From Spirochaeta africana DSM 8902 (GTDB lineage: Bacteria; Spirochaetota; Spirochaetia; DSM-27196; DSM-8902), in NCBI RefSeq assembly GCF_000242595.2, contig NC_017098.1:2356001-2420000 (forward strand): 64,000 nt of DNA, written 5' to 3'. Positions 1 to 64,000 of this stretch are shown here, piece after piece. The stretch's first letter is position 1. Each line of letters opens with the position of its first letter. The position numbers and the translations under genes are program-made. A model generated the notes under the pieces. That model did not search any database and was not told the DNA's origin. It saw nothing but the letters and a program-made list of their open reading frames with translations.

Positions 1-291
1 GGAAAACACCTCCTCGCCATGGTAGCTCACGCTGCCGCCGGTTGCCGACTGCAACCGCAGGATGGTGCGACCGGTGGTGCTTTTGCCGCAGCCACTTTCC
101 CCGACCAGTGCGAATGTTTCCCCGGGAAATACATCAAAGGTGACACCATCCACTGCCTTTACATGGCCAACCGTACGACTGAGTACGCCGGTCTTGATCG
201 GGAAGTATTTCTTGAGGTCTCGAACCGAAACAACCGGCTGCGGCTCGTAATCATCCTGCTCATTGGTATCTACAACTGGATCTGTATGCAT
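1..291 (-). CDS. oppF: Peptide ABC transporter ATP-binding subunit, 3'-truncated by window edge (OppF/DppF-like)
   Basis: The first 97 codons are visible; the rest lies beyond base 1. The start ATG at 291 follows an AGGAG box after the oppD stop. The translation has the N-terminal leader typical of OppF ([19 protein letters not shown]) and a Walker A motif, GESGCGKST. Members of this family form the second ATPase of dipeptide/oligopeptide importers on the cytoplasmic face, pairing with OppD. It is the last visible gene of the oppABCDF operon, 15 bp after oppD. Substrate cannot be told from sequence. The signature and Walker B motifs are not in view. Confidence 0.9.
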
Positions 292-306
292 AGTATCGGC
301 TCCTGA

Positions 307-1341
307 TTACTCTTCACGTACACCCTCGCCGGTGTCGGCGACGCGCAGTTTGCGTTTTTCGGGCTTGGTAAGCCCCTCATGATGCAGCCAGCAGCGTACC
401 GAGTGATCTTTTCCCAGTTCGGTGCGCCCGGGCATGCTGTGCACGCATACCTGCATTGCATGAGGACAGCGCGGATGGAATGGACAGCCGCCGGGCATCT
501 CCAGCGGATTGGGTACATTACCCGGTATGTACATCAAACGACTCTGCTCTTTCTCGATAGTAGGTCGCGAGCGTATCAGTCCCTGGGTGTAGGGGTGCTG
601 CGGATCACGGAACAGGGTATGCACATCGGCTTTTTCCATCATCTTGCCAGCATACATTACCACCACATGGTCCGCCATCTCGGCGATCACACTCAGATCA
701 TGGGTGATAAACAGGATTGCAGTCCCGATGCGATCCTTCAGATCCCGCATCAGCTCCAGAATCTGCGCCTGGATGGTTACATCAAGCGCCGTGGTGGGCT
801 CGTCCGCAATCAGGAGCTTGGGATCACAGCTCAGGGCCATTGCAATCATAGCACGCTGCCGCATCCCGCCGGAAAAACGATGCGGATATTCATCCACCAC
901 CTCGTCAGCCCGCGGTATCCCGACCAGCCTGAGCATTTCGATGGCCCGTGCACGGGCAGCTTTCTGATCCAGTCCCTGATGCAGCTGGATTGACTCCATC
1001 AACTGGTTGCCGATGGTGTACACCGGATTCAGGCTGGTCATTGGCTCCTGGAATATCATCGCAATATCGTTCCCCCGAATACGACGAAGCTGCTCACCCT
1101 TCATGGTCAACAGATCGGTGCCCTCAAACAATATGCTCCCGCCATCGATGGAGGCTGGCGGCTCAGGCAGCAGCCGCAGGATACTGAGGGACACCGCCGT
1201 CTTGCCGCATCCACTCTCACCAACCAGCCCTACAACCTCACCGGCCTGTATATCAAAGGAGACATTGTCTACCGCCCGGACCTTGCCTTTTTCGGTGTTA
1301 AAGCTGGTCTGCAGGCTGCGAATCTCCAGTATTGTGCTCAT
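307..1341 (-). CDS. oppD: Peptide ABC transporter ATP-binding subunit OppD/DppD
   Basis: This 344-residue protein powers peptide import together with OppF. Walker A is GESGCGKT at about residues 41-48, the signature is FSGGMRQRAMIA, and Walker B is LLIADEPTTALD. The C-terminal extension carries the proline- and cysteine-rich oligopeptide transporter motif (GGCPFHPRCPHA), which distinguishes OppD/DppD/OppF from other ABC ATPases. Length is normal for the family. It sits 29 bp after oppC and 15 bp before oppF in one operon. Confidence 0.93.
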   Translation of the reverse strand: MSTILEIRSLQTSFNTEKGKVRAVDNVSFDIQAGEVVGLVGESGCGKTAVSLSILRLLPEPPASIDGGSILFEGTDLLTMKGEQLRRIRGNDIAMIFQEPMTSLNPVYTIGNQLMESIQLHQGLDQKAARARAIEMLRLVGIPRADEVVDEYPHRFSGGMRQRAMIAMALSCDPKLLIADEPTTALDVTIQAQILELMRDLKDRIGTAILFITHDLSVIAEMADHVVVMYAGKMMEKADVHTLFRDPQHPYTQGLIRSRPTIEKEQSRLMYIPGNVPNPLEMPGGCPFHPRCPHAMQVCVHSMPGRTELGKDHSVRCWLHHEGLTKPEKRKLRVADTGEGVREE

Positions 1342-1370
1342 GTCATACTCCTTGCCTGGAAATGGCTGTC

Positions 1371-2297
1371 CTATCGTGTCTTCGGATCAAGCGCGTCACG
1401 CAGTCCATCCCCGATCAGGTTGAATCCGAGAACCATCAACAGGATTGCAATACCGGGGATCGTTGTCAGATGATGGGCACTGCGAATATAAGCCCGCCCG
1501 TTGCTGAGGATCGCTCCCCATTCAGGTGTTGGTGCCTGCGCCCCCAGTCCAAGAAATCCCAGACCAGCAGCCCAGAGAATCGCGGTGGCAATCTGGAAGG
1601 TACTCTGCACGATGATCGGCGCCAGGCAATTAGGCAGAATATGGCGAAAAATAATCCGCCAGTCGCGCAGCCCGGCCGCTGCCGCTGCGGTCACGTAGCT
1701 TTGCTCCTTGGCAGCGAGCACTGACCCGCGAACCAGGCGTGCGTACAGCGGGACACTGGCGATACCGACCGCAATCATGACGTTCTGTACCCCCACCCCG
1801 AGGACGGTAACCACCACGATCGCCAGCAGAATTCCCGGGAAAGCGATCAGCATATCGATAAAACGCTGGATGATCATATCCAGTTTCCCACCATAGTAGC
1901 CGCTGACAGCTCCGATCGGGACCCCGATAAGCAGCCCGATCAGGGTAGAGATCACCCCGATATTCATGGAAATCCGTCCGCCATACAGCATGCGGCTAAA
2001 GAGATCACGCCCCAGCTCATCGGTGCCAAACCAGTGCTCGCTGCTTGGTCCCTGCAGCCTGTTGCCGAGTGAGGTAGCGGTCGGGCTGTGGGTTGCAAAG
2101 TACGGCGCAAAAATCGACAGCACCAGAAATACGCCGATAATAATCAGCCCCGCCACTGCAATACGATTACGCAGAAGGTGACGAAAGACCTCATGAAACT
2201 CGTTTGTCTGCCGTTTGCTGCTGTCGGCCTCCGGCGAGTTGGATACCGGCTGAGCCGCCCGGTCGGTTACCTCAGATCCTGATTGTATTTCACTCAT
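1371..2297 (-). CDS. oppC: Peptide ABC transporter permease OppC/DppC
   Basis: This 308-residue inner-membrane permease is one half of the translocation pore. I chose the ATG at 2297 (MSEIQSGSEV) because an AGGACAGGAA box precedes it; the longer reading from 2381 has no such signal. After an approximately 40-residue polar N-terminus come six predicted membrane segments. The cytoplasmic EAA loop that contacts the ATPases is visible (SYVTAAAAAGLRDWRIIFRH). Length and layout fit DppC/OppC. It lies 22 bp after oppB. Confidence 0.92.
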   Translation of the reverse strand: MSEIQSGSEVTDRAAQPVSNSPEADSSKRQTNEFHEVFRHLLRNRIAVAGLIIIGVFLVLSIFAPYFATHSPTATSLGNRLQGPSSEHWFGTDELGRDLFSRMLYGGRISMNIGVISTLIGLLIGVPIGAVSGYYGGKLDMIIQRFIDMLIAFPGILLAIVVVTVLGVGVQNVMIAVGIASVPLYARLVRGSVLAAKEQSYVTAAAAAGLRDWRIIFRHILPNCLAPIIVQSTFQIATAILWAAGLGFLGLGAQAPTPEWGAILSNGRAYIRSAHHLTTIPGIAILLMVLGFNLIGDGLRDALDPKTR

Positions 2298-2319
2298 CAG
2301 TTTTTCCTGTCCTTCCTGT

Positions 2320-3252
2320 CTACTCGCCGCCGCCGTGATAATGTATACGCGGATCGAGATAGGCATAAATAATATCCACAACCAGATTGATCAGCACAAA
2401 CAGCAGCGCCAGGAACAGAATCGTCCCCTGCACTACCGGATAGTCCCGCCGCAGAATAGCATCTACCAGCAGGCGACCGATACCCGGCCAGGCAAACACC
2501 GTTTCGGTAAGCACCGCTCCACCCAACAGCAGTCCGAACTGGAGTCCGAGTACCGTAACAACCGGTATCAAGGCATTCTTGAGGGCATGCTTGTATATCA
2601 CGATACGTTCCCCGAGCCCCTTGGCACGGGCGGTGGTAATAAACTCCTGTCGCAGCACATCCAGCATGCTGGAGCGGGTGATACGCGCCATCAAGGCAGC
2701 ACTGGCAAGCCCCAGGGTAATGCTTGGCAATACAACATGCCGCCAGGTACCGATACCGGTAGCAGGCAGCATCCCGAGCTGCACCGAAAACAGCAGCTGA
2801 AACATCAGTGCCAGCCAGAAAACCGGTGCGGCTACCCCCACCAGTGCCAGAATCATGCTGAGATTGTCAAACAACGAGTTTCGGCGGGTTGCCGAAACGA
2901 TTCCGGCAGACACCCCGACCAGGGTGGCCACGATAAGCGACAGGCTGGCCAGCAGCATGGTGCGCGGAAATCGCTCACCTATTTCCACGGCAACCGGACG
3001 CCTGCTAAAGGTGGAGCGTCCAAGATCGCCCCGCATCGCATTCCAGGCGAAATATCCGTACTGGATGTGCAACGGCTCATCCAGGCGGTGTCGGGTCCTG
3101 ATCTGCTCGATGTACTCCGGGGTAGCCTGCACCCCGGCAATCGCGCGCGCAGGATCGCCAGGGATCATCCGGATCAGGGCGAAAACTATTATTGAAACTC
3201 CAATTACGACCGGTATGGTCAGCAGGAGCCGACGTGCAATGTACTGATACAC
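2320..3252 (-). CDS. oppB: Peptide ABC transporter permease OppB/DppB
   Basis: This 310-residue permease forms the pore with OppC. It starts MYQYIARRLLLTIPVVIGVS, the usual first membrane helix of DppB/OppB, and carries the family sequence IRMIPGDPA just after it. The EAA loop is seen as EFITTARAKGLGERIVIYKH. AAGGAGAAG precedes the start. The gene is separated from oppA by an 82 bp gap containing a rho-independent terminator, so its transcription probably depends on read-through. Confidence 0.92.
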   Translation of the reverse strand: MYQYIARRLLLTIPVVIGVSIIVFALIRMIPGDPARAIAGVQATPEYIEQIRTRHRLDEPLHIQYGYFAWNAMRGDLGRSTFSRRPVAVEIGERFPRTMLLASLSLIVATLVGVSAGIVSATRRNSLFDNLSMILALVGVAAPVFWLALMFQLLFSVQLGMLPATGIGTWRHVVLPSITLGLASAALMARITRSSMLDVLRQEFITTARAKGLGERIVIYKHALKNALIPVVTVLGLQFGLLLGGAVLTETVFAWPGIGRLLVDAILRRDYPVVQGTILFLALLFVLINLVVDIIYAYLDPRIHYHGGGE

Positions 3253-3286
3253 GGTGCTGCTTCTCCTTTATGCGAAAACGGTACAG

Positions 3287-3314
3287 AAAAAACAGCCGCC
3301 CCCTGCGGGGCGGC
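3287..3314 (-). terminator. Rho-independent terminator between oppA and oppB
   Basis: Read on the minus strand, an 8-bp perfect GC stem (GCCGCCCC / GGGGCGGC, 3295-3302 with 3307-3314, 4-nt loop) is followed by TG and six T. It lies just after the oppA stop and before oppB. In binding-protein-dependent operons such a site lets the binding protein be made in excess of the membrane subunits; that role here is inferred. Confidence 0.85.
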
Positions 3315-3334
3315 CATTGCTCTGCACAGAACTG

Positions 3335-4903
3335 TCAGTCCTGGATGAAATATGCATCCCAGGCGCTGAGGTTCTCCAGCGGGTGATGAATCAATCCGCC
3401 AACATTGTTACGTACCGCATTGATCTGTCCCTCGTTGTACAGGAAGATCCACGGGGCATCCTCCCAGATCAGCTCGATTGCCTCGGCATAGAGCTCCTCG
3501 CGAACCGAGGGTTCGGTCTCTACACGTGCGGTATCCAGCAGGGTGTCGACCCGGCTGTTCGAATAGAAACCGCGGTTGTTGCCGTTCGGATTCCACTGAT
3601 TGGTATGCAGCAGGGCGTACAGACCGTAGTCTGAATCCAGGGTTACTGTACCCCAGCCCAGCAGAAAGGCATCGTAGGTGGCCTGATCAACCGGCTGCGC
3701 GGTATAGCTCAGGTAGCTGGTCCACTCCTGGGTCTCCAGGGTAGCCGTAACACCGACCTCGGCAAGCATGTCCTGTACCGCCTCGGCAACGGTTGCATCC
3801 ATGGGATAACGACCGGTGGGATGCAGCAGGCGCATCGAGAAGCCATCAGGATAGCCGGCCTCGGCCAGCAGCTCGCGTGCCCGATCGGGGTTATAGGCAT
3901 ACGGCCCGGCAGATGCATGACCGAACACGGCATCAACAACCGGTGCATCGGCAACAAACGCGTTACCGTCAAACAGTGAATCGACCAGCAGCTGCTTGTC
4001 GACAGCGTAGTTCAGTGCCTGTCGTACCAGGGGATCGGTAAACGGCTCGCGCTGACTGTTAAACCCGATGTAGATGGTTCGGACACTGGTCTGATAGACC
4101 ACATCAATATTTGGATCCGCTGCCAGCCGATCGGTATCCTGCGGCGGCACTGCCATGATAGCATCAGCCTCGCCGGTTTCCAGGGCCACGATCCGTGCGG
4201 ATGCTTCGGGAACAAAGGTAAAACGCAGGTTCTCGATCTGGGGTGCTGCCCCGTAGTAGTTCTCGTTTACACTCATGGTAATGCTGTCACCACGGTTCCA
4301 GCTGTCCATGATATAGGGACCGGTGCCTACCGGGATTTCTATGGTGTCATCAGCGGCCAGGCCTTCAAGCTGTGCCGGACTGACGATCCCGATAAAACTG
4401 TGAGACAGATGGGACAGGATCGGGGCAAACGGCTCGGCAAGGGTCAGCTGCAGGGTGTATTCGCCAACAGCCTCGATCTCCTGAACGCTGCCCAGCAGGA
4501 ATGCATATGCAGCCCCAACCTCAGGGTCTACAAAACGGCGCAGATTAACAGCGACAGCCTCGGCATTCAGCGGCTGACCATCATGGAACTGTACTCCCTG
4601 GCGAATCTCGAAGGTCCACACGGTACTGTCGGCATTCGCGCTCCAGCTCTCGGCGAGCATCGGCACAAGACTGCCATCCTCTTCCATGTAGATCAGACGC
4701 TCTACAACATGCTCACCAACGGTCGCAGCCGGGGCAGAGGTCATGTTAACCGGATCAAGCGATTCCGGCTCGGCGCCAATAGAGATGGTGAGGGTGTCCC
4801 GCTCTACGGTCTCCTGCGGACCGCAGCCCATCATAAAAAAAACTGCCAGCATAACCATGCTTGCGGCAGCAACTCGTGTAGCTATTCGCGTAGCTGTACC
4901 CAT
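3335..4903 (-). CDS. oppA: Peptide-binding lipoprotein of ABC importer (SBP family 5, OppA/DppA-like)
   Basis: This 522-residue extracytoplasmic solute-binding protein captures the peptide for OppBCDF. The N-terminus is a lipoprotein signal ending in FFMMGC, so it should be lipid-anchored. The mature protein opens with TLTISIGAEPESLDPVN, the hallmark of SBP family 5, and contains GTGPYIMDSW and the long two-lobed body. I chose the ATG at 4903 because AAGGAG lies 5 nt upstream; the GTG two codons earlier overlaps that box. A promoter at 4936-4964 drives it and a terminator follows it. Confidence 0.92.
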   Translation of the reverse strand: MGTATRIATRVAAASMVMLAVFFMMGCGPQETVERDTLTISIGAEPESLDPVNMTSAPAATVGEHVVERLIYMEEDGSLVPMLAESWSANADSTVWTFEIRQGVQFHDGQPLNAEAVAVNLRRFVDPEVGAAYAFLLGSVQEIEAVGEYTLQLTLAEPFAPILSHLSHSFIGIVSPAQLEGLAADDTIEIPVGTGPYIMDSWNRGDSITMSVNENYYGAAPQIENLRFTFVPEASARIVALETGEADAIMAVPPQDTDRLAADPNIDVVYQTSVRTIYIGFNSQREPFTDPLVRQALNYAVDKQLLVDSLFDGNAFVADAPVVDAVFGHASAGPYAYNPDRARELLAEAGYPDGFSMRLLHPTGRYPMDATVAEAVQDMLAEVGVTATLETQEWTSYLSYTAQPVDQATYDAFLLGWGTVTLDSDYGLYALLHTNQWNPNGNNRGFYSNSRVDTLLDTARVETEPSVREELYAEAIELIWEDAPWIFLYNEGQINAVRNNVGGLIHHPLENLSAWDAYFIQD

Positions 4904-4935
4904 ATGCACTCCTTGTGTATAAATATACCAATGTT

Positions 4936-4964
4936 ACTGTAGATAAACCGTTGCACCCTGTCAA
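4936..4964 (-). promoter_or_regulatory. Sigma70-type promoter of the opp operon
   Basis: On the minus strand a perfect TTGACA (4959-4964) is followed after 17 bp by TACAGT (4936-4941). The oppA start lies about 33 bp downstream with its own AAGGAG box. Spacing is ideal; the -10 box matches 4 of 6. Confidence 0.65.
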
Positions 4965-4967
4965 TAG

Positions 4968-5010
4968 AAAAACCCGTAAGCAACATTTTTGTAACTTCTT
5001 GCGATAGGGG
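4968..5010 (-). terminator. Possible terminator after the CheA-like gene (end of the large cluster)
   Basis: On the minus strand an imperfect hairpin (CCCCTATCGCAA against TTGCTTACGGG, 15-nt loop, one mismatch and a small bulge) is followed by five T. It sits about 30 bp after the last stop codon of the cluster and just before the opp promoter. The stem is not strong, so this is tentative. Confidence 0.4.
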
Positions 5011-5040
5011 TGACAAACAGGTAATATTAAGACGCCAAAT

Positions 5041-6795
5041 CTAATGATGCAGCCAGGGGTCCCACAACGGCAGTTGCCGCTGCAAGACCTCGGAGTATAC
5101 CTGCTTCGGATGCAGCACCACTGCCTCTTCGGCAACAGCCTCACCACAGGCCAGAATACCGGTCCATAAGCCGGTTCTGATCAGCAATCCCTCCTGGAGG
5201 CTACTGGAATCCGACTGTTGCGCACCACCGAGGATATCTACCTCGCAGGCAGCACCGTTATGATGATAATACCAACCCCCGCTGCTAGCGGCAGCAAAAC
5301 GGGACTGATGAAGCTGAATGCGCTCGTACACACACCAACCCGGCACCGCCCAGGCCTCGTTGTCCGGGAAGCGGCGAACTACCACTACACTCAGTAAAAC
5401 CGGCCGGGACGGGATCTCCAGCAGAAATCTGGTTCGCGGCTCACGTATCAGCCGCAACTCCCCGTGGAGCAGACGCTCTATGCTGTGTCGCACAATATCG
5501 AGCCCTACACCGCGACCACTGCTGTCCAGACGCCCGGATTTTGCCCGGGTAGTAAACCCGGGGCGGGTAATCGTTGCCAGAGCATCCTCCTGCCCTGGCA
5601 GGTGAATCCCTCGGCCATCATCCTCTACGCTGAGAATAATTTTGCCGTCGTTCTCGTGTGCCAGCAGCACCAGCTCGCCGGTCTCTGATTTTCCGACACG
5701 GGTACGATCCGCAGGCAGCTCGATCCCGTGATCCACGGCATTGCGAACCAGGTGCAGCAGTGCCTCGCTGAGCACCCCGGCAACCGATGACGGCACCTGC
5801 AGATCACCGTACTGAATTCGGCACCGGACTCTCTTCCCTTGTTCACGGGCTGCCTGAACGGCAGCCTCCTCCATGGAGTCCAACACATCCCCGAGCGGAT
5901 GGCTGCCGGCTCGTGAGGCCAGCTGCAGTAGATCTGCAGCGATGCCAGGATTCTCCGTGCCTGCAGCAAGCCGTGCAGCCCCCAGCAGGATACGCTCGTA
6001 TTCGCGCTGATCCAGCGTCAGGGTTACCCGGTCCACTTTGCCCAGTAAACCAGCCCGATAGCGCCCGTGGGCAGTGGCAATCTTTTTCAGGTATGCAGCC
6101 TCTACTGCACGCACCTGCAGCTGCTGCACCCCGGAGGTATTCAGCAGCTGCTCGATACGGTCGGCAGACAGACCGGACGCCACAACTGCCAGCAACAGCT
6201 CCGCAGGTGAATCAGCTGATTCGGCCGAATGCACCAGTACCGCTGTGGCCTGTTCAAGTTTGTGCAGCAGCAGGTACCGGCGCTGGGCCAGGAATGACGG
6301 ATCCTCATGCAATGCCACCGCAATACAGTAGAGATTGTCATTGCGCATCCTCGCGTCCTGCAGCCACAGCTGAAGGGCCTCGGGGTCCCCCCCCTGCAAC
6401 AAAGCCGGGATCCCCGTAAAAGACAGCCCCTTCTGCTCCTGAACTTGATACCCGGCAGCCTGGATACTGTCTGCCGCGGCACTTCCTTCAGCCAGCTGCC
6501 GCGCGGTAACAAATCGTGCCTGCAGATCAGCCACCGATTGCTCAAGCGACTGCAGGAACTCTGGTGCCGGAGCCTGCTGTCCGACACGCAATGCATTCAG
6601 GTCATCCTCTATATCTGCCGCCGGCTCCGCAATAGCCTGCAGCTGCAGATGCGACGCCTGGGATCTGATGGAGTGAATATAACGAAAGGCCTGGTCCACC
6701 GCTTCACGGCCGGTTGCCAGCCGCGGCAAAACCTGCCGAAGCGACTCAAGCAGCTGATGACTGTCGCGCCAGAACATTACCTCGAGGTGCTCCAC
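5041..6795 (-). CDS. Divergent CheA-like histidine kinase
   Basis: This 584-residue protein resembles a CheA kinase. An N-terminal P1/Hpt-like helix bundle holds a candidate phosphorylated His41 in FRYIHSIRSQA, where classic CheA has H-T-x-K-G. Residues about 155-230 look like a P2 domain. The ATPase domain is well kept: LVRNAVDHG at 349-357, DDGRGI at 392-397, GRGVGLDIV at 427-435. The C-terminal 120 residues sit where a CheW-like P5 domain would be but are hard to recognise. The GTG start at 6795 shares one base with the preceding TAG and follows GGAGG by 8 nt. It is last in an Hsp70-J/HEAT module, suggesting a specialised partner rather than general chemotaxis. Confidence 0.75.
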   Translation of the reverse strand: MEHLEVMFWRDSHQLLESLRQVLPRLATGREAVDQAFRYIHSIRSQASHLQLQAIAEPAADIEDDLNALRVGQQAPAPEFLQSLEQSVADLQARFVTARQLAEGSAAADSIQAAGYQVQEQKGLSFTGIPALLQGGDPEALQLWLQDARMRNDNLYCIAVALHEDPSFLAQRRYLLLHKLEQATAVLVHSAESADSPAELLLAVVASGLSADRIEQLLNTSGVQQLQVRAVEAAYLKKIATAHGRYRAGLLGKVDRVTLTLDQREYERILLGAARLAAGTENPGIAADLLQLASRAGSHPLGDVLDSMEEAAVQAAREQGKRVRCRIQYGDLQVPSSVAGVLSEALLHLVRNAVDHGIELPADRTRVGKSETGELVLLAHENDGKIILSVEDDGRGIHLPGQEDALATITRPGFTTRAKSGRLDSSGRGVGLDIVRHSIERLLHGELRLIREPRTRFLLEIPSRPVLLSVVVVRRFPDNEAWAVPGWCVYERIQLHQSRFAAASSGGWYYHHNGAACEVDILGGAQQSDSSSLQEGLLIRTGLWTGILACGEAVAEEAVVLHPKQVYSEVLQRQLPLWDPWLHH

Positions 6796-7475
6796 TATGC
6801 CATCCTCCGCATTCGTTCGATGTCGCTCTCCCCCTGTAGCCGCTGCAGGCGCAGTGCACGCTGACGCAGGGCCGCCACCGGATCTTCCAGGGCACAATTC
6901 ACGATGGCGGAACAGCCTGGCAGCTGACCCAGCAGCTCGACAGAATCCAGGATTGCCTCGCGTACCCCGATCGAGGATCGACTGTAGATCGCAGCCAGCT
7001 CTGCTCCGGCCTGTCGGATATCCAGGGCGGCTGCAGCCCGAATTGCAGCGGCCGCCACCTGCTGATCCGGATCATGGATCAGCTTTCGCAGATAGCTGAA
7101 GCTGCTGCGCCGGCCACTCTGCGCCAGGGCCTGAATTGCGGCAATGCGCACAGCTGCCTCACTACTGGATAAGGCCAGCTCACCCAGTGCAAACACATCG
7201 GTCAGACAGCCAGGGGTGCTGCCTCGCTCTGGTGAGGGGGAGGTCGGGGGATCGGCTGGCGGCTTGCCGGTTCGGTACAGTGCTGCCAATCCGGAATAGG
7301 CCTCGATAAGCCGGCCGATGGTTCGGGTGGAGCTGCAGCTGCTGCGATCCGGATGCAGCAGCTTGATCTTGCGACGAAACGCGGCCTTGATGTCTTTCAG
7401 ATCGGCCTCGGCAGAAATGCCCAGCAGTCTGCGCATCGCCGCTTCGGTCATATACCCATCACGAGAATGATTCAT
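6795..7475 (-). CDS. J-domain protein with HEAT-like repeats
   Basis: This 226-residue protein has an N-terminal J-domain with the catalytic HPD motif at residues 41-43 (KIKLLHPDRSS), preceded by the basic helix DIKAAFRRK. A proline/serine linker (about 72-88) follows, then roughly 130 residues of HEAT/armadillo-type helical repeats (ALSSSEAAVRIAAIQALAQS, DQQVAAAAIRAAAALDI, SIGVREAILDSVELLGQL). J-domains stimulate Hsp70 ATPase, and the gene overlaps the end of the Hsp70 gene by 17 bp, so it is probably that chaperone's dedicated co-chaperone, with the repeats choosing the client. It lacks the zinc fingers and C-terminal domains of DnaJ. GGAGG lies 8 nt before the ATG. Confidence 0.8.
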   Translation of the reverse strand: MNHSRDGYMTEAAMRRLLGISAEADLKDIKAAFRRKIKLLHPDRSSCSSTRTIGRLIEAYSGLAALYRTGKPPADPPTSPSPERGSTPGCLTDVFALGELALSSSEAAVRIAAIQALAQSGRRSSFSYLRKLIHDPDQQVAAAAIRAAAALDIRQAGAELAAIYSRSSIGVREAILDSVELLGQLPGCSAIVNCALEDPVAALRQRALRLQRLQGESDIERMRRMA

Positions 7476-9129
7476 TGGTAATACCTCCGAATGATTGTAC
7501 CTCGATCAGCAGGGTTTCCAGTGCACCCCGGATCTGATCCAGCGCCTCATCGTCCTGCTGCAGCATTGAACGCCGGGCCAGACTGCATACCTCACGCGCC
7601 TCGCGCTGAAAGCCGGGATCAAGCTGTTCCGAGGCTGCCCGCACTTGCCGCTCCAGTCGCTGCACCAGAGACTGGACCCGGGAGCGTCGCCCCAGCTCGG
7701 GAGCGGCATCACCAGCGCCAGACAAGGTCACCTCCTGCTCGGCACCGGTTTCCTGGTCGATTGCACCGACATGGACCAGACCGTCAGCATCAACCCTGAA
7801 CTTGATCCGGATACGCGGCTGCCCCCGTCGTCCGCGCTGGATCCCGTCCAGCAAAAACCGTCCGAGACTGCTGTTGCCGCTGGCAACAGCCTGGTTGCCC
7901 TGCAGCACATGAATCTCGACCGCGGCCTGCTCATCGGATATGGTGGTAAACAGACGTTCGGCTGCCGCGGGAAGCGGCGAGTTGCGCTTTACCAGCGGCA
8001 CAAACCTGCCCTGTTCGATCTCCACTCCCAGATCGAATGCGGTGACATCTCGCAGCGACATATCACGATTATCCTGCAGCAGCGAGGCCTGAAGGGCCGC
8101 TCCCATCGCTACAATCTCGTCAGGATTCACCTGCGAAACCTGACGGGAACCGAATTCCTCCTGAAGCAACTGCCGGATCAGGGGGATCCGACTGGAGCCG
8201 CCCGAGAGCACCAGGGCATCTACCTCCCTCGCGGCTATACCGGCATGCGTGAGGGCCTGGCGCGTCAGAGCCAGCGAGCGGTCTACCTGGCCATGAATCA
8301 TGGCATTGAACTCGCTGCGGGAAATCCCTCGATGCAGATGCAGCGGTCGCCCGTCGCTGCCGATGAAGGGAAAACCGAACTCGGCTGAATCCCTGCTGGA
8401 CAGCTCAATCTTTCCACGCTCAACCATCTCCCGCAGCTGCTGAACGATAACCGCATCAGCAAGCTCAATCCCGGCATCTGCGGCGAAGCCCTGGCGAACC
8501 GACTGCAGCAGGAGATCGGTAAAATCAACTCCCCCCAGGGCGGGATCCCCGGCTGTAGCCAGCACCTGAAAATCACTGCCTGTCTGCCGCAGGCATGTCA
8601 CATCGAAGGTTCCCCCGCCAAGATCATACACCAGAATAACCCGCTCGCTGTCACAGCGACTGGCATACGCCAGGGCGGCTGCGGTCGGTTCATTCAGGAT
8701 ACGCAGCACCCGCAGCCCCGCAAGCCGCCCGGCCTCGATGGTGGCGCGGCGCTGACGCTCGCTGAAATAGGCCGGAACCGTGATCACGGCATCGTGCACA
8801 TCAACCCCCAGATACTCCTCGGCATCCAGGCGGAGTTTGCGCACAATACAGGCGCTTACCTCCTCCGGGGTAAACCTCCTGCCATTCAGGAGGTACTCAT
8901 CGCTCGTCCCCATACGGCGCTTTACCCCATACACCGTGTTGCGGGCATTGACCACCGCCTGATTTACCGCGGATTCGCCCACCAGAACCTCACCGCTGTC
9001 GTGCACCGCCACCACCGACGGGGTAATCCGGCTGCCGCGATCATTCGGGATTATCTCGGGCTCGGAGCCGTTCCAGATTGCCATTGCGGAGTTGGTAGTA
9101 CCCAAATCGATGCCGAGAACCGGTTTCAT
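7459..9129 (-). CDS. Hsp70-family chaperone (DnaK paralogue) in the flagellar operon
   Basis: This 556-residue Hsp70 has an intact nucleotide-binding domain: GIDLGTTNS at 5-13, DLGGGTFDVT near 190, LSGGSSRIPLIRQLL near 325. A beta-type substrate domain follows from about 365 (DVTAFDLGVEIEQGRFVPLV). The helical lid (about 480-556) is short and there is no EEVD-like tail, so it is about 60-80 residues shorter than housekeeping DnaK. The ATG overlaps the SwrB-like stop as ATGA, and its own 3' end overlaps the J/HEAT gene. No GrpE is nearby. This context argues for a paralogue tied to flagella or signalling, not the main DnaK. Confidence 0.85.
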   Translation of the reverse strand: MKPVLGIDLGTTNSAMAIWNGSEPEIIPNDRGSRITPSVVAVHDSGEVLVGESAVNQAVVNARNTVYGVKRRMGTSDEYLLNGRRFTPEEVSACIVRKLRLDAEEYLGVDVHDAVITVPAYFSERQRRATIEAGRLAGLRVLRILNEPTAAALAYASRCDSERVILVYDLGGGTFDVTCLRQTGSDFQVLATAGDPALGGVDFTDLLLQSVRQGFAADAGIELADAVIVQQLREMVERGKIELSSRDSAEFGFPFIGSDGRPLHLHRGISRSEFNAMIHGQVDRSLALTRQALTHAGIAAREVDALVLSGGSSRIPLIRQLLQEEFGSRQVSQVNPDEIVAMGAALQASLLQDNRDMSLRDVTAFDLGVEIEQGRFVPLVKRNSPLPAAAERLFTTISDEQAAVEIHVLQGNQAVASGNSSLGRFLLDGIQRGRRGQPRIRIKFRVDADGLVHVGAIDQETGAEQEVTLSGAGDAAPELGRRSRVQSLVQRLERQVRAASEQLDPGFQREAREVCSLARRSMLQQDDEALDQIRGALETLLIEVQSFGGITNESFS

Positions 9130-9953
9130 GGCTCGTCCTTGTGCAGCAGCGATATCATCAGTTCGATCTCCCCTTCGGTCCGGCCTACCCGGGCGGCTAT
9201 CCGCTCAAGTTTTTCCCCCATTGCATACAGCTCCCACACCTTGGCACGCATGCGCTGATGGGCAGTCATCTCGGCAGCACTTTCCGGTGAGGCCCCGGCG
9301 GCATCAACCGCTGGGGCACCAGACACAGCAGCAGGGGTAACGCGGCCGTTCGCGGCCGGGGGTTCTCCGTGCACCCCCGGGTCATCGCCGGGGTTAGCCG
9401 CCTGCTGCCCGGTTTGCCCGGCCTGCCCGGTCTGCCCACTGGCCGCAGCCTGGCCGGCCTCCCCGGTTTTTCCGGTCTGCCCGTCCTGATCAGCCTGGCT
9501 GGCCGCTCTGCCCGGAGCTCCCAGAACTGCGGAGGCGCCTGCATCTTCTGCATCTCGCGCAACTGCGGAGGCGCCCGAAGCGCTCGGCGCAGAAGTGGCG
9601 CCCTGGTCGGCGGACGGTGCCGAAGATTCAGGATTTTTCCCTGCCTGTTTGGCCTTTCTCAGCTGTACATACAACTGATCACCGCGATCTGCTTTGGCAA
9701 GTTCGGTATGCAGGAGGGTAATCTTGCGATCTGCAGAATCAAGCAGCTCCTTTATCTGCAGAATGCGATCCTCGAGCAGCTGGATATTGCGATCGGTGGT
9801 GGCATTCAGTTCGACAATCACCCCGCTGATTTCGCTGCGAAGCTCTTCCATCAACTTGCGAGGTCGAATTCGCCGCTCAATGCGTCCCAAGAGTAAAATC
9901 GCCACCGCTATAGTGACCGTCAGTGATATCAGCAGACTGATTAATGCGCTCAT
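9126..9953 (-). CDS. Membrane-anchored coiled-coil protein, SwrB-like
   Basis: This 275-residue protein has one N-terminal membrane helix (residues 2-22), a basic stretch RRIRPRK, a coiled coil at about 30-100, a low-complexity Ala/Gly/Ser/Gln linker (about 108-220) that includes GQTG-type repeats, and a C-terminal helix-turn-helix-like segment (KVWELYAMGEKLERIAARV). The same arrangement and the position downstream of the flagellar sigma factor match SwrB of Bacillus subtilis, which promotes basal-body maturation. Homology is inferred from architecture and synteny, not shown. It ends ATGA-coupled to the Hsp70 gene. Confidence 0.6.
   Translation of the reverse strand: MSALISLLISLTVTIAVAILLLGRIERRIRPRKLMEELRSEISGVIVELNATTDRNIQLLEDRILQIKELLDSADRKITLLHTELAKADRGDQLYVQLRKAKQAGKNPESSAPSADQGATSAPSASGASAVARDAEDAGASAVLGAPGRAASQADQDGQTGKTGEAGQAAASGQTGQAGQTGQQAANPGDDPGVHGEPPAANGRVTPAAVSGAPAVDAAGASPESAAEMTAHQRMRAKVWELYAMGEKLERIAARVGRTEGEIELMISLLHKDEP
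9402..9482 (-). repeat. Collagen-like GQTG/GKTG short repeats within the SwrB-like gene
   Basis: A run of related 9- to 12-bp units encodes Gly-Gln-Thr-Gly, Gly-Lys-Thr-Gly and Gly-Glu-Ala-Gly motifs in the linker of the SwrB-like protein. It is a coding low-complexity repeat and likely to vary in length between strains. Confidence 0.6.
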
Positions 9954-9968
9954 ATACCGCAGCAGTCC

Positions 9969-10292
9969 CTATCCAGAGAAGTCGATGTTACGTCCCAGAT
10001 TCGGATCCCGCAGCTGCGCCTCGGTATCCTCGTCATCCTGATCTCGCTTGTGTCGTGACGAGCTGTGTCGTCGATCCTGTTTTGCTTCATCGTCGTCGTG
10101 CACCTTTTCGGGACCATCCTGAATCTCCTCGCTCTCCTGCACACTGCGGCTTTTCAGCGCAGTTTTCTGCTCTATTTCACGACCCACCGCTTCCTGATTG
10201 TGGATTTCGGCGTTGCGAATGGAAGACTGATTCCGCCCGACATCGTCAAGTCGAGCAAACAATGTCTGCAGGTCGATCGGCTGAATCGACAT
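9969..10292 (-). CDS. Small charged hypothetical protein of the fla operon
   Basis: This 107-residue protein has no recognisable domain. It starts MSIQPIDLQTLFARLDDVG and ends DPNLGRNIDFSG, with a very polar, Asp/Glu/Arg/Lys-rich middle that is probably disordered. The more ordered-looking ends suggest short binding motifs. GGGAGG precedes the ATG. It lies 3 bp after fapA and 15 bp before the SwrB-like gene, so it is probably co-translated with the operon. I do not recognise a function. Confidence 0.7.
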   Translation of the reverse strand: MSIQPIDLQTLFARLDDVGRNQSSIRNAEIHNQEAVGREIEQKTALKSRSVQESEEIQDGPEKVHDDDEAKQDRRHSSSRHKRDQDDEDTEAQLRDPNLGRNIDFSG

Positions 10293-10295
10293 GGC

Positions 10296-12236
10296 TTACC
10301 TCCCGAGCGGAACATCCTCCGGCTCTACATACTTGGTAATCTTGACCATCCCGTTCTCGTTGACAAACGTTACCGCCTTGTACTCACTGCGAACTTCCTG
10401 AACGGCATCCTTGATATTTATCTTGACCCCCTGGAACACCGTACCGGAGGCACTGATGCGTCCCTGGTTTTTCAGCTGTGCCAGATAGTTGTTGATCCCC
10501 TGAATCTGCTGTTCTATTTCCTGCAGTTCCATGGTGAGGTCTGCCTTGCGTCGCCGCTGCTCTTTGTACTGCTGCTGTTTTTCCGGGGTCAGCTTTTGCT
10601 TGGACTTGACCGCTGCATCAAACCGGGCAACATTCAGGCTGGCTTCCTCCAGCTCCCGCTTGCGCTCACTCTGCCGTTCCTGAAGCTCTTCCAGCTCCTC
10701 TCGCTTACGCGGGTCGTAGCCCACCTCCAGGATGGTCTCTGCACCTGCTACCGATCCAAGGGTTTTGGCTGCGATCTCCTCGGATGCACGCAGGTGACCG
10801 CCTACAATAGCGGCACGCTTGCCTTTACACAGGATGCGGCGATTACAGTTAACCTGGGAGTTGATAATCCCGTCACTCACCACTACAAACTCACCGACAT
10901 GTACATTGGCATTCTCGATGAACTTTGCAAACACGCTCTTGCCGCAGCGAATGGTTCCCTCGTTGCGTCCGGTAATACCCTGGTGCACGATTACATCGCC
11001 TTCGGCATCGATCTCGGCCTTGCCGACAGTGCCAAGTATCTCGATGTTGCCGGAGGCTTTTACGATGAACCCGTCATCAACGCTGCCCTTTACCAGAACA
11101 GTACCAAGAAAGGTCACGTTACCGGTCTTGAGACTGACATCCCCATCTACGGTGTATACCGGATCGACTGTCAGCTTGTTATTATGGATAAGCACCTGAC
11201 CATTGATCAGCGCGATCGCAGTATTACCGTCGTCCGAAAGCTTGACGTTCTTGCCAACCTCAACCTTGATGTCCTTGCCGTTGGTGGCCGGCAACATCTT
11301 GCCGGTGACCGTAGTACCATCAACCCCCGGCTCAGGCGGCACCTTCTTGGCCAGCGCCTGCCCTTCCACCACGTTCTGGACAAGATTCAGCTCCTTGAAA
11401 TCCACTTTGCCCTTGTCGTCCTGCTTGAGTTGCACATGGCTGGTATCAGTCTGAAAGGTATACTGAATACGTGCATCACGGCCATTGACCGGCGGTGTGC
11501 CTTCGGCAATCAGGATCGGGTCCTTGTACAGCGGCGCTTCGTCCAGTCGTTTCAACACCTCGTCCTTAATCCCGAACACGATGTCATTAGATTCCAGAAA
11601 CTGCTCCAGGGTCTTGAGTGACGGGTCTGTTCCCCCAGGACCAGGCGGGAACAGGGTAAGATAGGCCTTCATCTCGGCCTCGGCGAGCTCGACCGAAAGG
11701 GCAGCATCGTTGGCGGGGTTGTAGGCAATGTCGCCAATCCTGATAAACGTGTCTTCCGCCCGCTTGACCGCCTTCTCGACCAGAGCCGGATTTACCTTGG
11801 CTGCGGTTCGCGCCGAAACGGCATCCATAGCCTTGCGTACGGTCGCTGCTGCACCCTCGCCAACCGGTGGTTTGATCTTGAGCATGATTCCGTCGGGGGT
11901 CAGTTTTACCAGAGCCTCGCCGTCGCGATCGCTGGAGCCGGCTTCCTCAAAGCCCAGATCGAATCCCATATCTCCATCAAAGGATCCGGTCATCTGATGC
12001 ATTTTCTGTGCAGCATAGGCGAGCAGCATAACCGGTTTTCGCCCGACACCCAGAACCCCACTATGGCCCTTGTCGAGCACCTCATATTCTATCTCGGCGA
12101 TCGGCACCTGCAGTTCGATACTGGCCTGTTCCAGGGCATCCTCCAGGGTCGGGCCGGAGACATTAATCGATCGCCGTTCACGATCCTCGTCTCGCATGGT
12201 GCGCATAAAATCCTGGAGTTTATCGTAGGTGATCAT
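10296..12236 (-). CDS. fapA: FapA family protein with N-terminal Jag-N domain (DUF342)
   Basis: This 646-residue protein carries a Jag-N-like segment near residues 25-70 (SGPTLEDALEQASIELQVPI, then GHSGVLGVGRKP). The long beta-helix FapA core follows at about 220-500, with glycine-rich turns such as TVTGKMLPATNGKDI and SGNIEILGTVGKAEI. A coiled coil (about 515-600) and a short tail end the protein. FapA proteins are associated with flagellar assembly or polarity in several bacteria, and Jag-N occurs in envelope and RNA-linked proteins. GGAGGG precedes the ATG. It follows fliA by 22 bp, a placement I recall from treponemes. Confidence 0.85.
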   Translation of the reverse strand: MITYDKLQDFMRTMRDEDRERRSINVSGPTLEDALEQASIELQVPIAEIEYEVLDKGHSGVLGVGRKPVMLLAYAAQKMHQMTGSFDGDMGFDLGFEEAGSSDRDGEALVKLTPDGIMLKIKPPVGEGAAATVRKAMDAVSARTAAKVNPALVEKAVKRAEDTFIRIGDIAYNPANDAALSVELAEAEMKAYLTLFPPGPGGTDPSLKTLEQFLESNDIVFGIKDEVLKRLDEAPLYKDPILIAEGTPPVNGRDARIQYTFQTDTSHVQLKQDDKGKVDFKELNLVQNVVEGQALAKKVPPEPGVDGTTVTGKMLPATNGKDIKVEVGKNVKLSDDGNTAIALINGQVLIHNNKLTVDPVYTVDGDVSLKTGNVTFLGTVLVKGSVDDGFIVKASGNIEILGTVGKAEIDAEGDVIVHQGITGRNEGTIRCGKSVFAKFIENANVHVGEFVVVSDGIINSQVNCNRRILCKGKRAAIVGGHLRASEEIAAKTLGSVAGAETILEVGYDPRKREELEELQERQSERKRELEEASLNVARFDAAVKSKQKLTPEKQQQYKEQRRRKADLTMELQEIEQQIQGINNYLAQLKNQGRISASGTVFQGVKINIKDAVQEVRSEYKAVTFVNENGMVKITKYVEPEDVPLGR

Positions 12237-12258
12237 TGGCCCTCCGCTTCAGGGCGGC

Positions 12259-13047
12259 CTACAGGATACCCTTCTTGATATTCGTGAGCTTTGCCCTGAG
12301 CCGCATAATTGCCCTGGTGTGCAGCTGGGAGATGCGCGACTCTGTTACCTTGAGAATCGCGCCGATCTCCTTGAGGGTTAAATCCTCATAATAATACAAC
12401 ACCAGAACCTTCTTTTCTTTTTCGGGCAATTCCTGGATAGACTGAACAATTACCCGCCGGATCTCGTCCTTTTCCACTATAACATCGGGATTCAAGGATG
12501 GCGAGGACTCAATGCTGTCTGCGATAGATACATTGTCGGATTCATCACCGGTATACCAGACGTCGTTCAGGGAGAGAATCGAGGTACCGCTGATCTTCAT
12601 CATGGTCTTTTCAAAATCCTTGATGGTTACGCCCATGGCGTTGGCAATCTCCTGATCCGTGGCTGCCCGTCCCAGCGATGCTTCAAGGTCCCGGATAACC
12701 TGCTCAACCTCTCGGGTTTTCTGCCGCACCGAACGGGGAACCCAGTCGATCGAACGCAGTTCGTCAAAGATAGCCCCGCGGATACGGGTCACTGCATAGG
12801 TCTTGAACTTGACATGCTTGTTGGGATCGAACTTTTCGATAGCATCAAACAGCCCGAACACTCCATAGCCAACCAGGTCATCAAACTCGACATTCTGCGG
12901 CATACCCACCGCAACCTTGCCGGCTACATACTTAACGAGCGGCGAATACTGCCTGATCAGGCGATCACGAATTGCAGGATCCTTACTGTCCCGGTAAAGC
13001 TGCCAGAGTTCCTCTTCGGTTTTACCGGCTAACTGTTGTTCCGCCAT
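12259..13047 (-). CDS. fliA: Flagellar sigma factor sigma28 (FliA/WhiG type)
   Basis: This 262-residue sigma70-family factor directs RNA polymerase to late flagellar genes. Region 2 is seen as [20 protein letters not shown] with [20 protein letters not shown] and [19 protein letters not shown], followed by the FliA-typical [10 protein letters not shown]. Region 3 is at about 125-165, and region 4 ends [24 protein letters not shown] lies upstream of the ATG. Length fits FliA/SigD/WhiG. No flgM anti-sigma gene lies nearby. Confidence 0.94.
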
Positions 13048-13052
13048 ACCCG

Positions 13053-13721
13053 TTATCCTTGCTTTTCACGTTGTAAAACTGTACGAATTGCTTGAGCAAT
13101 TTCCTTGGCCTGTTCCGGATTCTCAGGACCATCGACTGACTGTTCAATTCCCTCGACTGGCTCCTCGGCCGAGATAAACGCATCGGCCATCCCCTCCATA
13201 TCCGGCAGGGCATCAATCGACTCGACATCAACCGCATCACTCCCGCTGTCGATCTCATCCGGATCAGCGGCAGCTGCCGCATCGGCGGCGGTATCCGCCG
13301 AATGCTGCTCCTGTACTTCCTCTACCAGTTCAGCATCTATCCCCGGCCTGAAACCGGAATCATCTGATGCATCGCCCTCGTCAGCAGTGCCGGTCGCAGC
13401 CACTGTCTGACCTGCAGCCGGTACTGTGTCGGAGTCTGCGGCGGCTTCAGGATGCGCATAGGCACTGCGCCGCAGATCATCATCATCGTCCTCTCCGACC
13501 GAGATATCCAGTCCGCTGCCGCCAGCAGCCTCAAACAGCTCCGGCAAGAAACGTTCCAGCAACATGGCGGATCCGAACCCGAAACCGGCAAACAGGGAGC
13601 CGCCAATCAGGCTGCGCAGGAGTATGTAACCAAAGGGCACACCTGCCAGCAATCCGGCAAACAGGGCTATCCCAGTTGCGGTTGCGCCGGCTACAGCTGC
13701 CATTCGTACGGTAAAACCCAT
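13053..13721 (-). CDS. Small membrane protein with acidic cytoplasmic or periplasmic tail, function unknown
   Basis: This 222-residue protein starts at ATG 13721 ([12 protein letters not shown]), preceded by GTGGGAG; the upstream GTG reading is less likely. Residues 5-55 contain glycine-rich hydrophobic helices suggesting two membrane segments. The rest is extremely acidic and Ala/Asp-rich (a DDDDD run near 75), then a helical C-terminus ([20 protein letters not shown]). It lies between flhG and fliA, 5 bp before fliA. I do not recognise the family; the position suggests a flagellar or regulatory role. Confidence 0.7.
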
Positions 13722-13752
13722 GAAAACTCCCACTTTCCCCGTTCCCACCTAA

Positions 13753-13781
13753 AGATTAGGTCAAAATAATACAGTCGTCAA
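13753..13781 (-). promoter_or_regulatory. Possible internal promoter before the fliA segment
   Basis: On the minus strand TTGACG (13776-13781) lies just after the flhG stop, with TAATCT (13753-13758) 17 bp further on. The -10 match is weak. A short inverted repeat, CCTAA-tct-TTAGG, overlaps the -10. If real, it would let fliA and the distal genes be transcribed separately. Confidence 0.3.
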
Positions 13782-13787
13782 GTTATG

Positions 13788-14642
13788 CTACGCCGAGGCC
13801 GAGAACAGCTTCTTGATAAAGCTGCCAATCCCCTTCCCCTCACGAAATTCAACCTTCTCCAGCCGACTGACAAGCTGCTGCACCGACAGGGCGGCCTTGC
13901 TTTTTGGATCCAGTACCGTAAACGGCTTCTGCTTGAGCACTGCCTGCTGTACAATCGGATCCTCGTAGACATATCCCAGGTAGTCCACCTTCAGATTCAG
14001 AAACTGGCCGGCGATGTTGATGACCCGCTCGGCCACCTTTTTTCCTTCGGTAACACTCTTCACCCGATTCACCACCAGTTTCAGTCCAAGATTGGTATCC
14101 TCAACCTCGGTAGCGATGATCTTGATAAGACCATAGGCATCGGTTATCGCGGTTGGCTCCGGGGTGGTAACAATAATGGCCTCGTCGGCAGCTGCGATAA
14201 ATCCCATGACGTTACTCGAAACGCCAGCACTGGTATCGATGATTATTACATCAGCATCTGAAAGGGCAGAAATCTCCTGTATGAAGTTATTGCGCTCTTC
14301 ATCGGTCAGGTTGGCAATCTTGGCAAATCCGGAAGCCCCGGCTACGATCTGAATACCGTAATTGGTGTCCATGATTATTTCCTGCATCGTTTTCTGTTTA
14401 CGGATCAGATGATACAGGTTGTACTTCGGGATTATGCCCAGTACCACGTTTACGTTCGCCAACCCGAGGTCGGCATCCATCAGCACCACCTTTTTTCCGA
14501 TCTTGCCATACGCGATAGCCAGGTTGGTGCTCATATTGGTTTTGCCAACCCCGCCTTTTCCGCTGGCAACGGTTATGATCCGCGTTTTTGAGTCCGGGGC
14601 ATGCTTCATCATCTCCCGCAATGTCTCTGCCTGGTCAGCCAT
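13788..14642 (-). CDS. flhG: MinD-like ATPase FlhG (YlxH/FleN)
   Basis: This 284-residue ParA/MinD-type ATPase controls flagellar number and placement together with FlhF. The deviant Walker A is KGGVGKT at residues 29-35 after a short N-terminal segment, as in FlhG. Later motifs include VVLMDADLGLANVNVVLGI and DVIIIDTSAGVSSNVMGF, and a C-terminal amphipathic helix (GIGSFIKKLFSASA) fits membrane targeting. The ATG at 14642 follows GGGAGAA and overlaps the flhF end by 8 bp, so the two are probably translationally coupled. Confidence 0.92.
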   Translation of the reverse strand: MADQAETLREMMKHAPDSKTRIITVASGKGGVGKTNMSTNLAIAYGKIGKKVVLMDADLGLANVNVVLGIIPKYNLYHLIRKQKTMQEIIMDTNYGIQIVAGASGFAKIANLTDEERNNFIQEISALSDADVIIIDTSAGVSSNVMGFIAAADEAIIVTTPEPTAITDAYGLIKIIATEVEDTNLGLKLVVNRVKSVTEGKKVAERVINIAGQFLNLKVDYLGYVYEDPIVQQAVLKQKPFTVLDPKSKAALSVQQLVSRLEKVEFREGKGIGSFIKKLFSASA

Positions 14643-15888
14643 GTAGTTCTCCCTCACCTGTTGATTTCTCATCCTCAGAAAAATGCCGATATACCTCGCC
14701 ACGGTCGGCGGTAAATCCATTCACATGCTTCAGCAGAAACGGAATTGATGCCCGCTCAATATCCTGCGGGACCTTCTGACCGTAGGTAACAAAACTCAAC
14801 TGTTTGCGCGCCTCATGCAGCACGCTGATAATGTTGCCAACCCGGGTTGTCTCGTCCAGCTTGGTCAGCACTACCGATTTATAGCCAAATGGTTCAAATT
14901 GTCGCAGGATTTCGTGCATATCGGATGTCTTGGTCGTGGCACTCATGCCCAGATGCACCGAGGAAGAAGCCCCGCAGCCATCAAGCAGGGCCCGCATCTT
15001 GCCAAGCCGTTCAAAGTCACGAGGGCTTTTCCCGATGGTATCGACAAAAATAATGTCAGCATCCTGATACATGGTGAGGTACTTCTTCATTTCATCCTTG
15101 TTCTCGACACTGTTAACCGGAATCCCCATAATATCGCCGTAGGTTTCCATCTGCTGGCGAGCACCGATACGATAATTGTCGATGGTCAGAATACGCACCT
15201 TGGCTGGCCCACGCTGCTGCGCCCCCCGGCCAAGCCCATACATCGCTGCCAGCTTCGCAATCGTTGTTGTTTTGCCCACCCCGGTCGGCCCGACCAGAAT
15301 AAATACCTCCGGTTTGGACATACGCTGTCTGGGGTATATATCCACCCCCTCACCGATCCAGGTAAGCACCTGCTGCTCTACTGCGGTCTGATCCTTCAGA
15401 TCCTCCATGGAAAAGGTACGGGTAATCCGCTCAATCATGCTGCGTATATAGCGTGGGCTGAAATCATTTTCCAGCAACAGGTTCTCTATCTGGTCGATAG
15501 CCGGATGCTCCGCGGGCGCGGTATCCGCCGGACGGTTGCCGAGCTGTTCCTTGAGAGACTTCACCTCGTCGAGGATAGTTTGCAGTGCCTTGGAATCCCC
15601 GCCTTTGTCGCTGCCTTTGTCCCTGCCTTTTTCGGCGGCAGCCTTATCACTGCGCTCCCCGACAGCAGAGAGAATTTTGCGCTTCTCCTCGTCTATATCA
15701 ATGCGTCGGCGCAACGGCTCTTTCGAGAGATACCCGGTAACCTCTACGCCATCGCGGGAGAACAATCCCAGAAAGCCGGGAATCCGGATATTGCGGTGAT
15801 GCATTACCTTGGCGCTTTCACCATACTTATGGTAAATCGACTGCATTACCTCCTGATACCCGAGCCCCTTTTCTACAAAATATTCCAT
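14635..15888 (-). CDS. flhF: SRP-type GTPase FlhF
   Basis: This 417-residue protein is the flagellar member of the SRP GTPases (Ffh/FtsY/FlhF), which recruits early flagellar components to the cell pole. It has an N-terminal basic segment, an acidic/charged linker (about 75-120), then an N-domain and a G-domain with [26 protein letters not shown] and VLTKLDET. The ATG at 15888 follows TGAGG; the GTG at 15900 overlaps the flhA stop and has poorer signals. Confidence 0.92.
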   Translation of the reverse strand: MEYFVEKGLGYQEVMQSIYHKYGESAKVMHHRNIRIPGFLGLFSRDGVEVTGYLSKEPLRRRIDIDEEKRKILSAVGERSDKAAAEKGRDKGSDKGGDSKALQTILDEVKSLKEQLGNRPADTAPAEHPAIDQIENLLLENDFSPRYIRSMIERITRTFSMEDLKDQTAVEQQVLTWIGEGVDIYPRQRMSKPEVFILVGPTGVGKTTTIAKLAAMYGLGRGAQQRGPAKVRILTIDNYRIGARQQMETYGDIMGIPVNSVENKDEMKKYLTMYQDADIIFVDTIGKSPRDFERLGKMRALLDGCGASSSVHLGMSATTKTSDMHEILRQFEPFGYKSVVLTKLDETTRVGNIISVLHEARKQLSFVTYGQKVPQDIERASIPFLLKHVNGFTADRGEVYRHFSEDEKSTGEGELHG

Positions 15889-15896
15889 ACCATTCC

Positions 15897-18017
15897 TCAC
15901 TGCATACTACCCTGTGTTTGTCGAGCCGGATCGATGCGCACCTCGCCGATGCCCTCTACCTGGATCTCCGGGATTATCTCAAGATTGGACAACACCACCA
16001 GATCCGGAATGTCCCGCTTGGTACTGCTTTTGACCAGGGCTCGCGCCGATTCCGAGGTCAGCACGATCGGAAAATAGCCCTGTCCGCGCACATCGCGCAC
16101 CGTATTCATAATGGCCGCAATCCATTTGCGGTATACATCCGGATCCAGTCCGGCCTGTACTCCACCGGCAGTCTCCACCCGGGAATCTATGATCATCTGT
16201 TCCAGCTGAGGATCCAGGGTAATGACCCGCAGATATTTGTGATCCTCAGAATACTGCAGACAAATTTGACGTGCAAGCCGTTGGCGTGCTTTTTCGGTAA
16301 GGAAGGCCGGATCCTTGGTTACCTTGCCGTAATCGGCCAGCGATTCAAATATGGAAACCAGATTCCGTATGGATACCTGCTCGGACAGCAGACTCTGCAG
16401 TACCTTCTGGATCTCTCCCAGCGACAACGCTGCAATAACATCCTCGACAACTGCCGGATAGTCCTGCTTGAGGTTATCGAGCATGCTGCGAACCTCCTGA
16501 CGATCCAGGATGTCCGCAGCGTGTCCTTTTATCAGCTCGGTCAGATGCGTGGCAATGATCGAGGGTGCATCCACCACAGTATAACCCGAACGCTCGGCCC
16601 GCGAGCGGTTTTCTTCAGTAATCCATTTTGCCGGAAGCTGAAATGCCGGGTCGACGGTGTCTTCCCCCGGGATATCATCCGATGCACCGCCCGGATTGAT
16701 TGCCAGATACGAACCCAGCCGGATCGCACCGCGACCGATCTCGACCCCGCGCAACTTGAGACAGTATTCCGGGGGTTCCAGGCGCATATTGTCGATAATC
16801 CGGATCCGGGGTATTACCACACCCAGATCCAGGGCAGCCTCCCGACGGATACGGGTTACCCGCTCCAGCAGCTCGGCCCCCCGATCCTTGTCCACCAGTG
16901 GCACCAGTCCGTACCCCAGCTCAAGCGAAATCGGATCCAGCGGGGCAACCGAGGTAAAGTCCTGCGGCTTCTCCGGCTGTTTTTTGGCGGCCTCTTTCTC
17001 CCGGGCTGCCGTTTCCTTGACCCGGTCCCGGTTCTGCAGGGCATACCCGAGGTACAGCGACAACCCGGCCATTGGCATAAGTACGTACCAGGGGAATCCA
17101 GGCAGCAGGCTCAGCATGATCAGGAATGCCCCGGCTATCCAGTATACCTTACCCTGGGCCGCAAACTGCTTGGTAACATCCCGGCCAAAGGTTGAGTCAG
17201 AGATCGCCCGGGTAACGATCAGCCCGGTGGCTGTGGAAATCAGCAGGGCGGGAAACTGCGATACCAGCCCGTCACCTATAGTAAGGCTGATATAGTTGTT
17301 GGCAGCCAGTTCAAACGGTTCACCGTGAATCGTAACCCCGACCACAATCCCGCCAAGGATATTCACAAAGGTTATTAGAATACCCACCTTGACGTTACCG
17401 GATACGAATTTACTTGCCCCGTCCATAGCCCCGTAAAATGCGGCCTCTCGCTGCAGTTCCTCTTTCTTGCGAGCCATTTCCTCTTCGGTGATGACACCGG
17501 CATTGAACTCAGCCTCGATACCGAACTGTTTCTGCGGCATCGCATCCAGGGTAAAACGGGCAGCTACCTCGGCGACCCGGGTAGCGCCCTTGGTGATAAC
17601 CAGGAACTGCACCGCTATCAGAATCACGAATATGATCACCCCGATAACCAGACCCTCGGTGCCAGCAGTACCAACTACAAATGTCGCAAAGGACCGTACA
17701 ATCCGGCCATCAAAGGCAGCACCCTGCGAAAGAATCAACCGTGTCGAGGAAACGTTCAAGGCCAGTCCGTATACGGTGGTCACCAGCAGGATGGTCGGGA
17801 ATACCGAAAAATCCAGTGCACGGCTGGTGTACAGAACAATCAGAACAATCAGCAACCCGACTACAAGGTTCACTGCCATCAAGGCATCCAGCAGTACGGT
17901 CGGCAAAGGAATCAGCATCATCATGATGATGACGATGACACCGCCGGCGACCATCATATCGCTGGACTCGGTAAATAGCGACAGGGGGTTTCGGCGTTCT
18001 GCAGCTAAATCAGCCAT
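15897..18017 (-). CDS. flhA: Flagellar export gate protein FlhA
   Basis: This 706-residue protein is the largest subunit of the flagellar type III export gate. About eight membrane helices occupy residues 20-330, including the FHIPEP-family sequence LDAMPQKQFGIEAE with the cytoplasmic loop rich in charged residues. The large cytoplasmic domain (about 360-700) forms the nonameric ring that docks chaperone-substrate complexes. AAGGAG lies 8 nt before ATG 18017, which is why I prefer it to the start nine codons upstream. It overlaps flhB by 8 bp. Confidence 0.95.
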   Translation of the reverse strand: MADLAAERRNPLSLFTESSDMMVAGGVIVIIMMMLIPLPTVLLDALMAVNLVVGLLIVLIVLYTSRALDFSVFPTILLVTTVYGLALNVSSTRLILSQGAAFDGRIVRSFATFVVGTAGTEGLVIGVIIFVILIAVQFLVITKGATRVAEVAARFTLDAMPQKQFGIEAEFNAGVITEEEMARKKEELQREAAFYGAMDGASKFVSGNVKVGILITFVNILGGIVVGVTIHGEPFELAANNYISLTIGDGLVSQFPALLISTATGLIVTRAISDSTFGRDVTKQFAAQGKVYWIAGAFLIMLSLLPGFPWYVLMPMAGLSLYLGYALQNRDRVKETAAREKEAAKKQPEKPQDFTSVAPLDPISLELGYGLVPLVDKDRGAELLERVTRIRREAALDLGVVIPRIRIIDNMRLEPPEYCLKLRGVEIGRGAIRLGSYLAINPGGASDDIPGEDTVDPAFQLPAKWITEENRSRAERSGYTVVDAPSIIATHLTELIKGHAADILDRQEVRSMLDNLKQDYPAVVEDVIAALSLGEIQKVLQSLLSEQVSIRNLVSIFESLADYGKVTKDPAFLTEKARQRLARQICLQYSEDHKYLRVITLDPQLEQMIIDSRVETAGGVQAGLDPDVYRKWIAAIMNTVRDVRGQGYFPIVLTSESARALVKSSTKRDIPDLVVLSNLEIIPEIQVEGIGEVRIDPARQTQGSMQ

Positions 18018-19185
18018 GTACTGTTCTCCTTCCTTCCTCGGCACCGCCCATCTGATAGACCTGTTTGAGGACAGTCACCACCGCCATATAGAACTTTGGG
18101 GGGATGGTCTCGCCAACCTCAACCTCGGCATACAGGGTGCGCGCAAGGGGCTTGTTTTCTACAACCGGGACCCCGTTATCCTGGGCCAGACGACGAATCC
18201 TGAAGGCCATAGCGTCCTGCCCCTTGGCGATCACCATCGGGGCATTCATGCTCATCCGGTCGTACTCCAGCGCAACCGCAAAGTGTGTCGGGTTGGTGAC
18301 GATAACATCGGCCTTGGGCACTGTCTGTACAATGTTGCGTGTCATCATCTCCTGCATTCGCTGTTTCAGGCGTCCACGAATCTGCGGGTCACCCTCGTAG
18401 GTTTTCCGCTCTTCCTTGACTTCCTGCACGCTCATCTTCAGATTCTCGATATGCTGGCGCCGCTGAAAACGATAGTCCAGCAGACTCAGCAGCAGCATAA
18501 TGAGCGCCGTCTGCAGAAAAATCCGCAGTGCAATCCCGCCCACCAGCTGCAGACCCTGCATGTAGGTGGAGTTTACCAGATTGACCAGCTGCCCGGCATG
18601 ACTGTAGATATTGATAAACGCAATAACCCCGACAATAAGCACCTTGCCTATAGCCTTGAACAGATTATACCCGGCCTCGACACCGGCAAAGCTCTTTTTC
18701 AGCCACTTGCCGATATTCGGCGAGATCTTCTGTAAATCCGGGGTAATCGGTTTGGTGCTGAACAGAAACCCTACCTGCAGGATGTTTCCGGCTGCCGCCG
18801 CAATAAACGAAACGATTGCAACCGGGGCAAACATGCGCAGAAAGAACTGAAAAAAACTGGTGGCAATCAGGCCGTCCTGGGTCACATCAATCTCGGCTGC
18901 GCGCATAAAATAATAATGCATCATGCTGCGAAACTGATCGAGCATGTAGGACGACAGCAGCCAGACAGTCATTACCGACAGCAGCAGGATGACCGCACCG
19001 GTAACATCCTGCGACTTGGCAACCTTGCCGTCCTCGCGGGCTTTCTGCAGCTTGCGTTCGGTGGGGTCCTCGGTGCGCCCCTCATCCTCGGCCGCAAACC
19101 ACTGCAGATGCATCCCCTGCAGCTGGGATCGCAGCAGCCGCCGCGAATCCTGATACCCTGCATGTATCAGCACTGCTCTGCTCAT
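18010..19185 (-). CDS. flhB: Flagellar export switch protein FlhB
   Basis: This 391-residue export gate protein switches substrate specificity after self-cleavage. The autocleavage site NPTH is present (VIVTNPTHFAVAL). The N-terminus has an approximately 30-residue extension before LQWFAAEDEGRTEDPTERK, as I recall from other spirochaetes. Four membrane segments precede the cytoplasmic domain. ATG 19185 overlaps the fliR stop as ATGA; a longer reading begins four codons earlier. Confidence 0.94.
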   Translation of the reverse strand: MSRAVLIHAGYQDSRRLLRSQLQGMHLQWFAAEDEGRTEDPTERKLQKAREDGKVAKSQDVTGAVILLLSVMTVWLLSSYMLDQFRSMMHYYFMRAAEIDVTQDGLIATSFFQFFLRMFAPVAIVSFIAAAAGNILQVGFLFSTKPITPDLQKISPNIGKWLKKSFAGVEAGYNLFKAIGKVLIVGVIAFINIYSHAGQLVNLVNSTYMQGLQLVGGIALRIFLQTALIMLLLSLLDYRFQRRQHIENLKMSVQEVKEERKTYEGDPQIRGRLKQRMQEMMTRNIVQTVPKADVIVTNPTHFAVALEYDRMSMNAPMVIAKGQDAMAFRIRRLAQDNGVPVVENKPLARTLYAEVEVGETIPPKFYMAVVTVLKQVYQMGGAEEGRRTVHG

Positions 19186-19964
19186 CTCGCGCTCCATATC
19201 ATGGTCATCATGTCACCGAGATAGGTGTATGCAGATTCGATAATACCGGCGAAGGCATAGATTATCAGCGGCATCGCCAGAAATATCATCAGGAAGGCTA
19301 CCCCGATATTGATCGGAAACCCGAGCATTAACAGGTTCATCTGCGGTGCAGCCTTGGCCAGCAGTCCCATCGAGATGGAAACCAGAAACAGTGTCCCCAC
19401 TACTGGCAGGGACATCACCAGAGCCTGGGCAAACAGACGAACCAGTCCACTAAGCAGGAAGGCCGCCAGATCCTCCTGGTGCCCGACCAGATCCACCGCC
19501 CGCATGGCCTGAAAGCTGCCGTAGACACCTACCTGAAAGGTCCGCTGGAAACCGCCTATCGCGACAAAAACCAGCATGGCAACCTGGTTAAAGAACTGTC
19601 CCATCAGCGGCAGTTCGATCTGTGCCAGGGGATCGAATACCTGCGAGGCACCAAACCCCATCTGCAGCGAGAAAAACTGACCGGCGGTTTGAAAGGCACT
19701 GAAAATAATATTCAGATACAGTCCGATAATAATACCAACAAAGATCTCGCCGATTACCACCATGGCGTACCCCAGACCGGTATCCGGTACCGGATAACTG
19801 ATCCAGGAAAAGATCAGCACGCTGGTCAGCAGGCTCAGAGACACCCGGGCGATCCCGGGAATAGACTGGGATGACAGCATCGGCGCGGTCTGCATTATCG
19901 CATATACCCGGGCGAATATGAGGAAGACCACCTGAATGTTCAGTACCGCCTGTGTCAGCATCAT
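19182..19964 (-). CDS. fliR: Flagellar export protein FliR
   Basis: This 260-residue, six-helix membrane protein forms the export gate core with FliP and FliQ. It opens with hydrophobic VVFLIFARVYAIMQTAPMLS, the usual FliR start, and includes GFGASQVFDPLAQIELPLMG, matching the conserved family stretch before the third helix. Length is standard. It follows fliQ by 3 bp and is ATGA-coupled to flhB. Confidence 0.94.
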   Translation of the reverse strand: MMLTQAVLNIQVVFLIFARVYAIMQTAPMLSSQSIPGIARVSLSLLTSVLIFSWISYPVPDTGLGYAMVVIGEIFVGIIIGLYLNIIFSAFQTAGQFFSLQMGFGASQVFDPLAQIELPLMGQFFNQVAMLVFVAIGGFQRTFQVGVYGSFQAMRAVDLVGHQEDLAAFLLSGLVRLFAQALVMSLPVVGTLFLVSISMGLLAKAAPQMNLLMLGFPINIGVAFLMIFLAMPLIIYAFAGIIESAYTYLGDMMTMIWSAR

Positions 19965-19967
19965 ACG

Positions 19968-20237
19968 CTATTGCACCACCGATGGAATCTGCATAAACAG
20001 CGTAACGGTGAACTGCTGGAGGGTCGCGAACATCCACGGCCCGGCCAGAATCAACACCACCAGAATAGCGACAATTTTCGGCACAAATGTCAGGGTCTGT
20101 TCCTGGATAGATGTCGTTGCCTGGAATATCGATACGATCAGACCTACCCCCATACCGATAAGCAGAATTGGCGCTGCCAGCATCAGAATATGCAGCACCG
20201 AGGTCCGTACCAGCAGAATTACAAACCCTAAATTCAT
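19968..20237 (-). CDS. fliQ: Flagellar export protein FliQ
   Basis: This 89-residue protein has two membrane helices, the standard FliQ size. The family motif is clear in SIFQATTSIQEQTLTFVPKI. It forms the lateral helices of the FliPQR export channel. It lies 39 bp after fliP and 3 bp before fliR. Confidence 0.94.
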   Translation of the reverse strand: MNLGFVILLVRTSVLHILMLAAPILLIGMGVGLIVSIFQATTSIQEQTLTFVPKIVAILVVLILAGPWMFATLQQFTVTLFMQIPSVVQ

Positions 20238-20276
20238 GGTCTTTTCTCCTTTGGCAGCATCTGGCTGCCTCCTGCA

Positions 20277-21062
20277 CTACACAAAACTTGCCACCACCTG
20301 TTGGGTAATCAGGGTCCAGCCGTCAACAAGGACAAAAAGTATCAGCTTGAACGGCAGAGAGATCATGATTGGCGGCAGCATAATCATGCCCATTGACATC
20401 AGGGACGACGAAACTACCATGTCGATAATGATGAACGGGATAAACAGCAGTATCCCGATCTTGAATGCTATCGTGAGTTCATTCAGGATAAAGGCCGGAA
20501 TCAGGACATGAGTGGGAACCTCGGACAGGTTATTGGGGCGAGGCAGCCCGCTCATACTCATAAACAGCCTGATATTGTCGGGATTACCGGCCATCTGCCG
20601 ATACATAAAGAGGCGCATCGGGGATTCAAAATTCTCGTAGGCCTGTTCAATCCCGATCTCTCCATCCCGCAACGGTACAAACGCATCGTCGTAGATCTGT
20701 GTCAGGGTTGGCCACATAATGAAAATCGTCAGAAACAGCGCAATCCCCATCAGGACCTGATTAGGAGGCACCTGCTGCAGGGACATGGCCCGCTTGATAA
20801 AATCCAGGACGATCGCAATACGTAGAAATGAGGTGGTCAGGATTATGATGGAGGGAGCGAGGCTGAGGACGGTCAGCAGCATCAGGATCTGCAGACCGAA
20901 AGCGGTCTCCTCACCCGATTCCGGGCTGCGCACCGAGATATCTACAAACGGTATCTCGAGCGACTCGAACCCCGGCACTGCCTCCTGGGCATCTGCCGAT
21001 TGCAGCATGCCTGCTGCCGTGAACAGCACCAGTATCAGCGCTATTCGGCGCGCGGTTCCCAT
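20277..21062 (-). CDS. fliP: Flagellar export protein FliP
   Basis: This 261-residue protein starts MGTARRIALILVLFTAAGML, a cleavable signal peptide, which is typical for FliP. The core has TSFLRIAIVLDFIKRAM, GIALFLTIFIMWPT and the C-terminal LPFKLILFVLVDGW. Five copies build the export channel. AGGGGGG precedes ATG 21062; the reading from 21080 is less likely. It lies 31 bp after fliO. Confidence 0.94.
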   Translation of the reverse strand: MGTARRIALILVLFTAAGMLQSADAQEAVPGFESLEIPFVDISVRSPESGEETAFGLQILMLLTVLSLAPSIIILTTSFLRIAIVLDFIKRAMSLQQVPPNQVLMGIALFLTIFIMWPTLTQIYDDAFVPLRDGEIGIEQAYENFESPMRLFMYRQMAGNPDNIRLFMSMSGLPRPNNLSEVPTHVLIPAFILNELTIAFKIGILLFIPFIIIDMVVSSSLMSMGMIMLPPIMISLPFKLILFVLVDGWTLITQQVVASFV

Positions 21063-21093
21063 GTATCCCCCCCTGTACATGCAATGCGTATCA

Positions 21094-21699
21094 TCACAAG
21101 TCCTTCAGACGTTCGCGTTTGCGCTGGATAAAATCGAGGGAGGGGGTTTCGGTATCGGAATTTTCGCTGCCTTCCGTGTCCGAGTCGGTCGTGCGCGATC
21201 GAAACATGCCGGTAAGCAAATCGGAAAACGATGCGCCGGCGGCCTGCTGCTCAAGCGGTGCCCGCAGCCTTATCTCGTCGAGACTCTCCTTGTCGGTGAT
21301 CTCGGAAACCAGCTGGACACTGTTCTCGGCCTCACCGATCAGGAACACCTGTTGACCCACCTGTACCAGATGTACCGCCCGGCTGCTGCCCAGCGGTTGG
21401 GTAGCAGCCAGCTGAATCAACGAGGTATCGGATCTGACCGGCTGCTGGACACGCTTGAGCAGGCGGATAACGCCATAAATCATGGCAATCACCAGCGCGA
21501 GCATGAACAACATTCGGAACAGATCCATCAGCCCGCCAGCGGCAAGACCAACTCCTGCATCAAGTTGTGGATCGTCGACCTCGGCAGCATCGTCGAAGAG
21601 TATGAGCTCCTCGCCTGCCGGCATCTCGAGTTCTTCGGCAGGTTCTGCAGTATCCGCTTCCTGCCCGTAGACAGCGGCCGACACCAGCAGAACCACCAT
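21094..21699 (-). CDS. fliO: Flagellar export accessory protein FliO/FliZ
   Basis: This protein of at least 201 residues has an N-terminal signal-like hydrophobic segment, an acidic periplasmic stretch (about 14-50), a second membrane helix (LMDLFRMLFMLALVIAMIYG) and a FliO domain (LIQLAATQPLGSSRAVHLVQ). FliO helps assemble FliP. The ATG at 21699 lacks a ribosome-binding site. A GGAGGGG box lies 22 nt upstream, exactly 6 nt before an in-frame CTG at 21720; that start would add LKRIVIT and give a proper positively charged signal peptide. The true start may therefore be CTG. Confidence 0.87.
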   Translation of the reverse strand: MVVLLVSAAVYGQEADTAEPAEELEMPAGEELILFDDAAEVDDPQLDAGVGLAAGGLMDLFRMLFMLALVIAMIYGVIRLLKRVQQPVRSDTSLIQLAATQPLGSSRAVHLVQVGQQVFLIGEAENSVQLVSEITDKESLDEIRLRAPLEQQAAGASFSDLLTGMFRSRTTDSDTEGSENSDTETPSLDFIQRKRERLKDL

Positions 21700-21774
21700 G
21701 GTAATTACTATGCGTTTCAGCTTTCCCCTCCCGTCAAACCGTACGCATGGTTTATAGATGTCCTACAGGACATT

Positions 21775-22878
21775 CTACGTCATATTATTCATTCTTTCCA
21801 GTGGTGAAACGATTTCTGTTACCCGAACACCAAAGTTTTCATCGATAACCACCACCTCGCCCTTGGCGATCAGCTTGTGGTTGACCAGAATATCCACCGG
21901 CTCACCAGCGAGCTTGTCCAGCTCGATGATGGTTCCTTCACCCATACCCAGGATTTCGCGGATAAGCTTGCGGGTACGACCGAGTTCTACGGTCATCTCC
22001 ATGTACACATCCATCAGCAGGCTGATGTTACCCTGCTCCTGCTGGGCAGGCCCCTGCTGGAGCCCCGGGAACTGAACAGACTGTACGTTCAGGCCACCTT
22101 GCTGCATCGGCTGCTGATAGCCGCCCATCTGCTGCTGCGGATACCCTTGCTGCATCTGTCCCATTTGTCCCATCTGCTGCATCTGCGGCTGCTGCATCCC
22201 CTGTTGTGCACCTCCGTTCTGCATCAGATCATCGAGACCGTTACCGGCAGCCGGGGCCGGGGCGAGTGCCCTGGCCACTGCCAGTCCGAAGTACTCATAC
22301 AGCTGTATGGTGCTGCCATCCATGTTGACGGTATAGGTAACCGCGACAAACTTTCCTGAAGGCAGGGTTATCATAGCCTTGGGCGACTGCTGCCCTTCCG
22401 GTGCAACCGTCATGATCGTCTCATCCACCTTGTCGCCGACAGCGGTGGTAACCGGTCCGGACAGGTTGCTCAAAGCCTCCTGCAGCGCATTGATCGATGC
22501 ATCGTCGATCTCGACACCGTCCAGCCCCATCATCGCTGCCGCGATGCTGACGGCGCCATCTGTCGAGACCACATAGCCATGATCAGCCGCGACCCCTTCG
22601 TTATAATCCATCGCGACCACAACTACCTCGTCGGACAGCATGGACAGAAAGGATTCCTTGTCGGTCACCTGCACGGTTGGCGGATCGATGCTTACCGAAG
22701 CACTGGTCAATGACGACAGATTCGAGGCCTGCGCATCGATCGTCTCATTCAGCACCGACTGCAGACCGGAGATATCTACGTCACCCCCTGCCGGTTCGGC
22801 TGTGGATTCGAAATCCATCCCGCCAGAGCCGGACAACAAAGCATCAATTTCATCTTGAGAGAGGCTGCCGTCACTCAT
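21775..22878 (-). CDS. fliY: Flagellar switch protein FliN, long FliY type
   Basis: This 367-residue protein combines an N-terminal CheY-binding peptide (LSQDEIDALLSG, like FliM), a CheC-like middle (about 75-190), a Gln/Met/Gly-rich linker (about 215-265) and a C-terminal SpoA/FliN domain (MDVYMEMTVELGRTRKLIRE to the end). FliY proteins build the switch complex and in Bacillus also dephosphorylate CheY-P. Here the expected CheC E-x2-N pattern appears as ALQEALSNL, so phosphatase activity is uncertain. The start overlaps the fliM stop (TAATG). Confidence 0.92.
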   Translation of the reverse strand: MSDGSLSQDEIDALLSGSGGMDFESTAEPAGGDVDISGLQSVLNETIDAQASNLSSLTSASVSIDPPTVQVTDKESFLSMLSDEVVVVAMDYNEGVAADHGYVVSTDGAVSIAAAMMGLDGVEIDDASINALQEALSNLSGPVTTAVGDKVDETIMTVAPEGQQSPKAMITLPSGKFVAVTYTVNMDGSTIQLYEYFGLAVARALAPAPAAGNGLDDLMQNGGAQQGMQQPQMQQMGQMGQMQQGYPQQQMGGYQQPMQQGGLNVQSVQFPGLQQGPAQQEQGNISLLMDVYMEMTVELGRTRKLIREILGMGEGTIIELDKLAGEPVDILVNHKLIAKGEVVVIDENFGVRVTEIVSPLERMNNMT

Positions 22879-23906
22879 TACTCATCTCCTTCTACATCAT
22901 CCAGTTCTTCGAAATCCTGCACCTGGACATCTTCAAGTTTCTTGACAATCTGTACTGCCAGCTTGTTGCCGATCTGACCCGGTTTACACAAAAACTTCGG
23001 CCTGTTACCGATATTCAGGGAGAACGGATCTCCGGTTCGGGTATTCTGCAGGCGGATCACATCACCAGGCACCAGCGACAGAACATCACGAACCGTAAGG
23101 TTCATGCGCCCGATCTCGGCCACAATATTTACCTCGATGGTAGACAGTCGCTCCCGCAGAATATTCAGATTCTCGGTGGTCGCCCCCCTGCGTACAGTAG
23201 AGTACCAGTACTGCGCAGACAGCTTGCCGATAATCGGCTCAATGGTCAGATACGGAATACAGAAGTTCATCATCCCTTCGACATCGCCAACCTTGGTTTC
23301 CAGAGTAACGAGGACGACCATTTCGGTCGGCGGTACGATCTGGGCGAACTGCGGGTTGGTTTCGATCTGTCCAAGCCGCGGACGCAGGTCAATTACCTGC
23401 GACCAGGCCTCGCGCATATTGCCGAGAATCCGGACAATTATCCCTTCCATTACCGACTGCTCAATGTCGGTAAGATCACGGGTAACCTTGGCGCCTTCGC
23501 CCTGCCCGCCGAACAGTCGGTCAATTATCGAGAAGGTAATCGATGGGTCGATCTCCATGATGGCCGACCCTTTCAGGGGGTCCATATTGATTACCGCCAG
23601 GGTGGTCGGGTTGGGGATCGAGCGGATAAACTCCTCGTAGGTAAGCTGGTCAACCGAAGCAACATGCACCTGCACCATACTGCGCAGCTGAGCCGACAAC
23701 GAGGTTGTCGACAGCCGGGCAAAGGTTTCATGCATGATAGAGACCGTACGAATCTGTTCCTTGCTGAACTTGTCCGGGCGCTTGAAGTCGTAGATCTTGA
23801 TCTTGCGCTGATCTGTCGGCTGCCGGATCTCTTCGGTCTCGATATCCCCGGAAGAGATTGCCGTTAACAGCTGGTCAATCTCATCCTGGGACAATACTTC
23901 GGTCAT
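22878..23906 (-). CDS. fliM: Flagellar motor switch protein FliM
   Basis: This 342-residue protein connects FliG to FliN and receives CheY-P. The N-terminal CheY-binding motif is LSQDEIDQLLTAI; a middle CheC-like domain includes GSAIMEIDPSITFSIIDRLF with GGQGEG after it, as in FliM; the C-terminus is a SpoA domain. Length is standard. It shares one base with fliY and follows fliL by 89 bp, the second largest gap of the cluster. Confidence 0.95.
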   Translation of the reverse strand: MTEVLSQDEIDQLLTAISSGDIETEEIRQPTDQRKIKIYDFKRPDKFSKEQIRTVSIMHETFARLSTTSLSAQLRSMVQVHVASVDQLTYEEFIRSIPNPTTLAVINMDPLKGSAIMEIDPSITFSIIDRLFGGQGEGAKVTRDLTDIEQSVMEGIIVRILGNMREAWSQVIDLRPRLGQIETNPQFAQIVPPTEMVVLVTLETKVGDVEGMMNFCIPYLTIEPIIGKLSAQYWYSTVRRGATTENLNILRERLSTIEVNIVAEIGRMNLTVRDVLSLVPGDVIRLQNTRTGDPFSLNIGNRPKFLCKPGQIGNKLAVQIVKKLEDVQVQDFEELDDVEGDE

Positions 23907-23995
23907 GTACGTTTACCTCCGCTGGCAAATTCCTGCATATCTTCTATTGTCGGACAAAAAACGTGAGGCTAAAACCCCTTTCGCGCTTTACTCCG

Positions 23996-24541
23996 CTAGA
24001 AATCAACTACCTCGAAGCGGTCAAAAGCGATCTCCCGGATGGGATCGCCCGGCATCGCATCGTTAATAAGCCGCCGCAGATCATCCTTGACAACCTGTTC
24101 GTTATCCGGACGCAACTCACGCGCTGTCTTGCTGCCAAAAAAGTTTCGCACCAGATCACGCAGCTGGGGACGACGCGCAAGAATCTCTGACTGGATCTGG
24201 GTTGCCCCCTCTTCAAATCCGAGATTTATCTCGACTATTACGGTGGAGGGGGTTGCGTCGGCGGTGCGGGTGCGGATTTCTCCGATATCCGAGGACCAGG
24301 CCCGTCGCGGCGGGGCGCTGCGATACGCCTCACTGGACATGAGACCGGTCTGCTGCTGGCGCCCCTCGAACAACAGATTTACGGTTATAACCACTACGGT
24401 TACAATAAATACGATAACGCCAACCGCAATCGCGACCCATTTCAGGATCTGCACAACGATACTGGGCAGAAAGCCGCCCTGTCTTCCTCCGGAATCCTCG
24501 GTTGAAATTTCTTCTTCGGTATCGAACATATCGTCGGACAT
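23996..24541 (-). CDS. fliL: Flagellar basal-body-associated protein FliL
   Basis: This 181-residue protein has a short acidic cytoplasmic head, one membrane helix (about 35-58, VAIAVGVIVFIVTVVVITVN) and a periplasmic domain ending IREIAFDRFEVVDF, the typical FliL C-terminus. FliL surrounds the stator and stabilises MotAB. It lies between motB and fliM, 65 bp after motB. Confidence 0.92.
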   Translation of the reverse strand: MSDDMFDTEEEISTEDSGGRQGGFLPSIVVQILKWVAIAVGVIVFIVTVVVITVNLLFEGRQQQTGLMSSEAYRSAPPRRAWSSDIGEIRTRTADATPSTVIVEINLGFEEGATQIQSEILARRPQLRDLVRNFFGSKTARELRPDNEQVVKDDLRRLINDAMPGDPIREIAFDRFEVVDF

Positions 24542-24606
24542 ACACCCTCCCCGTATAAATGTAGCAGAGAAAATTCAGATTGACCAGACCCTGCTTCCAG
24601 TTGCGG

Positions 24607-25344
24607 TTATAAATGTCCGTCTGAGAGGATTACCAGATCCACCCGGCGGTTATAGGCTCGCCCTTCCGGGGTATCGTTGGTCGCCAGCGGGCGGGTTTCC
24701 CCCAGCCCCTGAACCTGAAAACGATCCTCAATCGACGGGTCTGCGTAGCCCATAATCGCCCAGAAAATACTGAGCGAACGCGCAACGGAGAGTTCCCAGT
24801 TGCTGCGCCACACCTCGGGATCGGTCGGATCACTGTCGGTATGCCCCTCAAGGCGAAAATTGCGATCCTCGACCGCATCCGAGGACAACAGCCGTGCCAG
24901 GCGCTGCAGAATATCCCTGGTTTCTTCGTAACGCACCTCAGCACTTGCCACATCGAAGAATGCATCTGCTGCCAGGGTAATGATCAAGCCTCGCTCATCC
25001 TCGGTTACCCGCACCTTCTGACTGCGGATCTCCGGCTCGAACAGTGACACTGCGGTACGTCGGGCCCTGTCCAGAGCCCGACCGCGATCCATGGAGGGCA
25101 GCGACATCACCGTATTGCCCAGCTCCACCAGCCGCCCCTCCTGCAGGGTATTACCACCATCGAATGAGGCGACACCGGAAAAGGCAGAAAGGATCAGCTG
25201 CAGCTCATAGCCGTCGACCGTGGCGGTGGTAAGAATCATAACAAAGAAGGTCAGCAGCAGGGTAACCATGTCACCATAGGTGGTCATGTACTCCGGAGCA
25301 CCGCCTTCTTCACGCTTTTTCCGTTTTTTTGGTCTGTCAGCCAT
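24607..25344 (-). CDS. motB: Flagellar stator protein MotB
   Basis: This 245-residue stator subunit has a basic N-terminus (RPKKRKKRE), one membrane helix with the proton-binding Asp25 (TTYGDMVTLLLTFFVMIL), and a C-terminal OmpA-like peptidoglycan-binding domain (FRLEGHTDSDPTDPEVWRSN, NRRVDLVIL). Lack of polar replacement in the helix suggests proton rather than sodium coupling, which is inference. GGAGGG precedes the ATG; it follows motA by 43 bp. Confidence 0.94.
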   Translation of the reverse strand: MADRPKKRKKREEGGAPEYMTTYGDMVTLLLTFFVMILTTATVDGYELQLILSAFSGVASFDGGNTLQEGRLVELGNTVMSLPSMDRGRALDRARRTAVSLFEPEIRSQKVRVTEDERGLIITLAADAFFDVASAEVRYEETRDILQRLARLLSSDAVEDRNFRLEGHTDSDPTDPEVWRSNWELSVARSLSIFWAIMGYADPSIEDRFQVQGLGETRPLATNDTPEGRAYNRRVDLVILSDGHL

Positions 25345-25387
25345 CTGTCCCTCCGTGCAGAGGGCAACCCGGCTACGGGCTGCCTAC

Positions 25388-26173
25388 CTAGTCGCGCACG
25401 CTCTCCTGCCGGATAGCTTCACGCTGCTTGGGCGGCAGGAACGAGACCAGTTTTTCCAGGAGAATCCGCGGGTTGTCCCCCGACTGGATTGAGAGTATTC
25501 CTTCTATGGTAATCTCTCGCGCCCTGGTCTCTATCTTGTCGCGGTCCTCCAGCTTGCGCTGCACCGGGATCAGAAACAGGTTGGCGAAAAATGAACCGTA
25601 CAGGGTGGTAATCAGTGCGGTTGACATGCCCTGGCCGATGATCGTGGTATCGCCCCCGATGTTAACCAGCATGGCAATAAGCCCGATCAGGGTACCGATC
25701 ATCCCGAAGGCGGGGGCAATCGCACCCCAGATTGCAAAAAACTGGATGCCGCTTTCGTGGCGGTTCTGGATCTGATTCAGATCGGTAAACAGGATATCCT
25801 TGATTACCTCGGGGTCGGTTCCGTCCACCACCAGCTGAACCCCTTTGCGCATGAACTCGTCCTCAACCTCGTCCAGGTTGTCTTCGAGAGCCAACAGCCC
25901 TTCTCGTCGGGCCCGTTCGGAAAAGGCGACCAGATCGCTGATCATCTTCTCTTCCTTCCAGTCGGTTACAAAAAATGCCTGGCGCAGATATGCGGTCAAT
26001 CCCAGCACACGACTCAGCGGGCTGGCGACCAGCATGGCCCCGAAAGACCCGCCCAGAACGATCAGCACGGAGTTGGGGTCTACATACAGGCCTACCCCGG
26101 CACCCCCAAACAGGATGCCCAGGAAAACCATGAAAAACCCGAGGGCTACACCTATGACAGTACCAAGATCCAT
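25388..26173 (-). CDS. motA: Flagellar stator protein MotA
   Basis: This 261-residue stator subunit has four membrane helices. It begins with the typical MDLGTVIGVALGFFMVFLGI and carries the conserved cytoplasmic and membrane sequence AIAPAFGMIGTLIGLIAML. The charged cytoplasmic loop (about 70-150) contacts FliG. It lies 5 bp after flbD and precedes motB. Confidence 0.95.
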   Translation of the reverse strand: MDLGTVIGVALGFFMVFLGILFGGAGVGLYVDPNSVLIVLGGSFGAMLVASPLSRVLGLTAYLRQAFFVTDWKEEKMISDLVAFSERARREGLLALEDNLDEVEDEFMRKGVQLVVDGTDPEVIKDILFTDLNQIQNRHESGIQFFAIWGAIAPAFGMIGTLIGLIAMLVNIGGDTTIIGQGMSTALITTLYGSFFANLFLIPVQRKLEDRDKIETRAREITIEGILSIQSGDNPRILLEKLVSFLPPKQREAIRQESVRD

Positions 26174-26178
26174 GCCGC

Positions 26179-26376
26179 CTACTCCTCGTTCTTGAATCCG
26201 CCGATCAACCGACGGTACTCGATAATGCGGGAAAAGATCGTCTCGAAATCCTCGCGGACAATCAACCGCTTGCCGGACAGCATGACCAGGGTGGTGTCGG
26301 GGTTGTGTTCAATATACTCTATCTGATGGGGATTAACATGGTAGCCTTTCCCATCCAGTCGACTTACCTCAATCAT
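26179..26376 (-). CDS. flbD: Small flagellar protein FlbD (SwrD family)
   Basis: This 65-residue protein has the family pattern MIEVSRLDGKGYHVNPHQIE, then TLVMLSGKRLIVREDFETI. It belongs to FlbD of spirochaetes, the counterpart of SwrD in Bacillus subtilis, which increases flagellar power through stator function. Its place directly before motA agrees with such a role. It lies 20 bp after flgE. Confidence 0.9.
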   Translation of the reverse strand: MIEVSRLDGKGYHVNPHQIEYIEHNPDTTLVMLSGKRLIVREDFETIFSRIIEYRRLIGGFKNEE

Positions 26377-26396
26377 GCCGTGTAACTATACTCCCA

Positions 26397-27830
26397 TTAT
26401 CGCTTGAGTGTTAAGACTTCCTGCAGCATCTGGTCAGTAGTCTGAATCGTTTTGCTGTTGGCCTGGAAACCACGCTGGGTCACGATCATGTCGGTAAACT
26501 CTTCCGACAGATCGACATTACTCATCTCGAGTGCACCGGCGATAAACTGCCCTTTGCCCATGGTCCCCGCCGGCCCGACATCCGGATCGCCCGAGTTGAT
26601 GGTGGTGCGAAAATTGGTTTCACCGACCTTTTCCAGCCCGCCCGGGTTCACAAAACTTGCCAGCGCAATCTGTCCCAAAGCGCGATTGGTACCGTTGCTG
26701 TACACCCCGGTAATCTGCCCGCTCTGGTCAATACGAAAATCCTCGAGATACCCCATCGCATACCCGTTCTGACGGAACACCTTGTTGCTGCTGGCGCTGC
26801 TGTACTGGGTGGTCGAGTTTTCAAAAGCCCCGACCCGGCCCAGCTGTACGGTCAGGGTCTGGGTGATCTGCTCACCGGGCTCACCAACAAAGCTGGGATC
26901 AACCGTTTCCGGGTCTATCACATCAGGAATAGCAGTCTCGGGAACCTGGAATGCTATGTCCAGGGTCAACTCACCCTCGTCGATAAGACCGCCGGCACCA
27001 TGACTGATGGACTCAAGGGTCCCGGCGTTGTCAAACTGCACGGTGAAGGTGTTGGTTCCCTCCCCGGCAGCAATCCCGCCTATCGAAATCTCCGGGATAA
27101 TCCCCTCCTCGTTGGGATTGACCTCTACCGTACCAATCCATTGATTCGGGGTATCGGGATCACGGGTGTAGCTTACCCGTAATTCATGATTATTTCCGAA
27201 TGAATCGTAGATATCGTATGAGGTTGACCAGGTACCCTCCTGGATTTCGCGATTTGTGGCATCCTCCCCGATCACCGGGGTGTTCTTGTTCAGGTTGGAT
27301 GCAATCTCGACCAGGGTGGTCGCCCTGGCCGGGTCCTTGCCGCCAACAGGAATCTGCAGATCACCAATACTCTCACTGGTGTTGATCATGGTTTCGCCAT
27401 CTACCAGTTCCGCCTGCCACCCCTGCACGCGCATACCGTTGGCCGGATTCACCAGCACCCCGTCGGCATCCAGGCTGAATACCCCGTTACGGGTAAAAAA
27501 GTTCTGATCTCCGGAACGCATCACAAACATGCCGTCGCCCTGAATAGCAACGTCTGTCTTGTTGCCGGTGGTCTGCAGGGACCCCTGCGAATGTATGGTG
27601 TCAATAGCGGCAATGTTTGCCCCGAGCCCGACCTGCTGGGGGTTTACCCCGCCAAGCTCATCGGTTGGTCGCGCCGCCCCTCGCATGTTCTGCGACAGGA
27701 GGTCCTGGAAGTTCACCCGCCCTTTCTTGAAGCCGGTGGTGTTTACATTGGAGATATTGTTACCAATAACATCCATGCGGACCTGGTGGTTCTGCAATCC
27801 GGAAACGCCGGAATAAAGTGATCTCATCAT
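26397..27830 (-). CDS. flgE: Flagellar hook protein FlgE lacking cysteine
   Basis: This 477-residue hook subunit has the FlgE/F/G N-terminus (LYSGVSGLQNHQVRMDVIGN), flgE-specific central domains, and the coiled C-terminus (FTDMIVTQRGFQANSKTIQT). AAGGAG lies 7 nt before the first ATG. In Treponema denticola hook subunits are cross-linked by lysinoalanine between Lys165 and Cys178. Here Lys165 is kept (PVGGKDPAR), but residue 178 is Ser (IASNLNK, codon TCC at 27297-27299), and the whole protein contains no Cys. That covalent link cannot form in the known way. Confidence 0.95.
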   Translation of the reverse strand: MMRSLYSGVSGLQNHQVRMDVIGNNISNVNTTGFKKGRVNFQDLLSQNMRGAARPTDELGGVNPQQVGLGANIAAIDTIHSQGSLQTTGNKTDVAIQGDGMFVMRSGDQNFFTRNGVFSLDADGVLVNPANGMRVQGWQAELVDGETMINTSESIGDLQIPVGGKDPARATTLVEIASNLNKNTPVIGEDATNREIQEGTWSTSYDIYDSFGNNHELRVSYTRDPDTPNQWIGTVEVNPNEEGIIPEISIGGIAAGEGTNTFTVQFDNAGTLESISHGAGGLIDEGELTLDIAFQVPETAIPDVIDPETVDPSFVGEPGEQITQTLTVQLGRVGAFENSTTQYSSASSNKVFRQNGYAMGYLEDFRIDQSGQITGVYSNGTNRALGQIALASFVNPGGLEKVGETNFRTTINSGDPDVGPAGTMGKGQFIAGALEMSNVDLSEEFTDMIVTQRGFQANSKTIQTTDQMLQEVLTLKR

Positions 27831-27842
27831 ATCGGGGCTCCT

Positions 27843-28325
27843 TTAGTTCACGTTCTGGTTAAGCTGCTGTTGCGGAGTGCGGATGGACTGCACATCCTCC
27901 AGCGAGTAATAGCGATCATTCACCATCACCATCGGCACACTGCCGGTGGTTACCTCGGTAACCGATCCTTCGATGCGGCTGTCGCCGTCATACACGGCTA
28001 CATCCTTACCCAACAGGTTCATGGCCTGCCCGGCGCCAAGCATTCGGCTCATTGCCTTGAACTCGCTGTTCAGATTGGTCATCTGTTCCAACGAGGAAAA
28101 CTGTGCCATTTGTGCGATAAACTCCCGATCCTCCATGGGATTGGTAGGATCCTGATTGGAAAGCTGGGTAATCAGCAGCTTAAGAAAATCATCCTTGCCC
28201 AGGTCGCCGCTCACCTCCCGCTTGCCGGTAAGATCAACGTTGGTCGCCTCCACCATCCGACGGGTCTGCGCCATATCCTGCGAGCTGATTGTTTTTGAAA
28301 TATCGGTTCCGCTGAATGTCTCCAT
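27843..28325 (-). CDS. flgD: Hook capping protein FlgD
   Basis: This 160-residue protein has the FlgD N-terminal signature DDFLKLLITQLSNQDPTNPM and FIAQMAQFSSLEQM. It is needed to polymerise FlgE. It is shorter than the enteric protein (about 230 residues) and ends soon after a small beta domain (GSVTEVTTGSVPMVMVNDRY), so the cap domains are reduced, as in Bacillus and spirochaetes. It lies between the fliK-like gene and flgE. Confidence 0.92.
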   Translation of the reverse strand: METFSGTDISKTISSQDMAQTRRMVEATNVDLTGKREVSGDLGKDDFLKLLITQLSNQDPTNPMEDREFIAQMAQFSSLEQMTNLNSEFKAMSRMLGAGQAMNLLGKDVAVYDGDSRIEGSVTEVTTGSVPMVMVNDRYYSLEDVQSIRTPQQQLNQNVN

Positions 28326-28338
28326 CCTACTACTCCTC

Positions 28339-29982
28339 TTATGCCATCAGGTTGATCAGGCGATCGCCGTTGCCCAGCATGGCGATATCCCGAACACTGT
28401 CACCCAGTGCCTCGACATGCCGGCTGTCCTGACGATCGGCGTGCAGCTGTCGCGGCTCTGCCGACTCTCCCGGGGTTCCGGGATTATCCTCGTTGCCAAC
28501 CGACACCTCCATCGATCCGAGCGCAAGCCCGGCTTCCTCAAAGGCCCGCACAAGTTCGGCCGCCTGCTGCTCAAACACCTGGCGTACACTTGAATTCTCG
28601 ACCAAAATCCGGGCAGCTATAACACTATCTTCAACATCCAGCATAATCTGAACCGAGCCGAGCGATTCCGGGCGCAAGCGCAGGCGGATCTCTCCGGCAT
28701 CACCGTCACGCAGAACGAATTTTGCCTGCCGCACGATGTCTGAACTCAAGTGTTCCTGAAACTTGCCAGACAACATTCTGGCGGCGTCTGCACTCAACTG
28801 CTGGGGCATCGGCTGCACCGACTGCGTGCGCTGCATCATCGCAGCAAAGGCCGGTTCTCCGGCATCCCCCTGGCGGGAGGTCCCGGAATCACCCCGAAAG
28901 AAGCGGTCCATTATCTCACGGGCAAATCCGTTGCGGCTGCCGAAATCCTGCCCGGGCTGTCCGCCGGAACCGCCGCTGTTGGTGTCCTGCCCTGCAAATG
29001 AACTGCCGCCGCGCCCGGCAGCCTCACCGCGAAGCCCCGCACTGCGCCCGCCTGCTTCCTGACGCAGTTCGGCCCGAAACTGCTCGATGCGGGTGGGTCG
29101 ATCATCACGTCGGAGATCAACAATCTGCACCAGGGTGCGTCGACTGCCCTCGGCGGCATCACGCCCGGCGGCCTGCCTGACCACCCCTGATTCACGGGTG
29201 TCAGATTCCTCGCCGGGCACTTTGAGCTGCTGCAGGGCTGTCCGCGCAGGTGGCTCTGCTGCAGCACGGGCATCTTCCTGCCCGGCTTCAGCGGCCATGT
29301 GTGCGGCAGCAGCTCGCTGGATTCTGCGGGCGACTGCGGCCTCGGCTTCCTCAGCCGAGGCAGACAGCCTGGAGACTTCACTGCTGGCGCCTGCTGAACG
29401 CGAGTCCTTAACGGATGTACCGGTTGATTCATCGGGGTGGACACGGCTGCTTTTCTGGGTATCCAGCAGGGACGCTATGCGGTCTGCAGCACCGGCATCC
29501 GAAAGCCCGGCATCGCTGCGGATCTGCTCTATCTCTTCGATAGACAACCGGTCGCCCTCGTGTTCTGCGGCACGCAGTTCGCCAGACTCATCGGATACCT
29601 GTTCCGATTCGGCCAGTGCTCTGGCGGCATCAGCCACACGATCGGCAAGCCTGGCGGCATCGAGGGAGAGCCCTCGCTCCCCGGAATCCGGCTGTGTCTG
29701 CGGCGGGAGGTGCTGCAGCAGCTCGGCTACGGCCCGATGATCTATGCGGTCACGATCGGGATTGTCAGCATCCTCCAGCGGGTCATCCTCGCTGGCTTGG
29801 TTCGTTGTATCCGGCGGCGGGTAGGCCGACGGGTCAGGGGGATTCTCCCGAACACTGTCACCGGGTCGTGTCAGCAGCTCATAAAAGCTTGGGCCGGTTG
29901 AAACCGGCAGTACGCCAAAGCTGCCGGCCTGTTCCAGGACCGTAGATCGCTCGGGATTCACCTGGAGAAAGTCCAGGGTCAC
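28339..29982 (-). CDS. fliK: Hook-length control protein, FliK-like
   Basis: This 547-residue protein has a long polar, low-complexity N-terminal and central region (about 1-400), consistent with a molecular ruler, and a C-terminal FliK hook-length domain (GEIRLRLRPESLGSVQIMLD, then VRQVFEQQAAELVRAFEEAG). FliK measures the hook and triggers the FlhB switch. The start is GTG, 6 nt after GGAGG. The position between flbB and flgD matches fliK in Bacillus. The N-terminal part is probably fast-evolving. Confidence 0.88.
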   Translation of the reverse strand: MTLDFLQVNPERSTVLEQAGSFGVLPVSTGPSFYELLTRPGDSVRENPPDPSAYPPPDTTNQASEDDPLEDADNPDRDRIDHRAVAELLQHLPPQTQPDSGERGLSLDAARLADRVADAARALAESEQVSDESGELRAAEHEGDRLSIEEIEQIRSDAGLSDAGAADRIASLLDTQKSSRVHPDESTGTSVKDSRSAGASSEVSRLSASAEEAEAAVARRIQRAAAAHMAAEAGQEDARAAAEPPARTALQQLKVPGEESDTRESGVVRQAAGRDAAEGSRRTLVQIVDLRRDDRPTRIEQFRAELRQEAGGRSAGLRGEAAGRGGSSFAGQDTNSGGSGGQPGQDFGSRNGFAREIMDRFFRGDSGTSRQGDAGEPAFAAMMQRTQSVQPMPQQLSADAARMLSGKFQEHLSSDIVRQAKFVLRDGDAGEIRLRLRPESLGSVQIMLDVEDSVIAARILVENSSVRQVFEQQAAELVRAFEEAGLALGSMEVSVGNEDNPGTPGESAEPRQLHADRQDSRHVEALGDSVRDIAMLGNGDRLINLMA

Positions 29983-29994
29983 GGTACACCTCCG

Positions 29995-30618
29995 TTATCC
30001 CTCGGGGCGTATCGTCATCTTTCGCTGAATATCAGCGGCACGCTCCGGGGGGAATTCCGAGAGCCAGACCGAGACCAGAGACATCTCGCCCTCTTGCTGG
30101 GCAAGCTCCTCGGTAACTCGCAGGGTTTCTATCAGCAACTGATCGTCATAGCTGAGTAGAATCCCTACCGCATTCTCAAGACGCATATTCGTCAGGTCCT
30201 GAGAATTCCGGATCAGGTTCTCTCTTCTATTGTCGTACCGAGTTACCCTTTGATTAAATGAATTCTCACGTTCTTCCAGAAGACTTTCCCGTTCTTCCAG
30301 TTCTGACTGCAGTCGATCGAGTTCCCGGCTGCGTTCCGTCAGTTCATCCTCCAGACCGTTCAGTTCCTGCTCCCGCAGCTGCAGTGACTCACGTTCCTTG
30401 GTCAGGCGCACAGAGTCCAGCAGGCCGGGATCATCAGCTGGCACGCGCGAACCACGAGCCTGCAGTCCTACCGCCCGGAAAACCGGTGCGTACAATGAGC
30501 TCACATCAATTATGCCAAGGTAATCAAACCAGAGCGATCCACCTATAAGAAAAACCACGATAAGCAGTAGAAGCCCCAGAATTCTGGGACCAGGTCCAAC
30601 CTTACTGTGACCGGCCAT
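29995..30618 (-). CDS. flbB: FlbB/MotE-like membrane coiled-coil protein (flagellar collar)
   Basis: This 207-residue protein has one membrane helix (about 13-34), a glutamate/leucine/arginine-rich coiled coil (about 70-140) and a C-terminal MotE/MgtE-N-like helical domain (NAVGILLSYDDQLLIETLRV, then FPPERAADIQRKM). FlbB of Borrelia forms the base of the spirochaete-specific collar around the motor. Its place between fliJ and fliK corresponds to ylxF of Bacillus. The start overlaps the fliJ end by 17 bp. Confidence 0.85.
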   Translation of the reverse strand: MAGHSKVGPGPRILGLLLLIVVFLIGGSLWFDYLGIIDVSSLYAPVFRAVGLQARGSRVPADDPGLLDSVRLTKERESLQLREQELNGLEDELTERSRELDRLQSELEERESLLEERENSFNQRVTRYDNRRENLIRNSQDLTNMRLENAVGILLSYDDQLLIETLRVTEELAQQEGEMSLVSVWLSEFPPERAADIQRKMTIRPEG

Positions 30619-31063
30619 CTCCCCCCCTTTCGCGAATATAACGGTCGGTTACGATATCCTCTACGACTTTTTCCTCGTACCGCTGTGCTTCCTGATAGTA
30701 TTCATCTGCCCGGCGTTCACGCAGCTTCTGCAGCACCTTTTCCTCGCGCAACGCTTCATGATACTCCTCGACCACCGCCAGGCGCTTCTGCTCGGCAGCT
30801 GCCCGCTCTCGCTGCAGCTGTTCTACCTGCTGGTCTATCCAGGCGACAAACCCGGCTCGATAGCTGATATCCAGCAGGACGGCACCTTTGTCTGCTCCGC
30901 TGCTGCTCTGACTGGCAGATCTGCGACGATGATACAACCCGGCAATCTCGTCATCGAGACGATTGCATTCAGCTGTAATCGCCCCCAGGCGATGCTCCAC
31001 CCCCTTCCGCAGGTGGCTGCGCATATTGAGCAAATGCTGCAGACGAAACTGGAATCTACGCAC
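30602..31063 (-). CDS. fliJ: Flagellar export chaperone FliJ
   Basis: This 153-residue protein is almost entirely an antiparallel coiled coil, starting MRRFQFRLQHLLNMRSHLRK, the FliJ signature. FliJ sits in the FliI hexamer and couples the ATPase to the gate. I chose the GTG at 31063, which follows GGAG by 7 nt and overlaps the fliI stop by 8 bp (GTGCGTAG); the ATG reading from 31120 lies inside fliI. Confidence 0.85.
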   Translation of the reverse strand: MRRFQFRLQHLLNMRSHLRKGVEHRLGAITAECNRLDDEIAGLYHRRRSASQSSSGADKGAVLLDISYRAGFVAWIDQQVEQLQRERAAAEQKRLAVVEEYHEALREEKVLQKLRERRADEYYQEAQRYEEKVVEDIVTDRYIRERGGDGRSQ

Positions 31064-32438
31064 GTCCCGGCTCCGTTTCTGTCTGCGCCTTGTCGCGCTG
31101 ATCGCTTCCGGCATCTGCACCAGGGATCTCGATTCCGGTAATCTCCTGCATGGCGTACATCACCTCGGGCAGACTGCTGCGCTCCATCACCCCCTGCCGC
31201 AGAAAGGCATTGATTTTGGGCAACAGTTCGATGGCGGCATCTATATCCGGATTGCTTCCATGATGATAGGCGCCCACGTGTATCAGGTCTTCGGCATCAC
31301 GATATACTGCCAGCAATCGACGAATCTGACCGGCCGCTTTCTGCATCTGTGCAGTGGTTACCTTGTTCGCCAGACGCGACAGGCTGGCCAGGGCATCAAC
31401 CGCGGGATAGTGATATTTTTCGGCCAGCGAACGACTCAGGACAATATGGCCGTCGAGTATACCCCGCACGGTATCGGACACCGGCTCGTTCATGTCATCA
31501 CCCTCGACAAGAATCGAGTAGAAACCGGTGATGCTGCCACGATCCGAGGTACCGGTTCGCTCCAGCAGACGCGGCAGCTCGGCAAACATTGAGGGGGTAA
31601 ACCCCCGACTGGCTGGCGCCTCTCCACGTGTCAGGCCAATTTCACGTTGAGCCATGGCAAAACGGGTAACCGAGTCGAACAGCAGTAATACATCATTCCC
31701 CTGATCCCGAAAATACTCGGCAATAGCAGTCGCCACATAACCACCCCGCAGTCGCGCCAGGGCCGGTGTATCGGAGGTCGAGACCACCACGATGGAACGG
31801 GCCAACCCTTCTTCACCCAGGTCGTTCTCGATAAATTCACGCACCTCGCGTCCACGCTCGCCGATAAGTGCAATCACATTGATGTCGGCATTCGTATTGC
31901 GTGCCACCATACTGATTATGGTGGATTTCCCTACCCCGCTGCCGGCAAAAATTCCCAGACGCTGTCCCTTACCGACCGCGCTCAGTCCGTCAATTACCCG
32001 TACCCCGGTCTGCAGCTGCTCGCTGATCATACTGCGCTGCAGGGCTTCGGGAGGGGTATTGAATACCGGATAGGTACCATCTATCTGCAGCGGCCCCTTG
32101 CCGTCAACAGGACGCCCCATGGCATCGATTACCCTGCCAAGCATGTTCAGTGATACCGGGGCCTGCAGCGGCTGTCCGGTTGCGACAACGCGGCATCCCA
32201 GCTCTATTCCCTCAGGCTCCTGATACGGCATCAGCTGAATTATCGTATCCTGTATACCGATAACCTCGGCATACACCGTCTTGCCGGTGCGCGGGATCTC
32301 GATGGTACACACCTCACCCAGAACCGCCTGCGGGCCGTGGCTCTCGATCAGCAGTCCCTTGATGGATACCACCTCGCCGCTGTAGCGCATCGGTTCAATT
32401 GTCTCGATAACCTGTGCATATTTATCGAACATCGACAT
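31056..32438 (-). CDS. fliI: Flagellum-specific ATPase FliI
   Basis: This 460-residue F1-beta-like ATPase energises flagellar export. Walker A is GSGVGKST within QRLGIFAGSGVGKSTIISM; Walker B lies in DVLLLFDSVTRFAMAQREIG, with the FliI/YscN sequence TRGEAPASRGFTPSMFAELP. Length is normal. It follows fliH by 3 bp, and FliH is its negative regulator. Its 3' end overlaps fliJ. Confidence 0.95.
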   Translation of the reverse strand: MSMFDKYAQVIETIEPMRYSGEVVSIKGLLIESHGPQAVLGEVCTIEIPRTGKTVYAEVIGIQDTIIQLMPYQEPEGIELGCRVVATGQPLQAPVSLNMLGRVIDAMGRPVDGKGPLQIDGTYPVFNTPPEALQRSMISEQLQTGVRVIDGLSAVGKGQRLGIFAGSGVGKSTIISMVARNTNADINVIALIGERGREVREFIENDLGEEGLARSIVVVSTSDTPALARLRGGYVATAIAEYFRDQGNDVLLLFDSVTRFAMAQREIGLTRGEAPASRGFTPSMFAELPRLLERTGTSDRGSITGFYSILVEGDDMNEPVSDTVRGILDGHIVLSRSLAEKYHYPAVDALASLSRLANKVTTAQMQKAAGQIRRLLAVYRDAEDLIHVGAYHHGSNPDIDAAIELLPKINAFLRQGVMERSSLPEVMYAMQEITGIEIPGADAGSDQRDKAQTETEPGRA

Positions 32439-32441
32439 GGG

Positions 32442-33359
32442 TTATGCCCCCCCGATACTGCTGCGAGCCTTTATCGGTACCAGCTGCAGTATCTGATCCT
32501 CGATCTCCTGCAGCTGTGTGGCGATGCGCGCATCTATCTGCCCGAAATCGGTTTCGATGATGCACCCGCCCGGGTCCACGGTTGAGTCCTCCAGAATTTT
32601 CACGTTTTGCACGGTTTCAATCTTTTCGGTTATCTGCTGTGTATGCTGAGTGGTCAGTTTCAGGTCGGCCAGATTCACCCGAATCGTTACATCCGACCGT
32701 TTCTTCATCTTGCGCAGTGACTGCACGACGTTGTTCACCACGATATTCTTCTGATTCTCGGATATTACCTTGATAACCTTCTTGGCAATCTGCAGGACCA
32801 GCTGGACAATCTGCCCCTCACTTTCCTCGATAATATCATTGCGTCGCTGTATTGCTGCATCAATAATGGTATGCAGGCGACCGACCAGCCGTTCAGCCTC
32901 GGCAGCCCCATCCTGATACCCCTCCTGGCGTCCCGCCTCCAGCCCGCGTTGGCGTGCCTCAAGCTCTACCATTTCGGCATTCTTTTCTGCCTCGGCGACA
33001 ATCTCTTTGGCACGCTCCTCGGCCTCGGCAACGATACGCCCGGCCTGCTCATCAGCCTCCTGCTTGGCATTGTTCGCCTGCTCGGTCTTGCGCTTCACCT
33101 CTTCGAAGGCAGTGTTCTCGGCTTCCTGAATGATCTCCTGCGCCTGCTTGCGGGCGTCCTCGATCATCTGCTCGCGCTCCTGTTCCCAGCGCTCCTTGAA
33201 CTCCTCCGCCTCGCGCCGCAGCTCATCAGCGGTCGGGCCGGTATACTCCTCGACCTCATCAAGATCGATCGGCTGCTCAACCACATGTCCCGGAGGAGGA
33301 ATATGCACCTTGGTCGACGAAGGCGTCACCTCGAATGCTCTGAATACGTTTTTCGCCAT
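32442..33359 (-). CDS. fliH: Flagellar assembly protein FliH
   Basis: This 305-residue stalk protein binds FliI and links it to the C-ring. It has a long Glu/Arg/Ala-rich coiled coil (about 45-160), with the AEEREKxIVAEAE-type repeats of the FliH/V-ATPase E family, and a C-terminal domain (VRVNLADLKLTTQ, STVDPGGCIIETDFGQIDAR) typical of FliH. It is longer than enteric FliH (about 230), as expected for spirochaetes with spoke-like FliH. It lies 14 bp after fliG. Confidence 0.92.
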   Translation of the reverse strand: MAKNVFRAFEVTPSSTKVHIPPPGHVVEQPIDLDEVEEYTGPTADELRREAEEFKERWEQEREQMIEDARKQAQEIIQEAENTAFEEVKRKTEQANNAKQEADEQAGRIVAEAEERAKEIVAEAEKNAEMVELEARQRGLEAGRQEGYQDGAAEAERLVGRLHTIIDAAIQRRNDIIEESEGQIVQLVLQIAKKVIKVISENQKNIVVNNVVQSLRKMKKRSDVTIRVNLADLKLTTQHTQQITEKIETVQNVKILEDSTVDPGGCIIETDFGQIDARIATQLQEIEDQILQLVPIKARSSIGGA

Positions 33360-33373
33360 CGACTACCTCCGGG

Positions 33374-34432
33374 TTACACCACCAGCTCGTCTTCGCCGGC
33401 ACGGGCAACCACGATCTCGCCCTGTTCCTCCAGCTTGCGAATGATGGATACAATCTTCTGCTGGGCCTCTTCCACATCCTTCATACGGATTGGCCCCATA
33501 TACTCCATATCCTCTTTCAGCAGAGTGGAGGCACGTTTTGACATATTCCGGAAAATCTTGTCCTGAACCTCGCCCTCCACAGACTTCAGTGCTTTGGCAA
33601 GTTCGGCAGTATCAACCTCGCGCAGCACCTTCTGTATCGCACGGTCATCCAGCATAACGATGTCTTCAAAGACGAACATCCGTTTCTTGATCTCTTCGGC
33701 GAGCTCGGGATCCTCTTCCTCCAGAGACTCGATAATGCTCTTCTCGGTAGTGCGGTCTACCAGGTTCAGGATCTCGACAATACTTTCTACCCCGCCAGCT
33801 GCGGTGTAGTCCTCGGACGACAGGGTGGAAAGTTTCTTCTCCAGCACGCGCTCCACCTCGCGAAGCACCTCCGGACTGGTGCGGTCCATGGTACTGATTC
33901 GCTTGGCCACATCGGACTGGACCTCATGTTCGAGCTGAGCCAGAATCACCGAGGCCTTGGGAGGATCAAGGTAGGCCAGTATCAGCGCGATCGTCTGCGG
34001 ATGCTCCTGCTGGATAAAGTTAAGCAGCTGTGTCGGATCGGTACGCCGGATAAAATCAAACGGCCGCACCTGCAGGGACGAGGTCAGGCGATTTATGATG
34101 TCCACCGCCTTCTGGGAACCCAGCGACTTCTCCAGCAACTCCCGGGCGTAATCGATACCGCCGGTGGTGATAAAGTCCTGAGCCATCATCAGCTCCTGGA
34201 ACTCCATCAGCACCCGATCACGATCCTCGGAGTCCACCGCCTCCAGTCGGGCGATCTCGAAGGTCAGCGTTTCGATTTCATCCTCGCGCAGATGCTTGAA
34301 AATCTCGGAGGAGATCTCGGACCCGAGCGACACCAGAAATATAGCCGCCTTCTGGCGACCATTCAGGTCCTTTTTGGTTCCCGATTTCTTCGGCGGGGCA
34401 GCAGCGCCGGCTTGTGCAGTCTTTTTTGCCAT
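33374..34432 (-). CDS. fliG: Flagellar motor switch protein FliG
   Basis: This 352-residue rotor protein has the N-terminal FliF-binding domain (GRQKAAIFLVSLGSEISSEI), the middle domain with the EHPQ motif (NFIQQEHPQTIALILAYLDP), and the torque-generating C-terminal domain (FVFEDIVMLDDRAIQKVLRE). The basic Ala/Lys-rich first 20 residues are extra to the enteric protein. It lies 3 bp after fliF. Spirochaetes often carry a second fliG; only one is in view. Confidence 0.95.
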   Translation of the reverse strand: MAKKTAQAGAAAPPKKSGTKKDLNGRQKAAIFLVSLGSEISSEIFKHLREDEIETLTFEIARLEAVDSEDRDRVLMEFQELMMAQDFITTGGIDYARELLEKSLGSQKAVDIINRLTSSLQVRPFDFIRRTDPTQLLNFIQQEHPQTIALILAYLDPPKASVILAQLEHEVQSDVAKRISTMDRTSPEVLREVERVLEKKLSTLSSEDYTAAGGVESIVEILNLVDRTTEKSIIESLEEEDPELAEEIKKRMFVFEDIVMLDDRAIQKVLREVDTAELAKALKSVEGEVQDKIFRNMSKRASTLLKEDMEYMGPIRMKDVEEAQQKIVSIIRKLEEQGEIVVARAGEDELVV

Positions 34433-34435
34433 ACC

Positions 34436-36139
34436 CTACTCCTCCATCAACCAGGTGCGGATAAGCTGGGCAACATCCTCGGGATGCTCACGCGCCATAT
34501 TGATCGCATGCTCCTGCAGTTCCAGCCGGGCTCGCTCCTCGACCGACATCTCGACCTCGGTACCTTCTTCCTCGGCACTGCGCAAGGCAGCCTCACGCAT
34601 TGCCTGGTGCTGCCGTGCGAGTTCTTCCTCTCGCAGCCGGCGCCGACGCTCGATCTCGCGCGAGATAAGACGGAAGGCGATAAACGATACCAGCAGGATG
34701 GCAATACCAATAAGCACGTACAGAACAATCTGCTGAACCTGCTGGCGCCGCAGGAACTCCTGGTCCTCCTCAGCGAACTGACTGGTGCGGTCGAACTGGA
34801 TGTGCTGTACCGTTACCACATCACCACGATCACGGTTATACCCCACCGCTGCTTCGATAAGCTCCCGGGCATGTGCCAGCTCTTCACTGGAAACCGGGGT
34901 ATATTCACGCACCACCTGATTGTTCTCGATCTGCACCTGCCCCCGGTCGTCATATACCTTGCGCCAGATACCGTCCAACGCGACCGACACCGTAATCCGG
35001 CGCACCTCGGGACTCTTTTCTTCCTGGATAAAGCGGCGATTGATCTCGTTATTCACCTGCTGTTCGGTACGATTATACCGGCCAACCAGACCTTCAAGAT
35101 CCTTGTATCCCGGCGGCATCTGACCTTCCTGGCCGGGAGGACCCTCAGGGTTAAAGCCGGTACCTTCATAGTGCTCATCGAAACTGCGCACACTGCGGGT
35201 AACCGACATAATCCGCTCGCTGTCGTCGAATGGCGTACGCGGGTTATTCGGCCGAATCTCGATGGGAAAAAATTCCTCGGTTTCCTCGGTTCGCTTGCCC
35301 ATATCCATATCAACGTTGATGTTGGTAACCACGAACCGGCTGGGCGTATAGATGGTAGACAGCGCGCGCTGTATCTCGGTGCGAAACTGCCGTTCACGGT
35401 TACGCACGAGCTCCAGTTCACGCCGGGTCAGCTCCAGGCGGTCAAAATCAGCCAGATTCACGAAATCGTTGAGCACCCGACCGCTGCGGTCGGTGATGGT
35501 GATGTTTTCCGGAGCCAGCCCCGCTACAGCGAACTGGATCAGTTTCTCTATACCTTCAATCTTTTTGCGATCCTCGGCGATATTGGATCCAGGTTTCGGG
35601 GTAATTATGACCGACGCGGTAAACGGGGTCTGATCCTCCGCGAACAGCTCCCGCTCCGGCATTTCCAGGATTACGCTGGCAGCGTCTACATCCTCAAGCG
35701 AAACGATGTGATCCTGAAGTTGCCGGGTGATTGCACGGCGCAGATTGACGTTGCGTTCGAAATCCGTCTGGGTCCATCGGTCGATATCGAACAGCGACCA
35801 TGGATCTGTGCCGGACGGCACCAGATCCTCACGGGTCAGCACCGCACGCATGCGGCGTGCTGTCGCCGCATCCGGCACCATGATCACCCCCTCGCCGGTT
35901 ACCGTCGAGTTGATATTTTCCTGGTCGAGCCGTGAGCGAATACGATCCAGCGAGGCCTGATCAGTTACCGGCTGGCTGAACAGCGGCACCCAGGGCGAAG
36001 AGGTACTCACACTGGTCAGCACTACCAGCCCGATAATGGCGGCGGCGATAACCCCGATAAAGATCGCTTTCTGTGCGACGCTCCATTTTCCCCAGACGGT
36101 CTTGATCTGACTTACCGTCTTCTGTAAAAAATCGTTCAT
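34436..36139 (-). CDS. fliF: Flagellar MS-ring protein FliF
   Basis: This 567-residue protein forms the MS ring. The first membrane helix is at about 27-48, a periplasmic body with ring-building motifs follows (MPERELFAEDQTPFTASVII), and a second helix near 440-465 precedes a charged cytoplasmic tail that binds FliG. I chose ATG 36139 (MNDFLQKTVSQ) since GGGAGGGG lies just upstream. It follows fliE by 51 bp. Confidence 0.95.
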   Translation of the reverse strand: MNDFLQKTVSQIKTVWGKWSVAQKAIFIGVIAAAIIGLVVLTSVSTSSPWVPLFSQPVTDQASLDRIRSRLDQENINSTVTGEGVIMVPDAATARRMRAVLTREDLVPSGTDPWSLFDIDRWTQTDFERNVNLRRAITRQLQDHIVSLEDVDAASVILEMPERELFAEDQTPFTASVIITPKPGSNIAEDRKKIEGIEKLIQFAVAGLAPENITITDRSGRVLNDFVNLADFDRLELTRRELELVRNRERQFRTEIQRALSTIYTPSRFVVTNINVDMDMGKRTEETEEFFPIEIRPNNPRTPFDDSERIMSVTRSVRSFDEHYEGTGFNPEGPPGQEGQMPPGYKDLEGLVGRYNRTEQQVNNEINRRFIQEEKSPEVRRITVSVALDGIWRKVYDDRGQVQIENNQVVREYTPVSSEELAHARELIEAAVGYNRDRGDVVTVQHIQFDRTSQFAEEDQEFLRRQQVQQIVLYVLIGIAILLVSFIAFRLISREIERRRRLREEELARQHQAMREAALRSAEEEGTEVEMSVEERARLELQEHAINMAREHPEDVAQLIRTWLMEE

Positions 36140-36190
36140 ATCCCCTCCCAGAATTACGAACGCCATGGTACATCATCAGTATACTACATG

Positions 36191-36520
36191 CTAACGCAGA
36201 TTGATAATATCCTTGTAACCCTGAACAACTCTGTCTACAACATTTTTTGTCAGGTTAAGTGCGAGCTCGGCCTTGGCAGTGGCGATGGTAACATCATGAG
36301 CATCCACCTTGTCCGGATTCAGCGCAGCGGTAACCGAAAGCTCGGCAGCCTCATTCTGCAGGGTATTAACCTCTTTCAGGCTGTTCATGAGCATGTTACC
36401 GAACCCCGCAGACTCCGGCTGCTGCGGACTGTCGCCAGGGGCTGCGAGATGGGTCTGGTGTGTACGCAGCAGAGAAAACTGATCTCCGTGCACCTGTTGT
36501 ATATTCAGTCCATTCATCAT
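36191..36520 (-). CDS. fliE: Flagellar MS-ring/rod junction protein FliE
   Basis: This 109-residue protein has the FliE C-terminal signature (PDKVDAHDVTIATAKAELAL) ending DRVVQGYKDIINLR. FliE joins the rod to the export gate and MS ring. The order flgB-flgC-fliE-fliF is conserved. Two adjacent ATG codons could start it. Confidence 0.92.
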   Translation of the reverse strand: MMNGLNIQQVHGDQFSLLRTHQTHLAAPGDSPQQPESAGFGNMLMNSLKEVNTLQNEAAELSVTAALNPDKVDAHDVTIATAKAELALNLTKNVVDRVVQGYKDIINLR

Positions 36521-36542
36521 ATATCCCCTCCCGTGGCTATGA

Positions 36543-37004
36543 TTATGCTCTTCCTATATTGAGTGCCCGCTGAAACATCTGCTTGGCACCGTTGATCACC
36601 TGACTGTTGGCATCATAACTGCGCGATGCGGAAATCATGTCTACCATTTCCTCCACGATATTAACATTCGGCATCTCGACATATCCTTCCCGCGGACCGC
36701 TCCTGATGGCATCAGGATGGGTTGGATCGTAAACCAGTCGCGGCGGCTCATCCATGTCCTTTTCGATCCCGGTTACCCTGACCCCTTTTCCGATACCGTT
36801 ATCCATATTTTCGGGCAGGAACGGCGTGCGCCAGTATGGCTGCTCAACCCGGGGACGGACGATCACCCGACTGCGACGGAATGGTCCCCCCTCCGGCGTC
36901 CGGGTAGTGCTGGCATTGGCGATATTGTCAGCAATCACATCCTGTCGCAACCGCTGTGCGCTCAACCCGCTGGCTGCGGTATTAATTGCCTGAAACATTC
37001 CCAT
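36543..37004 (-). CDS. flgC: Proximal rod protein FlgC
   Basis: This 153-residue rod subunit starts MGMFQAINTAASGLSAQRLR and continues with IADNIANASTTRTPEGGPFR; it ends with the FlgC-type AKQMFQRALNIGR. The middle motif VEMPNVNIVEEMVDMISASR is diagnostic. It lies 10 bp after flgB and 22 bp before fliE. Confidence 0.95.
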   Translation of the reverse strand: MGMFQAINTAASGLSAQRLRQDVIADNIANASTTRTPEGGPFRRSRVIVRPRVEQPYWRTPFLPENMDNGIGKGVRVTGIEKDMDEPPRLVYDPTHPDAIRSGPREGYVEMPNVNIVEEMVDMISASRSYDANSQVINGAKQMFQRALNIGRA

Positions 37005-37014
37005 TCTTGCCCCC

Positions 37015-37431
37015 CTACCTTAATACAATATTGACCTGGCGAAACTGAGAGCTCAGGTTTTCAGTCATCATCTGATACGCCAGCTGTGAATTGAGCAGAT
37101 TCATGGACTCGATCTCAATATCCACATTATTCCCGTTGTTCTTTGTCGAGGTGGTAAAATCAAGATTCCGTCGCGGTCGAACATCGCGATAGTCCATCGG
37201 CCGATGAAACGGAATATGACGATCATGGGTCAAGCGCTGCGGAAAAGGCTCGTATTTTTCCGACTCCAGCGCCTGACGCAGCGAGGTTTCAAAGTTGATC
37301 TCTGAGCGCTTGAAGTTCGGGGTATCTACATTGGCGATGTTGTCCGCAATGACCGACTGACGCAGCATGTTCACATCCATGGTGCGGTGGAGAATATCAG
37401 TTGTCCTGCCAAAGCTTGAATTACCAAACAT
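37015..37431 (-). CDS. flgB: Proximal rod protein FlgB
   Basis: This 138-residue rod subunit carries the rod motif MLRQSVIADNIANVDTPNFK and ends MTENLSSQFRQVNIVLR, typical for FlgB. I chose ATG 37431 (MFGNSSFGRT), 9 nt after GAGGAGG, rather than the upstream 37455. It is the first flagellar gene and begins only 34 bp after hslU, so it has little room for a promoter of its own. Confidence 0.94.
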   Translation of the reverse strand: MFGNSSFGRTTDILHRTMDVNMLRQSVIADNIANVDTPNFKRSEINFETSLRQALESEKYEPFPQRLTHDRHIPFHRPMDYRDVRPRRNLDFTTSTKNNGNNVDIEIESMNLLNSQLAYQMMTENLSSQFRQVNIVLR

Positions 37432-37465
37432 TTTTTTCAGCCTCCTCGTCACCATCTATAATCGA

Positions 37466-38836
37466 CTAAAGAATATACCGACTTAAGTCCTGGTCTTGAA
37501 TTATCTCACCAAGCCGCTCCTGCACATACTGCGGCGTAATCGGAATGGTCTGTCCGGCCAGATCGGTGGCGGTAAAGCTGACATCCTCCAGCAGTACCTC
37601 CATAACGGTGTGCAGGCGCCGGGCACCGATATTCTCTGAACGGGAGTTCACCTCGGCGGCGATACGACAAATTTCACGAATAGCCTCCTCGCTGAACTCC
37701 AGGAATACGTCCTCTGTCTTCAAGAGCTCGGTGTACTGCCGGATCAGCGAATTCTGCGGCTGGGTGAGAATCAGATAAAAGGCATCGGCATCCAGCGGCT
37801 CAAGCTCGACACGCAACGGGAAACGCCCCTGCAACTCGGGAATCAGATCACTGGGCTTGGAGGTATGGAATGCCCCGGCAGCAATAAAAAGAATGTGACT
37901 GGTATCAACCATCCCGTACTTGGTATTCACCTGGGATCCCTCAACGATCGGCAGGATATCCCGCTGGACCCCCTCCCGACTGACATCTGCCCCTGAGCGG
38001 GATTCCTTGGCCGCTATCTTGTCGACCTCATCGATAAAGATAATCCCCATCTGTTCGACACGCTGCCGGGCCAGATCGGCCACCTGTTCGGTATCAACCA
38101 GCTTTTCCATTTCATCCGCAAGCAGAATCTCGCGGGCGCGCTTTACGGTAGTACGCTTCTTCTTTTTTTTGCCGCCAAGCAATCCGCCAAGCCCGCCCAG
38201 ATTCATCTCCATTTCCTCGAAGCTGGAACCGGAAAAAATCTCGATAGCCGGAAAGTTCTGTTTGGTGATATTCACCTCAACCTCTTTGTCATCAAGATCC
38301 CCATTGCGAAGCTTGCGCCGGAATTTCTCCCGGGTAGAGGAACCGGCCTCCTCCGTGACTGCGGAATGCGCTGTTTCGTCATCCTCTACGGGAGGTTTGG
38401 CGGGCTTGACACCGGGCAGGAGCAGATCCAGCAGCTGCTCCTCGGTGCGCTTCTCGGCCTCCTCCCGCACCCGCTCCTGCTGCTCAGCCTTGACCATGGC
38501 GACCCCGGAAGACATGAGGTCGCGTACCATCGACTCGACATCACGCCCCACATAGCCGACCTCGGTATATTTAGTGGCCTCTACCTTCAGAAACGGCGCC
38601 CCGGTCAGCTTTGACAGGCGACGCGCAATCTCGGTCTTACCCACACCGGTTGGACCGATCATAATGATGTTCTTGGGCGAGACCTCGTCCCTGAGTTCCT
38701 CAGACAACCGATCCCGGCGCACCCGATTTCGCAGGGCGATGGCGACCGCTTTTTTTGCCTGCTGCTGCCCGATGATAAACTTGTCCAGCTCGGCTACAAT
38801 TTCTGCCGGTGTCATCTGCTCGATGTTGATCTTCAT
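37466..38836 (-). CDS. hslU: HslU (ClpY) AAA+ unfoldase of the HslUV protease
   Basis: This 456-residue ATPase unfolds substrates for HslV. It starts [20 protein letters not shown] with ATG 38836 overlapping the hslV stop as ATGA. Walker A is [14 protein letters not shown], Walker [12 protein letters not shown]; the intermediate domain lies between. The C-terminus SRYIL is the tail that inserts into HslV. A longer open frame upstream lies inside hslV and is not used. Confidence 0.95.
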
Positions 38837-39366
38837 GCCAGCTCCTCCAGGACAATATTCTGATTGGTATAGATGCAGATGCGCCCGGCAATCTCCAGAC
38901 TCTGCCGGGCTATCTCGGCAGCGGGGAGATCGGTATTCCCCAGCAGGGCAAGAGCTGCGGAATAGGCGTAGTTGCCCCCTGAACCGATCGCGATCGCGCC
39001 GTCCTCCGGCTCGATGATATCCCCGGTGCCGGATATAAGCAGGGTTCGCTCCCGATCTGCAACCAGCAGCAGTGCTTCCAGCCGCCGCAGCATACGGTCG
39101 GTACGCCAATCCTTGGCCAGTTCTACTGCGGCCCTGGTCAGGTCTCCGGCATACTCCTTGACCCGTCCTTCGAATTTTTCAAACAGGGTAAAGGCATCGG
39201 CTGTGGCGCCGGCGAAACCGACCAGGATTCTGTCGTCATAGATGCGCCGGATCTTCCGTGCATTGCCTTTCATCACACTGTTCCCCATCGTCACCTGACC
39301 ATCGGCTGCCATGGCAACCTTGCCGTCACGAATAACTGCAATAACCGTCGTACTGCGAACCTTCAT
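38833..39366 (-). CDS. hslV: HslV (ClpQ) protease subunit
   Basis: This 177-residue proteasome-related peptidase has the mature N-terminus [20 protein letters not shown], so Thr6 would be the catalytic Thr1 after removal of a five-residue propeptide (MKVRS). The motif [20 protein letters not shown] is family-typical. It overlaps xerC by 4 bp and hslU by 4 bp. The propeptide is longer than the single Met in enteric bacteria. Confidence 0.94.
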
Positions 39367-40295
39367 CCCGTAAACTCCTCTTCATCTGTGGGCGATACCC
39401 GCCGGCGACCATGCGGGTGTGCATTGGCGTACACCGACCGCAGCGTTCCCAGCCCGACATGGGTATAAATCTGGGTAGTGGAAAGCTTGGCATGCCCCAG
39501 CATCTCCTGCACTGACCGGATATCCGCGCCATTCTCCAGCAGGTGGGTGGCAAAACTGTGCCGAAACTGGTGCGGGGTCACATGCTGCCGCAACTCACTC
39601 TCCTGCACCCGCTTGTCTATGATGGCGGCAGCGCCACGAACCGTCAACCGACCACCGCGCTGATTGATCATGATGGCCATCTGCCCGGATTTACCGATGC
39701 GGGCAAGGCGCTCACGCCGCATGGCCAGATACTCGCTGACCGCGGCACAGGCAGCAGCCCCCAGAAAGACAACCCTGTCCCGATCACCCTTACCGCGAAC
39801 CAGCAAGGTTTTCCGCCCAAGATCAAGACTGCCCAGGTTAGCCTGCAGCAACTCACTGATCCGGCAGCCGCCGCTGTACAGCAGCTCAAACAAGGCACGA
39901 TCCCGCGCCGCAGCAAAGTCACCCCCACTGATCGTCAACAGCTCACGTAGCTCGTCAACCTGTAGAACCTTGGGCAGGTGTTTCTCCAGCTTGGCCGATT
40001 TCAGGGCGTCGGTCGGGTTATGGGAAAAACCGCGCTCCCTCACCAGAAACCTGAACAGCGAACGGACACTCGAAAGCCGCCGATTCATGCTGCGGGGTGA
40101 CAACCCGTTTTTTCGTGCCGCAACCACCCAGGAACGAATCTCTTCTCGCTCAACCTCGGCCAGCCGGAGACCTCGCGCATCGATATGCCGATTAAAATCC
40201 TCCAGATCCCGCCGGTACGCGGTTATGGTTGCCGGACTCAGGTGACGGATTCTGGCCTGGTACGTGAGAAAGTCTTCAATCATCTCGGTACTCAT
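39363..40295 (-). CDS. xerC: Tyrosine recombinase XerC
   Basis: This 310-residue recombinase resolves chromosome dimers at dif with XerD. It has a SAM-like core-binding domain ([17 protein letters not shown]) and the catalytic residues: Arg in GGCRISELL, Lys in VRGKGDRDR, HxxR in [12 protein letters not shown], and Tyr in [12 protein letters not shown] 40295 follows GGGAGG. Calling it XerC rather than XerD rests mainly on its place directly before hslVU, as codV in Bacillus. It overlaps dprA. Confidence 0.9.
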
Positions 40296-41160
40296 CAGCA
40301 CCCTCCCGATGTGCGGCCGGGATCAGCTCGGCTGCCCGCCCCCTGATCACCTTTACCCCGTTGAGCACCAGCTCCCTGCAGCCATCACCCAGAACACTGT
40401 CGCAGCCAGCCTGGTGGACCAGCACCTCACGCTTTCCGGCAGCAAAATCGGCCGTAATCAGTGCTCCGCTGTTGCGGGGAGCCTCCACAATAACCGTCAG
40501 CGCGGAAAGCCCGGCAATCACCCGGTTGCGTAACGGGAAACGCCGTTTTGCCGGCATGGTCCCCGGCGGGAACTCGCTGATCAGGGCTCCATCCTGCGCC
40601 AGCAGCCGGCTGGCAAGCTGCAGATTGCCGCGCGGATATATCCGGTCTACCCCGGATCCCAGCACAGCCGCGGTTATGCCGCCGCCGCCAAGGGCACCCT
40701 CGTGGGCCGCAGCATCAATCCCCATTGCCAGACCGCTTACCACACAATAGCCCAGTCGCACCAGTTCAAAGCCGACCCGATAGGCTGCATGCCTGCCCTC
40801 GCTGGTCGGATGACGAGTCCCCACCACGCTGATGCACGGCCCCTGCGGCAGCTCCCCGCGCACATACAGCACGACCGGGGGGTGATCCATTTCCCGTAAC
40901 AGGGCCGGATACGCGGAGCTCCATATATGCAGCGCATGAATGCCGGCGGCATCCATCCAGTCCTGCTGGCGATACACACGCTGAATCAGAACCTCAGGAT
41001 CGAACTCCTGGCCGCGATACGGCCGTCCGACTGCCTGCAGCATGTCACGGGCGGTAATCCGTCGCAGATCATCCAGCCCGCTGTACAGTTCCATGAGCTG
41101 CAGCCGTTCAGCGCTGTTCAGAAACGGGAGATGCTGCAATGCAATAGCCAGTTCCAGCAT
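40276..41160 (-). CDS. dprA: DNA processing protein DprA (Smf)
   Basis: This 294-residue Rossmann-fold protein loads RecA on incoming single-stranded DNA in transformable bacteria. Motifs are VVGTRHPTSEGRHAAYRVG, GLAMGIDAAAHEGAL, VLGSGVDRIYPRGN and the C-terminal PGTMPAKRRFPLRNRVIAGL. A short helical N-terminal extension (about 1-75) is present. Whether this organism is competent cannot be told. Its start shares one base with the TPR lipoprotein stop. Confidence 0.93.
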   Translation of the reverse strand: MLELAIALQHLPFLNSAERLQLMELYSGLDDLRRITARDMLQAVGRPYRGQEFDPEVLIQRVYRQQDWMDAAGIHALHIWSSAYPALLREMDHPPVVLYVRGELPQGPCISVVGTRHPTSEGRHAAYRVGFELVRLGYCVVSGLAMGIDAAAHEGALGGGGITAAVLGSGVDRIYPRGNLQLASRLLAQDGALISEFPPGTMPAKRRFPLRNRVIAGLSALTVIVEAPRNSGALITADFAAGKREVLVHQAGCDSVLGDGCRELVLNGVKVIRGRAAELIPAAHREGADEYRDD

Positions 41161-41876
41161 CAGCGTTCTCCCAACAGCTGCGATCGCAGCCGATTTGCCT
41201 GTCGGCGAACCTCAGCATTACGCGTCAAATCGATGATAGCATCATAATCCGCGACTGCTTCCTGCTGATTCCCGAGCGCGACATGGGCATAGGCACGCAA
41301 AAACCTGCCGTCAATATGCTGCCGCTGCCCCTCAAGAAGGCGATCGAGATGCGGCAGTGCATCGGCTGGACGTTCCAGCTCAAAGACCAGCAGCACCGCC
41401 AGACCGTACAGGGCCTGACGCATATTCGGATCAAGCTCCAGGGCACGCTCATATGCCTGTTCGGCAACACGAAACAATCGCGAGCGCTCGGCTGAATCAT
41501 AGCTTCCCTTGGCGCTCTGTGCCGCTGCAGCTGCATAGTACGCATGCAGCTGGGCATTCGCCGGGGTAATCTCCAGTGCCTGCTCCAGGGCCTGCCTGGC
41601 AGGCCCATACATCTCCCGTTCCAACAGCCGGATCCCCAGCATGCGGTAATAGATCATCAACTGACCGTTTGCCTGCACCTGCTGATCCACGCGCTCACGG
41701 TAGCGCCGCACCTCTCGTTCTATCTCCTGGATACGTTCATCGCCAATCTCCTGGCCGACAAACATCGTATCCTCCAGCTCGACCATTCGATCAACCATTG
41801 GATCGTCACCGGCGCAGCCGACAAGGGCCGCCAGTAACCCAGCGCAAAGTATCGGTAAAAAACGTTTTTGATGCAT
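41160..41876 (-). CDS. TPR-repeat lipoprotein
   Basis: This 238-residue protein starts MHQKRFLPILCAGLLAALVGC with lipobox LVGC, so it is a predicted lipoprotein. An acidic helix follows, then TPR-like repeats (about 65-230): ARQALEQALEITPANAQLHA, ERALELDPNMRQALYGLAVL, LRAYAHVALGNQQEAVADY. I chose ATG 41876, since the longer reading from 41924 precedes the signal sequence. TPR lipoproteins often scaffold envelope assembly; here the role is unknown. It follows xerD by 105 bp, the largest gap in the cluster. Confidence 0.8.
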   Translation of the reverse strand: MHQKRFLPILCAGLLAALVGCAGDDPMVDRMVELEDTMFVGQEIGDERIQEIEREVRRYRERVDQQVQANGQLMIYYRMLGIRLLEREMYGPARQALEQALEITPANAQLHAYYAAAAAQSAKGSYDSAERSRLFRVAEQAYERALELDPNMRQALYGLAVLLVFELERPADALPHLDRLLEGQRQHIDGRFLRAYAHVALGNQQEAVADYDAIIDLTRNAEVRRQANRLRSQLLGER

Positions 41877-41981
41877 ATGCACCCCCCGATACTTACTACG
41901 CACTTTCCCCTCCGTCCGCATCATGAATACCTGGTCGAGACCCCGAAAACTGATTCCCTGTACCGGGATTCGCTGCTGCGA

Positions 41982-42911
41982 TCATGGCAGTACCTCCCGT
42001 ACCGCTTCCTCGCTGCCCAGAATCTCTATCGAACGCGGATGACAGCTGCGGTGGATATCCTGTAATGAGGATGTATCGATATGGGTATACACCTGGGTGG
42101 TACTGATGTCCGCATGTCCCAGCAGTTCCTGCACTGCCCGCAGATCTGCACCGCCCTCCAGCAAATGGGTAGCAAAGCTGTGACGCAGGGTATGCACCTT
42201 GGCATCAATCCCGGCGCGTGCCGTCAGTTCCTTAAACCGCTTCCAGATGCCCTTACGCGAAATACCGGCCCCCCGGCGTCCCACAAACACCTTGGGCTGC
42301 TCGATACCGGTCAGCTGCGGGCGGCCTTCGTCAAGATAGCGCCTGAGCCAGTAACGGGCTTCCTCTCCCATCGGCACCAGGCGCTCCTTGCGCCCCTTGC
42401 CATAGACCCGGACAATACTTTCACGCAGAAAAACCTGGGAAAGCTCCAGCTCCACCGCCTCGGAGATTCGCAGCCCGCATGAATACAGCAGCTCGAACAA
42501 TGCCCTATCGCGCAGCCCCAATGCCTCGGTAATATCGATGGTGTCCAGGATATGCTCAACCTCTTCGACCGAGAGCACCCCGGGCAGATGCATCCGGGCT
42601 TTGGGCATCTCGACCACCATTGCCGGGTTATCATCGCGCAGGCGTTCGAGGATACAGTACTGGAACAGTGACCGCAGGCTGGACACTGCCTTGGCTACCG
42701 TCCGCGAGTCGATGCTGCTTTCCTGCTGCCGTGCCAGAATATAGGCCACAATCATCTGCGGATCTGCCTCGGCGATGCCTGTTGCCTGCTGCTCAAGATA
42801 GCCGGCAAAACGCATCGACTCACGGTAATAGGTGTCTACTGTTGCCTCAGCGAGATGCAGCTCTACCAGGAGGTAGTCCCGAAAACGCTCAATCAGCTGC
42901 TGGTTGGTCAT
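41982..42911 (-). CDS. xerD: Tyrosine recombinase XerD
   Basis: This 309-residue protein has all tyrosine recombinase catalytic parts: [45 protein letters not shown] and GHADISTTQVYTHI. The XerD assignment is by similarity of the last block and presence of a second paralogue, xerC, 1.7 kb downstream. ATG 42911 overlaps the ftsZ stop as TGATG. Confidence 0.9.
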   Translation of the reverse strand: MTNQQLIERFRDYLLVELHLAEATVDTYYRESMRFAGYLEQQATGIAEADPQMIVAYILARQQESSIDSRTVAKAVSSLRSLFQYCILERLRDDNPAMVVEMPKARMHLPGVLSVEEVEHILDTIDITEALGLRDRALFELLYSCGLRISEAVELELSQVFLRESIVRVYGKGRKERLVPMGEEARYWLRRYLDEGRPQLTGIEQPKVFVGRRGAGISRKGIWKRFKELTARAGIDAKVHTLRHSFATHLLEGGADLRAVQELLGHADISTTQVYTHIDTSSLQDIHRSCHPRSIEILGSEEAVREVLP

Positions 42912-44086
42912 CACATCCCCGAGCCGCCGGCCGCCTTGCGCAGTCGTACAATCGTGGGCAGTTCCAGCTGCCCCTCGTCCTCGTGGTGCCCGGATCGCCC
43001 ATCCTTGCGGGACGTCAGCAGACGATTCCAGGTCTCCAGCGACATCACCTCTTCCTGCTTGCTCTCTTCTGCATGTTCAGCTGGCTCTGACGAATCGCTG
43101 TGCAGAGCCGCCTCCTTCTGAAAGCCGGTTGCAACCACCGTTACCTTCACCTGTCCATCCAGGTTGCGATCGATAACAGTACCCGGAATGATCAGCGCAT
43201 TACGATCAGCAGTATTGGTGATAATATTCACCACCTCTTCGAGCTCCATAAGGCTGAAATCACTGCCGCCGGTAACATTCACCAGGATTCCCTTGGCTCC
43301 CTCGATATGGGCATCCTCGAGCAGCGGGTTATTGATCGCGTTGGTTGCGGCATCCACAGCGCGATTATCCCCCTCACCGATGCCAATGCCCATCAAGGCG
43401 TCGCCCTGGCCACTCATGATTGTGCGAACATCGGCGAAATCAATATTGATATCACCAGCAATGGTAATCAGATCGGAGATACCCTGCACGCCTTGTCGCA
43501 GTACATCATCCGCCATCAGCAAGGCCTGCTCATACGGGGTCTTGCGCTCCACTATCCGCAGCAGATGCTGGTTGGGTATGGTTATCAGGGTATCAACCTG
43601 CTCGCGCAGCTTGGCAACCCCCTCGTCGGCCAGTCTCCCCTTGCGGCGCCCCTCGAATTCGAACGGCTTGGTCACAACCGCCACCGAAAGAATCCCCAAC
43701 TCCCGGGCAATCTGGGCGATTACCGGAGCGGCACCGGTGCCGGTGCCACCGCCCATACCAGCGGTAATGAACAGCATATCCGCACCGCGAACGGCATCTG
43801 CCAGGACCTCTTTATCCTCGTGAGCAGCCTGTTCGCCTACCTCTGGCTTGCCTCCCGCACCCAGACCTCCGGTAAGCTTGCGGCCAAGCGGGATCTTGGT
43901 GCCGGCCTGGCACCCCTGCAAGGCCTGCAGATCGGTATTCACCGCGATAAACTGCACATGCCGCAATCCGGCCTCGATCATGCGATTGACGGCATTGCTG
44001 CCCCCACCGCCAACACCGATAACCTTGATCACAGTCGGGCTGTCAGCCGACAGATCACCGGCATCTTCTATTACATCTAATCTCAT
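42911..44086 (-). CDS. ftsZ: Cell division GTPase FtsZ
   Basis: This 391-residue tubulin homologue forms the division ring. The tubulin signature is GGGTGTGA ([19 protein letters not shown]), the T7 loop is [13 protein letters not shown], and the C-terminal peptide that binds FtsA is [15 protein letters not shown] after a variable acidic linker. ATG 44086 follows GGGAGGGGAG. A longer reading from 44140 overlaps ftsA and is unlikely. It lies 29 bp after ftsA. Confidence 0.96.
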
Positions 44087-44115
44087 ACTCCCCTCCCATG
44101 ATTCGTATGATTCTG

Positions 44116-45351
44116 CTATTCGAAAAAATTCCGCACCCATGCCCCCAGCCGTGAAAACGGCGAGGTTCTGGTCTCCTTTACTCCTACAGCTGATTCCCCG
44201 GCTATTACCCTGGAGGCGCCATGCAGCACCAGTCCCACCGCCGATGCAAATTCAGGGCTGCGATACTCGTCGGTAATCCCGCCGTAACTGCCCGGCAGTC
44301 CGATCCTGGCGGCGGTCTGGAACACCTCCTGGGCCAGTTCAACCGCGCCGGGCATAAGCGCCCCACCGCCGGTAAGGACAACACCGCCAGCGAAGCGATC
44401 CCGATACCCCTTGGCGACTACCCGATCGCGCACCAGGGTAAAAATCTCTGCCATGCGGGGCTGCACAATCGAGCAGATGTCCATCTGTGAGATACTGACC
44501 GGTGGTCGCCCGCCGACCGCCGGAATAATTACCGGCTCATCAGCATCCACCATGCTGTCATGGCAGACTGCCGACTCGATCTTTATCTTCTCCGCAGCCT
44601 CGATCGGGGTCTTGAGCATGTATGAAAGATCCCCGGTTACCTGGGACCCGCCTACCGGGAGGACCGAGGTAAAGTAGGGCGCTCCATCGATATACAGCAG
44701 GGCATCGGTTGTGCCGCCGCCAAGATCGATGACCAGAACCCCCAGCTCCATCTCATCCTTGGTAAGAACCGCTTTTCCGGATGCAAGCGACTCGAGGATA
44801 ATATCCTCTACCTTGAAACCGGCACGGTTAATGCATTTGACCAGATTCTGTGCGCTGGTAACCGAACCGGTGATAATATGCACCTCGGCCTCCAGCCGGA
44901 CCCCGATCATATCCAGCGGATCCTTGATACCGCCCTGATCATCGACGATAAATTCCTGCGGGATAACATGCAGCAGCTCACGATCCATCGGGATTACCAC
45001 CGCCTTGGCGGCCTCCAGCACCCGGTCGTAATCAACCTTCTTTATTTCACGATCTCGCGAGGTAACCGCTACCACACCGCGACTGTTGATACCTTCAATA
45101 TGTCCGCCGGCAATCCCGGTAATCACCGAGAACACATCCCGTCCAGCCATCTGCTCGGCACGTTCAATGGCAAGACTCACCGACTGCAGGGTGGACTCAA
45201 TATTGATCACCACCCCTTTGCGCAGGCCGTGAGACGGGGCCTTGCCAATCCCGATTATCTCAAGATTTCCACTGTCGTCAAACTCAGCGACCACGGCGAT
45301 AACAGAGGTGGTTCCGATATCCAATCCGACAATGACATCATCATATGTCAC
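44116..45351 (-). CDS. ftsA: Cell division protein FtsA
   Basis: This 411-residue actin homologue anchors FtsZ. It begins [20 protein letters not shown] and contains SHMA-type [12 protein letters not shown], the phosphate loop [15 protein letters not shown] and [16 protein letters not shown]. The C-terminal amphipathic helix [12 protein letters not shown] provides membrane attachment. It follows ftsQ by 3 bp. Confidence 0.95.
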
Positions 45352-45354
45352 AGA

Positions 45355-46245
45355 TTAACCCTCCCTCTTGGTGTATATCACATCGTCGCCTCTGAAATCA
45401 ATTTCCCGGATGTCCCGAATCATCCCCTGGGCTGCAAGCACATCCAGAATCCGGATAATACCGGAGATCTTGTCCGGCTGCAGATCCTCCCCGATCAGAA
45501 CCGGCACCGGAACGTGGGTGAAGTACAGCTGCAGATCAAATCGGTGTTCATGGATCGGCTTGAACTCAACCTCGCTGATCACGTCAAACAACACCGGATG
45601 ACGCAGGCGCAGCTGCTCCAGGTCCTGCAGAACACCCCGCATGGCACTTGGCAAGCGGCTGCCCAGCTCGACATTATCAATCTCGAAACCGCCGAGCACC
45701 GGCAGACTCCGGTAGTCTTCGGGCACACCCCAGGCAAATGCGACCCCGTGCGAATCAACTACTACCGGCACCGCCTGACGACCCAGCCCACCCATGGTAA
45801 TTGCCAGAGGGGTCCGGCTGGACAGTGCAATCCGCAATGTTCCCGGAAAACTCTTGGTAACCTCGACGGTTTCCACCCGGGGAATTGCACGCAGGGCCTG
45901 TTCGATCCGGGCGGTATCCACAGAAAAATACAGATCGCCGCTGGCAAGGCCGGCATACTCAAGCAGATCATCGCTGCTCATGCGTACATCACCCTCGATA
46001 ATGACCTCGGTTATCGCAACCCGGGGGGCAACCTGAGTCTGGAACAGCAGTTCGGCGACAATCAGGGCCGAACCGACAAACAGCATCACAAACAGCAGGC
46101 GTTTCAGAAATCCACCGGATTGTTGATGCCCGGTTCCGCCGCGCCAGTCTCCCTGCGTGCCCGAATCCAGGCGAACCGGCTTGCGGTATTCCGGCTCAAA
46201 CCTGCGTGAGGACACTGACTGCTGGTACATCACCCTGTCAGCCAC
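45355..46245 (-). CDS. ftsQ: Cell division protein FtsQ/DivIB (POTRA domain)
   Basis: This approximately 296-residue protein has a charged cytoplasmic N-terminus, one membrane helix (RLLFVMLFVGSALIVAELLF), a POTRA domain (VAITEVIIEGDVRMSSDDLL) and the FtsQ domain. It links FtsA/Z to septal wall synthesis. The start is uncertain: GTG 46245 follows GGGGGG by about 5 nt and overlaps the ftsW stop by 8 bp, while ATG 46260 and ATG 46230 are also possible. Confidence 0.87.
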   Translation of the reverse strand: MADRVMYQQSVSSRRFEPEYRKPVRLDSGTQGDWRGGTGHQQSGGFLKRLLFVMLFVGSALIVAELLFQTQVAPRVAITEVIIEGDVRMSSDDLLEYAGLASGDLYFSVDTARIEQALRAIPRVETVEVTKSFPGTLRIALSSRTPLAITMGGLGRQAVPVVVDSHGVAFAWGVPEDYRSLPVLGGFEIDNVELGSRLPSAMRGVLQDLEQLRLRHPVLFDVISEVEFKPIHEHRFDLQLYFTHVPVPVLIGEDLQPDKISGIIRILDVLAAQGMIRDIREIDFRGDDVIYTKREG

Positions 46246-47380
46246 GTTCACCCCCCGCATCGTGCTCGGTATAGCGCGACAGGTTCAACAAGGCACCACA
46301 GATCCACAGGCTTACCATGGCCGAGGTCCCGCCGGATGAGAAAAACGGCAAGGTAATCCCGGTTGCGGGCAGCATCCCGGCTACCACCGCCATATTCAGC
46401 AAGGCCTGATACATCAGGACTCCACTCAGCCCGAATGCAGCCAGACGAACAACCCCGTAGTTGGCGCTGCGGGCGATCAGAAAACCGCGATACCCCAGGT
46501 AGAGAAACATTGCCAGAACGGCCAGCACACCGAGGTATCCGAGCTCCTCTCCGACGATGGCAAACAGGAAATCGCTGTGCGCCTCGGGCAGCAGGCCAAA
46601 CTTGTAGCGACCCATGCCGATTCCACGGCCCCAGAGACCGCCGGTCTGTAAGGCTGTTTGCGACATCAACACCTGATACCCCGATCCGCGCGGGTCGAGC
46701 GCAGGTTCAATAAACGAGATAATCCGGTTGACCCGGTGCTCACGAGACAGAATCAGGATGGTCAGTAACGGGACTGCCATAATAAAGAGACTGACAAAGT
46801 AGCGCAGCTTGACCCCGGCAGCATAAAAGATCAGGCCGGCAATCACTACAATAAATACCGTGGTGGAAAAATCATTCTGCAGGTACACCAGACCGGCTAC
46901 CAGACCGGTCATCATGAGCGGGGGTAACAGGGTATTCACCGGATCATCAAACCTGTCCTGCTTGCGCCCAAGCATACAACTCAGGTAGAGCACCAGGGTC
47001 AGCTTGACCAGCTCCGAGGGTTGAAAGGAAAACCCGAACAACACTATCCATCGGCGTGCACCCAGGTATGTCGCGCCCAACTGGGGGATAAAGGTAAGCA
47101 ACAGCAGCAGCATATTAAAAACAACAGCGTACGGTATTACCCGCTCGATAATCCGCAGATCGATACGCGACAGCACCAGCGCACCAACAATGCCAACCAG
47201 CATCAGTAAGGCCTGACGCTGTACAAAGTAAAAAGGGTTCTGAAACAATGCATCGGCACGTGAGTACGAAACCGAAAACAGCATGGTAAGTCCCACCCCG
47301 ACCAGTAACAGGGTTACAAAGATCAGCGGACGATCAAAGCGACGGGAAGGGGCTGTCTCGATCACAAATACGTTGCTCAT
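46238..47380 (-). CDS. ftsW: Septal peptidoglycan polymerase FtsW (SEDS family)
   Basis: This 380-residue protein has about ten membrane helices and SEDS motifs: GARRWIVLFGFSFQPSELVK, YLQNDFSTTVFI, PEAHSDFLFAIVGEELGYLG and LPFFSSGGTSAM. Together with a class B PBP it builds septal wall. No PBP gene lies next to it here. It follows mraY by 9 bp. Confidence 0.94.
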   Translation of the reverse strand: MSNVFVIETAPSRRFDRPLIFVTLLLVGVGLTMLFSVSYSRADALFQNPFYFVQRQALLMLVGIVGALVLSRIDLRIIERVIPYAVVFNMLLLLLTFIPQLGATYLGARRWIVLFGFSFQPSELVKLTLVLYLSCMLGRKQDRFDDPVNTLLPPLMMTGLVAGLVYLQNDFSTTVFIVVIAGLIFYAAGVKLRYFVSLFIMAVPLLTILILSREHRVNRIISFIEPALDPRGSGYQVLMSQTALQTGGLWGRGIGMGRYKFGLLPEAHSDFLFAIVGEELGYLGVLAVLAMFLYLGYRGFLIARSANYGVVRLAAFGLSGVLMYQALLNMAVVAGMLPATGITLPFFSSGGTSAMVSLWICGALLNLSRYTEHDAGGERG

Positions 47381-47389
47381 CGGTCCTCG

Positions 47390-48469
47390 TTATCGAATCT
47401 TCAGTGTCGACAGACTCAGGATTGCAAACAATCCGCCCAGAATCCAGAAACGGAGCACAACCTTGCTCTCCGCCCAGCCTTCAAGCTCAAAGTGGTGATG
47501 CAGCGGGGCCATCTTGAACACCCGCTTGCCAGTCAGTTTGTAGCCGGAAACCTGGATAATTACCGACAGTGTTTCCAGTACAAACACCCCGCCCACGATT
47601 ACCAGCAGCAGCTCATGCTTGATCATCATTGCCACCGTTGCCAGGATTCCACCCAGCGCAAGGCTGCCGGTATCACCCATCATCACCTCGGCAGGATGGC
47701 CGTTAAACCAGAGAAACCCGACACAGGCACCCACAACAGCCATGCAAAGGATGGCCAGTTCGCCGGCCCCTTGTACATACGGGATCTGCAGGTATTGGGA
47801 GAAATCAACGCGACCGGCGACATAGGCAAACAGGCCGAAAGTAAGGGCGACCAGAATTACCAGGCCGGTTGCCAGACCATCAAGCCCGTCGGTAAGATTT
47901 ACCGCATTGGAAAACCCGACCAGCCAGAAAATGCCGAACGGTATATACAGCAGACCCAGGTCGAGCACTGGCTGCTTGACCATAGGTATATACAGCAGCG
48001 TGGCCTCTTCACGACCGCCGGCATACAGTAAAAAGGCTACGGTGCCGGCTACGGCAACCTGTGCCAGGAGTTTTACCGAGGCTGAAAGCCCATCGGAGTT
48101 CTTGTGCCGAATCTTGCGGAAATCATCGATAAAACCGATCGTTCCGAACCCCACGATCGACACCAACCCGATCCAGGTGAACGGACTGCGAACATCCATC
48201 CACAGGAGAATGGCCAGCACCATCGACACTATCATGAGCACCCCTCCCATCGTCGGAGTGCCGGACTTTACCTGATGTGTCTGCGGACCATCACTGCGGA
48301 TTTCCTCGCCGAATTTCAGGCGCCGAAGCATTTCGATCACCTTGGGTCCGAACAGAAAGCTGATCAGGAGCGAGGTCACCGCGCCATACGCGGCTCGAAA
48401 AGTGATGTACTGGAAAATGTTGAACGGGGAAAAATACTCCGTGAGCGGAAACAGAAACTCCTTCAGCAT
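47390..48469 (-). CDS. mraY: Phospho-MurNAc-pentapeptide transferase MraY
   Basis: This 359-residue membrane enzyme makes lipid I from UDP-MurNAc-pentapeptide. Motifs are HQVKSGTPTMGGVLMI, GFIDDFRKI, NAVNLTDGLDGLATG and MMGDTGSLALGG, and the C-terminal MAPLHHHFELEGWAE; all catalytic Asp residues appear present. It overlaps murF by 7 bp. Confidence 0.96.
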   Translation of the reverse strand: MLKEFLFPLTEYFSPFNIFQYITFRAAYGAVTSLLISFLFGPKVIEMLRRLKFGEEIRSDGPQTHQVKSGTPTMGGVLMIVSMVLAILLWMDVRSPFTWIGLVSIVGFGTIGFIDDFRKIRHKNSDGLSASVKLLAQVAVAGTVAFLLYAGGREEATLLYIPMVKQPVLDLGLLYIPFGIFWLVGFSNAVNLTDGLDGLATGLVILVALTFGLFAYVAGRVDFSQYLQIPYVQGAGELAILCMAVVGACVGFLWFNGHPAEVMMGDTGSLALGGILATVAMMIKHELLLVIVGGVFVLETLSVIIQVSGYKLTGKRVFKMAPLHHHFELEGWAESKVVLRFWILGGLFAILSLSTLKIR

Positions 48470-49863
48470 CGCGCACCTCCAAACTGCTGGGCATGCTGGA
48501 TACGCTCGCTGATCACCTCGAGCCCGACCCCCCGACTGCCCTTTAGCAGCACCAGGTCACCAGGTTTCAGATACGCCAGCAGCTCATCGACAATATCTGC
48601 CGGCGAGCTTCCCATGTCCCGGTCCGGATGACTGCCGCCTGCGGCCCGTAAAAACTCCTCACCCACCAGAAACAGGCGATCGCACCCGGCTACCTCGGCA
48701 AGAATGCGGCGATGCTCATTACCGGCAGTCTCACCCAGCTCACGCATATCCCCCAGCACCGCAATCTTGCGGCCGGTGGCAGGCACGGCACGAAAAAACT
48801 CCAGTGCCGCCAGCATGCTGTCGGGATTGGCGTTGTAGCAATCCTGGATAATGGTCACTTCACCACGCAGGATCTGACCGCGTCCAAACGGCGCCTGCAC
48901 CCGTGCAATCCCCTGAAGTACCGACTCGGGCGCCGCTCCCAGTTCCACCGCGACGCTCACCGCTGCCAGCAGATTGGACAGATTATGCATCCCGGGCAAA
49001 GCAAACACCACCTCGCGGTCGCCCCATCGCAGCCGCAGACCATCAAGACCAAGATCCTCCACCGCACGATAACCAGGGGTATGGTGCACCCCGAAAGGCA
49101 CAACCTGTCCATGCACACCTTCGGCGAGAAAATCATAGTACGGCTCGTCCTCAGGCAGGAAAGCACGCTGTCGTCCGGTAAAACAGGAAAAAATTGCCTT
49201 TTTCTCCTCAGCTATACCCTGCTGCGAACCGATATTGCCGATATGGGCAACCCCGATGTTTGTGAGCACCGCGACGTCAGGAAAAACTATCCGGGCCAGT
49301 GCAGCCATCTCTCCCCGTTCGCTCATGGCAAGCTCAAAAACCGCATAGCGGTGCTCATCCGTCAGGCCAAAAACACCGACCGGAACCCCGATTACCGAGT
49401 TGTAGTTGCCAGCAGTTTTGAACACCGGATACTCGCACTCAAGGATTGATGCCAGGATTTCCTTGGTGGTTGTTTTGCCATTACTGCCGGTAACCGCAAT
49501 CTTGACCAAACGATCGCGTCGATCAACATACCACCGGGCCAATCGATGCAAAGCCAGCAGCGGATCATCAACAATCAGGATACGCTGCTGATAGGAACGC
49601 CCGATCTGGCCAAAAATTCTCTCCGCCTGATCCTCGGCAGCAAGAGCCAGCAGGGCGCCTGCATCCAGCGCCTGTTGAATATAGTCATGCCCATCAGCAT
49701 ATCTTCCGACCAGGGGCACGAACAGTCCGCCCTGTCCGATGGCGCGACTGTCGATACTGACGCTGGTAATAATCTCCCGCTCGTCACACTGCGGATGGAG
49801 GGCTCCACCCAGACAGGCAGCGGCGGTACGCATGGTGAAAGGAACCCCGACTACACTATTCAC
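48463..49863 (-). CDS. murF: UDP-MurNAc-tripeptide--D-Ala-D-Ala ligase MurF
   Basis: This 466-residue cytoplasmic ligase adds D-Ala-D-Ala to the wall precursor. The ATP site is VTGSNGKTTTKEILASIL, followed by VFELAMSERGEMAALARIV and CYNANPDSMLAALEFF. The GTG start at 49863 follows GGAGG by 6 nt and overlaps the ftsL stop by 8 bp (GTGAATAG). murE, murD, murG and murC are absent from this cluster. Confidence 0.94.
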   Translation of the reverse strand: MNSVVGVPFTMRTAAACLGGALHPQCDEREIITSVSIDSRAIGQGGLFVPLVGRYADGHDYIQQALDAGALLALAAEDQAERIFGQIGRSYQQRILIVDDPLLALHRLARWYVDRRDRLVKIAVTGSNGKTTTKEILASILECEYPVFKTAGNYNSVIGVPVGVFGLTDEHRYAVFELAMSERGEMAALARIVFPDVAVLTNIGVAHIGNIGSQQGIAEEKKAIFSCFTGRQRAFLPEDEPYYDFLAEGVHGQVVPFGVHHTPGYRAVEDLGLDGLRLRWGDREVVFALPGMHNLSNLLAAVSVAVELGAAPESVLQGIARVQAPFGRGQILRGEVTIIQDCYNANPDSMLAALEFFRAVPATGRKIAVLGDMRELGETAGNEHRRILAEVAGCDRLFLVGEEFLRAAGGSHPDRDMGSSPADIVDELLAYLKPGDLVLLKGSRGVGLEVISERIQHAQQFGGARC

Positions 49864-50137
49864 GTGCGCCCTCCCTGCGGCGAATATAGATGATTTCGGC
49901 CGGAAAGCGCTGATGGTAACGAGGATCTGCCTCGGCAGCCTCTCGCACCCGCGCAGGGCTGGTAAGCCTGGATATATCAGCTATGGCACGCTTGTTCGCC
50001 TCAATCATGGCTCGCTGCTCGCGATCCATACTGCGGATGGTATTTTCCTGACGCACATAGCGAAAGGTGTGGTATGCATTCGCAAACATGAGCATCGGAA
50101 TGCACAGCATCAGGCCTAAAACGATCTTCCTCTTCAT
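49856..50137 (-). CDS. ftsL: Cell division protein FtsL-like
   Basis: This 93-residue bitopic protein has one N-terminal membrane helix (VLGLMLCIPMLMFANAYHTF) and a short coiled coil, then the REAAEADPRYHQRFPAEIIY tail. Size, topology and place between rsmH and murF fit FtsL, which stabilises FtsQ/FtsB-type complexes. Sequence similarity alone would be weak. Confidence 0.82.
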   Translation of the reverse strand: MKRKIVLGLMLCIPMLMFANAYHTFRYVRQENTIRSMDREQRAMIEANKRAIADISRLTSPARVREAAEADPRYHQRFPAEIIYIRRREGARE

Positions 50138-51087
50138 GCGGACCTCGGCATTTCGGCTATCTTTTCTACCACACGCAGCTTGGCGCTGCGTGAGGGAGGA
50201 TTTTCCTGCACCTCTTTCTCATCGGCAAGAATCGGCTTCTTGTTGACTAAACGCAGCACCGGCTGGACCTCAATCGCACCCTTCAGGGATTCAGGGGCCG
50301 GAATCGAACTCCTTGCCAGGTCCCGAAAGAATCGCTTCACCATCCGGTCCTCAAGACTGTGAAAGGTAATAATCCCCATGCGCCCGCCCATTTGCAGGCA
50401 TCGAACACCGCCCTCAAGCGCACGCTCGAGCCTGTTCAGCTCATCATTCACCACGATTCTCAGCGCCTGGAATGTTTTTGTAGCAGGATGGATGCGTCCA
50501 TGACGGTAGGCCACTGGAACCGCTTGAAACACCGCTTCGGCAAGCTCGGCTGCGGTGGCAAACGATTCAGTTTTTCTGCGCTCAACCAGTGAGCGCGCGA
50601 TACGTCGACTGTAGCGCTCCTCGCCATAGCGGAAAATCAGATCCGCCAGCTCCTTTTCCGGTGTGAGCATGACTACATCACGGGCAGACTCCCCCTGGCC
50701 CGGGCGCAGACGCATGTCCAACGGTTCATCAGCCCGAAAGCTGAAGCCGCGGTCACTCGCCTGATAGTGAAACACGCTGATGCCCAGGTCCAGGAGGATT
50801 CGATCGGGCCTGACCGCCAATGGGCAGGACCTTAAAAAGTCGTCAAACCAGGTATTCTCCAGTCTGACCCGATCGCCGAAAGAGGCAAGCCTCCCCTCCG
50901 CTCGCGACAAAATGTTCGGATCGGTTTCCAGACCAACCAGTGTCAGATCCGGAAACCTCTCCAAAAAGGCTGCTGAATGCCCCCCCTCTCCCAGGGTGCC
51001 ATCTATCATCAGTTGTCCTGCACTGTCAGGAGCCAGATATTCCAGCACCTGTTCGGCCATTACCGACCGATGATAGTACGGTTGCAT
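50134..51087 (-). CDS. rsmH: 16S rRNA (cytosine-N4)-methyltransferase RsmH (MraW)
   Basis: This 317-residue SAM-dependent enzyme methylates C1402 of 16S rRNA. It begins MQPYYHRSVMAEQVLEYL, with the SAM loop IDGTLGEGGHSAAFL and the motifs RILLDLGISVFHYQASDRG and MGIITFHSLEDRMVKRFF. ATG 51087 follows GAGGGG. It is second in the dcw cluster, 19 bp after mraZ. Confidence 0.96.
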   Translation of the reverse strand: MQPYYHRSVMAEQVLEYLAPDSAGQLMIDGTLGEGGHSAAFLERFPDLTLVGLETDPNILSRAEGRLASFGDRVRLENTWFDDFLRSCPLAVRPDRILLDLGISVFHYQASDRGFSFRADEPLDMRLRPGQGESARDVVMLTPEKELADLIFRYGEERYSRRIARSLVERRKTESFATAAELAEAVFQAVPVAYRHGRIHPATKTFQALRIVVNDELNRLERALEGGVRCLQMGGRMGIITFHSLEDRMVKRFFRDLARSSIPAPESLKGAIEVQPVLRLVNKKPILADEKEVQENPPSRSAKLRVVEKIAEMPRSA

Positions 51088-51106
51088 GAATCCCCTCTTA
51101 TCATGC

Positions 51107-51550
51107 CTACGAGAACGGGAGGAGCTCTCCCAGTCCTTCAGCAGCACTTTTGAATTCCGCTTCTTTATCGTCCAGGTACGTCCGGTATTCGTCCGCATCC
51201 CAGATCTCCAGATACTGGGCAATACCCAGTATCACGGTATCCTTGGTTAACCGGGAATACTCCCGGAGCGATGGCGGGATGGTAATGCGCCCAGCCTTGT
51301 CGATCTCGACCTCTTGTGCAGGTGCGATGATGCGACGCTGGATAAGCCGCGCCTGTGCATTGAACGGCGAGGTTGACGCCATGATTGAATCCGACAGACG
51401 TTTCCAGTTTTCCGGCGGAAACATCCAGATACATTGTTCAATGCCTTGCGTCAGCACCAGGCAGCTGCCAGGCAATTCGGTTCGGATACGTGAGGGAATC
51501 AGCAGACGTCCCTTTTCGTCCAAGGTGTTCCTGTAATCCCCTGTAATCAT
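51107..51550 (-). CDS. mraZ: Transcriptional regulator MraZ
   Basis: This 147-residue protein has two AbrB-like SpoVT domains, with DxxxR motifs in TLDEKGRLLIPSRIR and EIDKAGRITIPPSLREYS. MraZ binds repeated TGGGN boxes upstream of its own gene. Four such boxes with a 10-bp period lie right before it. ATG 51550 follows an in-frame GTG at 51553; the ribosome-binding site is weak. It is first in the 49-gene cluster. Confidence 0.95.
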   Translation of the reverse strand: MITGDYRNTLDEKGRLLIPSRIRTELPGSCLVLTQGIEQCIWMFPPENWKRLSDSIMASTSPFNAQARLIQRRIIAPAQEVEIDKAGRITIPPSLREYSRLTKDTVILGIAQYLEIWDADEYRTYLDDKEAEFKSAAEGLGELLPFS

Positions 51551-51558
51551 CACCTATC

Positions 51559-51593
51559 CACCACTTCTCCCCAGCAATTACCACTTTCTCCCA
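51559..51593 (-). promoter_or_regulatory. MraZ operator: four TGG(G/T)N boxes at exact 10-bp spacing
   Basis: On the minus strand TGGGA (51589-51593), TGGTA (51579-51583), TGGGG (51569-51573) and TGGTG (51559-51563) occur with a period of exactly 10 bp. This is the known MraZ box pattern, TGGGN with 5-nt spacers. They lie between the promoter and the mraZ start, so binding would probably repress the cluster. Confidence 0.8.
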
Positions 51594-51605
51594 CTTGCAT
51601 CCTTT

Positions 51606-51633
51606 ATACTATTACATCATGAGCAGTTGTCAA
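51606..51633 (-). promoter_or_regulatory. Sigma70-type promoter of the mraZ cluster
   Basis: On the minus strand a perfect TTGACA (51628-51633) is followed after 16 bp by TAGTAT (51606-51611). Transcription would start near 51599, just before the MraZ boxes. No stronger promoter is seen in the intergenic region. Confidence 0.65.
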
Positions 51634-51720
51634 CCTGGGCGACAGAATATGTAACATTTATTCATCGAGCAGCAGAGCATATGGTTAACATCTGTTTATA
51701 TGACCCCATATGTAGGGAGC

Positions 51721-51753
51721 AAAAAAAGGCCGTCGCAGCTGTGTGCGACGGCC
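51721..51753 (-). terminator. Rho-independent terminator after the GH57 gene
   Basis: On the minus strand a 10-bp perfect stem (GGCCGTCGCA / TGCGACGGCC, 6-nt loop) is followed directly by seven T. It ends the nadK-to-GH57 operon and insulates it from the mraZ promoter. Confidence 0.92.
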
Positions 51754-51789
51754 TGGTTCGAACCGCAATCAATACATGCGAGCACCCGA

Positions 51790-53424
51790 TCAGTACGGCT
51801 TGATCTTGTGCAGCTCCTTTTCCGAGAAGGTAACGACCGACTCACGGCCGGCAAATCTGCGGTAATCGATAGCGGGAAATACGATATTCTTGCGTTCAAG
51901 CCTGGTGAGCCAGTCGGTACTGATACTGCCGCGACCAAGCGAGTCATAAATCTGGGTGAAATTGGCCAGATGTTCCTTGATCCTGCTGACTGCATAATTA
52001 ACCGTGGTGCCGGCACGCATAATAAACGGCCAGTCCGATGACTGCGCCAGAAGCAGCTCGCGAGCAGCCTGGTTAAGTGCCCGCTCCTTTACCCCGTCTT
52101 CGTTCGGGAACCTGGCCACCAGTTCATGCATTCGCTCGATAGCCTTGTGAATGTGGCGATAGATCCAGTCATTGGACCCATCCAGCCACACCTCACTGTA
52201 GCCTTTGTTTCCCCAGGAAGAGAATGCCGGCTGCAAGGTCTGATAGCTGCGCTCGTTCTTCAGAAAATCCGAGGGCACCGCGGACTCAAGCGGAACCTCA
52301 TCACTGGCCAGCAGCCGCATGACCTGTTCCAGCCATTGCGGCCCCTCGAACCACCAGTGCCCGAACAGCTCTGCATCGTACGGACAGGTGATCACCGGTT
52401 CATCATCCATAAAACGCTTGATCAGCTGAACCTGCTGGATCTGTCGATTGATAAAATTATGCGCATGCTCACGTACCCGCTGCGCTGCACGCTCCGGCTG
52501 ATAGGGTTCCTTGTCATTTGAATTCTGATTTGTTATTCGAAAGTACTTGATTCCGGTGTTGATGCGGATGCCATCCGGGTGGACATATGGGCCGATATAC
52601 TCCATCGGCAAATCAAACCCGATATCCCGGTAATACTCCCGGTAGACCGGGTCGCCAGGATAGCCTACATCGGAGGACCAGACAGCGTTGGCAGATGCCA
52701 GATCCCGCGGAAATACCAGCAGACCGTTCGGTGTCCGGACCGGGGCATACACCCCGCATTTGGGGCGGGTAGAGGAAAACAGAACCCCGTGCGCTGCAGA
52801 GAAAAAATAATCAACCCCATGTTTCTCAAGAACCTTTTCCAGGCCTTCATAATAGCCGCACTCGGGCAGCCACATACCGCGCGGGGCAGCACCGAATCTC
52901 TGGGTATGCTCCTGTACCCCCAGCTCAACCTGTGCGTCGACAGTCTCGGGATACTGCTGATACAGCGGCAGGTAGCTGTGGGTTGCAGTGGTTGTCAGCA
53001 GCTCAAGCTTGCCGCGTTCAGCGAAATCACGAAAACCCTGCAGGATATTTCTGCCATACAATTCGTTAAAATCCTGCTGGTTTGCCCTGAACAGCTCGAG
53101 ATACATCCGCGCCAGCGGTTCATATACGGGGTCACCCTGCGTCCGTTCGCACTCACGCTCGGACAGTTCGATCAGGCGCGCTATGTGATCATTGTAGCGG
53201 TCCTGCAGCAGCTCATCGGTCAGCATTGCAGACAGCGTCGGTGAAACCGATAACGCCAGGCGCATCGGTACATCGTCGGCATCGAGTGAGCGCAGGGCCC
53301 GCAGCAGCGGAAGGTATGTTTCGGAGATAGCCTCGAACAGCCAGTCCTCTTCAAGGAACCGCGGATGCTCAGGATGCCTGACAAACGGCAGGTGTGCATG
53401 TAGTACGAAAAGTATTTTCCCCAT
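51790..53424 (-). CDS. GH57 1,4-alpha-glucan branching enzyme
   Basis: This 544-residue protein is a family 57 glycoside hydrolase of the branching-enzyme subgroup with a C-terminal DUF1957-type helical domain. It starts MGKILFVLHAHLPFVRHPEH. The likely nucleophile is Glu188 in WLPECGYYEG and the acid/base Asp350 in CPYDAELFGHWWFEG, close to positions known in archaeal and Thermus enzymes. It makes alpha-1,6 branches in glycogen-like glucan in the cytoplasm. It lies 8 bp after a DUF4912 gene, a frequent neighbour of GH57. Confidence 0.9.
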   Translation of the reverse strand: MGKILFVLHAHLPFVRHPEHPRFLEEDWLFEAISETYLPLLRALRSLDADDVPMRLALSVSPTLSAMLTDELLQDRYNDHIARLIELSERECERTQGDPVYEPLARMYLELFRANQQDFNELYGRNILQGFRDFAERGKLELLTTTATHSYLPLYQQYPETVDAQVELGVQEHTQRFGAAPRGMWLPECGYYEGLEKVLEKHGVDYFFSAAHGVLFSSTRPKCGVYAPVRTPNGLLVFPRDLASANAVWSSDVGYPGDPVYREYYRDIGFDLPMEYIGPYVHPDGIRINTGIKYFRITNQNSNDKEPYQPERAAQRVREHAHNFINRQIQQVQLIKRFMDDEPVITCPYDAELFGHWWFEGPQWLEQVMRLLASDEVPLESAVPSDFLKNERSYQTLQPAFSSWGNKGYSEVWLDGSNDWIYRHIHKAIERMHELVARFPNEDGVKERALNQAARELLLAQSSDWPFIMRAGTTVNYAVSRIKEHLANFTQIYDSLGRGSISTDWLTRLERKNIVFPAIDYRRFAGRESVVTFSEKELHKIKPY

Positions 53425-53432
53425 GATGCTCT

Positions 53433-54161
53433 TTACTCCAGGAAGTATTGTTCGGAAAATGTTCTGATTCGTTGCGGGACACTGGCCCCGAACGAAGAAA
53501 CACCCAGATTCTCGATACCGGAGATCGCTATCAGGGCATCGGACGCAGTATTATCACCCTCCGGCGTGCTCAAAAAACCCAGTGGAACCAGGATGGTATT
53601 GGACGCTGCGATCAATACCTCGGACTCCTCCAGCTGAAGGATCAGCCGAACGCGATAATACGAATCACGATTGGGCAGGTTGATATACCAGTTGGTATCT
53701 TCGAGCGACACCGGCACATCAAACGAATCAATTACCGTCCCGTCCTCGGCATCACAACAGGCCACCTCGACAACACGCAGAATCAGACCTGTCACCTCCT
53801 GCTCGTGGCTTTCGGCCAGCTCACGCAGATGGTAGTCGTTGATATCCCAGTAGCAGTATGCCCAGGCAGGATCGCGCAGCAGCAGCGAGATGCGCGACTC
53901 ATTGTAGCGGCTCGGCAGTTCGATTCCGTCGCTTTCGCTGGGGGCGTTTACCAGCTCTTCCTGGATGTCGTACTTTTTCTCCTGCACCTTCACCAGGTTG
54001 TTATTGCTGGCATCGTGCTCCAGGCGGATATCCTCGTACGCATCGAACAGCGCCGAAATCAATGCATCCCGCCCCTCTTCCTCGTCCCAGTCAACCTCAA
54101 ACTCTTCGGCCAGTGACACAAGGACATCATCGGAGAGGCTCTGCAGTCGCTCACGAGTCAT
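53433..54161 (-). CDS. DUF4912 domain protein
   Basis: This 242-residue protein has an acidic helical N-terminus (about 1-80), then a beta-rich DUF4912 domain starting near 85 (SRISLLLRDPAWAYCYWDI) with VRLILQLEESEVLIAASNTI, which resembles carbohydrate-binding or Ig-like folds in proteins next to GH57 branching enzymes. GGAGG lies 6 nt before ATG 54161. A promoter overlapping the previous stop codon could drive it and GH57. The exact function is not known; a role in glycogen handling is inferred. Confidence 0.85.
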   Translation of the reverse strand: MTRERLQSLSDDVLVSLAEEFEVDWDEEEGRDALISALFDAYEDIRLEHDASNNNLVKVQEKKYDIQEELVNAPSESDGIELPSRYNESRISLLLRDPAWAYCYWDINDYHLRELAESHEQEVTGLILRVVEVACCDAEDGTVIDSFDVPVSLEDTNWYINLPNRDSYYRVRLILQLEESEVLIAASNTILVPLGFLSTPEGDNTASDALIAISGIENLGVSSFGASVPQRIRTFSEQYFLE

Positions 54162-54183
54162 TCGGTACCTCCATGACATGGAG

Positions 54184-54212
54184 ATCGTAGATTTTTTTTA
54201 TCAGACCGTCAA
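54184..54212 (-). promoter_or_regulatory. Possible internal promoter for the DUF4912-GH57 pair
   Basis: On the minus strand TTGACG (54207-54212) overlaps the stop codon of the upstream gene. TACGAT (54184-54189) follows after 17 bp that include an A8 run. The predicted start site leaves about 15 nt before ATG 54161. Confidence 0.5.
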
Positions 54213-54928
54213 GGGTCGTGATCAGGCAGGGTAAAGGAGCGTGCGGCAGCGGCCCCGCCGAAGGATGTCACGTTCAGCTGCAGCTCGGCAGCCCCCGCCC
54301 ACTCAAGACCATGGAACCGGTAGCGTTCGCCCGCGTTCTCTATCCGGATATCCCGGTCTCCCGACTGGCTGGCAGTGGTATAATCCCATTCCAGCAATGG
54401 TTCGCCGTCCAGCAGCAACTGGAATGATCGTGCTGGCCTCAGAACCCGTTGGCCTGGCGGACCGGACCAGACACCAATCTCCAGCTCCAACACGCCGTTG
54501 AGATTCCCGGCCGCGGGGGCATGAAGAACCGTACGGATAACCCATTCCTGCTCCGGCACCAGCGGGGCCAGCAGCTCCGGATTAACCCATCGGAGGAGTT
54601 CATAGTCCAGCAAACCGATGTACTGCCCATGGTCGATCGTATGCTGCGTCATCAGAAACCCCCGTGGGAAACGAACCGCCTGCAGCTGATCCGGAAACAG
54701 TGAATTCTGCCTGCTATTGACCGCGACAAACACCTGGTCTCCACCGGAAGGTATCGACAAGAGGGCATCCGGCCGTAACAGTATCCCGCGCAGGGAGTCA
54801 CCACGGGCATCGGCACGGCCGAAAAAGCCCTGAATATCCCGGGCTGCAGGCTCGCTGGCCGCGCCACCGGGGATAGTCAGCACTGTCAGCAAGACCACCA
54901 GGGCTATAGCCATCAGGTTCGATTTCAT
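54209..54928 (-). CDS. Predicted secreted protein, function unknown
   Basis: This 239-residue protein starts with a clear signal peptide (MKSNLMAIALVVLLTVLTIP, cleavage near GGAASEPA). The mature part looks beta-rich, with many Leu/Val/Trp residues (YELLRWVNPELLAPLVPEQE, IGVWSGPPGQRVL). I do not recognise a family. It overlaps the propeller gene as ATGA and may act with it in the periplasm. Confidence 0.75.
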   Translation of the reverse strand: MKSNLMAIALVVLLTVLTIPGGAASEPAARDIQGFFGRADARGDSLRGILLRPDALLSIPSGGDQVFVAVNSRQNSLFPDQLQAVRFPRGFLMTQHTIDHGQYIGLLDYELLRWVNPELLAPLVPEQEWVIRTVLHAPAAGNLNGVLELEIGVWSGPPGQRVLRPARSFQLLLDGEPLLEWDYTTASQSGDRDIRIENAGERYRFHGLEWAGAAELQLNVTSFGGAAAARSFTLPDHDP

Positions 54929-56082
54929 GGAGACTCCTGTTCAACCCGGTAAGCAACGGCCTTCGTGGCATTCCAGAGCAACAGGTCGCCTGCGATCGTC
55001 TGAAGATTCAGATCGCTCCCCAACTCACCGGTAAAATATTGCCCACCCCAATCATCACGGATTATCATCGTTCGGGTCATCAGATTCTGGTCATCCGGAC
55101 TGATGGAAAGCCAGGCAGGTGTGTCCGGGATCTCGACAAAGGTGCTGCCTGGCGGCAGGTACCGGGTGCGACCTTCGGGACTGATCACCAGATTCTCAGA
55201 GGGAACAAACAGGGTATCTCCGCCTGCAGTAAAGCCAACCGGGCCCAGTGCCGGCAGCTGCTGCAGGGCAATCATGACTGCCACCTCTGCGTGATTATCA
55301 AAGGTTCGCATCTTGAGAGAATCCAATCCGCCCCCCACTGCATACCACAACTCATCCCGCAGCTGTCCGCTGCCCAGAACGGGATGCCCGTCAGCATTCC
55401 TGATCTGCTCCCTGTTCCCGTCAGCATCCAGCAACAGCAGCTGCCCCGATGCGGTACCGACCAGGGTCGTATCTGCACTAACCTCGACCGAGGTAATCAC
55501 GTCGGCAAGATCCAGCTGCCAGCGCTGCCGTCCGGCAGGAGTAAAGGACTGCAGTTTGTTCTGATACTCGCCCACGATGAACGGGTACTCACCACGAAAG
55601 AACACCCGCCCGTGTCCCCGCAGCACAAAGGCGGTATTGCCCAGGCTGTCCAGCACCGAAACCCGGCCATCCTCAGTCGTCGGTGCCGCGCTGTATCTCC
55701 GACTGAAAGCGGCACCATCAGGATACTCGGCACGGCGCACAACCTGCCCGTCAACAGGATCCAGAAAGTACAGGTAAGGATCATTCCAGATGGAGATCCG
55801 CCTCCCGACCACCTCACGCAGCAGTCCGCCACGGGTCATGTCTCCCGGCAGCGCGTCTGTCTGGGCAGCAGCGGGGATATTATCAAGATCCGCCGTCCAG
55901 ACCACCATGATCTGCGGCCCGGTCCCTACCCTTCCGGGCAACGCAGCCGATAGCACTATCCCGCCAGCCAGAGGAATCAGCAGAGATGTCAGTATCTGTA
56001 CAACCTTTTTCAGTCGGGTGTGCTGTCTATCGGCGTGACTCCGAAGTCTTTTCGTCCGATTCCATTTTGTTCTTCCAAACAT
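54925..56082 (-). CDS. Membrane-anchored beta-propeller-like protein
   Basis: This 385-residue protein has a very basic N-terminus (RTKWNRTKRLRSHADRQH), one membrane helix (about 30-50) and an extracytoplasmic region of repeated beta strands: PYLYFLDPVDGQVVRRAEYP, VSVLDSLGNTAFVLRGHGRV, QSFTPAGRQRWQLDLADV and LVGTASGQLLLLDADGN. These resemble PQQ/WD-type propeller blades. The only usual start, ATG 56082, lies 56 bp inside the preceding gene, which is odd. Function unknown; a scaffold role with the secreted neighbour is possible. Confidence 0.75.
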   Translation of the reverse strand: MFGRTKWNRTKRLRSHADRQHTRLKKVVQILTSLLIPLAGGIVLSAALPGRVGTGPQIMVVWTADLDNIPAAAQTDALPGDMTRGGLLREVVGRRISIWNDPYLYFLDPVDGQVVRRAEYPDGAAFSRRYSAAPTTEDGRVSVLDSLGNTAFVLRGHGRVFFRGEYPFIVGEYQNKLQSFTPAGRQRWQLDLADVITSVEVSADTTLVGTASGQLLLLDADGNREQIRNADGHPVLGSGQLRDELWYAVGGGLDSLKMRTFDNHAEVAVMIALQQLPALGPVGFTAGGDTLFVPSENLVISPEGRTRYLPPGSTFVEIPDTPAWLSISPDDQNLMTRTMIIRDDWGGQYFTGELGSDLNLQTIAGDLLLWNATKAVAYRVEQESP

Positions 56083-56830
56083 CGATCTTTTTCTTCACCT
56101 TTTCTGCGTCATCAGTCTCACCAAGCTGCATATGCAGGCGACGCAGCGCCATCAGGTACTGGATCGCTATCTTGAAATCATCAATCCGATTTGTCGAAAG
56201 TTCATATTTTTCACGATACCGGTCGGCCGCATGCTGCAGTTTTTCCTTGACTATCCGCAAATGCTTGCTGCGCACCTCATACCCCTCTACCCGGGGATCA
56301 AGCCCGGCAACCAGGGTCTTCATGTTCAGAAAGTTTTTGGCCACAGTCGCAAACCGACCTTCCAGCTCGACAAACGACCATTTCCACTTGGTATTCTCGC
56401 CAAAATCCTCTTTGACACTATCGATGGCAAATCCCAGTTTCACCACCATCTCATATCGGGCAGAGTCCTCCAGCCCGTCAATCCTGTCCTGCAGCTCGGC
56501 ATAGTCACTGTAGGGAGCATCGATCCAGTCGCTGACTACATCCTCGAGATATATAATACTTTGATAACAGCTTTTGCGGGCATCGTTCAAGTAGGAATCG
56601 TTTTTGACCGCCAGCAGCGATCGGCTGATCTGGTTCAGGAGCAAATAGTACGAGGCAAGGTGCAGGCGTTCCTCAGCCAGCGTGATCCGCTTGTACTGGC
56701 CACCAGATTCATCAGAGTCCACCACCTTCTGCAGATTTTTTTCGCGCTGCTCAATCTGTTCGATGTGCTGCTTGTACAGCTTGATGACCTCGAAAAATTC
56801 TTTTTTTGCCTCGGCGCTGACCTTAGCCAT
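56027..56830 (-). CDS. Alpha-helical coiled-coil protein, function unknown
   Basis: This 267-residue protein is rich in Lys, Glu and Leu and predicted almost fully helical (FFEVIKLYKQHIEQIEQREK, then RRLHMQLGETDDAEKVKKKI). It has no membrane segment or signal. The middle includes DVVSDWIDAPYSDYAELQDR. I do not recognise the family; it may be spirochaete-specific. It follows recN by 27 bp and overlaps the propeller gene by 56 bp. Confidence 0.75.
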   Translation of the reverse strand: MAKVSAEAKKEFFEVIKLYKQHIEQIEQREKNLQKVVDSDESGGQYKRITLAEERLHLASYYLLLNQISRSLLAVKNDSYLNDARKSCYQSIIYLEDVVSDWIDAPYSDYAELQDRIDGLEDSARYEMVVKLGFAIDSVKEDFGENTKWKWSFVELEGRFATVAKNFLNMKTLVAGLDPRVEGYEVRSKHLRIVKEKLQHAADRYREKYELSTNRIDDFKIAIQYLMALRRLHMQLGETDDAEKVKKKIDVWKNKMESDEKTSESRR

Positions 56831-56857
56831 CCATCTCTCCTTGATCGGGGTCCTGTT

Positions 56858-58540
56858 CTACTGAAACTTGCGCAGTAGCTCCTCGGCATGGTTGCGTGAT
56901 GCAGTAGCATCACGATCCCCGGCCAGCATACGCGCAATCTCCTCCACTCGCTGACCCTGATCTATCTCGGCAACACGGGTAACCGTTCGATCCTCGCGCA
57001 GTTCCTTGCGAACCACAAGATGATTATCGGCTCGAACCGCTACCGACGCAAGGTGTGTAATACAAAAAATTTGCTTGCTGCGCGACAGTTTCTGGAGATG
57101 CTCCCCAACCGCCAGGGCAACCTCACCGCCAATACCGGTATCCACCTCATCAAATATCAGGGTGGGTATGGGGTCAGACGCAGCCAGGACACTCTTGATC
57201 GAGAGCATGATTCTCGAGACCTCTCCCCCAGAGGCTACGGATGCCAGCGGTTTGGTGGGCTCTCCGGGATTTGCAGAGATCCGGAATAACACGACATCCT
57301 GCCCATGCGGACCGCAAATTGGCTTGCCGCTGTCAGACACCTTGGGATCAACCCGTATTTCGAACTCCACCTTTGGCATCCCAAGGGTAGCCAGCACTGA
57401 CTGGATCTCCTGACTCAGATGCGCAGCCTGCTCCCGGCGCAGTTCGGTCAGTCGTCTCGCCGCGCTCAATATCTCCCGTTCACGATCCTTCAGCTCGGCG
57501 GCAAGGCGCTCCCGCTCTTCCTCGGAATGCTCAAGTGTATCAAGGGTTTCACGGGCATCTGCAGCGTACTGCAGCACATCCGCAACCGTAACGCCATATT
57601 TTTTTTGCAGTCTGCGCAGTTCGGCAAGGCGATCCTCAATCTGCTCCAGTCGCTGGGGATCAAACAGCAAAGAACGGTAATGCTCGCCAACACCTTCGGA
57701 GATATCCTCAAGCTCGAAGAATGCCTCCTCCAGACGCTTGGATAGATCCGCCAGCTGCGGATCTATCCCGGCTGCGGTATCCAGCCCGGCCCGGGCCGAT
57801 CGCAGCTCGGAGAGGGCGCCGTCACGACTCTCGGAAAGTGACTCGTAGGCTGCTGCGAGGCTGGAATGCAGCTTTTCATACTGCGTAAGGGTTGCCCGCT
57901 CGGCCTGCAGATCCTCCTCCTCGCCAGCCGACAACCTGGCCGCATCTATCTCCTGGACGGCGTGTTGCAGCATATCAATCTCACGTAGACGCGCCTGTTC
58001 ATCGGATACTATGGCGTTCATGCGTCTTCGCAAACGTGCGAGCTCGCTGAAATCCCGGTGATATGCAGTGACCAGGGGTTCCAGTTCGCCAAACGCATCC
58101 AGAATGCGGCGGTGATTCTCCTCCTGAAACAGGCTCTGATGCTCGTGTTGACCATGCATATCAAACAGCATCGCACCCAGCTCCGCCAGCTCTTTGAGCG
58201 GCACCGGAACCGACTGGATATAGATTGACCCTCTCCCGGTACGCTTGATTGTGCGGCGAAGAAACAGCCGTCCTTCGTCAAGCTGAATATCACGCTCCTG
58301 CAGCCAGCTGACTACCGGGCTGTCTGCTTCAGGACGAAATATACCGGATACCATTGCCTCCTGACAGCCAGTGCGAATACTACCGGTGTCAGCCCGCTCA
58401 CCATGCAGCAATCCAAGTGCTCCTGCCAGAATGGACTTACCGGCACCGGTTTCCCCGGACAGAACCGTCATCCCCGCTTCGAAACGGATCGTGAGGCGAT
58501 CAATCAGTGCAAAGTTCTGAATCGAGATTTCTTCAATCAT
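56858..58540 (-). CDS. recN: DNA repair protein RecN
   Basis: This 560-residue SMC-like ATPase acts in double-strand break repair. It starts MIEEISIQNFALIDRLTIRF, with Walker A GETGAGKS at 29-36, a central coiled coil (about 155-390), and the ABC signature and Walker B (LASVASGGEVSRIMLSIK, LIFDEVDTGIGGEVALAV). Length is normal. It overlaps nadK by 8 bp, a common bacterial pairing. Confidence 0.95.
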   Translation of the reverse strand: MIEEISIQNFALIDRLTIRFEAGMTVLSGETGAGKSILAGALGLLHGERADTGSIRTGCQEAMVSGIFRPEADSPVVSWLQERDIQLDEGRLFLRRTIKRTGRGSIYIQSVPVPLKELAELGAMLFDMHGQHEHQSLFQEENHRRILDAFGELEPLVTAYHRDFSELARLRRRMNAIVSDEQARLREIDMLQHAVQEIDAARLSAGEEEDLQAERATLTQYEKLHSSLAAAYESLSESRDGALSELRSARAGLDTAAGIDPQLADLSKRLEEAFFELEDISEGVGEHYRSLLFDPQRLEQIEDRLAELRRLQKKYGVTVADVLQYAADARETLDTLEHSEEERERLAAELKDREREILSAARRLTELRREQAAHLSQEIQSVLATLGMPKVEFEIRVDPKVSDSGKPICGPHGQDVVLFRISANPGEPTKPLASVASGGEVSRIMLSIKSVLAASDPIPTLIFDEVDTGIGGEVALAVGEHLQKLSRSKQIFCITHLASVAVRADNHLVVRKELREDRTVTRVAEIDQGQRVEEIARMLAGDRDATASRNHAEELLRKFQ

Positions 58541-59387
58541 CAGGTCCTCCCGACCAGTTCAGCTTGGAACGCAGCACATCATAAAAGGAACGCGCCGAGC
58601 TGCGCAGGATTCCGACCGTAGCGGCGGCTTTGCGCACACACACTCGGTCTCCCTGCTGCAGCGAAACCACTGTCTGTCCATCCACGGTCAGAATCAACTG
58701 CGCCCGTTGCGGCTCATCCACTGTTATGGTCACCGCCTCATCAGGCGGCAGCACGATCGGGCGGTGGGACAGGGTAAAGGGGCAAATCGGATTCAGGATT
58801 ATCGCCTGCATCTCGGGGTACAGGATTGGCCCCCCCGCAGCCACCGAATACGCCGTAGAGCCGGTTGGGGTTGCCACCAGCACTCCGTCAGCGCGATATC
58901 GCCCCAGTGAGCCGCTGGTCAATGTAACATCCACCGAGATCAGATTGGATATTCCGGCCTTGGTGATTACCATGTCGTTCAAACCGAGATGGCTGCACAG
59001 AAGTTCATCATCTCGGAACAGATCAACCTGCAGCATCAAGCGCCGTCCGGCATCCACGTTGCCCTGGCGATAGCCGGCATACACATCGTACCATTCCGAG
59101 GCAGCCACCTCGGTGATAAACCCGAAACTCCCCAGGTTCACCGGCAAGATCGGAATATCGTGACCAGCCAGTCTGCGGGCGCAGAACAACACCGTTCCGT
59201 CCCCGCCAAGACTGATTGCAAGATCGACCTCGGGTACAGCGCCAAGGTCGTCTTCACCGTAAAACCGCTCGACCAGAACCCGTACCCCCTCGGATTCAAG
59301 CTGCCGGGTAATCTCGACAATCATATCCTCGGCGAGGGATTTGTGAAGATTGGCCATTATCAGTACGGATCCTATTGTGTGCTGCAT
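58533..59387 (-). CDS. nadK: NAD kinase
   Basis: This 284-residue enzyme phosphorylates NAD to NADP. It has the GGDGT motif at 61-65 (AISLGGDGTVLFCARRL), GLNDMVITK, and the glycine-rich VATPTGSTAYSVAAGGPILY. No clear ribosome-binding site precedes ATG 59387. A well-formed promoter ends only 7 nt upstream, so the mRNA may be leaderless. It is first in the operon that runs to the GH57 gene. Confidence 0.94.
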   Translation of the reverse strand: MQHTIGSVLIMANLHKSLAEDMIVEITRQLESEGVRVLVERFYGEDDLGAVPEVDLAISLGGDGTVLFCARRLAGHDIPILPVNLGSFGFITEVAASEWYDVYAGYRQGNVDAGRRLMLQVDLFRDDELLCSHLGLNDMVITKAGISNLISVDVTLTSGSLGRYRADGVLVATPTGSTAYSVAAGGPILYPEMQAIILNPICPFTLSHRPIVLPPDEAVTITVDEPQRAQLILTVDGQTVVSLQQGDRVCVRKAAATVGILRSSARSFYDVLRSKLNWSGGPDD

Positions 59388-59394
59388 TGCTCTA

Positions 59395-59423
59395 ACTATA
59401 CTTACACACTCTTCTGCTGTAAA
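59395..59423 (-). promoter_or_regulatory. Promoter of nadK with almost no leader
   Basis: On the minus strand TTTACA (59418-59423) and TATAGT (59395-59400), each 5 of 6 to consensus, are separated by 17 bp. The -10 box ends 7 nt before ATG 59387, so transcription would start at or next to the start codon. Confidence 0.7.
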
Positions 59424-59438
59424 GCTTCGGATTCCATG

Positions 59439-59465
59439 AAAAAAAGCCTCCCATTACGGAAGGCT
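59439..59465 (-). terminator. Rho-independent terminator overlapping the DegT-like stop
   Basis: On the minus strand an 8-bp stem (AGCCTTCC / GGGAGGCT, one G-T pair, 5-nt loop) is followed by seven T (sharing the last stem base). The stem begins inside the last three codons of the DegT-like gene. It separates cheW-DegT from nadK. Confidence 0.85.
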
Positions 59466-60587
59466 GATCAAAATTTTGGACAGTTCCCGTATCTGCGGTG
59501 TGGGCAGACTGGGATACAGGGGAAACAACAGGCAGCGACGCCACAATCCAGCTGCATTCGGCACCTCGGCCGCTGGACACACAATAGCTGCCGGCACCGA
59601 GGTATCGGCAGCGGTATCACTATGAGCATCACCGGCATCTCTGTTCGCTGCGGTTTCGGCTTGGTCGCTTTCCACCCCGTACACATCCAGAATACTGTGT
59701 GCATAGGCAGGTCGTGTCTCGACCCCCTTCTTTTTAGCGTAGGCCTCTACATCCTTGCGACCCGTTTCCACAATCAAGGGTAAGCCGTAATACACCTGCT
59801 CGGCATCACCAGGCTGCACAAGCAGTCGATGCCGCGATTGCTGCACCGCACGATGCAGCACCTCGGCAACCTCCTGACGGCGAACAAGCCGCTGTGGCAG
59901 CTCCTTGAGCTGGGTAACCCCCAGAGCCGCATTCAGATCGGCAAGAAACACCTCCCGCGATACCGCCGCGGATGCCTGGTTCAGTGCCGCTGCGTGCTTC
60001 CGTGTTCGTCCCAGCACCGCCGCCCCGCCGCCGGTAGTCAGCATATCCTCTTCTTCCAGGGAGAGAATCACATAGTCTGCAGTCGAGCCAGCCAGGGCAT
60101 CTCCCAAGCGCGCACCACATCCCTTGCTGATATCCAGGATTACGGTGTCGATCTGCCGCGCAATATCCTCCAGCAAAGGCACAAAGCCGAGCGAGGTATC
60201 ACAGACAACGCCCACCGGACGGAAGGGACGCTCCTTCTTCAAGGCATCAGCAAGGGTCTCCGGGCTTACCGTGCCATTCCGTGGATCTACATCTACCCAA
60301 TCAAACGGAATTCCGGCTGACTGTATCACCTCTGCATAGACCCGGGAGAGCAGCGGTGACAACAACAGCCCTTCCCCGTCTTTCAGCGATAATGCACCAC
60401 TCAGAACCTGCACCGCACGGCGCAGCTCTCTGAAGGGAAGCCCGCCTTCCAGATCAAAAAATTCCAGTAAGGCATGGATAAACTGTTCGGATATCTGCCC
60501 TGGTCCCAGGGTGTCATCCACCATAGTTTCCAGTACTGCCTGCATATCCTTGCGGTTAATCGCAGGACGAAAGAGAGGTATTTTCAT
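59454..60587 (-). CDS. DegT/DnrJ/EryC1-family protein without the PLP lysine
   Basis: This 377-residue protein has the fold landmarks of DegT-type sugar aminotransferases: N-terminal IPLFRPAINRKDMQAVLETM, an Asp at 152 (VILDISKGCGAR), and the C-terminal VPNAAGLWRRCLLFPLYPSL. The usual lysine that binds PLP lies in S-x-H-x-T-K-N-x-x-T-G-E-G-G; here that stretch is SLEEEDMLTTGGGA (176-189) with Asp181 at the lysine position. It is therefore probably not an aminotransferase. A variable acidic insert lies at about 310-335. It follows cheW by 43 bp, an unusual partner. Confidence 0.82.
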   Translation of the reverse strand: MKIPLFRPAINRKDMQAVLETMVDDTLGPGQISEQFIHALLEFFDLEGGLPFRELRRAVQVLSGALSLKDGEGLLLSPLLSRVYAEVIQSAGIPFDWVDVDPRNGTVSPETLADALKKERPFRPVGVVCDTSLGFVPLLEDIARQIDTVILDISKGCGARLGDALAGSTADYVILSLEEEDMLTTGGGAAVLGRTRKHAAALNQASAAVSREVFLADLNAALGVTQLKELPQRLVRRQEVAEVLHRAVQQSRHRLLVQPGDAEQVYYGLPLIVETGRKDVEAYAKKKGVETRPAYAHSILDVYGVESDQAETAANRDAGDAHSDTAADTSVPAAIVCPAAEVPNAAGLWRRCLLFPLYPSLPTPQIRELSKILISLP

Positions 60588-60630
60588 TTCATTTCCTTTC
60601 CTGGTTCCTGTGTGCAGTCAACTGCCCGTT

Positions 60631-61116
60631 TCAGACCATAGAGTAATCGCTGATGGCACGCAGTTCCCGGGTGTTAAACAACCGGCGGATATCAAGAATA
60701 ATCAGATATCCATCCTCATCCCGATTGACCACACCCTGAATATATTCTGCACCGATACCGCTGATCATCTGTGGCGGGGGTTGTATATCTTTCCCTTCTA
60801 CCTTGACGACCCGGTTCACCTTGTCGATGATAACCGCCAGCAGCATTTCATCTATCTGGATAATCACAAAACCGCTGAGAAGACTGTCTTCTTCGCTGAG
60901 CTCGGCTTTTTTGAGGTGAAAGCGCCGGTGCAGGTTGATTACCGGAATAATCTCGCCACGCAGATTGAATATCCCCTCAACATAGGCAGGAGAATTGGGT
61001 ATGGCACGCACCTCTTCCACCTTCACAATCCCCTCGACATCCATGATATCGATCCCGTACTGCTCTTCGCCAAGTTGAAAGGTAACTAATTGCATTGACT
61101 GGAAATTCTCCGACAT
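60631..61116 (-). CDS. cheW: Chemotaxis coupling protein CheW
   Basis: This 161-residue protein couples receptors to CheA. It contains MQLVTFQLGEEQYGIDIMDV, the classic AYVEGIFNLRGEIIPVINLH and a C-terminal ILDIRRLFN. GGAGG lies 6 nt before ATG 61116; the ATG at 61134 is less likely. It is transcribed with the DegT-like gene, away from the FAD oxidoreductase. The CheA-like kinase at 5041 lacks an obvious CheW-type end, so whether they pair is unclear. Confidence 0.94.
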   Translation of the reverse strand: MSENFQSMQLVTFQLGEEQYGIDIMDVEGIVKVEEVRAIPNSPAYVEGIFNLRGEIIPVINLHRRFHLKKAELSEEDSLLSGFVIIQIDEMLLAVIIDKVNRVVKVEGKDIQPPPQMISGIGAEYIQGVVNRDEDGYLIILDIRRLFNTRELRAISDYSMV

Positions 61117-61133
61117 TCGGCGCCTCCATATCA

Positions 61134-61162
61134 AGCATACTAATAGATTCAGCTTTTCGCAA
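61134..61162 (-). promoter_or_regulatory. Possible promoter of cheW
   Basis: On the minus strand TTGCGA (61157-61162) is followed after 17 bp by TATGCT (61134-61139). Each box matches 4 of 6. The leader to ATG 61116 would be about 11 nt, which just fits the GGAGG box. Confidence 0.4.
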
Positions 61163-61179
61163 GACAGGATTACCGTTTC

Positions 61180-62397
61180 ATGCTACCGTTCGGGTTCATG
61201 AAGCAGCATCTCCTGCACACACGCCTGTTGATCATTGGCCAGGGGATTGCCGGTAGCATGCTTGCCTACGCCCTCTGGCGGCGCGGTCTGACCCGCCCTG
61301 AGGATTTTATGGTGATCGATGCCGGTGACACCCATGCTGCGACACGGGTGTCCACCGGGGTGATTAACCCCTTCGGTTTTGCACGCCTCAATTACTCTGC
61401 AGTTGCCCCTGAGGTTGGTGCGGCCTGGGAGCATTACAACCGCCTTGAACGCATGCTGCAGCACCACCTGGGTACACACACACGCTATGCCTTTGCACAT
61501 CCTCTGCTGAGGTTGTTCACTTCACCCATGGAAGCGGGCCGCTGGCAGGAGCGGTATCGCCTGCCGGTACTGCCGCATGGCTCCCGACGGCACAACATCT
61601 GCCTGACACAGGGGGGTGGTGTAGTGCCGAACAGCGGATGGATCGAAGCAGCTCGATTGGTCAGGGATATACGGAGATTGCTCCAGCAGCGCCAGCAATA
61701 CATTCATGCTGACATACCGGCAAGTACGCTGATGACATCATTGCGTCAGGCATCCGGGAATATTGCTGAGCTTCACAGCATACGCTATTCTGCACTGATT
61801 CTGTGCAGCGGCGTCCAGCATGCACTGGCAACCGGCAACAGCTTACCCGACGCCAGACTCCCCTATTACCCGGTGGGTGGAGAAGTCATGTCACTCTATC
61901 TTCCTGCCTGGCCAGTTGAGCTGGCAGTGTCTCGTGGGATAACAATACAGCCGTCACGCACCCACAGCGGATGGATTCGTGTTGGCGCCACGTATCAACG
62001 CACCCCGGATACCGACCTGCCAAACGCCGAGGGCATTGCCTGGCTCAGGAATCAGTTTGATCAGCTGTGTATTCGCATGCGTTCCGGTATGCCGGATTCA
62101 ACAGGCAGGATGTATCAGCAAGCTGTTGCATCTGCCGTATTCACCAGCGGTATCCGTCCGGCGGCAATTGATCGCCAGCCATACCTCGGGCAGATGAGAC
62201 AGCCCCTTCCGCAGTGCCCACCGGTATATATCATGAACGGGCTGGGAAGCCGTGGGATTGCCCGCGCCCCTGTGCTGGCAGAAACCCTGGCAAACCATAT
62301 CCTGCAGAAAGCCCCGATTCCGCCGGCCTGGCAGGTACAGCGTGTGCCTCTTGACCAATCCAGCCAAACGTGGGAGTGTAGCGCATCGGCTGACTGA
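61180..62397 (+). CDS. FAD-dependent oxidoreductase (DAO family)
   Basis: This 405-residue flavoprotein has an N-terminal dinucleotide-binding motif (LLIIGQGIAGSMLAYALWRR), the substrate-domain patterns of D-amino acid oxidase-like enzymes (STGVINPFGFARLNY) and a C-terminal GLGSRGIARAPVLAETLANH that closes the FAD site. It resembles the oxidase part of MnmC and glycine/sarcosine oxidases, but substrate cannot be told. Either ATG 61180 or ATG 61198 may start it; neither has a strong ribosome-binding site. It diverges from cheW. Confidence 0.82.
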   Translation: MLPFGFMKQHLLHTRLLIIGQGIAGSMLAYALWRRGLTRPEDFMVIDAGDTHAATRVSTGVINPFGFARLNYSAVAPEVGAAWEHYNRLERMLQHHLGTHTRYAFAHPLLRLFTSPMEAGRWQERYRLPVLPHGSRRHNICLTQGGGVVPNSGWIEAARLVRDIRRLLQQRQQYIHADIPASTLMTSLRQASGNIAELHSIRYSALILCSGVQHALATGNSLPDARLPYYPVGGEVMSLYLPAWPVELAVSRGITIQPSRTHSGWIRVGATYQRTPDTDLPNAEGIAWLRNQFDQLCIRMRSGMPDSTGRMYQQAVASAVFTSGIRPAAIDRQPYLGQMRQPLPQCPPVYIMNGLGSRGIARAPVLAETLANHILQKAPIPPAWQVQRVPLDQSSQTWECSASAD

Positions 62398-62542
62398 CCA
62401 CGGTGGTCCCGCTTGATGCGCACTGCGTTGACGCAGGTAGTATAGCATCACCCCACCCCTGGCCGCGCCTTCGCGTTCAATCACCCGCAAAAAACAACAC
62501 GTGCGACCCATCGCGGGAAGAGTTTCACACAAAGGACAATTT

Positions 62543-64000
62543 ATGGAATCTCTCACTTTCTCCCAGCTTGAGCTGGAGAGTACTATTCTTGATGCTGTTA
62601 AGCGTCAGGGCTACACCACCCCCACGCCAATCCAGGCGCAATCCATCCCGGTATTGATGCATGGCAGCGACATGCTGGGCACTGCACAGACCGGCACCGG
62701 TAAAACCGCAGCCTTCGTGCTGCCGCTACTCGACCGCCTGATCAAAAACCCCCGTCAACCGGAAACCTCGGCAAACCCGGCTCGTGAGCCGGCGCACAAC
62801 CGGAATGGACGCAACAGTCGCGATAGTCGACGTCGCCCGGTCAAACCGGCTCGTCCCGAGGCACTGATTCTGGCACCAACCAGAGAACTGGCTATTCAGA
62901 TTGGCGACAGCCTGCAAAAATATGGCAGCGGCAGCGGCCTGAAACATACCGTAATTTACGGTGGCGCCCCCAAGCCGAGTCAGGCAGCAAAACTTCGCAA
63001 CAATCCGGATATTCTGGCAGCTACCCCGGGCCGACTTATGGACTTTGTTGGAGAAGGCCTGATCGACCTTACCGGTATTCGCGTTCTTATCCTGGATGAA
63101 GCCGACCGAATGCTGGACATGGGATTCATTCCCGAGATGCGCAAGATCGCCGCGATGGCAGAGGATCGTGACCAGACCGTACTTTTCTCGGCTACCATGC
63201 CGCGCGAAATCGAGTCACTCGCCCAGGAATTGCTCACCAATCCGGAGCGGGTGGCAATAGCCCCCCAGGAAGTCACGGTTGATCGAATTACTCAGACCGT
63301 TCTGCATCTTGATCGTGAGGACAAAACGAAACTGCTTCCAGCATTGATCCGCGACCACAACATGTTCCGGGTAATAATCTTTACGCGGACCAAACACCGC
63401 GCTACCCGGGTCGCCAAGCTGCTTAGCAAGGCTGAAATCCCGGCGGATGCCATCCATGGCGACCGCACACAAGGCCAGCGTCAGCGTGCGCTGGAAGGAT
63501 TTCGTCGCGGCAAGATCCAGGCACTGGTAGCCACCGATGTTGCGTCCCGGGGAATCGATGTGGATGACGTATCCCATGTAATCAATTTCGAAATCCCCAA
63601 CGAAGCAGAATCCTATGTACATCGCATCGGGCGTACCGGGCGAGCAGGTACCGAAGGGATTGCGATTGCATTGTGCGCCCGGGATGAGATCAAGGACCTG
63701 CGCGCCATTGAACGGCTGCTTGGCAGCCCGATTGTAGTAAATCGAGATCACGAGTTCCACCAGGAACCACCACGCAGTCAAGGACGATCCGGCAATACAT
63801 CGGGTGGCGGTGGGCGCCAGAAGAGCCGCAACCGGTTTAATGATAGTCGACCTGGCCGCAACAAGTCCGGTGATAACAGACAGCGGCGCTCGGGAAATGA
63901 TTCCTTCGGCGGTACAAACAGGACCACCGGCGGACGCCCCGGCGGCGGTACCGGCAACTCACGCGGCCGAACCCGTGCCGCCCGATCCTTCTCCAGCTGA
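62543..64000 (+). CDS. DEAD-box RNA helicase with basic insertion and Gly/Arg-rich tail
   Basis: This 485-residue RNA helicase has the Q motif (GYTTPTPIQAQSIP), motif I AQTGTGKT at 48-55, motif Ia PTRELAIQ, motif II LILDEADRMLDMGF, SAT, TDVASRGIDVDDVSHVINFE and HRIGRTGRAG. An unusual insert rich in Arg, Asn and Pro (about 69-104) separates motifs I and Ia. The last 80 residues are a Gly/Arg/Asn-rich tail for RNA contact. AAAGGA lies 6 nt before ATG 62543. The stop ends exactly at base 64000. Confidence 0.94.
   Translation: MESLTFSQLELESTILDAVKRQGYTTPTPIQAQSIPVLMHGSDMLGTAQTGTGKTAAFVLPLLDRLIKNPRQPETSANPAREPAHNRNGRNSRDSRRRPVKPARPEALILAPTRELAIQIGDSLQKYGSGSGLKHTVIYGGAPKPSQAAKLRNNPDILAATPGRLMDFVGEGLIDLTGIRVLILDEADRMLDMGFIPEMRKIAAMAEDRDQTVLFSATMPREIESLAQELLTNPERVAIAPQEVTVDRITQTVLHLDREDKTKLLPALIRDHNMFRVIIFTRTKHRATRVAKLLSKAEIPADAIHGDRTQGQRQRALEGFRRGKIQALVATDVASRGIDVDDVSHVINFEIPNEAESYVHRIGRTGRAGTEGIAIALCARDEIKDLRAIERLLGSPIVVNRDHEFHQEPPRSQGRSGNTSGGGGRQKSRNRFNDSRPGRNKSGDNRQRRSGNDSFGGTNRTTGGRPGGGTGNSRGRTRAARSFSS

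Follow-up and report, generated by a model that had tools for sequence, protein, structure and literature searches.

A phased four-box array upstream of mraZ in Spirochaeta africana is a probable site of MraZ autoregulation, with a candidate sigma-28-type promoter further downstream before flgB

The analysis presented here concerns a window of 64,000 nucleotides from the genome of Spirochaeta africana DSM 8902 (contig NC_017098.1, positions 2,356,001 to 2,420,000). The coordinates given below are those of this window, and the genes, boxes and promoter motifs described are all read on the minus strand. The mraZ gene (51107..51550) encodes a predicted autorepressor (Pfam MraZ, E 1e-35; TIGR00242, above cut-off), and no other gene of the MraZ family was detected in the genome. 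Its start is probably the ATG at position 51550, with the GTG at 51553 as a possible alternative. MraZ proteins are recognized by two DxxxR motifs, both of which can be read in the translation as DEKGR and DKAGR, and the solved MraZ structures include relatives of this protein. The mraZ gene is followed by rsmH, ftsL, murF, mraY, ftsW, ftsQ, ftsA and ftsZ (42911..51087; ftsL is assigned by position only, with no Pfam match), and the gaps from mraZ through ftsZ, the one between mraZ and rsmH included, range from -25 to 19 nt. Next come a xerC-like gene, a gene for a TPR protein, dprA, a xerD-like gene, hslV and hslU (37466..42914; the xer and hsl names are assigned from family and order). The largest gap in this stretch, 57 nt, precedes the TPR gene. 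The flagellar block then begins with flgB, flgC, fliE, fliF, fliG, fliH and fliI (31056..37431; fliH and fliI by position). From mraZ to fliI, the genes of the window occupy a single strand with gaps of at most 57 nt. A gene for a WhiG/FliA-type sigma factor (12259..13047; NF004935, E 8.3e-129, above cut-off) is located farther along the same strand.

Four short boxes stand between a putative promoter and the mraZ ATG: TGGGA (box 1, 51593-51589), TGGTA (box 2, 51583-51579), TGGGG (box 3, 51573-51569) and TGGTG (box 4, 51563-51559). Box 3 is preceded by C and the three others by G, and the leader that carries them is A/G-rich. The initial annotation had described these boxes as exactly phased every 10 bp downstream of a TTGACA promoter and before mraZ, a description that direct reading of positions 51593-51559 confirmed. 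The promoter is composed of a -35 element TTGACA (51633-51628) and a -10 element TAGTAT (51611-51606) separated by a spacer of 16, and scores 10/12. Promoter-like sites are not in excess overall (8 versus 8.2 in shuffled sequences), and this promoter is therefore credible by its conservation rather than by its score. A site of at least 9/12 was indeed found before mraZ in 35 of 39 genomes of the order, all 35 with a spacer of 16, and in 35 of 40 other loci, 22 of these with the same spacer. On the upstream side, an intrinsic-terminator-like hairpin (51727..51754, minus strand; 11-pair stem with 8 GC pairs, then a T run) follows a branching-enzyme-like gene, for which the best NCBIfam matches are below cut-off, and would insulate the mraZ promoter from it.

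This array is nearly unique in the window and in the genome. A four-box TGGKR pattern searched with up to 2 mismatches matched the window once, with 0 mismatches, and only 2 of 100 shuffles of the window contained any such match. In the whole 3.29-Mb genome, an exact three-box pattern retrieved only the mraZ site, as two overlapping matches, and a four-box pattern of the GTGG type, allowed up to 2 mismatches, was matched by the mraZ site alone, against 5 matches for its reversed control. Extending the TGGKR pattern to 3 mismatches produced 23 places in the genome versus 16 for the reversed control. Among these, the mraZ array alone is perfect, one other place is the same array displaced by one box, and both of the places with 2 mismatches are inside long open frames. 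Since this last scan does not rise clearly above its control and its 2-mismatch places fall in open frames, no credible second operator emerged from the exact three-box, TGGKR, GTGG-type and strict-array scans of the genome, as judged on the places with up to 2 mismatches.

The conservation of the array was followed in a sample of 46 genomes of the order, Spirochaeta africana included. The mraZ gene was detected in 40 of them and its upstream sequence could be scored in 39, one contig ending at mraZ. In 35 of these 39 genomes, boxes 1, 2 and 4 all carry TGG and keep a common 10-bp register, versus a mean of 0.1 and a maximum of 1 in 20 rounds of shuffling, a count in which the genomes are related and not independent. 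The four remaining genomes (L096, L132, L133 and L135), which belong to one genus, carry three consecutive GTGG boxes. Among further distinct loci taken from named contigs, the same layout was found in 26 of 40, for a shuffle mean of 0. This box scoring left out L069 (partial mraZ), L129 (contig ending at mraZ) and two named loci with duplicate sequences; another comparison of the arrays left out L069 and two duplicates. The 14 further loci that deviate do so in distinct manners. Seven of them, the five Nitrospirota loci L072-L076 together with L062 and L071, have three consecutive boxes, and in L055 and L059 box 4 is one base off TGG. L060, L061, L063, L065 and L067 have scattered boxes only. 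These five are Spirochaetaceae MAG loci in which TGGGA or TAGGA boxes are shifted or scattered, which suggests a decay of the operator or a change of register. Elsewhere, in many of the loci L034-L038, L043, L046, L048, L049 and L052-L054, an in-frame ATG overlapping box 4 seems by eye to be the start of mraZ, so that the array and the start codon nearly coincide.

A strict array pattern applied to the 46 genomes of the order was found in 28, once in each, and directly before mraZ in 26 of the 28; the reversed control gave two matches, both in the Spirochaeta africana genome. The 18 genomes without the strict pattern comprise 6 in which mraZ was not detected and 12 in which the mraZ array departs from it, 4 of these being the three-box genomes mentioned above. 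The two matches of the strict pattern away from mraZ are GTGG arrays with a 10-bp period (G014:C185:115-148 and G040:C164:5183-5216) and look repeat-like by eye.

These comparisons also refine the definition of the box. Boxes 1, 2 and 4 all read GTGG, the TGG being preceded by a G, in 34 of the 39 genomes of the order and in 26 of the 40 other loci: the core of the box is GTGG and not TGGGN. In the relatives, box 3 is degenerate and reads ATAGGG, ATAGGA, AAGGGA and similar (TAGG, AGGG), and among the 61 in-register arrays (35 in the order and 26 elsewhere) only that of Spirochaeta africana has TGG in all four boxes. Three MraZ boxes were reportedly described in E. coli by Eraso in 2014, versus four in Spirochaeta africana, the third of which is the one degenerate in relatives. 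The regular alternation of G and T at the fourth letter of the boxes, to which the initial annotation had drawn attention, does not share this conservation. Only 2 of the 39 genomes of the order, Spirochaeta africana included, and none of the 40 other loci show the succession G, T, G, T; the alternation is consequently regarded as incidental, and its reading as a code was rejected.

Comparable arrays have been described in other bacteria. In the dcw operon of Burkholderia cenocepacia, MraZ shifts a 250-bp fragment in which inspection revealed, downstream of the -10 element, four repeats of 7 nt separated by 3 nt (PMC7761207). The Spirochaeta africana array shares with it the four repeats, the 10-bp period, the position downstream of the -10 element and before mraZ, and the GTG core. 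It differs in its placement, since the B. cenocepacia site overlaps the start site (PMC7761207) whereas the present array is predicted to begin at about +7, and in that the B. cenocepacia fragment is shifted by MraZ whereas binding to the present array is a prediction. In Mollicutes, the MraZ sites reported by Fisunov in 2016 are described as direct repeats of AAAGTG[T/G] (PMC8475190). Direct repeats, a GTG core, a location in the mraZ promoter and a single site in the genome are common to both, and the Mollicutes unit fits box 2 with its flank, AAAGTGGT, whereas in the remaining boxes the bases upstream of the TG do not follow AAAGTG. As in Spirochaeta africana, the repressor boxes of E. coli stand upstream of mraZ, where they are reported to control the dcw genes (PMC8475190, PMC7761207).

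The array gathers the traits by which an MraZ operator can be recognized, namely at least three direct repeats of the GTGG/TGGG type with a 10-bp period and a place before mraZ that coincides with its promoter or follows it. The assignment of the boxes to MraZ, already proposed in the initial annotation, is supported by the identity of the adjacent gene, by the conservation of the array at mraZ across the order and by a layout matching that of B. cenocepacia. Judged from sequence, the array is most plausibly an operator through which MraZ regulates its own gene, an element of a known kind, and by analogy with E. coli, B. cenocepacia and Mycoplasma it would be bound by MraZ and mediate repression; the transcription start sites and the extent of the transcript are likewise predicted.

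Other explanations of the repeats were weighed against this operator. Chance repetition in a purine-rich leader would fit the A/G-rich composition, but it is contradicted by the boxes standing in register in 35 of the 39 genomes of the order, where shuffling gives a mean of 0.1, and its likelihood is practically negligible. The G-tracts could instead reflect a nucleic-acid structure, a G-quadruplex in the DNA or in the leader RNA. Such a structure is reported, from spectroscopy and reporters, for the S. aureus mraZ promoter (PMC11796246), and four GG runs are kept in 31 of the 35 arrays of the order and in 19 of the 26 from elsewhere. A quadruplex, however, does not need the exact 10-bp period, which is the trait that is conserved, and one box is devoid of a GG run in 11 of the 61 arrays. 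A structure in place of an operator is highly improbable on these grounds, even if the two are not mutually exclusive. Slightly smaller still are the chances that the repeats are a ribosome-binding sequence rather than an operator. The best anti-SD match does begin at box 4, at 5-6 nt ahead of the ATG, in 15 of the 35 arrays of the order, but the matches have weak energies (-5.5 to -8.4 kcal/mol among genomes of the order), the best one lies at least 25 nt from the start in 7 of the 35 arrays, and in Spirochaeta africana it overlaps the ATG itself and no box. Moreover, one such site cannot account for four phased boxes. A second role of box 4 as a weak ribosome-binding site is conceivable at most in some genomes, Spirochaeta africana not being one of them. 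The degeneracy of box 3 was also considered as the mark of a ribosome-binding site, an idea not supported in general, the best anti-SD matches being scattered.

The reach of the operator was then considered over the whole gene run. Of the 40 order genomes with mraZ, 24 have flgC 13-17 kb downstream of it, on one contig and in the same orientation; the 16 others have an mraZ contig that stops short of the expected flgC position. The same-strand order from mraZ to flgC is kept in 13 of 13 fetched clusters, 5 of which gave no mraY match and 1 no match for the TPR gene. The gap before the TPR gene amounts to 955 nt in L087 and 783 nt in L089, and the gap to the chosen flgB start to 90 nt in L087 and 76 nt in L092. 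The hslV and hslU genes (37466-39366 in the window) lie between the division and flagellar genes in 14 of 14 clusters, the window included. In the cluster, flgB-promoter and junction comparisons, the hslU query carried 31 extra residues upstream of the ATG.

A sigma-28-like promoter motif was found before flgB (37459..37486), with TTAA at 37486-37483, a spacer of 16 and GTCGATTA at 37466-37459, where it overlaps the hslU stop codon. Sigma-28 promoters follow a consensus of the type TAAA-N15-GCCGATAA, and the motif TTAA-N16-GTCGATTA of the window reaches 9/12. A score of at least 9/12 before flgB was obtained in 31 of 43 genomes, versus 8.6% of shuffled stretches, and at least 10/12 in 19 of 43, versus 0.5% of shuffles. 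As the window itself scores only 9/12, a value reached by 8.6% of shuffles, and 12 of the 43 genomes remain below 9, the case for this promoter rests on the recurrence of the motif at one syntenic place, as expected of a sigma-28 (FliA) promoter. This recurrence was examined at every junction from mraZ to flgC in 14 clusters, over the 100 nt preceding each start (9 loci for mraY and 13 for the TPR gene). Sigma-70-like sites of at least 9/12 occur at mraZ in 14 of 14 clusters and sigma-28-like ones at flgB in 12 of 14, with 0-2 at each other junction in either case: within 100 nt of the starts, the 14 clusters have no recurrent promoter at the other mraZ-to-flgC junctions. The sole strong internal sigma-70-like site between mraZ and flgB in the window lies inside ftsA (45281-45254; 10/12, with a TG before the -10 element). 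As a shared promoter it was rejected, 0 of 13 relatives reaching 9/12.

The flgB motif resembles the mapped flaB2 promoter of Treponema denticola, given as -10 CCGATAA and -35 TTAA (PMC9481697). In the flgB superoperon of Borrelia burgdorferi, division genes are likewise located upstream of flgB, and a promoter is suggested directly before this gene; it is described as a sigma-70 promoter and sigma-28 as absent there (PMC10802407), in contrast to the sigma-28-like motif of Spirochaeta africana.

The initial annotation had raised the possibility that the MraZ site controls flagellar as well as division genes. A single transcription unit, in which the operator at 51559-51593 would set both groups together via read-through, draws on the uninterrupted run from mraZ to fliI, the linkage of mraZ and flgC in 24 of 40 order genomes and the order kept in all fetched clusters. 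By coordinates, moreover, no terminator-like site falls in any intergenic gap from mraZ to flgB. Contiguous same-strand genes in conserved order are indeed what a single operon from mraZ to the flagella would present; a flgB gene devoid of its own promoter is not what is observed, the sigma-28-like motif there being, besides the mraZ promoter, the only one to recur at a junction. The sigma factor gene farther along the same strand also speaks against a single unit, as do the terminator-like sites, which number 21 between 38000 and 53500 versus a shuffle mean of 12.2, many of them inside genes, and could weaken or attenuate read-through. A single unit is accordingly possible but unlikely. What stands of the earlier proposal is the unbroken, conserved gene run from mraZ to flgC; the recurrent motif before flgB and the lack of a credible second array in the genome scans weigh against direct control, so that any flagellar control by MraZ would need read-through. 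The simplest reading would be two promoters, with the division genes served by a sigma-70 one that MraZ controls and the flagellar genes by a sigma-28 one.

The reading that we favor, with a probability of roughly 0.83, combines these elements: the boxes would be the operator through which MraZ represses its own gene together with the division and cell-wall genes, and the genes from flgB onward would have their own sigma-28-type promoter, MraZ affecting them only via read-through. Transcription from the sigma-70-type promoter TTGACA-16-TAGTAT would start near 51599. The boxes would then span about +7 to +41 of the transcribed leader and share a single face of the helix. A ring of MraZ seated on the array would then block promoter occupancy and initiation, or promoter clearance. 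This negative feedback would bear on mraZ-rsmH-ftsL-murF-mraY-ftsW-ftsQ-ftsA-ftsZ and would probably reach the co-oriented genes up to hslU.

A more speculative extension of this model, which we regard as quite unlikely, supposes that the MraZ ring reads a 1-2-x-4 operator whose weak third box tunes the feedback, and that leaky read-through past hslVU provides an MraZ-dependent basal flagellar level to which sigma-28 adds the rest. Spirochaeta africana, with its four TGG boxes, would then be a tighter-binding variant. If this were true, division rate and flagella would be coupled.

A narrow literature search on MraZ in spirochaetes gave no paper, and among the matches listed in a broader one no title dealt with spirochaete mraZ, results that do not prove the absence of such work. 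To a known type of operator, the present case adds, modestly, a weak third box and a layout with two promoters. The analysis indicates that the feedback switch known for MraZ from E. coli, Burkholderia and mycoplasmas occurs in nearly the same form across an order of spirochaetes. The layout marks the probable end of the division unit and the start of the flagellar unit, and the recurring weak third box offers a hint on how the MraZ ring may engage phased half-sites.
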